From: Paracyclopina nana
Lineage: Eukaryota; Arthropoda; Copepoda; Cyclopoida; Cyclopettidae
Direction: 5' to 3'
Assembly (NCBI GenBank): GCA_019096065.1
Contig: JAGUCH010000008.1
Coordinates: 3,105,001 to 3,169,000 of the forward strand
Length of the DNA: 64,000 nucleotides
Shown: positions 1 through 64,000 of the stretch, one piece after another
Layout of the letters: every line of letters starts with the position of its first letter
Position numbering within the stretch: position 1 is the first letter of the stretch
Position numbers and translations under genes: made by a program
The notes under the pieces: model-generated
Databases searched by the model: none
What the model saw: the letters and a program-made list of their open reading frames with translations, nothing else
What the model was told of the DNA's origin: nothing

Positions 1-419
1 TCAAAATAATCATTGATCAACCCTTAAATAAAAAGCATTAATCAAAGCCAGTTGATGAACCGGAAATTTGCCATCATCAAGAAAACACTCTTATTATATA
101 TTTTTAATAAGGGAAAGGGTCAATGCAAGCGAGGAAAAAAAAGGATTTTCAGCTTTTCAAAGTTTATAGTATGAGGCCAATTACTTATTATGTTGAAAAA
201 ATTGCAAATTTTAGCACAAATTACGCTCTGCGTAGGTCCATATATTTTTATCTCAATTGTAATGGCTTCTGTTTCATCTCAGTTTTCTTATGAATGGCAC
301 TCATTTCTTGAAAGCTCAAATATCTTCCATGCAATTGAAGCAGTAAAAGAAAGCACAGCAGAAAAATTGCCGGCAGTAAAAGTTGGCTTTATGCCAATGT
401 AGCTGTCACCCTTGCTAAA
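1..419. other. 5' flank of SMYD-like gene, possible upstream coding
   Basis: No complete gene is seen. In the frame of the following exon the sequence stays open from about position 339 to 419 and reads something like a TPR helix (LYANVAVTLAKMG), and several AG acceptors lie at 344-380. The first coding exon of the SMYD gene could therefore begin here after an upstream exon outside the window instead of at the ATG at 420. An open frame from 190 to 402 in another phase shows no recognisable domain. Confidence 0.4.
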
Positions 420-3400
420 ATGGGTGAAAATGGCATTCAGTACCACTACTTATTCCTTGGTGATCCACCAAAGCAAAACCGCACGAAAGACTTCATCCCA
501 AGGGCACGAAGAAACAATTGTGCAGCCAAAATTGGAACAGCCCCAGTGCACTTTATTCCAGACTTGGAAACCCAGAAGCCTCTAAACGAGACAATTTTGA
601 AGACTTATGGCTGCATTTCTTTGAATGTTGGGCCTGGGGAAGTCATAATTGCTGCAAAACCATTTGTCATTGCTCCAGCCACGAGGTATGAGTTAAGCCT
701 GTTTTTTCCAATCAGTTTCACCTTTGATGAAAATCATTAGGGTGAGATTAAAGTTGTACGAGGCTGACAGCACTTATTGGATTACCATCTTTTCACAAAC
801 AGCATGCATGAGGTCTGACTCGTACTTAGCTAAAAACTAGGCTTAATATTTTGCTACTCTCTCCTTATCTTGGGAACCTAGCTTACCGTTGATAGATAGC
901 TGATTCGAGTTCATGCAGAGTATGAGCATAACTATGAGCTATAAAGTTGTGGAAAAATCAATGAATCAGACCTTATTGCGTGTACTCGATCAGGCATTTA
1001 ATGCGCATGACATGCCATACTCAATTTTATCCATATAAGCTTCTTTTGATATTAGCTGCCGAGGCGAAAGATGCGAAAAGTGCTTTCAAAAGGCAATCAA
1101 GCTTTTCAAGTGCCCGAATTGCAATTATGCCTTGTATTGCGGAGCGATTTGCATAAGTAACGACACTGCGGCACATGTTGAGTCTGGCGAGTGCAATCTC
1201 ATAAAGAAACGAGGCTCACCATCCAACGACAACGTTCGCTTTATGCTCAGATTTCTGCTCCAATTGAGGTTCCAGCTGGGCCAAGATATTCCCTCCATAT
1301 CGGACTTGGTTCCAGGAAGGCCAACTTTACGAACTTTCAGGTAGTAATTCCATTTAGGATGAGATTGCGTTTTTGAAAAGCTGCTGTTGTTATGCTTTGA
1401 ACAGAGACCTTTTGGATCACTTTGACGATATCGTGACGAGGTCTCCATCAAGGCTGGCACATGCTGAGAATTGCTATGAGGAAATTGTTGACTTTTTGGG
1501 GATTGAGGGGGCGCCACCACCCAATTATTTCCTGCAAGTTTATGGCCGAATGGTGATTAACTCGTTCAATGTGATCGACTCCACAGACCAGGTAAACGAG
1601 TGCCGTTTTAGCCTGCGAAAATTAATACAGCTTTCACTGAAGGTGGCAGTTGCTTCAGCTCTCTACATTGGCCCCTCAATCATCGATCATTCGTGCACTC
1701 CAAATGCAACTGTGTCGTTCGACTTGGACAATGATGGGTAAAGCTGCTTGCCATATTAGTATGATATAATTTTTTACCAGGATTTGCTTTGGGTTGGCCA
1801 CAGTGTGCTCAACTTGTTGCTTTCTTAATTATTCCCTGCTTTCGGAAGAGGCAGCCACCCATCTTCTGTCAAATAGGCACAGAGTAGTAATCTCATCTTA
1901 TGAAGAATTCATTTCATCCAACCAACTACTACAGGTCCATTGTTGTTCGAGCAATAGAAGACTTGTCAGCAAGGCCAACTGATCAATTTTTCATAAGCTA
2001 TCTTGACTTAATGGATCCAACCAAGAAGAGAAGAGAACACCTCAGGAAGCATTACTATTTCACGTGTGAGGTATGTAATTGTCTGGTTTCATTTAGAGCT
2101 TTCACAGCCTTGAGAGGCCAAAAATGGTTGCACTGTTGGCAACTTGTGAAATAATAGGCAAGCTGGTGCATTTTTTGCCAGAATGAAAATAATCCATCTA
2201 CCAGGTGTTCATTTTGCATTTTGACGAGTTAGCCCAAACACCGAGCCTATTTTTTTCATTTCAAAACACTTGGCGAAAAAAGATTCTTTTCACAAGATCA
2301 TACGTCAATTCCAGTGCTCACATTACTTGCTGATGAGGTATTTGTCTTGGTAGGTCTATAATTAATATAACATAACCTACCGAAATGATGTTGTGATTAA
2401 AATGAAAATCAAGATTGGAGCCCCTCAGGGCAAAAAAATAGAATCCTATGAACTAGGTAAAGGCGTCCATAAATGGACAGCGGAGGGCGGGCCTACGGAA
2501 ATATTTGAAAGTATAGCCCTTTATTTTAATAAAAAAAAATGGAAAGCATGCTTCATATCACAAAGCTTTTTCATTCAGCAACCTTCACTTTTAAATGGAG
2601 CTGAGTCACATGTGTAGTTAATAGTTCAACTTTATTATATGACAGAGCGGCAATCATCCAACGCACATTGCTGAGCAGATTGCAAAGGTTGAAAATGGTC
2701 GAAGTCATAGGTGGTGCAATTTTAAGGAAATCTGTCACTCCACTTCACCAAGTAAATAAGTTTGACCTTGGCAAATTTTGGCGGGCTCAGCTTGCCAAGA
2801 TTGCCACTCTCTCTGATGTACAGTTGAACTAGTAGTTGCACTCAAGTTCAAATATGCTAATATTAAGAAGACCTGTGTCGTATGCATGGATCAACTGAGA
2901 CAAACTCAGACCAGGACCAACTGTTTGCTAGAGCCAGGACCAACTATCGGGCAGCTGTGCTTGGATCAACTAAGACATACTGTACTTGGAATACTCCAAC
3001 GGATTGCCCTTGGATAGACATAACTCATAGTCCCTGGATTAACTTTGAAGACAAACTGTCCTTGGATCAATGAAATGGATAGTCCTTGGATCGACTACTC
3101 TGACTTAGCTGGACTTGGGTCAAGTATTTCAAACTGTGACTGGATAGCCTGACAAATCTGATTGTCCCTGCACCAAAAAACGGATCAAACTTGGATTGAA
3201 AGCTAGAAAAGCATGCGGCTCCAAAACTGTACTCAAGAAGCTGGAATAGGACCTACCAGAACATACTGTGCTAGAAACTAATGTGACGGTAATGGAATAG
3301 AGTCTACTCCATGACAGAGCTAGAATAGGAACTACTGTGACGATACCGGAATAGAATCTACTCCATAACAGAGCAGGAATAGGATCTACTGTGACAGTAC

Positions 3401-6400
3401 AGGAATAGAAACTACTGTGACAGACCAGGAACAGCATCTTTACCAGACTTGGGATTTAAACAATTGCTAATGCATGCCATAATAGAATTTAGGCTGACCT
3501 AATACTCTGAATTTGTTGAAACCAAAGCTGAAATGCAATTTACTTTACAACCTAGCTGATACTTCAGGACTTGGCCAAAACATTCAAGATTTGGACTTCA
3601 GGACTTGGCCACTACATTCAAGATTTGGACTTTAGGACTTGGCTGAACCTTAAGGACTTGCCTATCACTTCAAGACTTGCTTTTAACTTCAGGATTTACC
3701 TTAACTTCAGAACTTGGCCAATACTTCAGGACTTGTCTCTAGCTTCAAGACTTAGCCAATACTTAGGACTTAGTTGAAACTTCAGGACTTACCAAAATTT
3801 CAGGACTTGGCCAATACTTCAGGATTTGGCCAAAACTTAAGGGCTTGCCTATAACTCCAAGACTTGCCTATAAGTTCAAGACTTGTGTTTTACTTATTAG
3901 ACTATGACTTTTTATGCCAAAGTTCTTCCTGACTGAAAAACATGGCCAAGACTTCTAGGACTTGTTGCATACTTCAATATATCTTATTTGTCATGACCTT
4001 AATCACTTAGCTGATTTATCTACCTGATGTATTACTAACTTTGCTGGCCTAGTTTTTGTTCTAGTGGATTCTATTCCTTTTCTGTCTTTGTAGTAGATGT
4101 AAGTACAGGTCTGTAGATGCTATTCCTGTTATGTTACACAGTAGATCCTATTCCAGTTCTGTCACAGTAGTTTCTATTTCTGGTACGTTGTGGCAGTAGA
4201 TTCAATTCCGGGTCCAGTGTAGATGCTAGTCCAGGTGCATCACAGTAGTTTCTAGTCCAGGTCCATAGTAGATCCTAGGATAGGAGCCCCTACACACAGC
4301 GGGCTGCTCAGAAGTAGTAAAGAAACTGGCCGAATTGGCTGTTGCACAATTGCATTTTTGGCGCTGCACCCTGTACATTGTTAGAATGCAGCAACAAACT
4401 GTCCCTGTATTGACAAAAACATTCTGTCCTTGGATAGACTGGCAGAACAGACTATCCTTGGATAGACTGGCAAAAGAGACTACCATGGCTGGAGAAAGTG
4501 CTCAGCAACTGAATTTTGACTCTTGCAGCAAAAGTATAGCTACATTTGAGACAGTATTTCAAAATCTTTTTCTTATAGCCCTAAGCTAAAAACAGTCTAT
4601 CATATCTCCTCATTCCATAAATTTCCAGGCCCAATTTCAATTGATTATCCTGAAATGGTGTCTTGGTTATTTTTGTCACAATATATTGATTGCCTCAAAA
4701 TGGCCAAACTGTTCTTCTTTTTCTCCAAAATGGACTATATCCAAGAAAAATTTATTTTTAAGGCAAAATTTCATCTTATTTGTCAATATCTACTACTTTG
4801 GGCACTTTTGATAGCCAAGAAGTCATTCAAAAATAAGATGCTGAAAATTGGTCTTGAAATGAGAATTTGGCCAATTGGTGGAATTTCTAGAGATTGCGGA
4901 AATGGCTTTTTATGTGAGTTGGTATTTCTTGTCGAACCCAATATATGTCTGTCCTGGTCGATCTACGGCCTGTGTGTTCTGATTGTCGATCCAATGATGA
5001 TCCATGGATTATCTGTAAAAGTAATTGATCCAAGAACGATTTATTTTGTCCATGAGAGGCCAATTTGTCGTAGTCTATCCATGGACGATCCATTGTGAAT
5101 CCAAGGGAAGGAGTCCCAACTGTTCTAATAGATTTTAGTCAGTTCTTGGACCTGGCTGTCCAAAATTTACCTATGTCTTGGTAAATCTAAGTCAGCAATG
5201 GATTACTTGGATAACCATTATCCAAGTAATCCATTGCTCCTCAATTCAGCTATGGTTTCCAAAGTCAGAAATGGTGACTCAAGTCACTCCTTAAGTGGCT
5301 GCACAAGGTGAAGCTTAATAAGGCTTGGCTACCCAAGTCATTCCTAAGTAGTTTGTGTTTAACCAAGTCAGCCCAAGCTAGTTAAGTCACAAGTCAGTTA
5401 GGTTACACAAATGAGCCCCAACTTAGTATGTTAGAATAATAGAATAGTAGTTGGTCCCTGTCATGCTATGTTCTGGGTCAGTCATACCAGTAGGCCATGT
5501 TCCTGAAATGTTTTGTTGGTCATGATCTGGGTCCTTCTTTTGGAAGTCAGACTGAAGGCCTGCCCTTGACATTTTGCTGAAATTGCACAAGAGGCTGTAG
5601 GCCTCTGTGCTGAATGTGGTAGTGTTTCTTTTTCCAAAGAGGGGATTTGAAACTTATCCCAAAAACTCAAAACTGCAATATACATCCTACTTGGATCAAC
5701 TACTTGTACAGTCCTTGGATCAACAAGAGGGATACTACTTGGATCGATTGTTAGAACACACACTCCTTGGATAGACAGGACAGAGATGCATTGGGAAGGG
5801 AGAGGGGGCAGGCCTTTTGCCCACTCTCAATAATATGCTTCAATAACTTTGTTGATAGCAGTTTGCGTTATGAGGGCCCAGCCTCCCTAAAAGAGTGAGT
5901 GTGCACGGGTTTGTGATCCGCTCCAACTAATATTTCCTGCCTATTGCTCTTCTTAAAATTTTGTATTTTCAAAAAGCACTTAATATCAAACTAGAAACAT
6001 CACATATACAAAGGAATCATGGTGCCTGATTGGTTTTTGTACAGCTTCTTGTTTCAAACAGGGGAGCAACACAAGTCACAGTGAAATGTGGAGGGCAGGC
6101 CTTTTGCCCACTCCCAATAATGTGCTTCAATCAATTTGTTGATAGTATTGCAGTTTGAGTTATGAGAGCCCTCCCTCCCAAAAATAATGAGAATGGGCGG
6201 GCCTTTGGCCCGCTCTCACTTACACTGCCCGAATATTGCTCTTCTTAAAATGTCCTTGTTGCAAAAAGCATATAATATCAGAGAAGAAGCATACAAAGGA
6301 ATCATGGTGGGTCATTGGTTTTTGTTGTTTCCATTTTCAAACAGGGGAGCAATATATGTCACAGTGAAATGTGGAGGGCAGGTCTTCTTCTGCCCGCTCC

Positions 6401-9400
6401 CACAAATATTGCCCGAATATTACTGAATAATTTGTTTGGTGTAGGGGCAATCCAAAACATTTGTTCAACTTTTGCTATGAATGATACTGCAAAGAGTTGG
6501 AAAAATTGTGTGATGTTCTGATGGCTCAGTGACAGAGTGTTAGATTGCAATGCAGTCCAATCCAGGTTCAAATCCCGGTATAGGCAAACATTTTTTGTCT
6601 TTTTCTGAATAACAGTTTACTTCCTGGTCGATATCCTGGTGCAGTTTCCTGGCTAAAAACTGGGGAGTGACATAGGTCACAGAGAAATGTGGAGGGCGGG
6701 CCTACGGCCCGCCCTCATAAAAAATTGAGTAGGGGCGGGCCTTTTGCCCGCTCCCAATAATATGCATCAATCAAATTGTATATAGCATTGCTGTTTGTGT
6801 TTAATGGGATGAAGGTTTAAATCCCATCTTTGGAAAAACAGTAACTGCCATATTCTGCCCAGAGGCCTACGGCCACTGGGCAGAATGCGGCCAACATACA
6901 AAATTTGCTTGGGGTACAGGCAATCCTAAAAATTTGCTCAACTTCAACTTTTTCATTGATAACGCTGATCAGAGAAGTAAATTTTATGTGATGCTTTGGT
7001 GGCTCAGTGACAGAGTGTCTGATTGCAATGCAGTCAGACCCAGGTTCAAATCCCACAACAGGCAGTTATTTTTCAGGTTTTTTCTGGATTGCAATTTACT
7101 TCCTGGTCGATATCCTGGTTTGGTTTCCTGGTGCAGTTTCCTGGCTAAAAACTGGGGAGTGACATAGGTCACAGCGAAATGTGGAGGGCGGGCCTTCGGC
7201 CCGCCCTCCAAAGATGATCTTTGTAAATTCTTTTAGTAAATTGAGGCAAAAAGTGAAGTCAATGCAGGAACACATTTTGTAGGACAAAAGATAATGCTGA
7301 CTTTATGGCAATGGCAGCTTTTTAACTACCTTAAAATGAATTGTGCCCTTCATTGCAGTGCCTTTTTCGCAGTGCAAATTTATAAAGGTGCCTTTTTCAA
7401 AAAGTGCCTTATACCAGCAGAGCCTTACACGCATTAGAGGGGTAATTACTATTGGAGACTAAGAATTTTTGTCTGGTTGAAAAGAATGGGTTTGTTGCTC
7501 TACAAATTGATGATATGAGCTTCCCTTAACGTGAAGTTGTTCTTAAGATAAGACAGCCAACTTTCTACTTATTCAATATTTCGGCGCTCTCATAAAAGCT
7601 TTTTTTTTGCATGGACACAATTTCCTAAAGTGAAAAGTTTATTGGAGAACCAAATGGCTCTAATTTTGTAAACAAAGAATCTAATGATTGGGGTATAGTA
7701 ATGTTGTGCTCTATTCTTGTAACTTATGGCTCAGAATTCTCATGAAAAAATATCCATAAGCTCTCCTATAATATAAATGAGTTTGTATTTTATATACTGT
7801 AATATGATTTCCTCGTGTTATAATTCAGTTTACCGATCCGACTCAGCTCTTTTATATCACAGTTCTTTCTAAGCAATTTGGGGGATATTAAATACTTAAC
7901 AGCCCTCGAATCAAATTTGAGGGATTTTAAGTAATTTAATGCCCCTCATATTCCATGGAACTAATCCAAATTCCAAAGAAGTTAGAAAAAAGAGAGGATC
8001 ATCCTAGATTTGAACTTCAGACAGTTGGATTAGCATTCCAATGCTCTAACCACTGAGCTATGGAAACATCAAGAAAATTGCATGCTATGTATAGGACTTA
8101 AACCATAATTTAAGCCAGATAAAGAAAAAAAATAAGTTTAGGAATGACTCGGGTTTGAACCCTAGACTGCTGAATTAAGAACTGGGTGCTCTAACCATTT
8201 TGCCATAGGAGCACCTCTTAAGAGAAAGGTTTTAAAAGTCTATTTAATTTCTCCCAACCCACTGGATGCTAGCTAATGAGAGCCAGTGATATTCACATAG
8301 CAACTAAAAACCGAGCAGTATTTTCTAGGGCACGGGGCAGCCCGGTAACTTCATTAAAACACTCAAAAATTGTATTACAGAATATAAAATTGTATATTTC
8401 GAGCTGGGGCACGTAAAATTGGGTCATTAAATAGCTGACCTAGGATTTTAAAATGGAAAAACACTCGTACAATTACAGCCCTCGAAGGCTCGGGCTAGTA
8501 AAGCTGTACTCGAGTTTTTCCATTTTAAAATCCTCGCTCAGCTATTTAATGACCCTTCTTTACGTGCCCCAGCTCGAAATATAGTTATTTATTTCGAGCT
8601 GGGGCATGTAAAGTAGGGTCATTAAATAGCTAAGCGAGGATTTTAAAATGGGAAAACTCGAGTACAGCTTTACTAGCCCGAGCCTGCGAGGGCTGTAATT
8701 GTACGAGTGTTTTTCCATTTTAAAATCCGAGGTCAGCTATTTAATGACCCTATTTTACGTGCCCCAGCTCGGAATATACAATTTTATATTCTGTAATACG
8801 ATTTATGAGTGTTTTAATGAAGTTACCGGGCTGCCCCGTGCCCTAGAAAATACTGCTCGGTTTTTAGTTGCTATGTGAATATCACTGGCTCTCATTAGCT
8901 AGCATCCAGAGGGTTGGGAGCAATTAAATAGACTTTTAAAATCCATTTCTTCAGATGTGTTCCTGTGGCACAATGGTTAGAGTGCTAGGCTCTTGATTCA
9001 GGAGTCTAGGGTTCAAACCCCGGTCATTCCTTAACTTTTTTTATTTCTTTATCTGGCTTAAATTATGGTTAAAGTCCTCTACATAGCATGCAATTTTCAT
9101 GATGTTTCCATAGCTCAGTGGTTGGAGCTTTGGGATGCTAATCTAACTGTCTGAGGTTCGAATCTTGGATGATCCTCTCTTTTTCCAACTTCTTTGGAAT
9201 TTGGATTACTTCCATTGAATATGAGGGCATTAAATTACTTAAAATCCCTCAAATTTGATTCAAGGGCTGTTAAGTATTTAATATCCCCCAAATTGCTTAG
9301 AAAGGACTGTGATATAAAAGAGCTGAGTCGGATCGGTAAACTGAATTATAACACGAGGAAATCGTATTACAGTATATAAATTACTATTATCATCTAACAG

Positions 9401-10374
9401 AAAAACTGAAACCAATTAACAACACTAATTATGCAGGGTAATTAAGTTTGAAAAAATTACTACTTATGTACTTTTATTTAAATACTAGATAGCTAGTGTA
9501 GAGAGAGAAGAACAAAGATGCAAAACACAATTGTTGCACAAGTAATTTATTGCAGTGCCCAAGATGTACCAATTTTGACTCCTTTGAGTGCGATATGTTT
9601 ACTCTGGAGTGTCAAGCCTGTCACCTATCTGTAATACAAATGGACTCCGGAGAGGACAAGAGATGCACTCGTTGCAAAACCCTAGTAGGAATTACAATGA
9701 GCTTAGAAATTCGGGATTGCCCGCCTTGAAAAAGATCGTTAATCCTTTCGTTCTAGGTCAGTCAAGTTGAACAGGAGCATTATGACTTGCTTATGGAGCT
9801 CCTTGAGCAGCAGCTCTACGAGGTGAATTCTTTTGTTTAAGTGTGAACCCAAAATTAACTGTCAAGCTATTTCCCCAGAAAAATATGTCTTTTGAAACTG
9901 CCCAGTTTTGCAGAACTCTGATGGATCGAGATCATTTCAGCAAATGTCATATCTACTATGCAAAAGTAATGGATGTCGTCTTTGACCAGCTGTTCTGTGA
10001 TGTTACCTCTGGGTAAGCCCACGATTTTCTGCTGCTTTCTAAAAAGATGTCAAAATTATACTAAGTCTCAACACCCTAAATGAAAACGCTTGTCACATTG
10101 GCCTTTTCTCTCCCCGTTATTTAGCCACCTTGGTGAGGATAAGAATGTGCTTAACGAGGCTGAGTTATCAGGCAAAATAGTGACAAGAGCTCGAGAAAAA
10201 TACCAAAAGCGTACTTTAGCACACGGCCTTATTTTGCTGAAGCTTTCAGTCGTTCAACAAAAGCTGGGGAAGCTCGGAGAAGCAAAGGTCAACTTGAATA
10301 CGGCCACCGAAATACTGAAGATTTGCGTGGGAGAAAATAAAACAAACATAATGCTCCATGATCTCAAACTATGA
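420..10374 (+). CDS. SET and MYND domain protein, SMYD1/2/3-like (8 exons)
   Basis: Predicted lysine methyltransferase-like protein of about 532 residues. Exons: 420-685, 1056-1340, 1405-1737, 1935-2070, 9556-9684, 9757-9822, 9879-10012, 10125-10374; all phases agree and the sum divides by three. Order: SET N-lobe (GPGEVIIAAKPFV), MYND zinc finger from CRGERCEKC through YCGAIC to the H/C pair, SET core with SIIDHSCTPN near residue 278, ISYLDLMDPT, post-SET cysteines (CECPRC), then a helical TPR-like C terminus ending like SMYD3. The motif normally read NHSC is DHSC, so the Asn that contacts AdoMet is missing, and the N-terminal GxG is poor: catalysis is doubtful. The start is the first in-frame ATG, but the 100 residues before the SET N-lobe resemble nothing in SMYD3, so the 5' end is uncertain. 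Intron 4 (7485 bases) is full of repeats. Confidence 0.8.
3230..3440 (+). repeat. Tandem about 33-bp unit, forward orientation
   Basis: About six drifting copies of a unit built on GGAATAG followed by A/TCTACTGTGACAG, spaced about 33 bases. The reverse-oriented copies at 4080-4270 make the pair a possible long imperfect hairpin. Confidence 0.6.
3548..3895 (+). repeat. Minisatellite of about 17-18 bp (ACTTCAGGACTTGGCCA)
   Basis: About eighteen degenerate head-to-tail copies of ACTTCAGGACTTGGCCA with frequent T/A and C/T changes; two copies are longer (ACATTCAAGATTTGG variants). The open frame 3571-3777 is only the repeat read through. Confidence 0.75.
4080..4270 (-). repeat. Tandem about 33-bp unit, reverse orientation
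   Basis: Copies such as TCACAGTAGTTTCTATTCC and TAGATCCTATTCCAG are the reverse complement of the unit at 3230-3440. The two blocks flank the minisatellite at 3548-3895. Confidence 0.55.
5194..5238. repeat. Perfect 20-bp hairpin with 5-base loop
   Basis: AGCAATGGATTACTTGGATA at 5194-5213 is followed by loop ACCAT and its exact reverse complement at 5219-5238. It lies in the SMYD intron, so it could form a stem in the pre-mRNA. No associated terminator or gene. Confidence 0.85.
6521..6716 (+). repeat. tRNA-related SINE-like copy with GC-rich palindromic tail
   Basis: Begins with a pol III A-box-like word (TGGCTCAGTGACAGAG) and a B-box-like word (GGTTCAAATCC), continues through a shared body (CTGGCTAAAAACTGGGGAGT...GTCACAG) and ends in a perfect palindrome with 11-bp arms (GAGGGCGGGCC, loop TAC) at 6692-6716. 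A close copy lies at 6990-7209; weaker tail copies are near 6085-6115, 6190-6220, 6370-6405 and 6725-6750, and a tail-only piece near 2482-2498. Confidence 0.7.
6990..7209 (+). repeat. tRNA-related SINE-like copy, second full copy
   Basis: Same order as the copy at 6521: A-box-like TGGCTCAGTGACAGAG, B-box-like GGTTCAAATCC, body, then a palindrome with 12-bp arms (GGAGGGCGGGCC, loop TTC) at 7183-7209. Two diverged body copies at about 5995-6110 and 6290-6410 (shared AAAGGAATCATGGT) lack the tRNA-like head. Confidence 0.7.
8958..9032 (+). other. tRNA-like block in foldback right arm (1)
   Basis: A-box-like TGGCACAATGGTTAGAGTGC and B-box-like GGTTCAAACCC spaced as in a tRNA, and a reverse copy near 8144-8214 in the left arm. 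The anticodon stem does not pair well, so I read this as a tRNA-derived segment of the element and not a working tRNA gene. Confidence 0.45.
9103..9175 (+). other. tRNA-like block in foldback right arm (2)
   Basis: CCATAGCTCAGTGGTTGGAGC followed by GGTTCGAATC at tRNA spacing; the left-arm copy at 7998-8072 reads with a five-pair anticodon stem and loop ATGCTAA (anticodon GCT would be serine, but the long variable arm of tRNA-Ser is absent). Most likely tRNA-derived sequence inside the repeat. Confidence 0.4.
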
Positions 10375-12347
10375 TACTGCTTCAAGCAAGCTCACGAAAA
10401 AAGGAGAAGAGAAAGCTGCTATTTTAAAAAACGTCTCCAGCCGTCAACACAAATGTAAAAAATAAATTCCTGCTGAGCAATTAATACAATACGTCAATTT
10501 GTGGCCTCTCATTAGGTGAGGCGTGATCGAGTCTTGTTTTCGAATACACACTAGCTGCTTCATTGTACAGCTAATACGGTCAAGTAGGAAAAAGCTACAA
10601 AGAAAAGTGTCATTTACTGAGAGGAGAAAAGCTCACTTGCAACAGTGAAGAGTATGAGGAGTGTACTGTGGGCTAGGTCATCTCGAGTGAGCTTCTCGAT
10701 CTTATAGACTAAGCAGAAATAGTTGGCAGAATGTATTGCGTACTGCTTATTTTTCCCTACATTTCATTTTTGATGAATTATTCACATGAAACTTGCGGCG
10801 TGGCTGTCAATCAGCAAGAGCTTGCAGAATGTTGAGCACAAGTAGCTCATCATCTGCTATAAAAAAAGTATCGGTGAACATGAGATATGATGTTCTAAAA
10901 TGAAAGCTGTTGCTACATACTATGCATAGAAGACGCTTCTGAAAGCGGCTGCTTTCTAAACTCAAGGGATTATTTTGGGTTTGATGTCGTTGCAGTCACC
11001 TAGTCTTCTTCAACGGAGTAATATCTCAAATAAGGTAGGCTCCTGTGATCCCTGAAATACTTTTTAACAGAAATAACCATTTATAAGCACCTTTTGGTAA
11101 TATTGAACTCGCCACATCATTAACAAGATTAGGTTTGGTTCAATTTCATATTATTTCCAAAAAAATGTGATCCCTTGAAATCCCTTTTGACGTAAATCGC
11201 AATTTGAGAGATAATGCTACCATGAAACTCATCAAAGCATAAATAAGAACAAATGTAAATATGGCTCAGTAACGGGGCATCAGTTTGTTCTTCATATGGA
11301 CCCAGGGAAAAAATAACGCGCGATATTATGCTGATATTTGCAAATATCAGGCATTTGCAAAATCTTTTTTTTCTCAAATTTAGCCTTCGGAATCTGTCTT
11401 GAAGCATCTAAAGACATCTTACAGCAAAATCTTAATTCTCAGTTTCTCAGTACTTCTCCGACATTTTGCCAAAATATCAGCCATTATTTCCAGGTGAACA
11501 AATGAACACAGCCATTGACGAAAATTAAAATTAGGTATCGGGCTCCATCCTAGCAACAAAATCAACATAAAATAGCGGTTTATCTTGGCCTTGCTCTATA
11601 AATGAATATTTTTTCTTTTGTCAAGAAGGTATGAACAAGTGAATGATTGATGTTAATTAAAAGGCTAATTAAATAATTGTTCTTTTGTCAAGAAAACATC
11701 AACAAGTGAATGAGTCCTGCTTATGAAAAGACTGCTCAATAACTCAATTAAGGATGAAAGCGTAAAAATCTAGCTTAGCATCCGTTCTACCGTACAGTTC
11801 GATCATATATGATTCAATTACGATTTTTCCGTTTTAAAAAAAGCACGCCATAAAACAGTCAATAAGTGAAGCCCTATTTCAGTGAGTCTTTTTAGATCAT
11901 TGAATTTGATTAGTGATCGATGGCAAAATTAGAACAGATGCATCTAAAAATAAATCCCCGTTTCACATTTGAAGTTTGCGCTTGGCATTTAACGGGGGCT
12001 TAATTGCTTTTGTCCTTTCTCACATTTCCCTTTTTTCAGCTGCCTCAAATAAGTCATTTTGCTTATTCTAACCCCAACTGGTGGACAGGACATGATAAAC
12101 AAGTCCAGATAGCTCTCATTTGTGAGCCGAATCATTACCTCATTTATGAAAGCACACAATTGGGGACCTGCCTTCTTTTCTCACTCATGCAAAACTGACA
12201 GAAATCACGCATAAACACACGTGGACTCATAGAGCAAAATGCTAATTTGCTGCTTATACCAATTACAAACACAGAGCGCTTTGTCTGGTCCCAATTCGCT
12301 TTTCTTGTTTTCAACAGAACAACAAGGACACGCAAGCACTGCAAATT
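10375..12347. other. Intergenic, SMYD-like to SETD7
   Basis: Holds the SMYD 3' end (AATAAA at 10461) and presumably the SETD7 promoter and 5' UTR; a good acceptor (TTTTCAACAG) at 12317 suggests a 5' intron or an upstream exon for SETD7. AT-rich with no open frame of gene-like composition. Confidence 0.5.
10461..10466 (+). terminator. Poly(A) signal of SMYD-like gene
   Basis: AATAAA 87 bases after the stop codon at 10372-10374. Confidence 0.6.
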
Positions 12348-15141
12348 ATGCCTCCAGCCCTCTCTCATTGGAGTGATTCTTCGTGTGAAATGTCCAACAT
12401 AAACTCGTCTCCGTTTTGCCACCATGTCTCAAAGTTTGACATTTTACAACAACAGGAACAGGTGACACATCAATTAAAGATACAGGCCAGAATGAGAGCG
12501 AACTTTTCTTCTTCTCACTTATTCCTGTCACCATAGGTTGTCTTAGCTAGGAGTAAGGTTGTTCTCGAGAATGCCTTCAATCGAGACGAGTGGAAATTGA
12601 GGAAAAAGCAGGAGAAAATCAACTTGCTGCTAAAAATGGCCTTAAACAAGACCGATGATGATGGAGGCGGAGGAAGTTGTGATACAAAAACTCAAATACT
12701 TCCCCCTCAAAAAGAAAACAACCAGTCACCACAAACTGAGGATCGAAACCTGAATCAAATCAAAATCACTACATACCAATCAGCTGAAGAAATCCGGTTA
12801 AGACGGCTGTCCCGGCGGAATCAGCAACTTTTGTCAAGAATCCAAACCATTGATGACAAAGTTGAGCCCCCAGGAAGAGCTGATCGAAGCAAATCGTTTG
12901 AAGCAGGGCTTAATTTCGAGCACAAACAGCCAGAAGTCGAGGTGATTCAGCCGGCAAGAAAAACGTCCCTGCCCGCCATCGCTCTGTTGCCAGGCAGATA
13001 CAAGCACAAACAAAAGTGTTGGTTTAGAGACAAAGAGTGGCTAAAAGAGCCAGAAGAAGGCGTAGCTGAGGCTGATAAAATCCAACGCCTGAAAAGCTGG
13101 CTTGACTCGCTTGGTAACACCGTCGACTTGGCCGATTTGTTCATAACTCTTGATTGGGCCAATAATAGGCCGGCCAAAGTGCAACGAATTGGGCCAAGTT
13201 ATGACCAGTACTACCCCATAAGGAGTGAAAAGTACTTGATAGAGCATCCTCCTGACATAGACAGCCTGCACAAGTTTACTGGGGAATGCAAATTAAGCCT
13301 TACCAATGGTGATACCTTCAGAGGCAATTTTGAGGAAGGCCGAAGAGAAGGGAAAGGAACTTTGACCTTTGGCGTCATCAATAAACGAAAGCTTGGCTTG
13401 ACTCAAATTGAAGGCTGCTACTCTGGCGAAGTTTTGACAGGGCCTGGTGTCATCTCTTATGAGAATGGAGACCAACTTTATTGTGATTTCATCCAAGGCA
13501 TTCCTTTTGGACCTGCAAAACTTTTTGATGGGGCAGGCCACATCAAACAAGTATGACCAGCGCCCCTCAATGCATGCTGAATTTCTTCTAAAATCTCCAC
13601 TAGAAAATTGCTTTCACTGTAGCCTCTGTTTGGTCTGGCGCTTTTTCCATTATTGAGAAAAAATTGCTTATGCGTGTTGAACCAACTATAGATTGTGGTT
13701 TGGCCTTTTGAAATGTTTAAAAGACTTGAAGGTCTTCTTGCTTTGCCTTAATGCCCTCAATTTGAAACTAACATTAGGGGCTTTGAGATAACAGCGATTC
13801 CTCTCGTTTCTTTTAGGTGGGACTTTTAAATCGAGGGATTTGGAGTGGGCTGTGCTGGCAGTATTTGCCAGGAGGCTCCTATATCACGGGCAATGTCGAC
13901 TTTTTCGGCCAAATGACCGGAGACAGCCTCGCCTACATCTACCCCGATCTCAAGCATTGCATCTTTGGATCCTTCAATAAAGGCCACCTGTCAGTGGGAC
14001 AATTCTGCTACATTTCCACAATACGTTTCATGAAAGGCCACTTGCCCTCCTTGACTTTCAGCCCTCCCAAAGGGCCCATTTACTCCTACGAGCGTGGTAC
14101 TCAGTTTCAAATTTGCGAAAATCCACTTTTGCCTGACCCATATGAGCTCAATCATGTCTATGTGAAACAGTCTAAGATGAAAGGCGGTGGTGAAGGTCTG
14201 TTTGCGAGGAGAGATGTGTCTGAAGGAAAAATTGTCTCTTTTTACAACGGTGTCAAAATTTTGTGTGACGAAGAAGAAGTAAGTCCTTGAAATACGCGAC
14301 TGCAAAAAATGTGCTTTAGTGATTGGGAAAGTCTTCAAAAAGGATTTATATTGCAGAAGTATTTACTGACAATTTTGCCTCTGATCACGATTGAATAGGG
14401 CTTTATTTGTGTCTAGCTTGAAATGGGATTTTTTAGAATCCTTTGATGTAGATTGAACTGCATTCGTTTTGTTTCCAGAGATAAACCCTCTTTTTATTAT
14501 CAAATGACCATGTACTTTTGCAAGCCTGGATAACTCTTGTTTTATTTGAACTAGCTTCTGCAATCCATATACTGGAATGCATTTCGAAATTCAGTTACCA
14601 AAATATAATTTTCTATGATAAACTTTTCCCTGGCCCTCCAGCCATTTTTGTAAGGACATTAATCATCCTGATGACTTTTCTTTTGCCCCTTTTCTAGGAC
14701 CGAGATAAAGAGCTGTGGGAGTTGCACGCCTACAAAATCATGGACATGCTTGGAAAGGATCCGGATTCTGGAAAACTGGGAATTATCGACATACCCGAGT
14801 TTTATGTCAGCACCAAAAACTATCTGTGAGTACCTTTATAAATTGATAGCTTTAAACAGATAAATAATTTTGAGATGCATTTTGCTGTTTCTAGGGCTAG
14901 CTTGGCTCACAAGTGCAATCACAGTTTCGATCCCAATGCCAAGTTTGTGCTGTGTCATCATCCACGATTCGGACCTGTGCCTTCGGTGAAAGCAATCAAA
15001 GATATAAAAGCAGATTGCGAAATCACCGTAAGCTATGATTACGGATTAGACGATGCTCCACCTTGGTATCAAGATTTGTACGCCAAGAGAATCGTTGACT
15101 CCTATTTAATGTCCAAAGCTGATGCTGCTGATGATACGTGA
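12348..15141 (+). CDS. SETD7: SETD7 histone-lysine N-methyltransferase (MORN + SET, 5 exons)
   Basis: Orthologue of SET7/9, which methylates H3K4 and many non-histone proteins. Exons 12348-12461, 12537-13550, 13817-14278, 14698-14825, 14895-15141 give 654 residues, against 366 in human. From about residue 285 there are MORN-type repeats (LTNGDTFRGNF, YENGDQLYCDF), then the family linker LLPDPYE, then SET: EGLF, SFYNGV (Tyr519), AHKCNHSFDPN (His582), HPRFGP and SYDYG (Tyr620). The position of human Tyr305 is Phe590. The first 280 or so residues are extra, charged and partly Gln/Lys-rich. The ATG at 12348 is the first in the open exon; the frame stays open back to an acceptor at 12317, so more 5' sequence is possible. 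Its stop is 51 bases from the converging SmydA stop. Confidence 0.88.
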
Positions 15142-15192
15142 TACGATGTCAAATTTTTTTTAAATTTCCGCCTCTTTTATTCTGAAATACAA

Positions 15193-17422
15193 TTACAGGC
15201 ATTTTTTCAGCTCTGCAACGTAAAATTCGCTGGCCTTGAATAAACTGTGGTCAAATGTTCCTTCAGGCTCTATTTGTAGAATTTTTGAAGCCTCCTCAAA
15301 CAAGGCAATTATTCCTAATTGGAGAGAACGCTGGAAATCACTATATGCAATGACACCCGAGTTGTAATCCAATTTGGACACATTTAACAAAGCTTCCGCC
15401 AGCTCGAAAGCAGCTCTTCCTCTATCTTTAGAAAATGGAGACATAATCAGTTCAAAGGTTGACCTAAGAGAGGAGGCCATTTCAATTTTCTCAATGTACT
15501 CTGTTCGATTTGATTTAGTAGGATCTCTGCTCATGAGTGGTAAAATGCGTCTGCGAAGCCTAGTGAGAAGATAATGATTTGGATGAACTATTTTTTCAGC
15601 CTCTTTGAGAAAGACTTTATGGCCTTCAATGTCAGTTGGGGATAAATCTTGGGTCTTTTTGCTCAGACTTTCAACAATTTCCTTGGCATTTTGAGCCTCT
15701 AAATTATGTGGGCATTCATCACTGGTCCACAGACCGTCATTACTTGCAGGATTGGCTAGCAAGTAGCTGTCTATGCTTCTGAAATAGATATAGAAAGGTT
15801 GGGTGAAAAAGTGAACAAATGTTGCCAGCTTTCACTTACTCTTCTGCACATCGAGGGCACCTCACAGCTCCTACATAAGATCCCAATTCAGTTCTGTCAA
15901 GACATCTGGAAATAACGTTTTTACTTAGAAAAGCTGAAAATAATTATTGATTTTTGTTACCTAAGGCAACTACATTGGAAGTACCAGTTTTCCTGCAAGC
16001 TCTCTCGTCTGAGATATGTTGGCAACAAAAGGTTAGCATATGTAATTGTCAGCTCTTGTCCATTCTTAATGCTTTGCGAGGCTACACAGCTCGCATGAAA
16101 CGGTTTTTCTCTCTCCACTACGATTCGGCAATTAGGCATGCAGCTAGTCAACATAAATAACGTATGTACCATACATAGCAAGGAAAAATGTGGATAATAA
16201 TTACCTGTGTGACATCAAAGAGGTGACAGGAAATAAGCCTCTGACTCCAGTTGAGCCATCAGGATTGCATATTTCGTAATTGTTTACTTCGCAAATCCCG
16301 ACTACTTTCGCAATTTCGTCGAAGTCCACATCATAATTGCAGCTTTTGAATGCTTGCAAAAGTGGACCTATCACAGTTGAGGAGCTGTTATTGTGAAGAG
16401 AGCTGATTAAAAAAAGGCTGTGCATTCAATGCATCAACTTTATTTACCTATGCTTCCAATATTCTCCATTGTCATCGTTTTTCCTGTCATCCTCATGGTC
16501 CATCAAAGTCATCAAGAAATTGAAGTGAGGAGAGTTATTCCTATTTTCACGAAAATCACATAATAGAAACTTCCAGCAAGAAATCCGATTGCAAGTTTTT
16601 TACCATTTGGTGAGCAAACATCTCATGGGCAATATTGGCTCGTAAATGTAGTTAGGAAGCCTGCCTTGGTTTGCAACGACGAGGTCCTTAAATGCAAGCT
16701 CACTCTGCCTATTTGTCATTAACAAAGCTTTCAACAAAGTGCATTCTTTTTGATTGTGTTGGGCAAAAGTTGAGCACTTGTCACATTTAAGGTAGCCGCA
16801 ATCACAAGTTTTTGCATTCTGCCAATCTGAAATCTAATCAAAATACTCAAGAACTTGCTGTAGAGCTTGGAGAAAGTCAATATTTCATAAGCACACACGT
16901 TTTGTGTGTACATTCCCATGGGCTGTCCTACTTTCGATTCACAATAGTGATGATTAATTGTAGGAATAATTTACGATTATATTGAATTGAGCAAATAACG
17001 TTTTTTAACACACCTTCGAGCCACATTCCAGGCATTGTGGCGTGGAAATTGGGTTGGGCCCAACAGCCAAGGCATTTTCCTCGTGTATTAGTTCTCCTGG
17101 TTCGTAGTCCTTTGTTGCCACAAGGTACCTTAATGTGTACAGCAAAAAAGGGCTTAATAGATTTCTAAATATTTTGCGGGAGAAATTTGCTAAATCACCT
17201 TCCAACATATGGCAGCTGTTTGATTTCCACTTGAAAGCACTTCCCTTGGGAATCATGCAACCAATTTCTATGCTCGTGGCTACAAAACAGCTTTCCATCC
17301 CAGCTGCATCTATTTTTAAATCAAAGTTGATACTGCTTACAATTCGATGAGCCAAATACATACCGAATAATTGAAGCCTGGCCACAAATGCAGCACGAAC
17401 CTTCGACCACGTTTGTTTCCAT
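15193..17422 (-). CDS. SmydA-type SET/MYND protein (9 exons)
   Basis: Member of the arthropod SmydA group of SET/MYND proteins. Exons on the minus strand: 17422-17364, 17309-17199, 17128-17014, 16818-16604, 16540-16448, 16402-16205, 16143-15961, 15905-15840, 15778-15193; 541 residues, all phases consistent. The N terminus has a zinc-finger-like block (CCICG...CSWDGKLFCSHEH), then GRYLVATKDYEPGELI, a second cysteine set (CLECGSK, CDCGYLKCDKC, HNQKEC), the SET core SLMSHSCMPN, LTITYANLLLP and the post-SET cysteines CSCLRCLDRTELGSYVGAVRCPRC-like across two exons. The NHSC Asn is replaced by Ser, so methyltransferase activity is uncertain. A helical C-terminal region of about 190 residues follows. 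The start ATG at 17422 gives the METNVVEG start typical of this group. A minus-strand AATAAA at 15176-15181 lies just past the stop. Confidence 0.85.
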
Positions 17423-17736
17423 TTTGGCAAGTTGGCAAGAATCCAGGGGAAAAAGAGAAAGCTCTGCTTTTGACAATTAAGCTACTTTAACCTGTGTGTA
17501 CGTATGTTTTTATTATTGCACAAGCGTTTTCTTTAATTATCGGAGGACTACATAAATTATGCGTGAACGCACTTTTCCGAAACACTTATATAATAAAAAG
17601 TTAATGCTCTGTTGTAGTATGTAATTATGAGTATTACAAATTTTGCCGATTCTGAATTAAACGTTGATGACTGAAGGAATTTTCTTAGTATAGGAGCGGA
17701 ATTAAGCTTATGTGGATCTATATGTTGCAGCTGAAG
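17423..17736 (-). promoter_or_regulatory. SmydA upstream region and MARCH 3' UTR
   Basis: The 314 bases between the SmydA start and the MARCH stop (both on the minus strand) must hold the SmydA promoter and the MARCH 3' UTR. A minus-strand AATAAA is at 17509-17514. No obvious TATA arrangement was identified. Confidence 0.4.
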
Positions 17737-19971
17737 CTATTTCTTCACCCTGATGGGACTGACAACTGTGCTAGTACGTATGGCTGATGTATTCGATCCC
17801 TCCTCGATTGGGTCTGGCGAACCAGGCAAATCTGCACGATTTCTTGCCGGAGAAAGTGAAAACTTTCTTTGGACAGATGAACGTGCCCTCTCGTCCCTGC
17901 TGTGGCTTCTAATCACTTCCGAACGATCTCGTCTTGAAGACCTGGAAGCTGAAACGGCCACATTGGGCGTCGACGCTGAGTGTTTGTACGATTGTTGGGT
18001 TTTCTGCAAGCCACGCCCCTTGGCACTACTACTGCTGCTCAACTTTGCACTAGCTCTTGAAGAGCGCCTCTGCTGGCTGCACTCGCATTCTGTGAAGAAA
18101 ATGGCCTCCTCGTGCAGCCTCGGTGTGCTGTCAGACCGGTGGGCGTGGCTGCACGCTGAGTGGTGGGTGTGGCCACATTCGCCTTCCAGAATGGCCACTC
18201 CCCTTAAAGCTGTCTGCGTCTCGGCGTTTGTCTTTTCAGTCGTATTTTGGCCCACTGAGGCACTTGATGGGCCCACGTGGGATGATGCGTTGGGGGCGGA
18301 GCTGCTCCGCCTACTCAAGTTATTTGCTTCCACGATGGCGTTTGATGTGCTCAGCTTTGAAAATTTACCCTCGGACGGCTTGTGAATACCTTCGGGTGCA
18401 TCCTGTGAGAGAACGAGCATTTTTATAAGTATTTTAGCAATTAACTACCGGCAATGCGCAAAAGCATCATATAACAATTGCATCTTTTATATGATTATTC
18501 GTCAAACTCTATTGTTGACGAACAGCACGACATAATAACAATGGCCATTTATAAGCAGCTATATTATGTTGATGGGCTTTAATAAAAATACTAGCTACTG
18601 CGCTATTTTATATGTTTAGAGTAGGTATAGTATAAGGGCCATAATTGGGCAAAATGCCGTAGCATAACTTAACAACTGGATATTTCTAACGAGGCAATTT
18701 AGCAGACATTACATGTCGTTGAATGGCAATTTGTAGGGTACAAGCATAATGTAGGCAGAAAAAATTACCTGAACAACAATGATTCTGTTGTAGGCCTTCC
18801 ATTTTCTGCACAAGTGCACGTAAACCTTGCATTGAATATACATGAAGACAAGGCCTCCCGTGAAGCCTATGGCCACAACGACAAGTTTGGTCCAGAAGGG
18901 CCATTGCAGCTCCCCGTTACGGATTTCCTCTGCAGTTCTGTCTATCAATACGTACAAGGACCAAACGACACATGTGATGGCTACAACGTGGAAGGTCACG
19001 CTGCAAAACAACTTCCTCCGCTCCAGTGCTGTCATGTCCAATTTTTCCCATTGGCAAAATGGCTTAACCTGGAAACATCGCAGTATTTGTAGAATACATT
19101 TATTATAGTATGGTATGTAATATCTTGCATGAATACATGGATGGCTGTATTCATAGAAAAAAAGCTTGCTTGAATACAAATGAATGACAACCAAGCACAT
19201 TACATCTTATGTAGCATAATCCATCTATGAACTTCCCACTGCACTGAACACGTTCCACTTATCTAAGTAAGTGGTTGATGACGTGCCAGCCTTTTTCTCC
19301 TCTAAAATAAGACACTATTTTTGGCTGCTGGTTATGCGCATTATTTTCTCTCACCTGCGTACCCTTGCCATATTTACTGTAAGGTACATATTCACAATAT
19401 ATTCCTTAAAAAGTGAATTCCCATCAACTCCAAATGTACTGCTTATTTTGGTACACTATACGACTTACCAATGGCAAAGCAATTCCAAAGAAACTACTAT
19501 AGCTGCGCCGCTAAAAGCTAATGGCTTTCACTTCTTCACACAACCAGGCTATAAATATTTTTTAAATTACTATAAGGGCACATTTTGCAGTAATTGCCTG
19601 CAATATGGCAGTCGAAAACAAAAGCATACCTTCGCTTGCATGGCAAACGGATATTTGCACAGTTCACATCTTTTGATGTCCGAGGACTTGATCCACCGTT
19701 GAAGGCACTCTTGATGCACATACTTGAGTGATCCGGAGCAATAGCAAGGAGCAATCAAGCTCACATTGGCTTCTCCCCCACAATGGCAAATTTTGCACAT
19801 TTCCCCAATACTGACTGTGGATACCGCGGAGCTGTCATCGTTATCGTAGTGAGTCTTTTTCGGTGAGCCTGGCAGCAACACTCCAGTTCCGACTTGAATC
19901 ACTTCTGGAGCTGCCATCGATTCCTTATTGGGTTCTAGGTCTTCCAGGTGACAGCCCACTTCGGCAGACAT
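17737..19971 (-). CDS. MARCH1/8-type RING-CH membrane E3 ubiquitin ligase (3 exons)
   Basis: Membrane-bound E3 ligase that ubiquitinates membrane proteins for endocytosis. Exons 19971-19630, 19068-18769, 18402-17737; 435 residues. The RING-CH finger lies at about residues 60-110 ([36 protein letters not shown]4HC3). Exon 2 carries two membrane helices ([17 protein letters not shown] and [20 protein letters not shown]) with the family run [15 protein letters not shown]. The third exon is a 222-residue cytosolic tail rich in Ser, Arg and His ([12 protein letters not shown]), much longer than in vertebrate MARCH1/8. The ATG at 19971 was chosen because the upstream frame has a stop; an acceptor at 20013 shows a 5' UTR intron. 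The 210-residue open frame on the other strand at 17753-18385 is a shadow. Confidence 0.88.
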
Positions 19972-20012
19972 GCTAAATTTGAACCAATTTGAAAGCCTCA
20001 AGTTTCAAGCGT

Positions 20013-21441
20013 CTGAAATTGAGACGAATAAATTGCTCGCTGCGATTTAGCGGAAAAAATTACATACAGTCTTAGCAATATCAATTTACAGGAAGAATTT
20101 CCTCTTGACCTCGAGATGGAAAAGTAAGATCAAGGTCTTTTTAAATTTGATCAGCGCTGGTGCTAAATCAGCACTATGTATTTAAAAAAGTGCATCATCC
20201 CCAGCTAATTATATAACTGTATTTATAATGAATTCCTGGGAAGCAACCTCCTAGCAGCAAATGAATGAATATCTAGTAAAGGCTGGATGCTTTTTGAAAC
20301 TGTCCACAATAAAACGCCATAAAGTAAATTGTGAGATAAAATGTCATTCATTGCTGACATATAATTGTCATTGCGGTGCATTTTTTAAGTTGCGTGCTGC
20401 ATACATATCTCACATTTGCGCGCAACATAGCTCAAATACTCTTACTAACAAGATCTCCACATACCTTTTACCATGACGAACAGAGGTCTGCTCATGTTGG
20501 ACATTAATTAGAGCAAGCCTTTTGTTGTTGTGAAAAGCAACTTTTGCGCTTAGGTCTTCTCCTGAAGCTACGACAACGTCAACTCCTCGCGCCCTCTTGA
20601 GTATTACAGCAGCTCTTTAAGTCGAAGCTGCAGACAGAGCCGAAGCAGAAGTTGTTTGTGACGTAGCTGTCGTAGAACTACTAGCTACTGAAAAAGCAGC
20701 AGCAGCAGCAGTCGAAAATGCCTTCTTCTTCTATGCCTCCAAAACGAGCAGAAAGGGAGGGAGGGGAAAGAGAAAGCAAGTTGCTGTCGGCTAATAGAGC
20801 GAGGCAGTTTTCTTTCCCATACCTATAATGTAGTACTTCACGATATAGTCAGACACAAGCCAAAAACACGAAAATGAAGTAATTTGAGGCTTTTGACCTG
20901 TTTAATTATTTGTTTTGCCATTATTACTAAAAACAAGATACATCTCAGCTTTTAGGAGCCAGTTTCCTCCAAGGTCAAATTCAGATTTGAATGTCTAATA
21001 AGTTAGTTTTATGGCGGAAGAAGCTCCAAGTACGCTATAAAATAGAATGGAATGGAAAAAAACACAGCTTCATGCTTTATCACAATTGAGGCTGAGAGGG
21101 CTAGCTTGGAATGCATTGTTTCAGAGCCAGTGTAGGATACTGTGACTTTTATGGAGCTGCTCCCTTTGCTGTAGTTAATTACGGAGCAAGAGTCAGCTAG
21201 GTGGTGGTCACATGTACAGCAGTGCATTGTTGAAAACTAGGTCACCAATCCATTAGAATGTTGCGAGTGGTTCACCCCAAACGCATTAAAGGCAATGCTG
21301 CTGTGCCTAATTGTGATATACTATTGTTGTTGACCATTCGAGGCTTACAGAGTAACTTTATTTATTGCTCTTCCTTCGATTCACTCTACAGTATGTACAG
21401 CATGGTATTTACAGTTGATTCATGATCTCATGAGAACATTT
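20013..21441. other. Intergenic, MARCH 5' side to Ig/Fn3 gene 3' side
   Basis: Probably holds the MARCH first (non-coding) exon and promoter and the Ig/Fn3 gene 3' UTR. A run of CAG triplets is at about 20696-20712. The short frame at 20261-20476 (+) has spaced Cys/His but is not a recognisable finger domain. No gene is supported. Confidence 0.45.
21357..21366 (-). terminator. Poly(A) signal of Ig/Fn3 gene
   Basis: Two overlapping minus-strand AATAAA words about 80 bases past the stop codon at 21442-21444. Confidence 0.65.
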
Positions 21442-24400
21442 TCACATATTTCGAACGGAGCTGTCCATGTCGGAAGGGGTGGAGGCAAGTGTGATAGTTT
21501 CTTTGGCTTCAGCAGGGTCCGAGTCTCCGTGCTCGTTCACTGCCGATACTCGGAACTTGTATTCACGCCCTTTCAACAGACCTTTCGCGTCAAACGTATT
21601 GCCATGGCTCTTTCCGCATGCCATCCAGCAGCCCCGATCCAACTCGAACCGCTCAATCTGGAAATTAGTGGTACAGGCCTGATGAAAAATTCATGCCCAA
21701 CTTTGCAACACTTAATCAATTTGCGCGCGAGCCGACGAGTAGTCGATACTCGGTGAAAGCAAATATTTATACAAAGGCTCTTCTTCAGGCTAGCAGGTAT
21801 ACGAAATTGGCTACTGCTGCTAATGACTAACAGCCCGAAGGCCTGAGCCATGACTCAAAGATACTTTTTCATGCTTGAAATCTGCCTCAAGACATATGAA
21901 TATTTTCCAATTGAACAACTTCAGATGTCAGATTATCTCTCACCTGGTAATGCTCAATGGGCGCTCCTCCGTCGTCCTTTGATCTTTTCCACATCAAGAC
22001 ACACTTATCCCCATCCACAGAGGCTGTCAAGCCCTCTGGTGGCTCCGGTCTATCCAGCACTCGCAGCTCTCCCTTGGCAGAGTCACTGCCAGAGCTGTTC
22101 CTCACCGTGCAGGCATATACACCCTTATGGCTTTTCGTCACGTTGGTTATGACCAATTTGGTGGAGTTCTCTGTGGTGGCGACGATAATGCTTTTGTCAG
22201 GGGTGGTCTGGAGAGGCTCATCCTCGTTGCCATCCTTGGTCCAAATCACGTCTGGAGTAGGAATTCCTTGGAAGGGGAGATCGAACTTGACCCGATCACC
22301 GGCAACGACCACAATGTCGTGGAGATTCTTCGCATCAATCAGTGGGGGAACTGAGGGAAGACGCATCAAATCGTGAACCGACTCCTTTTCCTCATTTGCA
22401 CTTACGTGATTTAGGCTTGGCCTCCTTTGCCCTTGATGGGTGGCTGGGATCACTCTTCCCAGCTCTGTTGATCGCTATTACTCTGAATTGGTATTCCTTG
22501 CCACTTTGGAGGCTCTGCAAGCTAACTCTCGTCTTTTTGGCATCGATGGTCTCCAAAAGCTGCCACTCGTCATCGCCTCGAGTTTTGGACTCGATATGAT
22601 AAGAGGTTATTGGGGCACCACCATCATCCAACGGAACTGACCACTCCACGTCCATATGGCGCTCTGACCAGTCGACCACATTTGGAGCACTCGGCGGCAG
22701 TGGAATGGCTTAACATGGCAAATAAACCATCGAATTGAGGCAAAGCAAAAGTAATTGAAGGTCTCTTACTATATTGGTCTTTGGCCACAATCAGCTTTGA
22801 CGTGGGCAAGGCATCAGATTCGCCAACGGCGTTTGAGGCCCTCACGGCAAAGCCATACTCGTGACTAGCCTCGAGGTCATTAACGTCGTATGCTGTCCCT
22901 GTAGTCGTTCCCTGCAGGTGAAGTAATAAAGGCAATTCACTCTATTTTTGGACTTCCCATTTTAGATCAAGCTTACATGAATTGCCCAGGCGTCAGATTG
23001 TGCGGTGAACTTTTCAACGATGTATTCAATAGGAAGCCCACCGTCATCTTTGGGAGGCTGCCAGCTAATCCTGCATCCACCCTTTGAAATGTTGGACACC
23101 AGCAGCCTATCCTCCGGCATCGAGGGCTTCGACACAACCGAGATCTCAATGCTTGAAGACCCTTTTCCTTCCATATTGACAGCGGTGCACACCAATGCTC
23201 CTTGATCCTTTCTCGTTAGGCCTTCCTTGACTAAGAATGACTTGTAGGGCTTAGAGTTGTCAATGATAATTCCGTTTCCAGGCGCCTCATTCAACTGCTT
23301 GCCACCCAAAGACCAAACGATCTCATGTGCAGGAGGTTCACCTTCGACGTCCACCTCGAAAGCCAAAGTTTCTCCTGCTTTGAACGTGACCACTTCCTTT
23401 GTTTGCACACCTTTGAAAGCAACTTTAGGCTTGAGAGCCTTGTACCTGAATGCAAAAAATGGAACAATCGTTAACATTTAGCTTATTGAAGCCAAAACGC
23501 ACCTGCAAATGAGTTGATCAGACTCAAGACTCCAAGGTCCGGGTCCGGCTGCATTTAGGGCTCTCACCCTGATTGTGTAACCTTGGCCGACCTCATAATG
23601 TGCCCTAGCTTCAAATCTGCACATGCACAGCTTATCCTCGCCAACTCGGAACCAATTGCTATCCCTCCACGACCTAGCTTCGAGTTGATAAGAGCTTATC
23701 TTATTCCCGCCATTATTTTTGGGCTCTTCCCATTTCACTTCGAAATGGTCAAAGTCGTATCCAATCAGCTCCGATTTTCCAGGAGATCCAGGAGGTCCAA
23801 ACGGATTCTCAGTGACAAAAGAGTCAAGTGACTCCAAGGCCTCTGACATTCCCTCGCTGTTGACTGCAATAACCTGGAATCAATAAAATCAAGATATGCC
23901 ATATTCTTTTAGGGGAAAAGCAATCATTTTCACGTTATACCTGCAGGCGATGCTCTTTTTCTGGCTTGAGGCCAGTCACACGACATTTGGTCACATTTCC
24001 GGCTGTTTTACCACACAAGACCCAGGACATTGAAGCCCCCTCTGCTTTCTCTATGATATAATGAGTTATGGGAGACCCTCCGTCATCCTCTGGAGCGTGC
24101 CATTCAACGGTGCAACCCTCAGCATAGATGTCATCGACCTTCAAAGGTCCTCTTGGCTTTGAAGGCTCGACCATGACAACAACTTCGACATCAGCCTGAT
24201 CTTGTCCATGGTCATTGTCAGCTTTGAGGGTGTAAATTCCAGTGTCGTCCCTCCGAGCGTTGGCCATCACCAGCTTTATGCTGTTGTCCCGCTCAATGAG
24301 TTCAACAGAGGGACAGGGCTTGATTTCAATCCTGCCATAGTACCAGCCCTTGATGGGAGCAGGTTCACCCTGGACCTTGGCACTGAGAGTGATGGTAGCT

Positions 24401-27400
24401 CCCTTAGAGACTCGAATGGGTTGCAAATTGTCTCGATTGATAATGGGTCTTTGCTTCTTGATCTACAGGAAAAAAAGAAATAACATAAAAGAATAAGTGA
24501 TCTCTGCAAGAATTGACTCACGCACACAAAGAAAATTCCATGGACAGAAAAATGAAAAAAGAAGTCAAAAGCCGTGACGAACAGAGATTCTGTCAAGTTA
24601 TGTGACCAGAACACCTCAACATTTCAAAGGATCAACTGACCTTGCAGACAATCTCATCGGTAGCTTCTGAAGGCCAACTAGGCCCAGCAGCATTGACGGC
24701 CTTGACGCGGAATCGATACGTGTGTCCTTCAGTCAAGTCCTTGACTTTGACCTCGGGAGTCGCGTCATCAGTAATCACTGCGGTCATCCAAGTCGAGCAG
24801 AATTGTTCAAACTCTCCCGTGAAGGCCGGTCCGGACTGAACGTTGGCCTTGGCCAAAGCTGCAGCTAGTGCAGGATTGGAAGGCTCCATTGCCTCTGCAT
24901 GGAAAGGCTATGTACATAAAAAAGCTAAAGCGAAATGACGTAGGTTCTACCTTCACGTTCTGTTTTCTCTGGTTGTTCAGCTTCATTCTCCTCATCGGCT
25001 CCGGTATCCTTTGGCACCATAAATGTCTCCTGCATCTCAACGATATAATGCTTGATGTTGCTCTCGCTAGGAGCCCACCAGGCCAGCTTGACCCATTTCT
25101 TGTCATAGTCAACAATCCTTGGATCTGCTGGCTGATCTGGAGGATCCATAGCTTGCTTGGCCATCATTGGAACTTTGGTTTCAAGAGCCTCTCCTTCGCC
25201 TTGAGCATTGAAAGCAGACACTCGGAACATGTAGACCCACGTTTCGACCAATCCCGTCACTTCGTACTCCAGAGTCTTCATGACAGCCATCGTTTTGCCA
25301 GTGAGCTTGCCACAAGCAACCCAGGTATCACGTTCCACATCTTTCTTCTCTATGGTGTAGCCCAAGATGGGAGACCCTCCGTCATCCTCAGGTTTCTTCC
25401 AGCTGAGCTTGCAGCCAGTCGGTCTGATGTTGCTGATCTCCAGGAATCCCTTAGGAATCGAAGGAGGAGCAAGAACATCAACTCTCACTTCTAGCTCGTC
25501 AAATCCAACATCATTTTTGACAACGATTTGGTAGTTTCCTGCGTCTGACCGCTTGATATCTCGAACTGTCAAGGTGGCCACACCATCAAAGAAATCAACT
25601 GAGGACCTGTCCGGAGCGACCTCCTGGATGGGCTTTCCTCCAGGGAAAAACCAAGAAATGGTCGGGGGAGGCTCGGCCCTGATTTCAGCCTCAAGTCTAG
25701 CCAAATATATCAAAAATTAGATACTAATGATTGATACAATTATTTTTTAAACCTGAGAGTTTGGGTTGCGTGAATAGTTTTCTCCACAGCAAAAACATCT
25801 CGGTTGATCTTTGGCTTGATGAACCTAATTTTAGCCAAAATGGTATTTGAAACGGGAGAAGGCTCCGACTCTCCGCCCTTGTTCAAGGCAACCACTCGGA
25901 ATTCATATTCATTCCCGACGCTCATGAATTTTCCCACTCTAAAGCTGAAACGTAAACAAAAAAGGACAGTTATTGTGTTTGGGTGGGTTGAATATTTTTT
26001 TCGCCAAACGCACTTGCTAAGCGCCAAATTTTCTAAACAGTGACACTTTTCAAAATATTAGTAGTTGGTACGCCTGTATTGCATGTAGTGATCATTTGTA
26101 GTCTTTCAGCGCAAAACTAATCATAAAACGCCAAAAAGCGAAGATTGTATCGATTTCGAGTTGGAAGCGCTGAAAATCAGCTGATAACAATTAACGAGTT
26201 TAACGAAAAATCGTACTTGTTCTCACTTCCACCGGCTGTGCCAGCGACATTCCAAGCTCTACGATCCCTGTTCCTAACTTCCACTCGGTATCCGGATATT
26301 TCTGCTCCGCCATCATCAGCAGAAGCTTTCCAGGTTAGTTCGGCAAAGTCTTCACCCCAATCTTGAACCGTTGGTTTTCCCGGAGGACTCGGCGGATCAA
26401 ACGGGTTCTTTGCAATGATTTCCTCTTCAGTCTCCAAATCAGGTGAGTCACCGAGCTGATTGACAGCTCTCACCAAGAACTTGTAAGTATGGCCTTCTAC
26501 CAAATTGGGCACATGGAGGGATAGCCCGCAGACATTTTTCACTGGAAGCCAATTTCCCACCGAGGTGTCATTTTTCTCAACTTCGTAATGGGTGATTTGG
26601 TAGCCTCCGTTATCAGTGGGTGGCTTCCAGTTGAGAAGGCAGGATTTTTTGGTGATTTCACTCACTGTCAAGGGTCCTCCAGGGACGGCAGGTTTGCCAA
26701 CAACGTTGATTTCGATTTCGGCACTGTCCTCTCCCCACTGAAACAAAAAATAGCTTAAAATTGGGTTCTTTATAATAGGAATTAGTAGCCCACTTGATTT
26801 TTGGCCTTGAGGGTGTATTTTCCGCTCAGAGTTCTAAGGGCGGGGATAAACATCAGTTTGGCCACATTGGGGTTGTGCACTACTTTAATTCCATTTCCAG
26901 TGGTCAGTTCAGATTCATTTTGGAACCAGGTGGTCGTAGGAGTGGGAACTCCATCAACTGGAACCTCCAGAACGAGTTGTTGGTTGACTTTGCAGACCAC
27001 AGTGCCGCCTTCTCCCAAGCCAGATCTGTCAATGGTTGGAGGAGACTTGGATGATTTGATCAGTTTAGGCTCGGTGGCATCCGAGGGATCCCCAGTGCCT
27101 GCCCTGTTCATAGCAGAGACCTGAGAATGAGATGATGATCTTAGAAACGTGATTCTTCTTCTGGAAATCCTCAGCTATCTTACTCTGAACTGGTATTTCA
27201 AGTTTGTGGTCAAGTCCGGAACCGTTTCGACCAGAAACTTTTTGGGCTTCACTTTTGGACCTTCCTGCCATTCCTCATCTTTGGCTCCCTTGAACTCAAT
27301 GATGTACTCCTTGATGGGAGCTCCTCCGTCCTTCTTGGGTTCTTTCCATTTCAGTGTGGCAGATGTGGCTTGCACATCCGTGACTTCCACATTTTGAGGC

Positions 27401-27453
27401 GCGCTTGGAGGTGATGACTCTCCAGCTAGGTCATCATCCTCAATCGGACTCAT
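21442..27453 (-). CDS. Twitchin/projectin-like Ig and fibronectin III protein, kinase-less (13 exons)
   Basis: A 1579-residue muscle-type modular protein. Exons (minus): 27453-27184, 27120-26794, 26737-26217, 25944-25753, 25696-24951, 24894-24641, 24462-23941, 23873-23503, 23445-22977, 22911-22770, 22708-22406, 22350-21944, 21657-21442; every junction keeps frame. Domain order is Fn3, then Ig-Fn3-Fn3 four times, then Ig-Fn3: ten Fn3 (repeated KDDGGAPI or DDGGSPI, and EYKFRVSAVN) and five Ig (GVPTPTTTW, GEPAPIKGW and similar). This is the A-band pattern of twitchin and titin that interacts with myosin. There is no kinase domain and no signal peptide. The start ATG lies 2 bases after a strong acceptor, so a 5' UTR intron is likely; whether coding exons exist further upstream cannot be excluded, but none is seen up to 29 kb. 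Confidence 0.85.
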
Positions 27454-29017
27454 GCTGCAGCCGAGAAAGAATGCGAGGAATGAAAAATTGGGAAAAAAGC
27501 CTCAGCTTTTTTGTCCATTTCTACGCACGGCCCTGAACTTGAGTTGTTGGCCCGAAATGATATGCAAAAGTTTGCTGTAAGGTCATAAAGCAAGGCTGCA
27601 TAGCATAAATCGAATTCTCGACACATCTACGGCTATCTAACGGACACTTGGTAAAAGATTACCCAAAGCGAGCGTAGAATAAGCTGCAAATCTGCTTTTC
27701 ATTTCTTTTGTAGTTTGCTGGGTAAAGTCAATTTTTCCTCTGAACTAAGCTAATTGAAGTGACATCCTTCGATGAGCTCTACATGTAGCATGTTTTTGCC
27801 TCGGGCACAATTATGTGAAATGTGCATGGCTCAGTTGATTCAGAGCTTAAAAACCAAGGAGGACCAGATATAGAAAGCTTGTTATCTTGCCAATTTGAAA
27901 GCGTTGAATGAATTCCCTATGAAGCAAGAAAGTCAGGACAGCAAAGTGTTATCACAACCCCGCTTATGCAGTAACTTTGCATTGATGATACGTGTTTTTA
28001 CGTTTCCAGCGTCGTGGAAAGGTCAATTTGGACCACTTAATGCACCTTCTGATCATTAGCTAAAGCTCAAGTTTCCAGGTTGTCTACTACAGTAATACAA
28101 ACTCTGCTTTCTCTGTATTCTGCAGACAATTTCGCTAAAATATAGCAGCTTTCACATTATGCATTTGAAATCTTTTAAATCCTTACCTTTATGAAAAGAA
28201 TCCAATGCAGGGTCTAGAATATATATGCTTCAGTAGATCGAGCAACGGTACACTAAGCAAAGTAACGTGAGTGAAAGCTCAACAACTACTGCTACTTTTT
28301 GTTCCGGGTGCCTATGTATCCAAGGCACAACAATTACTGAACAGCTCAAGAGCCAACTACATCTTCGAAATGGCTTTCCAAATTTTTTCGCTGTTGGCCT
28401 GCTAGTTTTCTCGAGTCGTGTCACGTCAGTGCTGCACTCTCGGTCATTTCCGAGAGCTTTTGGACAGTTGCTGTGGGTCTTTTCAACCTTCACCCTGAGC
28501 GAGGGCAGATTTCGACCCTGCGAGCAGCAGATCTCTTGTAGTGACAACTAGTTAACACGTTCTAGGATTCGAATCAGCCCAATTAGGGCTAGAGCAAGCG
28601 AATTCTTTAATCAATCCACAATTTCTTATAAGAAGGCCATTTTCATCATTATCTTGCAAGATCTGAGGGAAAAATTAAGAGTTTTTCTCCATTTTTCTTG
28701 GCCTAAATGCTGGATTTCCTTGAGAGTTGCGGAGGATTTGTACTTATGTCATAAACTCGTTTCTGCATTCAAACAGGTTTTTCAAGCAAGGAAAAACCCA
28801 GGCTTTGAGTGGTTCATGCACATGGACTTCCTGGTAATGTTGTTTCTATTCAAGCACGGGTTTTTCCTTTTGTGTAATTGTTGCAAGTAGAAATTGCAAA
28901 CTCAGTTTATTGCTTGACAGAAAAAATATATATATGTGGCGAGTAGAATATTGGTGCTTCAAAAAAGCCATACAAATAGTATACAACTATATATAATTTT
29001 GCTATGAGAAAATCCTC
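27454..29017. other. Upstream region of Ig/Fn3 gene
   Basis: No gene is supported. A long pyrimidine tract on the minus strand ends in an AG at 27456, so the first exon of the Ig/Fn3 gene should lie somewhere here or beyond. Open frames at 28230-28551 on both strands have no domain and look like chance. Confidence 0.4.
28906..28911 (-). terminator. Poly(A) signal of fructose-2,6-bisphosphatase gene
   Basis: Minus-strand AATAAA about 105 bases past the stop at 29018-29020. Confidence 0.55.
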
Positions 29018-29977
29018 TTAAATGTGGGCTGGCACTGATGCGAGGGCATCATGAAGGGGCCTGTCAACCCTGCAGTTGGAAGGCTTAGGTCTGTACGTGT
29101 CCACACACTCCACGGCCATCTTGACCTCTTCGATGAGCGTGGAGCCATCGTAATCAATTGTCACTTTGAACAAAGTGTGCAACGGTACGTTTTCATATGG
29201 CAACGTACTCATGGAGTGTTTCTTCAAGAAGTTGACCAGGCATCTGAGAACAGCTTGGTGGGAAATGATGAGAAGATTGTTGGTGGTCAGCATGGTTGGA
29301 ATGATTTCGTTCAACCTCCTGCAAATGAAAAAAACCGAATTTTGACGATACTGTTGAAAATTAGAGTTGAGAGATGGCTTACGTGCAAACGTCGATGTAT
29401 GATTCTCCGAGCGGGTATCTGTACCTCAGCTTGTCTTGATCTCGCTCTGCAAAGTCCTTTGGATACTGCAAGGCGATTTCCTCATAGGACATGCCATCGT
29501 GCCTGAAAATGTCAAGTGTCAACATTGCCAGCCAAAAGAAGAAGCTTTAAATCACTTACAGTCCAGCGTTGATTTCGTTGAGTTGAGGGACAATTTCTTT
29601 GCTGGCATCGATCTTGCTCGCGGTCTGCTGAGTCCGGATCAATTCGCTAGTCCAGACCTACAGCGAAAATGTGTATATATACGCGAGGCACAAAGAGCTG
29701 GCAGGTATGAATTTGCGTCGTTGAAGCAATTGCTGAAGGCTGTCAAAGTACAAACCTTCAGGTCGTGCATGTCGAGCTGGTTGAAGTAGGCTGCGAGCAT
29801 GTTGGCATATTTTTCTCCATTGGGGCTGAGTCCAGCATTGCCGCCAATCTTTCCGAACCGGTTGTTCTCGCTCTCTCCGTGTCTGGAGAAGTAGAAGACG
29901 GTGCCGGGTCTTGCGCAGGAGTAGAGTGGTGCGAAAACGTGGTCCTCTTCTTGCATGCTGCTGTCAATGATAGGCAT
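29018..29977 (-). CDS. Stand-alone fructose-2,6-bisphosphatase (PFKFB C-terminal half, 4 exons)
   Basis: Hydrolyses fructose-2,6-bisphosphate, the activator of phosphofructokinase. Exons 29977-29756, 29657-29560, 29502-29383, 29318-29018; 246 residues. The histidine-phosphatase core of bifunctional PFKFB is intact: SRHGESENN (His33), RTQQTA (Arg82), NEINAG (Glu102), DKLRYRYPLGESY, ISHQAVLRC (His167) and PLHTLFKV. The PFKFB spacing, especially the Y-R-Y-P-x-GESY block, separates it from TIGAR and phosphoglycerate mutases. The N-terminal 6-phosphofructo-2-kinase domain (about 230 residues, P-loop) is not present in the 3 kb upstream on this strand. The ATG at 29977 is the first in the open exon; an out-of-frame upstream ATG at 30083 opens a frame that overlaps it. 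Confidence 0.82.
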
Positions 29978-31494
29978 CTTGGAAGTAGTCACCTTTCCAA
30001 GGATATGCGGAGAACGAGGAGGATTTGATGGTGTTTGCTCTCGTGGACTTCAAGCTCCAGACCTTAGGGATGATGGGTTCCATTCACGACAAGCTTGAGA
30101 TTTGGAGAGAGAGAAAGAGTAGTAGATATTGTATGGCGTCCACTCGTCGCAGTTCGCTCTGCTGGAATGAACCTTGGACTGGATCTGAGGATCGCGTTGG
30201 GAGATCGTCGCACAGTTGTACGTAGTAGAGCTATGTACTAGAGCAGCAAGCGAACAACGCAGCATTGGGCATGCAGCGAGGCACGCGATAGCTATCGGAG
30301 TCTCCCCAGTGCGCATGCCTAGCATTGCCTCTGAGGTCAAAGTGTCGGGCACTGTAGCAGGGGAAACTTTGAGCTGGCCCAGTTGCCAGGAGGACATTTT
30401 AAAGAGCTGCCTTTTGTCGCCAGTGCTAACTCGATCCTTTGTAGTTACTTTTCATTTGCAATAATAATGAGGGACGCCAAGCAATTTTAACCACCATCAG
30501 CTGGTGCGGCCGACCGTCGCGTCTATATAGTATTTTTAGTGCAATTTTCAAACCAGCTGTAGTTAAACATGACATGGATGTTCTTACCATTGACTGGCAA
30601 ATGTACCGTCCTACTCGTCTGGAGCAACGCGATCGACTGATCTCGAGTGCGAATGTTTGCTGATAAAGCTCTGCACATGCGGCTTTACTCATATATACAC
30701 TGCTTTTTGACTTTTTTGTGCCGTGCAGATATATGCTGCGCTGCATGCGTCACCTCTGAAATATTAGCACTTAATTGCGTCTTTGTTTGATATATACATA
30801 TACTATGGTGCTTACCTTTATAGTGGTTAAGCGCGCGCCGTTAGCCCTATTTTCCGCGTTAAAAAATTAGACGTCCGAGGCTGAGCCGGCTCCGATGATT
30901 CGAGCATTGTACCTATAACTCCATTTGTGCTCTCTAGTGAACTAAAAATTCCATTACATAACTTTGATAATGGATGCATAAGTGGAGATAATGCAAAAAA
31001 AGTTTTCTATTGGGTCAAGTTTCAGCCTCTTGTAGCTCCCTTCGCATTTTGATGAAAATGGGTACATATCATGCAAGACCGCTTCTCTCGAAGAAACTGG
31101 TGATATCCAGCCTACCCGATCTTTTTCCATTGGAAACAACACTTTGGCCTTTGATTGCTTTGCTGTGTCAGTGTTTTTTCCTCACAAACGCGCGTGTACT
31201 ATACGAGTTCCAGTGAAATTTTGGGTCATTGGCTTTGATCGCTCAAAAACAGTTCAAAAGTACGAATTACGTTGACGAGAACCCTCGAGAAATTTTAATC
31301 TTCACGATGAAGAAATAAAGCTAGCAGAAAAAAAGCTGATCATGTGGAATGTCGAAGGTCTGCTTGTTTTATTTGCGCATTTGAATCCATCGTACGATCA
31401 AGTCGAGCCCCCAATTCCATTTAAGTCTACGATGAACGTCCATGACCTCCTAACAGGATTTTTATGATACGCATTTTTTGTCACTTCTTCGTTA
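29978..31494. other. Upstream region of bisphosphatase gene and 3' flank of secreted-protein gene
   Basis: No gene is supported. The minus-strand frames at 30050-30397 and 30426-30746 were searched for the missing PFKFB kinase (P-loop GLPARGK) and do not contain it. A 39-codon upstream open frame runs 30083-29964 on the minus strand. Confidence 0.45.
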
Positions 31495-32691
31495 TCATCC
31501 GCTCGTTTGAATGCCACCATAATTATAAGTCTTTTTCGGCCTTTTTGCGCGTTTCCTTTTCGGCTTGAAGAGGTTTTTGAGCAAATTCTCCTTTTTGGGC
31601 TTCTTGCCATAGTGACTGATATATTTAGGAACAGGTCGTAGGATTGCAATATTTGGGTTAATGCTTGGCGGGGGCGTGGCTGATGGGAAAGAGGTGTGCA
31701 CGTTGGAGTACACCTCTCTGTTCTGCTGGGCATAATAAACGACCTCTGCTTGGGTCGGTTGTACCGAGTCATCTTTGGGTGGAGGACCGTAGAAATTGGC
31801 TGGAGGTGGGTAGTGTGATTGATGCTTCTGGAAGTAAGGTGACTCCCTCTTGCGTTGAGGTGAATTCACCTGAACTTCTGCTGGTTGTTTTTCAAGCGGT
31901 TTCCAATCAGATTGCAACCTTTCAAATATTGACGAGCCTTCTGGAACTGCGGGGAAAACAGGTCCGTCAGTGAAGAAAAATTTGAACACTTCGTTCGAAA
32001 CATTTTTTTCCGTGCTCGTTGTTTCAGGGTCGGCCTTTTTTGAGCTGTACTGCATACTGGTCAATATTTCAGGATTCTCGTCTTTGTTGAAGAATCCTTG
32101 AATGCTCGACCACAAAGAAGGAGCGATGCCTGTGGACTCGCTTTTTTCGTCTATGGCTTCATCTTCATCTTTTATTGCAGCATGCATGCTCGTTAAGACA
32201 GCCTCCGATTTGGACACTTGAGGCTTCTTAAGGCTGCTTGCATTCATGCTAGTCTGTACTTGTGCATCTTTTTTAAATTCGTTCTCTTCTTCGGCAGATT
32301 CTTTGGAAGTCTGTTGTCCGACTACGAAAGAGTCGACGATTTTCAAGCTTGATGTTTTACTTTTATTCGGCTCTGTGAACACTTCTGCACTTGCTCCCAC
32401 TTGGAACAGCTTGCCTATGACAAATGTTCCTCCATTTGGGCCCACTGCTATTTCTTTTTGGCTGATGCTTTCATCTTTAATGGGACCTTCTTCTACGATG
32501 AGTTCTTCATTGGCACTTGCAGCAGTATTCGAGACATTATAAGGGTCCATTGTAGTGGAAAATTCTGTTGTACCAGGAACTAGCTCGAATTTGTACACTT
32601 GTTGCGATGGCTCAAAATCATCTGTAGCCCCGTCACTTTGCACGTAACTATTAAGAAGTGCTAAGCTGATCAATGCTCTGGCCAAGATCAT
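31495..32691 (-). CDS. Secreted, low-complexity protein with basic C terminus (unrecognised)
   Basis: A single-exon frame of 398 residues starting at an ATG. The first 20 or so residues form a clear signal peptide (MILARALISLALLNSYVQS). The rest is mostly disordered and acidic, with three loose repeats around a TSM core (QTSMNASS, LTSMHAAI, LTSMQYSS), a Pro/Tyr-rich part (HYPPPANFYGPPP) and a very basic tail (LFKPKRKRAKRPKK) with furin-like dibasic sites. I do not recognise the family. It may be a matrix or cuticle component, or a precursor cleaved at its basic sites; that is inference only. It is transcribed away from COPS7, with 513 bases between the starts. Confidence 0.7.
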   Translation of the reverse strand: MILARALISLALLNSYVQSDGATDDFEPSQQVYKFELVPGTTEFSTTMDPYNVSNTAASANEELIVEEGPIKDESISQKEIAVGPNGGTFVIGKLFQVGASAEVFTEPNKSKTSSLKIVDSFVVGQQTSKESAEEENEFKKDAQVQTSMNASSLKKPQVSKSEAVLTSMHAAIKDEDEAIDEKSESTGIAPSLWSSIQGFFNKDENPEILTSMQYSSKKADPETTSTEKNVSNEVFKFFFTDGPVFPAVPEGSSIFERLQSDWKPLEKQPAEVQVNSPQRKRESPYFQKHQSHYPPPANFYGPPPKDDSVQPTQAEVVYYAQQNREVYSNVHTSFPSATPPPSINPNIAILRPVPKYISHYGKKPKKENLLKNLFKPKRKRAKRPKKTYNYGGIQTSG

Positions 32692-33204
32692 GATTACATT
32701 TCGCTATGGCAGCCAGAATCCAACTGAATGTCAATGGCAATTTCACGCGAGGACATTTTTGGAAGTTCACTTGTGACAGTGCCAAACTGCTTGCTCATTT
32801 TTCACATCAGTGCGCAGCACGGACAAATTATGGCCTCTGAGGTCATTTGTTTTCCACCTTTTGCCAGCCGTGAGATAATTTTACGAGCGATTGCACGGCA
32901 TCGATTCAATTTGTTTCCTGCTGTAAATCCTAATTAGACGCAAGGTCAGCAATTATAAAGTCAATTCCAATGATCATTTTTAAAAATGCACTCTAATTTC
33001 TACTCTTTCCCCTCTTTTTGCAGGCATCTGCATCTTTTTTAAAAACTTCCTGATTTATAAATCAAGGTTGAAATGTGGCCTTTTTTGTGGCAGTACAATG
33101 CTGAAAAGTGCCAAAATATTATCTGGTAACGCTGTGGGCAAGAGTGAGGAATCAAAACAAAATATTGCTCTTTCTGTTTTTTAGCCGAGTGAAATATTAG
33201 GAAA
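32692..33204. promoter_or_regulatory. Divergent promoter region (secreted protein / COPS7)
   Basis: Head-to-head starts 513 bases apart, so both promoters lie here or overlap. No canonical TATA box stands out. Confidence 0.45.
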
Positions 33205-34255
33205 ATGCCTGAGCAGACTTCTACTTCGCCTTTGGAAACGTATGTTTTGCTCGCCAATGGAGCCAAAGGAGCAGCAGCAGTGAATCTTGTGCAACAAGTC
33301 CTTGAGGCACCTGGAGTCTACGTCTTTGGAGAACTTCTTGACCATCCCAATATCAAAGATCTGGAGACCAATACTTCAACTCCCAACGCCAAGGGATACT
33401 TCGACCTGCTCACCTTGTTCGCTTATGGAAGCTACAATGAGTACTTGTCAGGCCAGGAAAAGTTGCCACCCTTGTCGGCCAATATGAAGAAGAAGTTGAG
33501 GCTCCTCACAATTGCTTCCATGGCCACCAGAGAGAAAACCATCAAATATGACCAAATGCTCGGCGTTCTCGGCATCCAGACCATTCGGGAGCTGGAAGAT
33601 CTCATCATTGATGGCACCAACAATGCTGTCTTGAAGGGGAAGCTTGATCAAAAGTCGAAGCATTTCGAGGTTGACTATGCTATGGGCAGAGACATTCGTA
33701 AAGTGAGTTATCATTTCAAAATGCTGTGTATGAATTTGACATGACTTAATTTCAGAATGATATTGGCAAAATTAGTGCAACTTTGCAACAATGGTGTGAC
33801 AACTGCGATGCCATGCTGGCCTGCATCGAAAATCAGGTCGTGAGGGCCAACTCCATGAAAGAGAGTCATTTGGAGCACAAAACCAACATGTACAAGCAGG
33901 TAAGTTTCTATAAAGTGCCTTGCTGGGACTACTATAATAATTGAAAGAAGCGCCACCTACAATTTACCACTAATTTGGTAAATTCACTAAATGAAAATTG
34001 CAGATGGCGTTTCTCTTGTAAATTATTTTGCTTCGGCGACCCAACCCGTACTGTGTAACTTTGAATGAATTTTTCAAGGTCCAAGATATTCGCGAGCAAT
34101 TGAAGGCCAAGCAGCAACTTTCTGACTGTCCAGAGGATCCTGACTCTAGGATGGACATCGACCGAGACAGAAGGGGAGCCAATTCAGCTGACAAAAAAGG
34201 TCACAAGCCCAAAGGATTGAGAGGCAGCGGAAAAACATCTTTCTGGCAAAAATGA
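33205..34255 (+). CDS. COPS7: COP9 signalosome complex subunit 7 (3 exons)
   Basis: PCI-domain subunit of the COP9 signalosome, which removes NEDD8 from cullins. Exons 33205-33702, 33756-33899, 34079-34255; 272 residues, close to the usual 264-275. Recognised by LLANGAKGAAAVNLVQQVLE, the helical PCI region with KLRLLTIASMA, the winged helix with LGIQTIRELEDLII, and the C-terminal helix followed by a basic, disordered tail (KKGHKPKGLRGSGK). The first ATG of the open exon is used. Poly(A) signals at 34275 and 34299. Confidence 0.93.
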
Positions 34256-34274
34256 GCGGAGCATCAAAATCTGG

Positions 34275-34304
34275 AATAAAAACCGTGTGAAAACAGAAAA
34301 TAAA
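34275..34304 (+). terminator. Poly(A) signals of COPS7
   Basis: AATAAA at 34275-34280 and again at 34299-34304, the first 20 bases after the stop. The MEK start codon is only 165 bases further on, so the MEK promoter overlaps the COPS7 3' flank. Confidence 0.6.
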
Positions 34305-34469
34305 CTACTACTACTTTACTGAAGATTTGCCTATTTTTGCGCGGGTCATCTGGTAGCGCTGCATTCACTCTTCTTCGTTTCGAAACTGCTCTGCAGCTAC
34401 TGAGTACTGAGTTCAGCAGCAGGCGACTTTTTGTTTTGATTTCGTTTTCTTGATAAGGAGAAGGCTGTC

Positions 34470-35937
<1,468 letters not shown>

Positions 35938-37143
35938 AAAGCAAACAAGCTCTAGTGTACAATTAACGTGACACGATACGCTTAAAATCGTTATTTTATT
36001 CACCAGTTGACACCTACCTTCTTGCAAACAGAAGGAACAGAAGAAGAAGAAGAAGACCAACCTACCACAAACTCACAAAAATCAAATAAGAGCATATAAA
36101 CCTGATTATTCACTGTCTATCACCAATGAAATGCTACTGCTGCTGTTGCACCCCCTTCAATCATTCCAGCCCGTTTAAAACTGTCCTGGTTCAATTCATC
36201 GTGGACGTTTCAATAGCATTTACTCTAGTTATCCTATATAAAGAATTGAGAATTTCCATAATAGTTACAGGTTTCTTTCCTTGCTTCTAATTTCAGACCT
36301 TAAGGTGTCTCGACTTCTTCACTTTCATCTCTCTCATTACTGACTTGTCATCCGAGTCTCTTTCATCTAGTAACTCAATAGGCTTTCGCCCAAGTTAGGT
36401 CATGCTCTTGGCTTAGGAGTACTTCCATAATTTGATACCATAAAGCTTCGTTAGGGCTTGATTTGAGTCTAGTAAGCTTATAGGATTTTTAAATACAAAG
36501 TGTAATTGAAAGCAATTTTGCCGTCGAAGCTGAACGCTACGAGGTCGCATCTGTCACGCATATGTTCCACTTTAATCCGTTCGGTGGGGTTTCTCAAGAA
36601 AACCGTTCAAAAAAGCGGCGGTGCATGCCAATTTGCAAGGCGTTTCCAGATGTATAGTTCACAGCTGAAACTGCAACATAGTGGCGTTTTTTGACATGAA
36701 AAGGCGCTAAAGGTATCTCTCAAAGAGGGCTTCTGTGTATTTTTCCGACCAAATATTTGTGGCTGGCTTCCCTTCACTCCCTTTTCAGCCCAGCAGAAGA
36801 AATCAGAAAACTCACCAAGTCTTGAAATAACCTTTAATTTTGCTGTAGAAAACGTGCGTAAACAGCGTCGCAGTTTTCCGTCAAAGCAGCGGGTCACAAT
36901 TGCCGCTTTTGTTATCGCCTAGCCATAGTTTGTTTTGCTTCGAAAATCCAGGTGATGCTGATTTCAATCGGAAAAAAATGAAGTGACACAAAGACTCTAG
37001 CCAAAAAAATTGACTCACGCTTAAGGAAACCAAGTTTGGAACAATTTGCCTCCATTTGAGTGAATGTAAGTTACGCTATCCATATTGCGCAATTTTGGCC
37101 TGAACAGTTGATATTTTTTCGTAGATTGTTACCGAGAGCCACA
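35938..37143. other. Intergenic, MEK to ABHD17
   Basis: MEK 3' UTR and ABHD17 promoter. A 54-codon frame at 36126-36290 is described separately; otherwise AT-rich with no gene-like frame. Confidence 0.45.
36126..36290 (+). CDS. Possible small ORF, Cys-rich head plus hydrophobic helix
   Basis: 54 codons from an ATG, beginning MKCYCCCC and followed by a hydrophobic stretch (VLVQFIVDVSIAFTLVILY). It sits about 190 bases after the MEK stop, inside the likely 3' UTR. A cysteine cluster next to a membrane helix could be palmitoylated, but the frame may well be chance. Confidence 0.15.
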   Translation: MKCYCCCCTPFNHSSPFKTVLVQFIVDVSIAFTLVILYKELRISIIVTGFFPCF

Positions 37144-38259
37144 ATGAGTGGAATGGGCCTTTCATTTTCTGAGCTTTGCTGCCTGTTCTGTTGCCCGCCA
37201 TTTCCGTCAAAGATCGCGGCCAAACTGGCCTTTTTGCCACCCGAGCCCACGTATTCGATAGAAGAGCAGGATTCAACCGGAGCCGCCCAAAAGCTTGTCC
37301 TTCATGACCGAGCCGAATGGCAATATTCAGAACGTGAACAAGAATCACTCGAAGTGTTTCACACCAGAACAAATAGGGGTAATCGCATTGCCTGCATGTT
37401 CGTCAGATGTAGCCCCAATGCTCGCTACACCATCCTCCATTCACATGGAAACGCTGTGGACTTGGGCCAAATGTCTAGCTTTTATATGGGCCTCGGATCT
37501 CGCATCAACTGCAACATTTTTAGGTACTGAAGACCATGCCTATTGTTCCTGCTATATGTAAAACGTAATTCGCTTTTCCAGCTACGACTACTCAGGGTAT
37601 GGAGCTTCATCTGGAAAGCCGTCTGAGAAAAATCTTTATGCCGACATTGAGGCTGCTTGGTGTGCGCTGAGGTCACGGTATGGCGTGAGTCCTGACAACA
37701 TCATCCTCTACGGGCAGAGCATTGGCACGGTACCCACGGTTGATCTGGCCGCTCGCTACGAGGTCGGTGCTGTGATTCTGCATTCTGCTCTTATGTCGGG
37801 TATGAGGGTGGCATTTCCGCAGACCAACCGCACCTGGTTTTTCGACGCATTCCCAAGGTGAGCTGAAGCATTACTTTATAATGCGATTTGCTATACTGTA
37901 TTACATATCTGCAATTGCTGCTTCGTCGCGAAGCCCTACTTTCCTGTTGACCTGTGACACAAGGTTTCCGCCTTCGCATTTCAGCATAGACAAGGTGCCA
38001 AAAGTTGCTTCTCCTGTGCTCGTGATTCACGGAACAGAGGATGAGGTGATCGATTTTTCGCATGGTTTGGCCATCTACGAGAAGTGCCCCAGGGCTGTAG
38101 AGCCTTTGTGGGTTGAGGCAAGTTCATTACTAAACGCAAAAAAGAGTGCTTCTCTATATCGTTTCTCTTCCGCAGGGTGCTGGTCATAATGACGTTGAGC
38201 TGTACAATCAATATTTGGAACGATTGCGCCATTTCGTGTCGCAGGAGCTAACCAACTGA
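37144..38259 (+). CDS. ABHD17: ABHD17 alpha/beta-hydrolase, protein depalmitoylase (4 exons)
   Basis: Removes palmitate from proteins such as Ras and PSD-95 at membranes. Exons 37144-37523, 37582-37857, 37985-38117, 38176-38259; 290 residues. The N-terminal cysteine cluster (LCCLFCCPP) is the palmitoylated membrane anchor. Family blocks: [39 protein letters not shown] (nucleophile Ser173), [12 protein letters not shown] (Asp238) and GAGHND (His267). Intron 3 begins with GC instead of GT (GAG/GCAAGT), required to keep the family-conserved WVEGAGHN. The frame stays open for 88 codons after the TGA. Confidence 0.93.
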
Positions 38260-38526
38260 CATTCGGCCGCCACGACCTCCACCTCGAGGTCGTCCTCGGC
38301 GGCTGCTACCAATCCCTCAGCTGCGAATGCTGCTTCTGGGAGCTCATCATCAGCCCCCTTGATCTCGGAAGCGAAAAAGACTCCTGAAGAGCCACCCGCT
38401 GATCCACCCGAAAATACAGACAACCACGTTTCTACCAAGACAGTTGTAAACAATGCTTCGGCCTCGAATAGCTCATCACTGTCCAACAACCAGGAAAATA
38501 GCAAAAATTGCGAGAAATTTTTGTAA
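38260..38526 (+). other. In-frame open extension after ABHD17 TGA (readthrough candidate)
   Basis: After TGA followed by C, 88 codons stay open to a TAA at 38524-38526. The peptide would be Ser/Ala/Pro/Asn-rich and hydrophilic. The region is more GC-rich than the 3' UTR after it. Either translational readthrough, a relic of a longer C terminus, or chance. Confidence 0.4.
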
Positions 38527-38982
38527 CTCTACAAGCACTGCAGATCGTCTTTGGTGTCACTCGCACCATAGTTATTACATTAGGATGCAATCACCTCCCC
38601 CTTTCTCGTTCTTTATCTTCTTTGTAGAGACTGATGAGCATTTTTCCAATAGTTACTTTCTCTCTACTTTACCTTTTTCCACCACCAAAGAAATTTATGT
38701 CAATTGATGACAACGACGATCTTCCAAGCTGTGTATTGTATAATTTTGTTCACACTATTGTCACAACCGAGAATAATGGTGTCCTTTATTACAAAATCTT
38801 GTCTGACTTTAATATTACTACACACCCATCATCATCTATAAAACATGATGTCATCTACCAGTTAAGAATCACTATTCATTTTAGCATTGCTTATTGGTAA
38901 TTCAAAAAATAAAGACACTTTTTAAAATGTAACGAGGTTACACTAGAGTAAATCAATCATTTACATATTTGTGCTTTTGCCC
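38527..38982. other. ABHD17 3' UTR and TM2D1 3' flank
   Basis: AT-rich; the ABHD17 poly(A) signal AATAAA is at 38908-38913, 70 bases before the converging TM2D1 stop. No gene. Confidence 0.5.
38908..38913 (+). terminator. Poly(A) signal of ABHD17
   Basis: AATAAA in an A-rich stretch, the first good signal after the ABHD17 frame. Confidence 0.6.
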
Positions 38983-39679
38983 TTAAAACCAATCCGGCTG
39001 GGGCTTCTTGGCGGTGTCATCATCACTGGTAATGATGTCCAAACCTGCCCCAAAATAACTGATAATATAATGAGATCCATCAGCTGGAGTGACCACTTGG
39101 GAAGCTATGAGGATAATGTCGAGTAAATGGCCCAAAAAGAAGAAGCCCAAAGTAGAGAACTTGAGGAGTCCGATTGCAGGGTAGCCCAAGTAGAATCGGT
39201 CTGCACCGAACATGCCTAGAAATATTGAAAGCATCAAGGCTGTGTCAAAGTGGTAGCCATTGGTCCATTTGCACGGGACATCTTTGGTGAAGTTAGCCGA
39301 ATTGGTTTCGCTGAAAAAAAAGTAACATTAAATTGTTCCTTGTGAAATACAGTGCCACAATTACGAGCATGTGATTTTTGGCGCTGCTTGACAAGTAATG
39401 GGTGCCTTTCTGGTGTCACGATCACAATTTCTGGGCTGTTGTGTCTCAATGTCAATGTCCAAATCTACGCATAAGTATTGACCAGGTTTCAGCTGCTGAG
39501 AGCAATCCACAATAACATTATTATTTGACTGCTAAGAGATTGGGAAAAGGTTCAATTAAAAAACTATGAATATATACATTGCTTACTACCTTTTCAGAGG
39601 GATCTGAGTCACTGGAGCAAGAAATAATTTGTAGTAGGATGACAGCAACAATTGTCTGCCAAAGGGCTCCCATTTTCAT
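38983..39679 (-). CDS. TM2D1: TM2 domain-containing protein 1 (3 exons)
   Basis: Small two-pass membrane protein of the TM2D family (Drosophila homologues almondex, amaretto, biscotti act in Notch signalling). Exons 39679-39590, 39528-39365, 39310-38983; 193 residues. A signal peptide (MKMGALWQTIVAVILLQIIS), a Cys-rich lumenal part (LKPGQYLCVDLDIDIETQQ, PITCQAAPKITC), then the TM2 core: ALMLSIFLGMFGADRFYLGYP with the DRF motif between the helices, GLLKFSTLGFFFLGHLLDIILI, and DGSHYIISYFG, which is closest to TM2D1. Introns are only 61 and 54 bases. First ATG of two in frame chosen. Confidence 0.87.
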
Positions 39680-40517
39680 TTCGACAATAGTCTCACATCT
39701 TAGATAGAATTACCGTTAAAAGGCATTAGATTGTAATTATGGTGGAAAGGTGAACACACTTGACGCAATCTAAATAGAGCTTTTGCTATTTTAGAATTTT
39801 ACCATTCTGCAGAACATAATTGAAAGCAGCTGATTGAAGCTGAGAAAATTGAGTGAAACCAAAGGACCATTAAACGCAAAACTGAAAAAAACAGCTTTTT
39901 CCCATAAATTAAAAAAGTAGACTTGTTTTCAATTTTTTTCAAAATTCAATATTGACTTTTTGTCTAAGAAGCTCAATTTCTCTGATTCATTCTCAAGGGT
40001 GCAAAAGGAAAATGCACCGTTTCTCCAAAAGATGGCGCTTTTTACGACATTTAAATTCAAGTCTTAGCACAGCTGAACTGAGCCACTATTTCTAAGGCTA
40101 CGGGAGGCGATATTAAAAAAAAAATTCTGTCAAATAACAAAAGGTCAAAAAAATCAGCAAGTTAACGGAATAGGAAATAATTTTTATGCTTCTTTTATGC
40201 AATGAAATGCCAAAACTCGTGAAAATGTAGAGTTTAAAGGTAAGTGAAGTTGAGCTTGGCTTAGAGCCGGTCCCAAATCTCATTGTTTTGACTTCACTTT
40301 CAGAATCGCCAGGGTGAAGTAGTAGAAAACTGCCGGCGGCGGCAATTTGTGCCTCTGCACTCGGTTTCACCAGTGTGTGCATCGCTCTCAAATGATGTCC
40401 GCGGATTTTCTGAAGCTGTTCCAGTCGTCAATCAACATTGCATGCAACTCAGGCTGAAAACTGACCACCATCTGTGGTCATTCTAAAGATTGCATCTTGT
40501 GGTTCAAGATTAAAGAG
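39680..40517. promoter_or_regulatory. Divergent promoter region (TM2D1 / CdGAP-like exon 1A)
   Basis: TM2D1 reads left and the first CdGAP-like exon reads right, 838 bases apart. AT-rich, with poly-A runs near 39890-39960 and 40118-40126. No gene; the minus-strand frame 40113-40391 has no domain. Confidence 0.4.
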
Positions 40518-40642
40518 ATGAGCACCAGCCTCGTTTTGCCAAATAACGATGCTGATCATCTGGACAGTGTCATAAGACAATTTCAATTTCAATTGGAAGA
40601 CCACACTGCCCTTATGGAGACGAGGAGAAAATTCAGTTCAAG
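40518..40642 (+). CDS. Alternative first exon 1A of CdGAP-like gene
   Basis: ATG followed by 41 codons plus two bases (MSTSLVLPNNDADHLDS...RRKFSS), ending AG/GTAAGT in phase 2. An in-frame TGA lies upstream near 40456. It can join only a phase-2 exon, such as 47971. No acceptor-like sequence directly before the ATG was needed to explain it. Confidence 0.6.
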
Positions 40643-43600
40643 GTAAGTTTCAATTGATAATTAGCTAAGCTTTCAAATTAGAAAGCGTCCGGTCATTGAC
40701 ACACACGAGTCGTACCTGTTCAATTTCCCTGTTATTGCTCTGATCTCTATCTAACACGGTTTGCTACCAGGGTTCCGATCGGAATCATCGTCTACAAATT
40801 GCTCTGTTATGTAGCTGGCATTACTGAGTCGAAAAAATAGTAGTAGCCCACAACTCGTGATTTGTCCTGGGGGCAATTGCTTGAATAAGCATCAGATGAG
40901 GGGAAATCAAAATGGGACCAGACTCAGATTGCAGGGAAGAAACTGGTGTTTTTCCTCTGGGACTTTTTCTGCATTCCTGACATTATTCAATGGGTCAGCA
41001 GCTGCATACATACTGCAGAGTTCCTGCTCTGCATGCTGGCTAGTTGGCAGGTAGAGAGAAGGATGGATTTCCACACACAAAAGTGTTTTTAATATGCCAA
41101 AAACCTTCCATGCCGAAATGTGAAACTTAATCTTCTCTCTCAGCAGCTGAATTCGAGAGGGGTGGTTGTTTTTATTCTTCCCTTTCGAAAACTGCACTAT
41201 CCTCTTGTGACATTCTCGCATTGCTTGAGAGAGGAGTGAAACTCCAAAGTGCAAATTGAGTTTTCTTCCACAGCCACATTGTTGTGGTTATTATGCGTCA
41301 TCACCTATGCGCATAGTACTTTGAATAATTGACTTGTCACAGCCAAGCAGAAGCAGCAAGTCGTCGTCACCTTTAAAGGCTCCTATCGTGATGTTCAAGA
41401 TGTCAATTTCAAAGCTGGGAAAACCTTTCGTCGAGCAGGCTCAAAGTGGAATTTGCAGAATGTAAAACCTACTCGCATGCCATGTTTGGTTTTCAGAGTG
41501 CAAATTTCATCACCACACATTTGTGAAAAGTGAGTGGGAGAGGATGGCAGCATCCAGATGCGCAAAACCGTGTGTTCGTGTGTGTACAATTTTAAGGTCG
41601 TATCACAACGTAAATTGCTTTAATGCAACAGAAAATTATGAGCCATACATCATTACCGTCAGAGTCAGCAGGCTCTACCAGAAGTAGTTCCTGTTGTTCA
41701 AGGCATAATTTTTCAATCACGAATTCATTGGATTTCGTTTAATTAGAGTCATTACGAGGCTCCTAGAGGCATCATTATTTATGATGATTGCGATGGAGTA
41801 CGATCAACAATTTTCTCATGTCCATCGAGCTTGCGTAGCAAATCTTTTTATTTACGATTTCGATTATGCTCCTATTACAATAATAATGGATGGCAATCAT
41901 GTTTTTGCGCTGACAGCATGCCTCATTGAGAATTTCAATTGCCATTCGATTCAAATTCATGAATCTCGGATGTCCGCTTGGAAAAGATGAACGAGATCTT
42001 TTCTGCGAGCTGCATCAATGTGAAACCGAAAATTATTTCTTGTTTTGAGAAAAGCTTCAGCCCTAATTGCCGACTTTCCTCTTCTTCACTCAAAATAGCT
42101 TTCCGCAAATCTGAACGCTGTATTGGCCAATTTGGAAATTCTTTTCGAGATTTGCTCGCAGAGTTATCTGCATTTCAACGATAATTCTACGGTGCTTTGT
42201 TTGATTCCTAGAATTGCCCGCAATTTCCTTTCGCGAGCACCACTTGATGTTGTTGCTATTTCAAAACTGGACCTCCAATGGTCTGAATAAAAATATTGCG
42301 TCAACTTAGATCAAGAGCTCCCCTTGTTCTCGACCAGCGTTCTGTGACAATGAAATAATTGCACGCAGAAAAACACACATATAAAACAAAGTGATGGGAG
42401 AAACGTATCGGGCCGGGGTGGTGTCCAAAATCAGTAAGGGGAGGGTAGGAGATCATTATAACAGCCACCCTCTCTTCTCTCATACTAGCAGAATGTTCCA
42501 AGACAGTTGAAAAGTGTGTATGTTGAAATGCAGATCAAGCATGAGCTAATATATTATGACTCGTCTGACAGCAATGTTTCTTCGCATGTATAGGAGAACA
42601 TTTGCTAAACTGCCGACTTCCAATCATTATTTTTGTCACACTCGCACAAAGCGAGCAAAAGATATAGGAAAAAGTGCCCTTTGGATTCGCCTGCTTTATT
42701 TTTCAAAGGTTTCAGTCTCCCTGAAAAGGCGGAGTCATAACCAACATCTGCCGTTCCGCTCCGCTTTCAGTAGTTCAAAGTCACAACTGACACCTCAAAA
42801 TTGCCACTAAAAAAGGGAAGCACGTTTTTTATTAATATGCTTGCTTGCTTGCGTGCGTTCGTCTTCTTCTTCTGATTAAGACGCGCCATATAGAAGCCAT
42901 ATGATATTCATTAGCATGTAGCCGTACACTACGAGTTCGTTGTTGCAAGGCCCTAAAGGATATTTGTGCATATTAGGATATCACTGCGTGAAATCGTGCA
43001 AAAAAATGCATTATCGAAATGGCCATCTATATTCATGTAAAACGAGAGAGATGTCCTTGGATCGAGAATTTTGCAAAGGCGCTCGCGTTACTTTTTTGTG
43101 GTCAAAATACCAAGTGTGCTAAGCGAAGCATGGTGGTGCTTTACTAGCTAGTTGTAAGTGCTGCAGCTTTGAACTGACAAGTCTTCAGCAGTTGTCGTTC
43201 AGGCGCTGTTATTCGACTAATACAGCAAAGATTTGTGCTCTTTTTTTCTGCAAAAGTGTCTTTTTCCCCCCGTGCTCTGACTGATTGTGAAATCGAACCT
43301 AATACTTCTTCAGAAGAAAAAGTTGTTTGTTGGTGCGGTTTCAAGTTTCAAACGTGACCCCGGCTAGCTTGCGAGTGTGTGTGACATTGTTGTGCCACAT
43401 TTGTCTTCGATTTTAAAGTGACTGCTCCAATATGAGGAGAAAATTATCTGTAAGCTTCCAAGGGCAATTGGCGAATAAACTGCGAGCACTTTAAGCAGCT
43501 TGAGCGATATTGATGCGTTCGCTTCCGGCCTCATGTTGAACTTTGCCAGCAAAGCTCTAATCACGTGGTAACAATGTTTCGCTCGCAAAGTATGGACATG

Positions 43601-46600
43601 ACAGCAGAGCTTGGTGGCTCTGCAAAGCCTTCATGCCAATCCTCAAAGTTGAAGAGTCGGAAGGAGGCATTTATCAAGTTTCCAGCGAATCGCATCAGCA
43701 ATTCCATGAGGTAAGCAGCTGGATTTTCTCAATTATGATCCACACTCAGTTTTAAGGCACTTTTGATAGTTCGTATATGTGGCAATACTTAGCTTAGACT
43801 GTTATCGTGAAAACGAGGGGGACGAGGCTTCAGTGACTCCTTTGAATCCTACCAGTGCAGTGGTAATGGTCCCAGCAGATGTGCAGCAGAGTTAAGCAGT
43901 CTTCTTGCTCTTCTTCATCCTACGTTGAATATAAGCAACCAAGAGACGTTAGGGGCAACTATTTAGGTCATACACGACTGTGAGGGGGCGGGGGCTACGG
44001 GTGGTTGTAGGAAGGACAAAAACAATGCATTATTCAATTGAACAACAACACAAAGTTTCTTTCGCTGTTGGAAAATTAGTCATGGACTCAACAGCTCGGT
44101 GGAATGCATTTTCTAGTTGGGCATTCTCTTTTGTCTTGCTACTGGCGCAATTTCCACTTTCTAATTGAAATAAAAAGGTGAAGGAGGCAGACAATTGCTC
44201 CATTTTGGCCAGATGAAAGTTTGTGCATAGTTATTGATGAGGATGCCCAGGCCTTTTGTGGTCGCTATATACGGCCACTCCTTCTAATCCCCAAAGCAAC
44301 ATCAAGGCACAAACCTGACTTGGGAGCTGCTTTAGCACTCCCAAGTTTGGTGATAATGCAGCACAGCTTTTTTTTCCTCCTCGTACATTTATTTCTACGG
44401 CTCCATGTGTGTGGTTTGAAAAAAATGCACTGTTGGCGGACTGAATGAAAACGGCCTAATTATCCTTAATGTCGTGTAATGTAAGCATACTAAGCAGTCA
44501 TTGAAAACAAGCTGTGATTTGATCTGAATTTCATCAGGTTCTAATTTTGAATCAGACTGCTGATGCCAGAGAAAAATGCATTTCGGCAATAAGACGCGCC
44601 ATGCATACAGAGCTGCTATAGCTGTCTCCCTTATTTATCCCCCAACGTAATAAGGAGCCATAATAATTGTGTTATCTCAATCCGCTGCAGTGCTTCTTTT
44701 GGCTCTGTTTTCACGATATGGTGCATTACGAACGCAGCTTTATTTCCAACGGTCTGACACCCAGAGTAATTGCATATTTTGGGTTGCAGTGAAGCTCGTG
44801 CAGTTCATACTTTCTATTTGAGCCAACCTTTCTCCAGCCCTCTCCTTTCAGGGACATCATTGCTTGCATCCCCAGATGTAGCTTTTGTTGCTTGGCAGTC
44901 TGATTTTTAGGAGACATGCGCGACGACACACATTGGTGTAACCTGACCCAAGTCAAACTCAAGCCTAGCCGGGCGTTATAGTAATAGAGTTGCTATTTTT
45001 CGCAGTATCTGTGCGTATGCACCTTTCTCGATTTTTTCCACGCAAATATGCCCATTGTGAACAACTGGCAAGGCCTTACTCGGCCGCGTGTGTGTTCCAT
45101 CTGGGCCTTTCTCCCCGACCGCTTGGCTCTTTGGAAATGGACTGCAGTCTTATTAGAGCTGACAGCTAGCTGAGCGGGCTTTGAGTTTTGACTAGTGCTA
45201 CACCCAAGCAGTCATGCAGTTCCCTAATCGAGAGCCTAATTTAATCAAGGCCAAAATGCTAGATGCCATTCTGTCCAAATACTCATTGGCCGGCTCGAGT
45301 CGACTGCGGAGGTAAGATTTCCCCTTGAGCTAATCTAATTAAGGTGAGAATTGATGCTCATGTCGCATTGCATTGACACTAATTGAGCGAAGCGCGCTGT
45401 ACTCTCCTTGTTTGCCTCGCATTCTGCCAACTTTCTTGAAAATCGAACCTTTTAAAGGCCTATACTTTGTTCAATTTCTCCACGCGGCGCGGCCAAGTCA
45501 ATCGTCGTCTGCTCGTTTCTCGCTGTTATGTTGTTGAAATTGCCAGCAGCGAAAGATATACGTAGATATGCATACGACAAGGTTTTCTTGAATATGTTAC
45601 ACATGCAACTACAACATCACTCTGAGTTTACTTGGCTGTAGCCTAGATAGAAAACCACGCAAACTACAGTGCACACCACACACAGATCCTACAGAACTTG
45701 CGAGCTCTTTTTGCCAAGTCACGAACCTGTGCTAATATGCATAGTGGGCCTGTGTAAAATTGCCTAATTACACATGGCCCCTTCGAAGTGATTTCCCCTA
45801 ATTTGGCCTATTTCTCCATTTTCGGACAAGTTGACTTGAATGGACTGCATCAGGGAAGGCAGTAGTAAATTGCGGGTTGTAAAGAAAAGTGTGTCTATCC
45901 AGCTCTCCGTAATAGCGTGTCTTGGCAATTTTGGTCGCGTGGTATTAACATACATCCGGCAATCGCCAAAGTCTACGAGACCACCTGTAAAATCCAATCC
46001 AGCCAAGCATTAAGGAAGCAATAAGCAGTAATCATGGACAACAACAACAGCAGCAGTAGAATTTTTCAGTTCTCTCTGGATCTCGCTGCAGTCCAGACCT
46101 AAGAAGTGCGTTTATGCCTCGGCTTGGGGTAAAAGCGTCGTCGTCACCAGCATCATATTGAGAGTTGTAGCAGATTGTCAGATATTGCCAGATAGCTCCC
46201 ATCATCCGGTGCTGCTGACGTATCCCCCAAATCTGCGGAAAAATTGCGAAATTCTCGTCTTCCTTTGGATTCATGTCGCTCGAGATCAAAGGAAGTTCAT
46301 AAAAAGAGCTCGCGATTGTCAATGCACATGATCATCTTTCTGTGCATTCATTGTGAGTGGTGAATGTTCAAGGTGCATCAAGAGGATCCACATTTTGCAA
46401 TAATTGTGTTGAGAAGAGCTTGTCTTCGGCCAGGAGGAAAAAATACAAGTGGATGATGATGATTACATTTGGTGAACTGTACAAGTGTTGTTGCTATATG
46501 AACTTATCCAAGCATATTCAGCAGTTTGAGGCTTGATACACGCGTAGTACTACTGCTGTTCCTACGATTGCTTCTCAAGTAACATCCTGGAAGATTGTCA

Positions 46601-49600
46601 AGTTTTATCCCATTCACGAGCAGCAAGGCTGGCCGGTGTTTGCAGAGTCCATGCTCAAGACCGAGGCTTTCGGGTGCGAGCTTATCAGTGACGTTTTCTA
46701 TAGTCAAGTCGAAGCAAGTCCTGATATCCAAAGGAAGCTGCTGCTTCACATCCCAGTTAAGAAAGTGATAATGACTCGGCGTGAAAATCGAAATTAATCA
46801 TGTGAATTGCCGTCACTTGACCAAAGCCTGGCTTTTACTTGCCCACGCGCGCGAAGCTTGCAGCAAGACGCTAACTCAAACCGATACTTTCCTTGACGCA
46901 AACTACTCCTTACGGACTGCTCCGTATCGCAGGATAGTAGCGATGTATTCGGCCAGTATTTTGAGCCGCCTCGCAAGTAGTGCAACAATGACTCTAGTTT
47001 AAAACTGTGACTCCCCACGATGGAGGCCACGTTTCAGAGCTATCTGGCCGAGGCCGTCTACGCCATGGAGCGTGAAAAAAGTGGCCTGGGGCTACCACAA
47101 GATGATGGAAAGCTATCAACCCGCTTTATATCCTACATTGACGCTGATTCCAACGATGACGAGAATAAAACTGATGAGGACGCTCCCCCTCCACCAATCC
47201 CAGTCAAGATGAGGGATCGAAGAGGCCAACGGCCTCGAGGTGGACCTCGGCCGAGCGGATTCAATATTTTAGATCCCTCCACCAGCAACTCGCCAATTTT
47301 GTTCCGGAGAAACTTGAAATTTTTCATGAGTGTCAACAAGAAGCAGCAGCGGAGGTCTCCTCCCACCTTTTATTTGCAAAGGAGCCAAAGTACCAAAGAA
47401 GTCAGAAGCTTTGAGAGGAAGGGTGAAAAGTTGAGTGCGGCAGGGCAAGATGATGGAAAGCAGCCGTCAATATTCAGGACATTTGGGCTCAAAAGAACCC
47501 CCACTTGGAGCTCGGTCGTGGCTCACCTTAATAGGTCTTTCAAGTCGACTTCACCTGCTTCGTCGTCAGACTCGTCAGCGAGCGAAACCAGACTCTCCTC
47601 TGTTTGGAGGAGATCACAAAGTTGTCGCAATATCGAGAGAATATTCAGTAGTGGCAGTTCCAGAAGGTGATTTCTTATATAGTTGAGTTATACGCTGTTT
47701 TCAGCCTTGAGAACCTTTGAAATTCAGCTGCGCAAGGAGGGCCGATTTTACTCCCCTTTCTAACGGAGAGGTGTTTTGATTACGAATATACTATGTAGTA
47801 GTACTCATTTCAGTCCGAGTGTAGTGAGCTTTCTCTTTTTTTCATGCAGAAAGCTCAATGACTAATAGCCAGCTTTCAAGTACTTGACTTTGTATTTTGC
47901 AATGACAAATGTACTCATTTAACGTAGTACTTTGAATTTCATATGTGTTTATTATTGCTTATCATTTCAGGCCCTCTCAAGGATCTCAAACGAGGATGAG
48001 CACTTCAGACCTCAGGGCTGGAGGTTTGATCTCTGGACCGACAGGATTCGTGCATGTATCCGGATACGGTCGCAACAGCTCCATTTCGGGATCAAATAAT
48101 TTCAATATATCGACGACCAAAATTGAAACGACTTCAATATTGAGGGAGCAAACAAACAACAGAACTCGAGTGAGAGAACTATCCAACATCGACCCCAAGT
48201 TTACATCGCAGGTAAGCCATGTTGCAGGGCAGTAAACCAAGTATAGAACAAAATGATGTATTGTTGGAGGGGAAAATGAAAGCAGCTATATATGAATATT
48301 AAACAAGTTCATCACAAAATTCCTTGTATGGCTTATCTCTGTAAAAATTGATAAAACATGCTAGCTTCCTTTGGAGCTGCAATTGCACTGAGGCGTATAC
48401 TTTTAGCTCCAGTTTTGAGAGGAAAAAAAACGGTTAGGTGGAAAAAAAGCCAGCTCGTCTGTGCATCAAAGATAAATATTTCTCCCAGAGTCATCTGTTT
48501 GGAGCTAGTCAATTACGCAATTTGTCTTCGTTGCTGGCCACACGCATCGCAATATAGTGTACGAAGGAGTCGTGAGATCATTACTAAATGTTCTTTTTGC
48601 CTTTGGTGTGTGTGTGTGTGTGTGTGGGAGGGAGCAAGGTCCCAAGGGAAGCTTGAATGCATTTGGCTCATATATTGTTGTTGGACAGGGGTAAAGGTAA
48701 AGGGGTGCGACCCATCTGTAAACAGAGGCATACGTACGTAATTCGGACATATTGCTCTATCTTTTTATTGCGAAAAGTTCGCAATTTGGCAAGGAGGGTT
48801 CATTAGAGGGTTTGTTATTGTTGGTTCTTCTACAGCCTCGTCCTATATTAGCTTTGAGTGTTTTTGTAGCTTGTGTCTCGAGTCCACAGTTGCAGCACGT
48901 ATTGGCGTGAAATTGGACAGCAGCACTTCTTATCAAGCAGGGATGGTCAATAATCTGACGTGACAGAAATAATCTCCTTGATTTTCTTCTCTCCCAAAAG
49001 GGAAAAAGGTGCACTTGAATTAGTGGGAAAACCGCTGTTTCTCCCGCTTAATTCTTTCGCAGCAGCAGCAACATCGAGTTGCAAACTTTGCCAGGCTTTG
49101 CTGGTACATGGTGGAGATTTTGAAGGTATACGCCATTAGAGTAGGAAAACCACATTCTGGAGGCTACGCTCGAGCAATCTCTTGGCAACGTAAGACACTT
49201 GCGTGGCTCCTGCTGCGAAAAGGAATTATATAGATATGTCATCTGACCGAGATAAAGGAGCAAAGGTGAATAGAAGTCTTAGCCTTTTAGCCATGAAAGC
49301 GCAATTAGAGACGATAAGTTTTTGGGCTGCTAATCCCCAAAGCAATAGGAGCAATTGTAGTTGTAGCAGCTGTAGTATTGCTTTTCCTGGGCCACGGAAG
49401 ACGCACGGGCGCTCCTTGAAGGGGATTCGGGGGAAAAGTCCCCGTTCATGTCAGGACTTTCTTGCTGCTGCTGCTTGGAAGCGCGCTCCGAAGTTCGAAG
49501 CTCGAAAAACACAGAGCTCTTCTTCTCGTCCACTAGTTGTAGCTACAACTTTGCCAAAAACAGTCAGGGGAAACCAGTGCCCTTCCTCAGCTCAACATCA

Positions 49601-52600
49601 TGTTACCATCATTCAAGAGTTGACAATTCGGCTTTTTGTGTGTGATTCATGCCATACAGTACAGTACAGTGTGTCCCCCTAAGCGCAACTTTTGCCAAAG
49701 CCTCTTCTCGGTTTTCTGATATACTATCATGTGTGTGCTCTTGGGGAGCTGCCACAGCACTTTTTACTGGGAAAACTTCTTTTATATATTATGCTGCTTG
49801 GCAGTTTTCTGGCGTGACATTATTTTCTCCTTTGTTTAGGAGGCGTGTGCTGCCAGCTCGTGCAAAAGCAGTTTGCAAATGAAAGTCAGTTAATAGTAGT
49901 AGGATTTACTTTTTATGGAATCCGAGATATGGTCCCTTTTTCGGCGAGTTCTGCTGCCCCGCCGCGAGGGACTTAATGAAAAAGCGCCAGAAATGGGCTT
50001 AATGAGGCTGTAAAAACTGAGATTTTCTGTTTACGTTAGAAAGCTGCATGGAACGAAAATCTAGGACAAAAGGTGAAAGTCCACTACTTTGTCCGCATAA
50101 TTTTTTTCGCTACTCCTAAACTTTGGCAAAGAGCTTATCCAAAATCTTAGCTGTGATTATCTGGAGCCCATGGGAATGAAACTCGAAACTAGCTCGAGCC
50201 CAGTCAAGTAGACAAATAGCAGAACGACAGCAAACTAAGGCCAAGCTCAAAATAGTGTGCATTTCTTGCTAGTATCTAGTACAAAAAACCTGAGATCATC
50301 CCATGAAAGGGGCTGAGAATGGGCTCGTAGTAGGGAAAGGCTTTGGCAAAAAGGACGTGGTGCGGTATGACCTGAATTGAAAGCGAGTGGAAAAATGTCG
50401 CTGAAATTGCCTCGGAAAAACCAGAAGCCAGCGCCTGGTTTCGTTCAGGGTCGGCTGCGTCGTTATTCCGACCGAATGATAGCCTCTTGCAAGGATTTGG
50501 CTGCAGAATGTGCTGTAAGTACTTCAATGCAGATACAAATAACCAACCCAGTGTTCTTCTTCAGCATCCTGCCATTAGGCTCTCCAAGGGGGCGCGTCTC
50601 TCATTAAAATCTGTTGGAAAGCAACCATAAAACTTCTGACATTTCCTCCCAAATCCCACCACATTGCTCTTCTTCATGCAAATCTGGTATCTGTAGCCTG
50701 GCTCATGAATAAGAAATTCTTCAAGGGTGTTTTCGACCTTTTTAGCTATGCAGTGGAAAATATGATGCTTTTTAGCATCTCAGTGATTTCTTCAGCTCCA
50801 CTAGCACAATTTGTATGCATAATGCTCCTATAGTTGCTGGCCCTCCTGCAACATCCATCTACATATCTTTAATTATGCTGCATGCGATCCAGTACCAAAT
50901 CCCTGCCCACTATTGCTATTTGTCCTTGTGGTCAGCTCGACTCAGTTTGTAACAAGTCTTTTTATGTGTGCTTGCTTTCCGAGCTTTCACTCGCGTCAAT
51001 GTGTAAAGTATTGAGCTAGATATGGCACAGAGGTCTTTTTAATCATGTTCTCAGTATGATATGGCTCTATAGAAAAAAGATGGCAGGCATGTTGATGCAC
51101 ATTTCCTCAGTTGGTTGACCCAAATGCATCTGATGGATCAAGCTGGAATTAGGGTTGGCAGCAGCAGAAAATTGCTTCTATAGTGATGAATCGGAGTAAT
51201 GGCGGCCGGCAGCAGCTATAATTTCGACAATGCTGGTAAAAGGCATTCCTTGAAAGCTAGGTTGGTCCAGCTAGGAATTAGATCGATCTTTGGCAGGGTC
51301 AGCCAAAAGGACCTACTTTTCCGGTGCGGCCTTTTTCTCTACGAAAAAAAGCAGCCTTACCTAATTTCCAGGATGGGACTTTCCAAACAGATCTTCACGA
51401 TGTTTGCTGAAAGTTGTAGCATTAACTTCTCTCAAGGAAATTTATGGCAGTATCCATTTTGAATGCAGTCCTTTTTTCCCTCATGGAATCTCAGATTCTT
51501 TTCGTGCCTACTGTATAGTTTTTACGATATGGAAGCATATACTGCTAGCATATATCTGTGTGGCCTCTAACACATTTATCTTCGTTTTTCAGAGTGGGCT
51601 TTGCTCAAGCTCGGAATTGGAAACCTCACGAGGCTCAATCCGGATTCAGCATTTGACAGCCTCGTCCAACTCGACCTCAAATTGCACCACAGTCGGGCTA
51701 CATGGCAACAATCCGGACAATGCCAAGTCAAGATTTCCTCGACTCGAGGAATGTGCTCACTTTCATTACGAGTTCACCGACATTGGCCCAATTACGGTAT
51801 AGGACTCCAACACTTTGATAATTGGCAGTGATTTCATGCATTATTTGCAGGCCGAGCTGTTGAGTGAGAATGACGAGATGAAATCTTTGTCCTCGACCAA
51901 AGGTGAAAGTAATCAAGTGATCCAGGTGTTCAGCGTACAAGTGACTTCAAATGGGAAATGTTGGGTGGTGAGAAGAAGCTTTGAGAACTTCGAGTTTCTT
52001 GATCGCCAAGTGCATCAGTGCATATTTGACCGGCGATTCTCGCAATTGCCTGTGATCCCTCAAGAGGAAAACGTGACGCCTAACAACGGTCGGACTCATA
52101 AGGTAAGCAAAGCCTTTCTTTCAAGTACTCGCTCAAGTGCTGCTCTTCACATTGTGCCTAATCTGCCCACCCTTGTACATATATGCTATGAGGACCATCA
52201 TTCCAATGCTACAAAAGCTGTTCTATTGCTACTTTTTATGTTGCCTTGCAAGAATTCGGCTAATTTCGCATTTTCCACATTTTTGCACAAGTTCCACTTG
52301 TCATTTGGGCTGACATGTCTCTGGTTGTTTTCTTTTAATGTATCCTCAAGAGCTGTGTCGATGTCACAAGCTAGCAAGTAGTTCCAGGCTTCATGGATAG
52401 GTGGCGCTCCGAGTTATTTGTGATGCGAGAATGCGCGCCCTCTTTACGAAAAGCTCGCAACTAAATGCGGTGCACGCAAGTGGCATAAAGTATTGCCAAA
52501 ACGAGTGACACTTGCGCCCTCCCCCTAATTGCTGCTTACGAAACCCCCTCTTACCAATATTGAATTATAATACATAATACCATGCGTCATCAAATGAGAG

Positions 52601-55600
52601 AGCTAGTTGCTGTAGAGGGGTGATATTCCTGTCGAATTTCACGGCAAACTTCTAAATTTATGCGCCCGAGCGGGCCGCAGAAGTGGAAACTAGACTAGCT
52701 TTCGCCGACTTTAGAGGAGAGTGAGCGCGGCGATCTCAACAAAGAAACCGGGCTTTCAGTCTGTGTGCAAACGTATTGCAAGAAAAAAGAAGCTGCCATT
52801 TTATTAGTACTATGTGAAGGCCGCTGCAGAATGTCTTTTCGCGTGATTCATGGAATCCATGCCGGTGACATCATGGTCAACTGCAAAGATGTAAGCTAAT
52901 CATTTAAGCATGCAAAACGCCGCTTTACCTTGGTGCCCATTAATTTTACTGCTGCTGCTTCTTCTCTGGTGGTGATCAGTGTTTGGCATGTGCAATGCCA
53001 CAAGATTGCAATTGCATCATCGCACACCGCCAAGGCAGCAGAATACCAGTCTCACTTCAATGAATTTCTAATGAGACACCAAGATGGCTGCAGCAATTGT
53101 TTATAATTAATTCAGTGCAGCTTCTTGGCCTTTTTTTGGCTGCTGCAGCAGTAGGCAAAAAATGGGATTTTACTAGCAAAATATTTTCGCTATTTTTGAG
53201 CGTGTAGCCATTTTGTAATCATTTATGCTAAGTGTTGCCCTTTAGCCCCTATCAACAGAGTGGAGTTTTTTTCGAAGCATCTTTGACTGTGGATGGCTTG
53301 TGTGCAAAATATCATCATAGCATGGCTTGATCCTCCTTAGGGCAAATAGCAAGATAGGGTTTAAGTCGCACCCTAGATAGTTTCGTTTTCACGACCCCTT
53401 CATTGAATAAACATGGCGTTGCTATTTGACGAATTTCAACTTTCAAGCCGCGGTTTATCTCGTGCCTCAATCTTCAACGCTTTCAAGCTTCGTTTTCGCC
53501 TCTAATGCGCAGCTAAGCATGGCATGGATTTTCGATTCTAATTTTAACTGAAGGGTTTTAACTACGCGCGCATTCCCTGCGAGGAGAGAAGCCCTTTGAT
53601 GGCTTATAATGAACTCGGTATGCAAATGAGGAGTTTATCAGTTACAAACATCGGTCTAATATCAACTCATGCATGCTTAGATGATAAGCTAGCTTTCATA
53701 AAGCTATGCGATGCATTTGTATGACAGCCTTCCGATGTTTTCTCACTTTATCCAAACATTTTCTCTCCTAAGGAAAAAGGGAGGGTGGAAAAGGGAGAAT
53801 ATATATTTTAGTGGTGTTTCGGCCATCATCAAAATTTCGTTGTTTTAAAGCAGCAATTACATATTCAGTTCATGAACCATGTGACATCCTCCACCCCAAG
53901 CTTGTTGGACATATTGACGTGTACTGTGCAGATGTTATTGCATGTAATTTTGCATTGATTATTTAAAAACCTGCTAGCCGTACGCATTCTGGACAGGAGG
54001 GGTCAATAACATATGCATAACTTTGCTTCACTTAGCTTTATTGATTTCCCATCGCCAGCTGATTGATTGATTCAAACGATGTGTTATGCAATCGAGTTGT
54101 CGACATCGTTTATGGCTGACGACTTTGTGTGTCATAATTGATCTTTTGGCATCCTCCTTTATTATTGGCATTGGTGTTTTTCCAGCATCAGTGTGTGTGT
54201 GTGTGTGTTTTTGAACGCGCTGCTAAAGAAAAGATTGATTTTCTGGCCGGATGAGTTACTGGTACAGCCTATTCTCAAATTGGATACGCACATCACTCCA
54301 CGATTTTCTCACTGTGCTGATGTGTAGTAGCTATGCTGAAGGTTTCTCCCAAATTTTCTATTCATGGCTTTTGCTTGATGAAAAACTGGCAAAAAGTTTT
54401 CTGTTCAAGCAGTTGCGTGATCCGATGGATGGGTACGTTCCTGTGCTAAGCAGCTCCCCACCAGAACTTTTCCCTTTTTTTCGTTAAATAATCGATTACT
54501 TATCATGGTTGATTTTAGTTCTCGATGATTACTTGTCTCGGTTGCAAATCGGTGACGGAATTCAATGCTGAGAAATCAATTTGCTAATGAAAAGTAACTG
54601 ATATTCAAAGTTGATTATTTCCTGATCATTTCTTATGCTTGGCCACTTTCAGCAGATTATTCAGGAACTTTTCAGGAACTTTCCAAGAATTGAGTTCAGT
54701 TAGTATTCAAGGACTTGATTTCAGCTATTATTCAGGGACCTGTCAAAAATTATTTTTTTTACAGCTTTCTAGCTTTTTGATTAGGCTTACTAATTCTTTA
54801 AACAATGATGGCTTATAACTGAAAGAAAGAAAGTTAGAAAAGCCAATATGAAAGTTTACCCAGGGTGGACTCGAACCCATGAACCTCAGATTTGGAATCC
54901 AGTGCCTTGCCTCTAGACCACAGATGTCTCACTCTGATTTGGGCTTTTTTAGCTATAATATTGTGCAGAACATACTCTAGATGGAGCTAGCTTTAATAAT
55001 TAGTGTACTGGGACATGTTTTTTAAGTCCAGGTGTCACTGAATAGTTTTTGACTGCTCAAGAAGAATACACAATTGAAAGATTGCTGAAATAAAAAGTTC
55101 AAAATAGCTCTTGAAACTGTGAAAAAGTATTTATAATGAATAGTTCTCGAACAAAAGTATGTGAATAGTTCTTGAACTAAGAAAAAATAATCATTCTTGA
55201 AAAGTTATTGACATGAACATTCCTGAATTGTTATTGAATACTCAAGTTTCATTCATTATTGAAAAGCTACTGAACATAAGCTCTTGCATAGTTCTTGAAT
55301 TGTTAAGAAGCTTTTGTTGTTGAAAAGTTGCTGAAATGAACATCACTGAATAGTTCTTGAAAAAAATAAGCATAATTTATTGTTGACAAGTTGATGATTG
55401 AAAGTTCTTGAATAGTTCTTGAATTATCAAAAAGTATTCATTATTGAAAAGTTGTTGAATTGAATAGTTCTTGAATAGTCAAGTAATATTAATCAAAGAA
55501 TGTTTATCGAGATTTGTGTTAAAGATTCTTTGCCAAGAATTCGAGTAATAATCATAAACGATTATTTCTTTGAGTCAAATTAACCGACTAATCGAGACAA

Positions 55601-58600
55601 AATCGTAGAACGAGTCTTTACCGAATACCTACTTTGGAGGAATCGTGTAACATTCGTTCTCGAATCGGGAACCTAAGTTCTGGTGGGGCTGCTTGCTGAT
55701 CCAATTTTTTGGTTATAATAGCCGTTTGCTGCCAGTGCAGCGATCGCGTGAGCTCACCCATTACTTATTCAAATAAATGTGGCCACCGTTTTGGGTTTTT
55801 TCTTTCACGTACGTGGCTACTTGTGTGATTTTGTGCTGCCTGGCTTATTTTGGCAAACTTTTACGAATATCCTGCATTGAGTGGATCATAAAAACCATTT
55901 GGTTGGAATATCCTAATTCCACGCAGACCGTTTTAAAAAAAAGGTCGAGAGGTAAGATAGGAGCAGCTGCGAATTGCCCACGTCGATTCGGTCATTTTTA
56001 TTGTATCATAGAAGTTCCTTCTTTGTTCATTGTTTGGCTCGTCTCTTGTCAGAAGACTCTTGTCTTTTTTGAGATCAAAGCCGGATAATCTGTAAATGAA
56101 TTCCTTTTCGTGTCTGCATATATGCTACGCTGCTAATTTATGGCAATCAGGTGCATCTACTTAGTAAATAGAAGTACTTGTGAAATTGCAAGTGGGGCAA
56201 TAAAAACTAGGGGTTGTTGCTTTGTCTTCTCAAATGCTATTTGGAACTTGCAACATGGCTAAAGTAATTTGTTTCTGTCAGGCAGGAAAAGAAAGTTTGT
56301 CAATCTTATGTACTGGGGCTAATTTGCACCTTCAGCTGAAGCTGGTGGTACTTAGACAAATGTCTTTCAACGCCAAGTTTTGATCACAGTACCAAGATAG
56401 GCAGGCATTCTGCTTTTGCTGATTGGCTGATACATATTGCTGTAAGGCTTTGTTATCATGCCGCGAATTCTAATTAACACGTTTCTCTCGGACGGAAAAA
56501 ATTCAAATCAACTCCTTTGGTCCCCTGTAGTTAATGAACTACGAGAGCTCATGTTGACGTCTTCCATGACTTTTAACCCCAAACTCTGATAAATCGAAGC
56601 ACTTCGTGAGCCATAATATAGGCTTGCAGTTTTGCAGGCAAAAGAGTTATGTTGTTGGAACCAAATCCGCGTATTTCAAAGGGAGTAATTTGTCTCTGTC
56701 AGGACATGATTAGTCTCTCTACCGCAGATTTCTTCTTCCTACATGCGCGTAATATTTGGAGTAGCATAGCAAATTCTGGCTCAATTTTGGGCCACATACC
56801 CTTTTTACCACCAAGTCCGCTGCTGTTTTATGCGCCTGCCCGCCCTTTATGTGGTGAACTGGACAGAGAAAACCAGGAATTTTCCAACAGCAGACCTGAT
56901 TGTATCTTCGCTGCGCTGCAGCTGCCATGCTACATTTTCAATTGTGACTTGGGTAACAACAACGCCTCGCAAAACTCTGACCTAGTCCTTCACTTTATAT
57001 ACATAGGAGCTTGAAGCATTTTCAAGCGTAAAAAGAGTTGGCTGCGAGAGTGTTACAAAATGAGCAGAGCTCTTCACAAAGTAATGGCCTCCATGTGTGC
57101 AATTTTTCCTTTCCCCCCAACTGCTATAGAAGTCATTGAGTCTTCTTTTGATCTCGTTATAGCGTGACGAAATAATGTGTGAAAATGGTAAAAAGCACTC
57201 GTTTTGGAAAAGCTCCGCAAAAGCAGCAGCAGCAGCTCTAAAGGTTAGGCAAACACAAATGCTTTCGTTAATATTAGTTTTGTGTGCACATTTTCACATC
57301 GCAGTGGGGCCATACAATTCTCCTGCTATATAGTACTATATTAGAACGATGCCCGCAGAGAAGAGGAGCGTCGTAAAACCTTTTTCTGCTTCATTATGAG
57401 GGGTGCAAGATTCGCACTATATCATTGCGGCTTATTTATGGGGCGCGGTTAAATGAAATGATCAAGATGAGCAAAGCTCGCAAGCTGTTACCAACTGCTA
57501 GAATATGCGAGCTGCTTTGAATGTTGCTGCATTCAAACGATGAAAATTCACTCGAAAGACACATGCTATTGTTGTTCCCTTTTTCGGAGGAAAGTCTGTC
57601 AGAATTCTAGTTTTTCAGTTCAGAGGCCACACCCAATAAAATGTGGCATGAATTCTGCCATAAATTGCCACACAGTGCAACTTTAGCCAATTCGTTTCTC
57701 CAATGAGAAAATCAAAGCAAAGATATTTTCTGGAAAAGAGCTTTCTCAGAAGCTTTTTATTTGTTAAGTCAGTTTATCAGCATTTATTACCCACAGTGGT
57801 AGAGAAGAACGACTTGAGATATCAACTCCCAAGAGATTTTGCCAATTTTTCCCCTCATACCTGACTTGCGTCTTGTGGATTTGTGTTACTACTACTACTA
57901 CTACTACTAGCTGTGTATTGGTCGTAAAATGCACCATTCTCGCATGTTTTCACCCTTTTTCACCCCAAATTGTGCATAAGGAAAAATACTTCCTGTGTAC
58001 ATCCTCATCTTGAAGTTATTCCTACATTACTTGGCACTCTTGCTGATTTCGAGTTACTTGAAAATCCTGCTGTGCAAAAACTTTCGCTATTGACCCAAGA
58101 TGATGATGGCTGTTTGCAAAAAGAAAGTGGCTAGATCAAAGTCCGTCAAGTTTTCGGCCATTCTTCATTGTCAGATTAGAATTTGCCAGAGCTACAGATC
58201 AACTGCAGTTGTTAGCCCCTTCCATCAATTAAACTGCATTATTTATTCTCTGGCTTGGCTAATTCGAAATTAAGTCAGGATCGAACTGTATTATTTCACT
58301 CGCAATATGTTGATTGGGGGATGATGATGATGATGGCTTCATTAAGGCAGACCAAAAGTAAGATTCTATGACTGGAATTCCAACTAGGTCTCCTCTCTCT
58401 CATCATTTTAAAGCCTCTCGAGAATTGCCACCACAGCACAGTGAGGGGCTTCTCCTTCGTAGCTACCAAATGTTCCCTATAACATCTGACTTTTCGTGAT
58501 GCAGCCTTAAAGCATCACTGTGTAATCTTATAAAAAGGGAAAGACGGATCAAGGCAAAAAATTCCATACTGGCTCTCTTTGCGTTTCCCTCGAGGACCAA

Positions 58601-61168
58601 ATCTTATTTTCTCAATTTATAGCATAGGAAAGCTTATGTAGCAGTAGAAGACGGCAATAATTCATCTTTTCTATTTGTTTTTCCACTTCTATCTGGCTTT
58701 GTTTTTCTGCATATATTGATCTGATTTAGGCTAGAAAGGTAACGTTGCAGCAGCTCGTACATTTTTGTGGCTTTTAGCCGGAAACTGGGTCGCCGCTGCT
58801 ATATTTCTCGAAAAACAGTTCAAGAGGTTTTCGATGTTATCTGCGCATCTGCTAAATAATCTGGGAACATTCTATTTCCTCTTACGCCCATAAAGGTGAA
58901 GATACCAAGCATTTCAGCATTATTGATGCAATTAGTGCTCGTGACATAGGTTGATTTTACCTTGCTTTGAGAGTGGCAATTTCAATTTGCCAAGGACTCT
59001 GCTCGCATACTTTACCGCAAAAATGGGACAATTACAGCAAAGTGTGTTGAAAATTCTGTTGAGCGCAATTATCAACTTTTACCTTGGGAATATAATGGTG
59101 ATGATTTTACACAAACACTTTCTAAACTGCATTAATATGGCCCATTTATCACGCGCAGACTATTCATTTTTGCTCCTGTAGAAGAAAAAAGATTGTCACA
59201 TTATTCAGTCGAGCTGAGCGCAAGAACTGTAAATTATTGTAGTTGAACGACTTGGTTGAGGTTGGGGCAAAAAAAGTTTTCAATTCAAAGTTAGCTCCAA
59301 GTTTTCTTTTTTGTGAATGATGAACACGGTGACTTTCACCTTTATCATCATCGTGAAGTTTGGGATGAGTTTTTTGCCCTCCAGTTGTAATTTCAGGGGA
59401 AGCAGGCAAGTAAAACACGGAATTCTCTTCAAGCACCCATTTTTCAGCATGCAAACTCCCTCATTTCATTTAAGTGAGAAACTATAGAGTTTGTGTAGCG
59501 TTTATTCTCTGTGCTTCCAAATGATACGGTCAGAATAGATATATAGTTAGAGTGGCTCAACATCATCATGTCACATCTTTTCTGAAGGAGAAGCATCGAG
59601 AAATGTCGTCGTCCAATGATGAAGCTTCGCAGTATACAGTATACTCAAGAGCAGTTGTCACTTTCTTTCGTGTCCTGGCATTTAGGCTCTTTTCCCAACC
59701 AAGAAGAGGAGCATCATCCAACGAGGACGACATTCATGACGACAACTGCACTCATTATTTGCTCCTTTTGTATGCTACCAACATTTATTCAGCAATTGTT
59801 GTTACAATTTTCTGTGAGTGCTATTTTTACTGTGTTTGGGAGCAGACAGCCTCGCTACACTGCAAGTTCTTCGAATAGTGCATTAAATTGATGCCTTCTT
59901 ACTTTGTAATTGTGTAATGTCAAGTAAACTGGATTTTCTAGAATCCGGAGTTTTTGCGTTCTTGCAGCACCACTTTGTTCAGAATTTGCCTAACAAAGGC
60001 AACAACTCTGATAAACATTTTTTCCGAGATAGTTTTGCGTAGCTCTTTTATTGTCTTTTGGCACCAGCCGCTCTTTCGTAGAAGGCTGCCACACAGAAAA
60101 GTTGGCCTTTATAAAAGCATATGCAACGTGGTACAGCAATGCAAAATAGTGCGACGTCAGATTGGGCTCGTCATATGTTCCATCATCATCCTTGTACCAA
60201 ACCCAAGCAAGCGTGTACAGCAGTATCTGGGAGTAATTGGAAACCGAATATGGCGTCCTTGGCTTCGTTTTCCCCCTTGTTGATTTCTGGCCAAAAAGTA
60301 GAAGTTGATGTTTGCAGCAGGCCACGGCGTTTCGTAGCAGAGCGTACTACTGCCGCAAGTTAATCTATACAGTAGCTGTTAAGGTCTCAATGTAGAATGG
60401 AACTCATGCATGTTGGCTTTCGTATCAATGCTCGAGATCCTTTCCTCTCTCCCTCCTTGTTGCCTTGAGAGCCTACTACTGCTGTAGTAGTAATGTCCAA
60501 CTTGAGAAAGCATGTGTGGCGCAAGCTTGCGCGAGCTTGAGGGTGCAGGAAGGCTTTCGCTCCCTCTCAAGTTCAGTATTGCTGTAGCTTTCGCCAAAGC
60601 TGCAAGGTGTCTCCCTGTTGGCTTTGTTGGCAAATAATCATGACTCATTCGGCCATGCCATCATCTTCGCCAGCCCATTGTGTTGACAAGATCCTCTTTG
60701 CTCCCTCATTTGGCTGAGGCTGCAGTATCTGCTACCAGTAACGAGAGGCTAATCTTCCTAATTCAATAAGCCAACAGCCCGAAGGCAGTACGAATAGCTG
60801 TGATAAAAGCCATCATCACAGGTGCTAAAATCATTTTTTCATCTTGAATTGGGCGTTGCCTGCTTTTATGGCGTCGTAGCAGCTACAGCAAGTTGACAGC
60901 TTTTTCCCGAAGAGATTTCGATGCATATTTTTGGTGATTATTTTTGCAGGATTCAGTGCGCCAATTGTTGTCGAGTTACCTGCATCGTTTCTCCACCCTG
61001 GCGGGTCCTGTCATCACATGTGGTCCCGTTCTTAACTGGCTGGAGCTGGACAACCGTGGCCATCGCCTCATTGTGACCGAAGATTGCGCCATCAACACTC
61101 CTGCCGTGGCCGCGGCCTACGCCATTAAACGATATGCCAAGCAGGCCAACGATGAGATCAGCTTTGAG
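40518..61168 (+). CDS. CdGAPr: CdGAP / ARHGAP32-33-type RhoGAP, 5' part (continues past window)
   Basis: GTPase-activating protein for Rac/Cdc42. Shared exons seen: 47971-48211 (CRIB-like motif), 51593-51796 and 51851-52102 (PX domain: ECAHFHYEF, SVQVTSNGKCWVVRRSFENF, HQCIFDRRFSQLP), and 60950-61168 (CGPVLNWLELDNRG, INTPAVAAAYAIKRY), which matches the stretch just before the SH3 domain in human ARHGAP32 and 33. All these junctions are in phase (47971 enters in phase 2; the others in phase 0). The SH3 and RhoGAP domains are not in the remaining 2.8 kb, so the gene runs off the right edge. Several 5' exons with their own ATG feed this core and are listed separately. Intron 52103-60949 is 8.8 kb. 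Confidence 0.85.
43574..43710 (+). CDS. Alternative first exon 1B of CdGAP-like gene
   Basis: ATG followed by 45 codons plus two bases (MFRSQSMDMTAELGG...NRISNSM), ending AG/GTAAGC in phase 2. The in-frame stop TGA at 43511 has no other ATG after it. Basic, Ser-rich residues. Confidence 0.6.
45214..45311 (+). CDS. Alternative first exon 1C of CdGAP-like gene
   Basis: ATG followed by 32 codons plus two bases (MQFPNREPNLIKAKML...SSRLR), ending AG/GTAAGA in phase 2, with an in-frame TAG at 45193. Joined to 47971 it makes an RRPS site (basophilic kinase type). Confidence 0.6.
47020..47666 (+). CDS. Alternative first exon 1D of CdGAP-like gene (long)
   Basis: ATG with an in-frame TGA twelve bases upstream (47008), then 215 codons plus two bases, ending AG/GTGATT in phase 2. 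It encodes a Ser/Arg/Lys-rich, mostly disordered region with a Pro stretch (DAPPPPIPVK), a basic patch (RDRRGQRPRGGPRP) and several RxxS sites (RSQST, RRSQSC). It lies only 304 bases before the shared exon 47971. No known domain. Confidence 0.75.
47971..48211 (+). CDS. Shared CRIB-like exon of CdGAP-like gene
   Basis: Acceptor ATTTCAG, enters in phase 2, leaves in phase 0 at GTAAGC. At 48029-48070 it reads ISGPTGFVHVSGYG, close to the CRIB consensus ISxPxxFxHxxHVG: I, S, P, F, H and the last G match and HV is replaced by GY. It is followed by a short acidic/basic tail (VRELSNIDPKF). Confidence 0.75.
48605..48628. repeat. (TG)n microsatellite
   Basis: About eleven TG units in the intron between 48211 and 51593. 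Similar runs at 54191-54208 and 63420-63434. Confidence 0.9.
50395..50514 (+). CDS. Alternative first exon 1E of CdGAP-like gene (phase 0)
   Basis: ATG followed by exactly 40 codons (MSLKLPRKNQKPAPGF...DLAAECA) ending GCT/GTAAGT in phase 0. In-frame TGA at 50368. It fits exon 51593 directly and would give a protein without the CRIB-like exon. Confidence 0.6.
51199..51297 (+). CDS. Weak candidate first exon 1F of CdGAP-like gene
   Basis: ATGGCGGCC start, 33 codons to a weak donor (AGG/GTCAGC) in phase 0, 295 bases before exon 51593. A better-looking donor at 51236 (CTG/GTAAAA) would be out of phase. Confidence 0.22.
51593..51796 (+). CDS. Exon before PX core of CdGAP-like gene
   Basis: Acceptor TTTTTCAG, phase 0 in and out, 68 codons. 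The Ser/Thr-rich start is followed by FPRLEECAHFHYEF, matching the FPKMxxCAHFHYEN run that opens the PX domain of ARHGAP32/33. Confidence 0.8.
51851..52102 (+). CDS. PX-domain exon of CdGAP-like gene
   Basis: 84 codons, phase 0 in and out. WVVRRSFENFEFLDRQVHQC and FDRRFSQLP match the atypical PX domain of ARHGAP32/33; the usual phosphoinositide-binding RRYxxF is RRSFENF. Confidence 0.85.
52831..52890 (+). CDS. Weak candidate first exon 1G of CdGAP-like gene
   Basis: ATG followed by exactly 20 codons (MSFRVIHGIHAGDIMVNCKD) ending GAT/GTAAGC in phase 0, able to join 60950. It would start a form without the N-terminal PX core. The frame is open back to a TAG at 52696 and a possible acceptor (GCTGCAG) ends at 52829, so it could also be internal. 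Confidence 0.35.
54859..54929 (-). other. tRNA-like block
   Basis: On the minus strand it reads TGTGGTCTAGAGGCAAGGCA followed by GGGTTCGAGTCCACCC, like A and B boxes, with CCA in anticodon-loop position. Anticodon stem pairing is poor and it abuts a repeat block, so I treat it as tRNA-derived. Confidence 0.35.
55030..55490 (+). repeat. Degenerate tandem repeat (GAATAGTTCTTGAA)
   Basis: Many drifting copies of GAATAGTTCTTGAA or AAAAGTTGTTGAA. A related drift (TTCAGGAACTTTT) is at 54655-54760. The style is like the minisatellite at 3548-3895. Confidence 0.65.
57887..57909. repeat. (ACT)n microsatellite
   Basis: About seven ACT units in the long CdGAP-like intron. Confidence 0.85.
60950..61168 (+). 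CDS. PX-to-SH3 linker exon of CdGAP-like gene
   Basis: Acceptor TTTTTGCAG, 73 codons, phase 0 in and out. It ends DEISFE/GTAAGA where ARHGAP32/33 continue with VGDIVSVIDMPP, the start of SH3, so the next exon should open with that block. Confidence 0.88.
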
Positions 61169-64000
61169 GTAAGAACGCACTTTGATCTTCTTTACTCCTG
61201 CACGCGTACGTGAGTCGGCCATGGATTTTTAGTTCTGCCGACTCATGAACTTCTAATTTAGCCAGAATTGAAAAAGTTGGAGGGAAAAAACAGAGCGTTG
61301 TGCTCCAAGCATAAAGTAATGGAATGGCGGCGGAAGCCCGCTCTCTCTCTCTCTTTGCTTGGATATGATGGATAATTGTCATATATGTACTTCTACTTGC
61401 TCCCCGCAAGGACAAGCGAGTTGTAGTGCATTACTCGTTCAGCTCGAATGTCTCGGGTTCATTTGAGGTCGGATATTGTATAGCTAAAAGTCATTAGTGC
61501 TCCACAATCCAGTCGCGAGGAAAAAATGAGTTTCTTCGGAAATATGCGCGTGGCAATCGACAGTGGCCATGAATGAGCAATCAAACTTTCATTTATTTGA
61601 CTGCTGGTCTCCTTTTGGGGCCAGCTAATTAATAAGTCGATGTAGCGGCAACGCCTTCGTCAATATTGTCTATGGAGGTTTCAATATCCTCTCTCTTTTG
61701 CACAAACATTTGCTCGGCAGTGCACCGGAGACACAATAAAAGTGTTCATGCATGCCATAAAGAGGGGGATGACATGTCATGACGTGTCGTCCAAACACAG
61801 ATACATGCTTTACCTTTTTTAAACAGTTGTTGTGTTTTTTTCTGTGCTTTACAAATGGCCGCTTCAGAATGGATGATCCCTATTAGCTATGAAACATAAG
61901 GGGTTGTTGTTGCTGCTACTGCTTTTTGATAAGCTGCACAAATGTAAAATGGATAGGGGAAATAAGTCGTTGTCGGCTCCAATCGATAAATGCAAAGGGG
62001 TTGCTTGCTAGTTTCTATTGTGGTTTGGCCCTTTTGGATCACACCGAACAGTTGTTAGCATATTGCGTGATCAGCACCAATATGCATGTCGATATTGCAA
62101 TGCGCTAGCCGAAACGAGATTGCTCTAATTTTACCCCCGTTTTACTTATTGCGTTTGAGATAGAAATCTCATTAGGAGGCAGATATCCTATGATTTGGCA
62201 AACTCTAGCTCCTCTATTCAAGCCACGCGTTCTTTTGTCAGGGAATGGGAGCACCTAATTAAAGCTTCTTTCAAGAAGCCTGTTTTTGATCAACCACGTG
62301 GTTATCCAAGTGAATTTCCACCTCCACCATGTGATACTGAGTAATGATAGCTGCTGCAAAGTTAATTTGCGAATTTACTCCTGTATGAAGGCGGGGAGTA
62401 AAACATTGCGCGCGTCATTGAGCTTTTTTGCTGAGGTAAGTCAAGGCTTTAGTTTTTTTCTATTAGTTAGATTAAAGGCATGGTAGGGAGTCTTGAGTCT
62501 TTTACATACATCATGGTAAATGTTGTGTCGGTTTTAATTGCACAAGAAGCGCTTGACAGGTATTTTTATTTGAGCAACTGCAATAAAAGTCACACTCACA
62601 TTACATGAATGGATAATTTTGTGAATACTATAATACCTTTTTCCCGTCGTGAGTCTCCCTTTTATTGACCCTTTTAGCCTTGTCTGCTCGGCATATTTGA
62701 CCTGCTTTTTTCCCTCAAAAACCCCTTTGAGAGCACTTTAAAATAGTGGCCGGCAACCAGCGGCGTTCGTTCGAACCAGGTAGAAAAAAAGGTGAAACCT
62801 TGCTCAAAAATGAAATCATAGGCTTATATTTGATGGGCTCATCGCATATTGATAGCGATGCAGTAGTAGTGGTTTATACATGGGGGAAAGTAGCCAGTAG
62901 GTCGCGATCTGAGTGGCATATCCACACAGTATGCGATGATTCATGTCTTTTCTGGCTGGGTCCGCTATAAATAGTAAGTTAGGCTACAGCCCGATGCTTG
63001 CAGGTAAAAATCCATCCTACTGACTGGCTCGATCCTACATGGCCTGACGACGACAATATAGCATAAGGCTTGAGAGGCGGACCAAGCTAGAGGAGAAGCG
63101 CGAGCCACACACACACGCATATGCTATATTATTATAGTCAGTCCTGCTCGCGTTGAAGCTGAAGCAACAGCAACTTCGAGTTAATAATATTTTTGGGGAT
63201 AGCTTTTCAAAAGTGCTCCTCTCATGACATTTTCTGTGGTGAAGACCGATTGTTGAGTGATATGAGACCGACGCTCTAGGATCGTATATGGCCGACTTGT
63301 GGCTGCGTAAGTGGACTTTTGAGGCTTTATTGAACGAGATCATGGCTGTGGTGCTTTTAAGGAGGAAACTGTGTCAAGCAGGGATTTCAGGGTTGTAGAA
63401 ACGCCAACAAGTTCTCATGATGTGTGTGTGTGTGCAAATCGTTCAACTTTTCAAGTTTTTCAATAGCTTTGTTTGATGTGCACTCATGGATGGCAGATTA
63501 TCACTTCTTGCGTTAATATTTTTTCAACGTCAAGGCTTTGCGGTTGGTCGATAATTGTTGGTGGACAATTTTTCGACGAGCATCCGAGATTTGGGAGAAG
63601 GTTGCGTGATTGCTCTCTCCTCACCTTCTTTTGTGGGGAGAAATTAGGTTAAACTCAAATGGTTATTTGGTTGCTGCAGCTCCCTCATTAGGAAACTGTG
63701 GCATATTTTTCCCGTTGTTTTTTGAGCGATTGAGGATGATAGCAATCAGCTATGCTTCGCCGGTGGCGTAAATTACACACCACCATACCTAGTATTCCTG
63801 GGTAGTCCTCTGTCATAGTTTTCGAAATTTGAACCAACCTGTAGCCCGTATTATAGCAAGTGCTTAAAACTGCCATTTCACATGTTCATAATTCTGAACT
63901 GCACCTTTTCAATGAGAGCAGTCAACCATTTTAACCGTATGACTACCTAACGTTCTTTTTCTAATTAAAAGCAATTGTGCTCGGTCAACAAAGCACCGCA
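61169..64000. other. Intron running to the window edge
   Basis: No SH3 or RhoGAP exon and no gene on the other strand was found. A (CT)n run is at about 61341-61355, (AC)n at 63107-63117 and (TG)n at 63420-63434. The frame at 62746-62970 has no domain. Confidence 0.5.

Follow-up and report, generated by a model that had tools for sequence, protein, structure and literature searches.

The window (i.e. the whole 64,000-nt stretch of Paracyclopina nana DNA that was analysed) probably contains the 5' end of one gene of ARHGAP32/33 type, with four exons acting as alternative start exons. Transcription would begin at several places across a 7-kb stretch, the cap-proximal exon supplying its own start codon and being joined through its phase-2 donor to a common exon at 47971. 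The predicted outcome is four RhoGAP proteins, of the kind that switches off cell-shape signalling, which would begin with 42, 46, 33 or 216 unrelated residues but have the PX-like region, SH3, RhoGAP and a long tail in common. The exons concerned are:

40304..40642 (+), predicted alternative start exon 1, with its leader from 40304 and coding sequence from the ATG at 40518; 41 codons + 2 nt, phase 2
43574..43710 (+), coding part of predicted alternative start exon 2; 45 codons + 2 nt, phase 2
45214..45311 (+), coding part of predicted alternative start exon 3; 32 codons + 2 nt, phase 2
47020..47666 (+), coding part of predicted alternative start exon 4; 215 codons + 2 nt, phase 2
47971..48211 (+), common exon; entered in phase 2, left in phase 0

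A chain of good splice sites from 47971 gives a reading frame that is open to a stop at L011 6521, beyond the window, and that runs through these further exons:

51593..51796 (+), common exon in phase 0-0 that starts before the PX-like region and reaches into it, matching no Pfam family when taken alone
51851..52102 (+), common exon in phase 0-0, situated in the PX-like region
60950..61168 (+), common exon in phase 0-0, after the PX-like region and before SH3
L011 1748-2247, 2739-2966, 3068-3626, 3682-4714 and 5176 to the stop at 6521, further exons outside the window

The SH3 and RhoGAP exons lie in the part beyond the window (L011 1748-6521). The RhoGAP domain was matched by PF00620 (E 5e-44) and the SH3 domain N-terminal to it by PF00018 (30.8 bits versus a cut-off of 22.9). 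N-terminal to the SH3, a PX region (residues 395-463 of the exon-4 form) was matched weakly by PF00787, at 17.2 bits and below the cut-off of 21.6. The best solved relative was the RhoGAP of human RICS (ARHGAP32; 3iug) with an E of 9.7e-69, as against 4.2e-38 for the next solved protein. The PX-like, SH3 and RhoGAP parts together with the RICS match indicate that the gene is of ARHGAP32/33 type, as judged from its sequence. An earlier, sequence-only reading had described a CdGAP/ARHGAP32-33 core; the ARHGAP32/33 part of this description holds but CdGAP in the strict sense does not, as that protein (i.e. ARHGAP31) lacks PX and SH3.

The same reading had placed exons 1-4 in phase 2 ahead of 47971 and a fifth exon, at 50395, in phase 0 ahead of 51593. 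All five were found at those positions and in those phases, the coding lengths of exons 1-4 being 125, 137, 98 and 647 nt (each 2 mod 3) and that of exon 5 being 120 nt (0 mod 3). In-frame stops upstream of every ATG were likewise confirmed, at distances of 63, 63, 21, 12 and 27 nt for exons 1-5. Splice sites were ranked against 49 introns, a small and self-made set learnt by self-training outside 40-53 kb under the requirement that introns be noncoding. The donors of exons 1-4 ranked at 0.96, 0.96, 0.90 and 0.80 and that of exon 5 at 0.27, so that an earlier description of the donors as strong applies to the first four but not to the fifth. Among the acceptors, 47971 and 51593 ranked at 0.71 and 0.55, and 60950 (score 10.5) at 0.86. 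Two earlier self-trained splice models were dropped as they contained false introns within coding sequence; under one of these the exon donors ranked at just 0.00-0.20.

Exons 1-4 exceed what is expected by chance. Six donors scoring at least 8.3 were present in 40000-47960 (40239, 40642, 43710, 45311, 45343 and 47666), and four of these closed a phase-2 ATG frame of at least 32 codons while 40239 and 45343 closed no frame. Among 1000 first-order Markov sequences matching the dinucleotide make-up of this stretch, 866 had no such phase-2 site, 124 had one, 10 had two and none had three or more; when any phase was allowed, the numbers with none, one, two and three were 676, 265, 49 and 10. Both cut-offs (i.e. 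8.3 and 32 codons) were fixed after the exons were known, which favours this result. Three further phase-2 frames of 31-51 codons with weaker donors occur in the stretch, at 40896-41050 (5.8), 41544-41683 (6.2) and 43019-43113 (6.6), and donor strength therefore does part of the work. A chance probability of 1/27 had previously been attached to the agreement in phase; this figure counts phase alone, is too modest for exons 1-4 and leaves exon 5 uncovered. Exon 4 is the strongest single case in the array: among 1561 noncoding GT sites, a phase-2 frame of at least 32 codons was found at 7.9% and one of at least 200 codons at none, as compared to the 215 codons of this exon.

Coding scores showed a mild excess for exons 1-4, with 0.17, 0.15, 0.15 and 0.07 of 196 noncoding null frames being equally good; the null frames were of 20-60 codons and exon 4 was therefore unmatched for length. 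Four common exons were tested in the same way, two being slightly better than the null (0.11 and 0.08) and two clearly better (0.036 and 0.005). The weak scores of the short exons, and the occurrence of one such site in 124 and of two in 10 of the 1000 simulations, fit a reading in which exons 1-4 are only partly real and one or two of exons 1-3 are chance open frames beside GT sites. This reading is unlikely, since all of exons 1-3 combine donor ranks of 0.90-0.96 with a matching phase and three or more sites were seen in 0 of the 1000 simulations.

It had been recognized beforehand that the exons might be consecutive internal coding exons of one transcript. Acceptors and upstream stops were checked for this and such an arrangement was not borne out for exons 1-4. 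No acceptor scoring at least 5 and keeping the frame was found at or upstream of the ATG of any of these exons (in searches of up to 700 nt before each donor). Within these limits exons 1-3 had no frame-keeping acceptor of this strength and exon 4 had three weak ones inside the exon (5.3, 5.9 and 6.5); an in-frame stop precedes each of the four ATGs by 12-63 nt. An in-frame acceptor at 50449 (8.5) would make a 66-nt phase 0-0 cassette of exon 5, which is a point in favour of consecutive internal exons; for the array this explanation is highly improbable.

The region upstream of exon 1 bears on where transcription would start and contains one further feature:

40240..40303 (+), probable 5'-leader intron of exon 1; 64 nt, donor AAG/GTAAGT (10.4), acceptor 8.5

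Its length is close to the 68-nt median of the training introns. The neighbouring gene upstream has a TM2 domain and lies on the minus strand, and its start was read by eye as near 39680. The 5' end of the RhoGAP gene therefore probably lies between there and 40239, and both genes probably diverge. The donor at 40239 is strong and closes no frame, and acceptors are available at 40304 (8.5), 43203 (9.9) and 44852 (9.7), the latter two being 371 and 362 nt ahead of the start codons in exons 2 and 3. A leader could thus be spliced to exons 2 and 3, which keeps alive an alternative to separate starts: a single promoter near 40.0-40.2 kb and a noncoding leader ending at 40239 that is spliced to mutually exclusive, ATG-carrying second exons. 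We regard this alternative as improbable. Acceptors scoring at least 8 have a density of 1.1 per kb across the 164 kb covered and one close to an exon is therefore unremarkable, and for exon 4 the 800 nt ahead of the ATG contain nothing better than weak acceptors (5.3-6.4). The absence of any acceptor of at least 7 in these 800 nt is what the start of a transcript would show. A coding-like stretch at 46609-46773 (12.1) was set aside, as a minus-strand stretch at 49357-49536 scores 12.5.

Under the favoured reading of several alternative start exons, each would have its own promoter. G+C content was raised upstream, at 0.468 over the 300 nt ahead of the four ATGs as compared to 0.429 (local p 0.002). 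The upstream CpG ratio did not rise significantly (p 0.10 for exons 1-4 and p 0.09 for all six starts, i.e. including exons 5 and 6 described below). In the core-promoter scan Inr-like words occurred at 1.3-1.7 per kb, with one sitting 75 nt before candidate exon 6 and none in the 900 nt upstream of exons 3 and 4. Up to 900 nt before each of the six starts, no Inr-like word was accompanied by a DPE or a TATA box, TATA boxes being sought solely upstream of Inr-like words. The start exons may be transcribed with tissue or stage choice among them.

Further start exons are possible downstream of 47971, with one of them open to two readings:

50395..50514 (+), candidate start exon 5, with 40 codons and ending in phase 0
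50449..50514 (+), alternative reading of exon 5 as an in-frame cassette; 66 nt, phase 0-0, acceptor 8.5
52831..52890 (+), candidate start exon 6, with 20 codons and ending in phase 0, which would splice to 60950

At most, exons 5 and 6 are candidates for extending the array. The donor of exon 6 ranked at 0.76, and 0.29 and 0.06 of the 196 null frames had coding scores as good as those of exons 5 and 6, respectively. Comparable phase-0 candidates were present in the same introns (48358-48696, 53872-53943 and 59317-59409) and in the next (64104-64163), and neither exon is therefore beyond chance. At least five N termini had been proposed for the gene; exons 1-4 stand as beyond chance but exon 5 falls within it. 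The internal-cassette reading of exon 5 may be about as likely as the start-exon reading. Exon 6 was absent from the earlier list of exons, though its end, 52890, is the end of the interval given there. Joined to 60950, exon 6 would skip exons 51593-51796 and 51851-52102 and would yield a form without much of the PX, like RICS. That all six start exons are used, so that a PX-containing RhoGAP can carry any of five front ends and an internal start at 52831 gives a form without much of the PX, is quite unlikely. If this were so, the arthropod gene would mirror the vertebrate PX-RICS/RICS split while also swapping unrelated front ends, and many subcellular sites of Cdc42/Rac control would be served from one gene.

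The front ends themselves were compared by blastp. The best E between different members of the six peptides was 1.8, confirming that the N termini are mutually unrelated. The variable exons are by this measure not paralogous copies, unlike those of tandemly duplicated 5' cassettes (sDscam, clustered protocadherins). Net charges of the front ends of exons 1-4 were -1, +6, +5 and +14, and no clear sign of amphipathic helices emerged when these peptides were tested (shuffle p of 0.05 to 0.92). The word RSQS is present once in the front end of exon 2 and twice in that of exon 4. In PX-RICS a 14-3-3-binding motif, RSKSDP, occupies residues 1793-1798 and Ser-1796 is the CaMKII site (PMC4799364). On this basis control of the front ends by basophilic kinases or 14-3-3 is no more than a lead. 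The front ends might steer localisation or kinase/14-3-3 control.

Vertebrate ARHGAP32 (RICS, PX-RICS) and ARHGAP33 have the domain order PX-SH3-RhoGAP, and the RICS form of ARHGAP32 is without much of the PX. The copepod gene resembles them in the order of its weak PX match, SH3 and RhoGAP and in having the RICS RhoGAP (3iug) as its best solved relative, but differs in that the PX-containing form would be supplied by at least four candidate start exons. Alternative first exons are a widespread means of giving the proteins of one gene different front ends, and DLC1, STARD13 and STARD8 form another RhoGAP subfamily. Isoforms of these genes arise from alternative promoters, and those of DLC1 differ in their N-terminal region while sharing functional domains, with subcellular location seeming to differ (PMC5118400). 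For the DLC1/STARD13/STARD8 genes the transcripts were measured, whereas the array described here is predicted from sequence. In chelicerate sDscam, an array of alternative 5' exons is joined to a constant exon and a promoter generally precedes each cassette (PMC4835542). The likeness lies in an arthropod gene with a 5' exon array placed onto a constant exon; the sDscam cassettes are tandem duplicates encoding Ig domains, whereas the start exons here are unrelated in sequence. The fly member of the ARHGAP32/33 group is presumably CdGAPr. This gene is listed among Drosophila GAPs, and its mutants are reported to show no visible defect in follicle-cell shape or polarity (PMC7927664). Among the literature matches listed, no first-exon array in ARHGAP32/33 was apparent from titles and the beginnings of abstracts. 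The kind of arrangement is thus already known, from alternative promoters in RhoGAP genes and 5' exon arrays in arthropod genes, and the predicted array here adds a case. If used, it would let a compact genome make several versions of one Cdc42/Rac regulator, each with its own address, and provide a clean test of whether the choice of front end decides a RhoGAP's place of action; gene models might otherwise show one start exon only.

The 92-Mb assembly (10 contigs) was searched with a 565-residue query comprising exon 4, the 47971 exon and the PX and SH3 regions. Eight places were matched at E <= 0.001, of which five belonged to the gene itself and three were SH3-only, and thus no copy of exon 4 was found elsewhere in the genome at this threshold. 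In keeping with an arthropod genome, Chitin_bind_4, a cuticle-protein domain family that marks arthropods, was matched 80 times (E <= 0.001) among 85 scored candidates.

Apart from the RhoGAP gene, several features were noted in the window and in L011, the sequence beyond the window that holds the remaining exons of that gene:

21454-27462, minus strand: coding segments
33205-38270, plus strand: upstream neighbours of the RhoGAP gene, from domain matches
55149-55479: degenerate, AT-rich tandem repeat of period 62/124, within intron 52103-60949
L011 7113-9236, minus strand: open frame of 707 residues

Among the upstream neighbours are matches to CSN7 (E 7.3e-17) and to a protein kinase (E 5e-22), the latter segment MEK-like by eye. 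A further segment there resembles an alpha/beta hydrolase, with a match that fell under the cut-off. On the 3' side, the RhoGAP gene and the open frame in L011, which was read by eye as MLH1, lie tail to tail. One of the coding segments at 21454-27462 matches I-set immunoglobulin (E 5e-13) and others appear fibronectin-like by eye; together these segments are perhaps a titin/twitchin-type gene.

The only Rfam match in the whole window was a weak tRNA match at 8003-8060 on the minus strand (30.2 bits versus a cut-off of 29), for which ARAGORN, run with the bacterial code, called no tRNA. Within the same intron as the tandem repeat, 54860-54930 (minus strand) resembles a tRNA by eye. As no tRNA was called there by ARAGORN (bacterial code) or by Rfam at gathering score, this sequence is perhaps a tRNA-derived repeat.

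Directly 5' of exon 4, the alternative start exon with coding part 47020-47666, the plus-strand stretch 46609-46773 is open and coding-like, with a score of 12.1. Its ATG lies at 46651, and a donor in phase 0 (score 6.2) follows at 46764. The stretch may represent an upstream open reading frame or a further start exon, but its score is equalled by a stretch on the minus strand.
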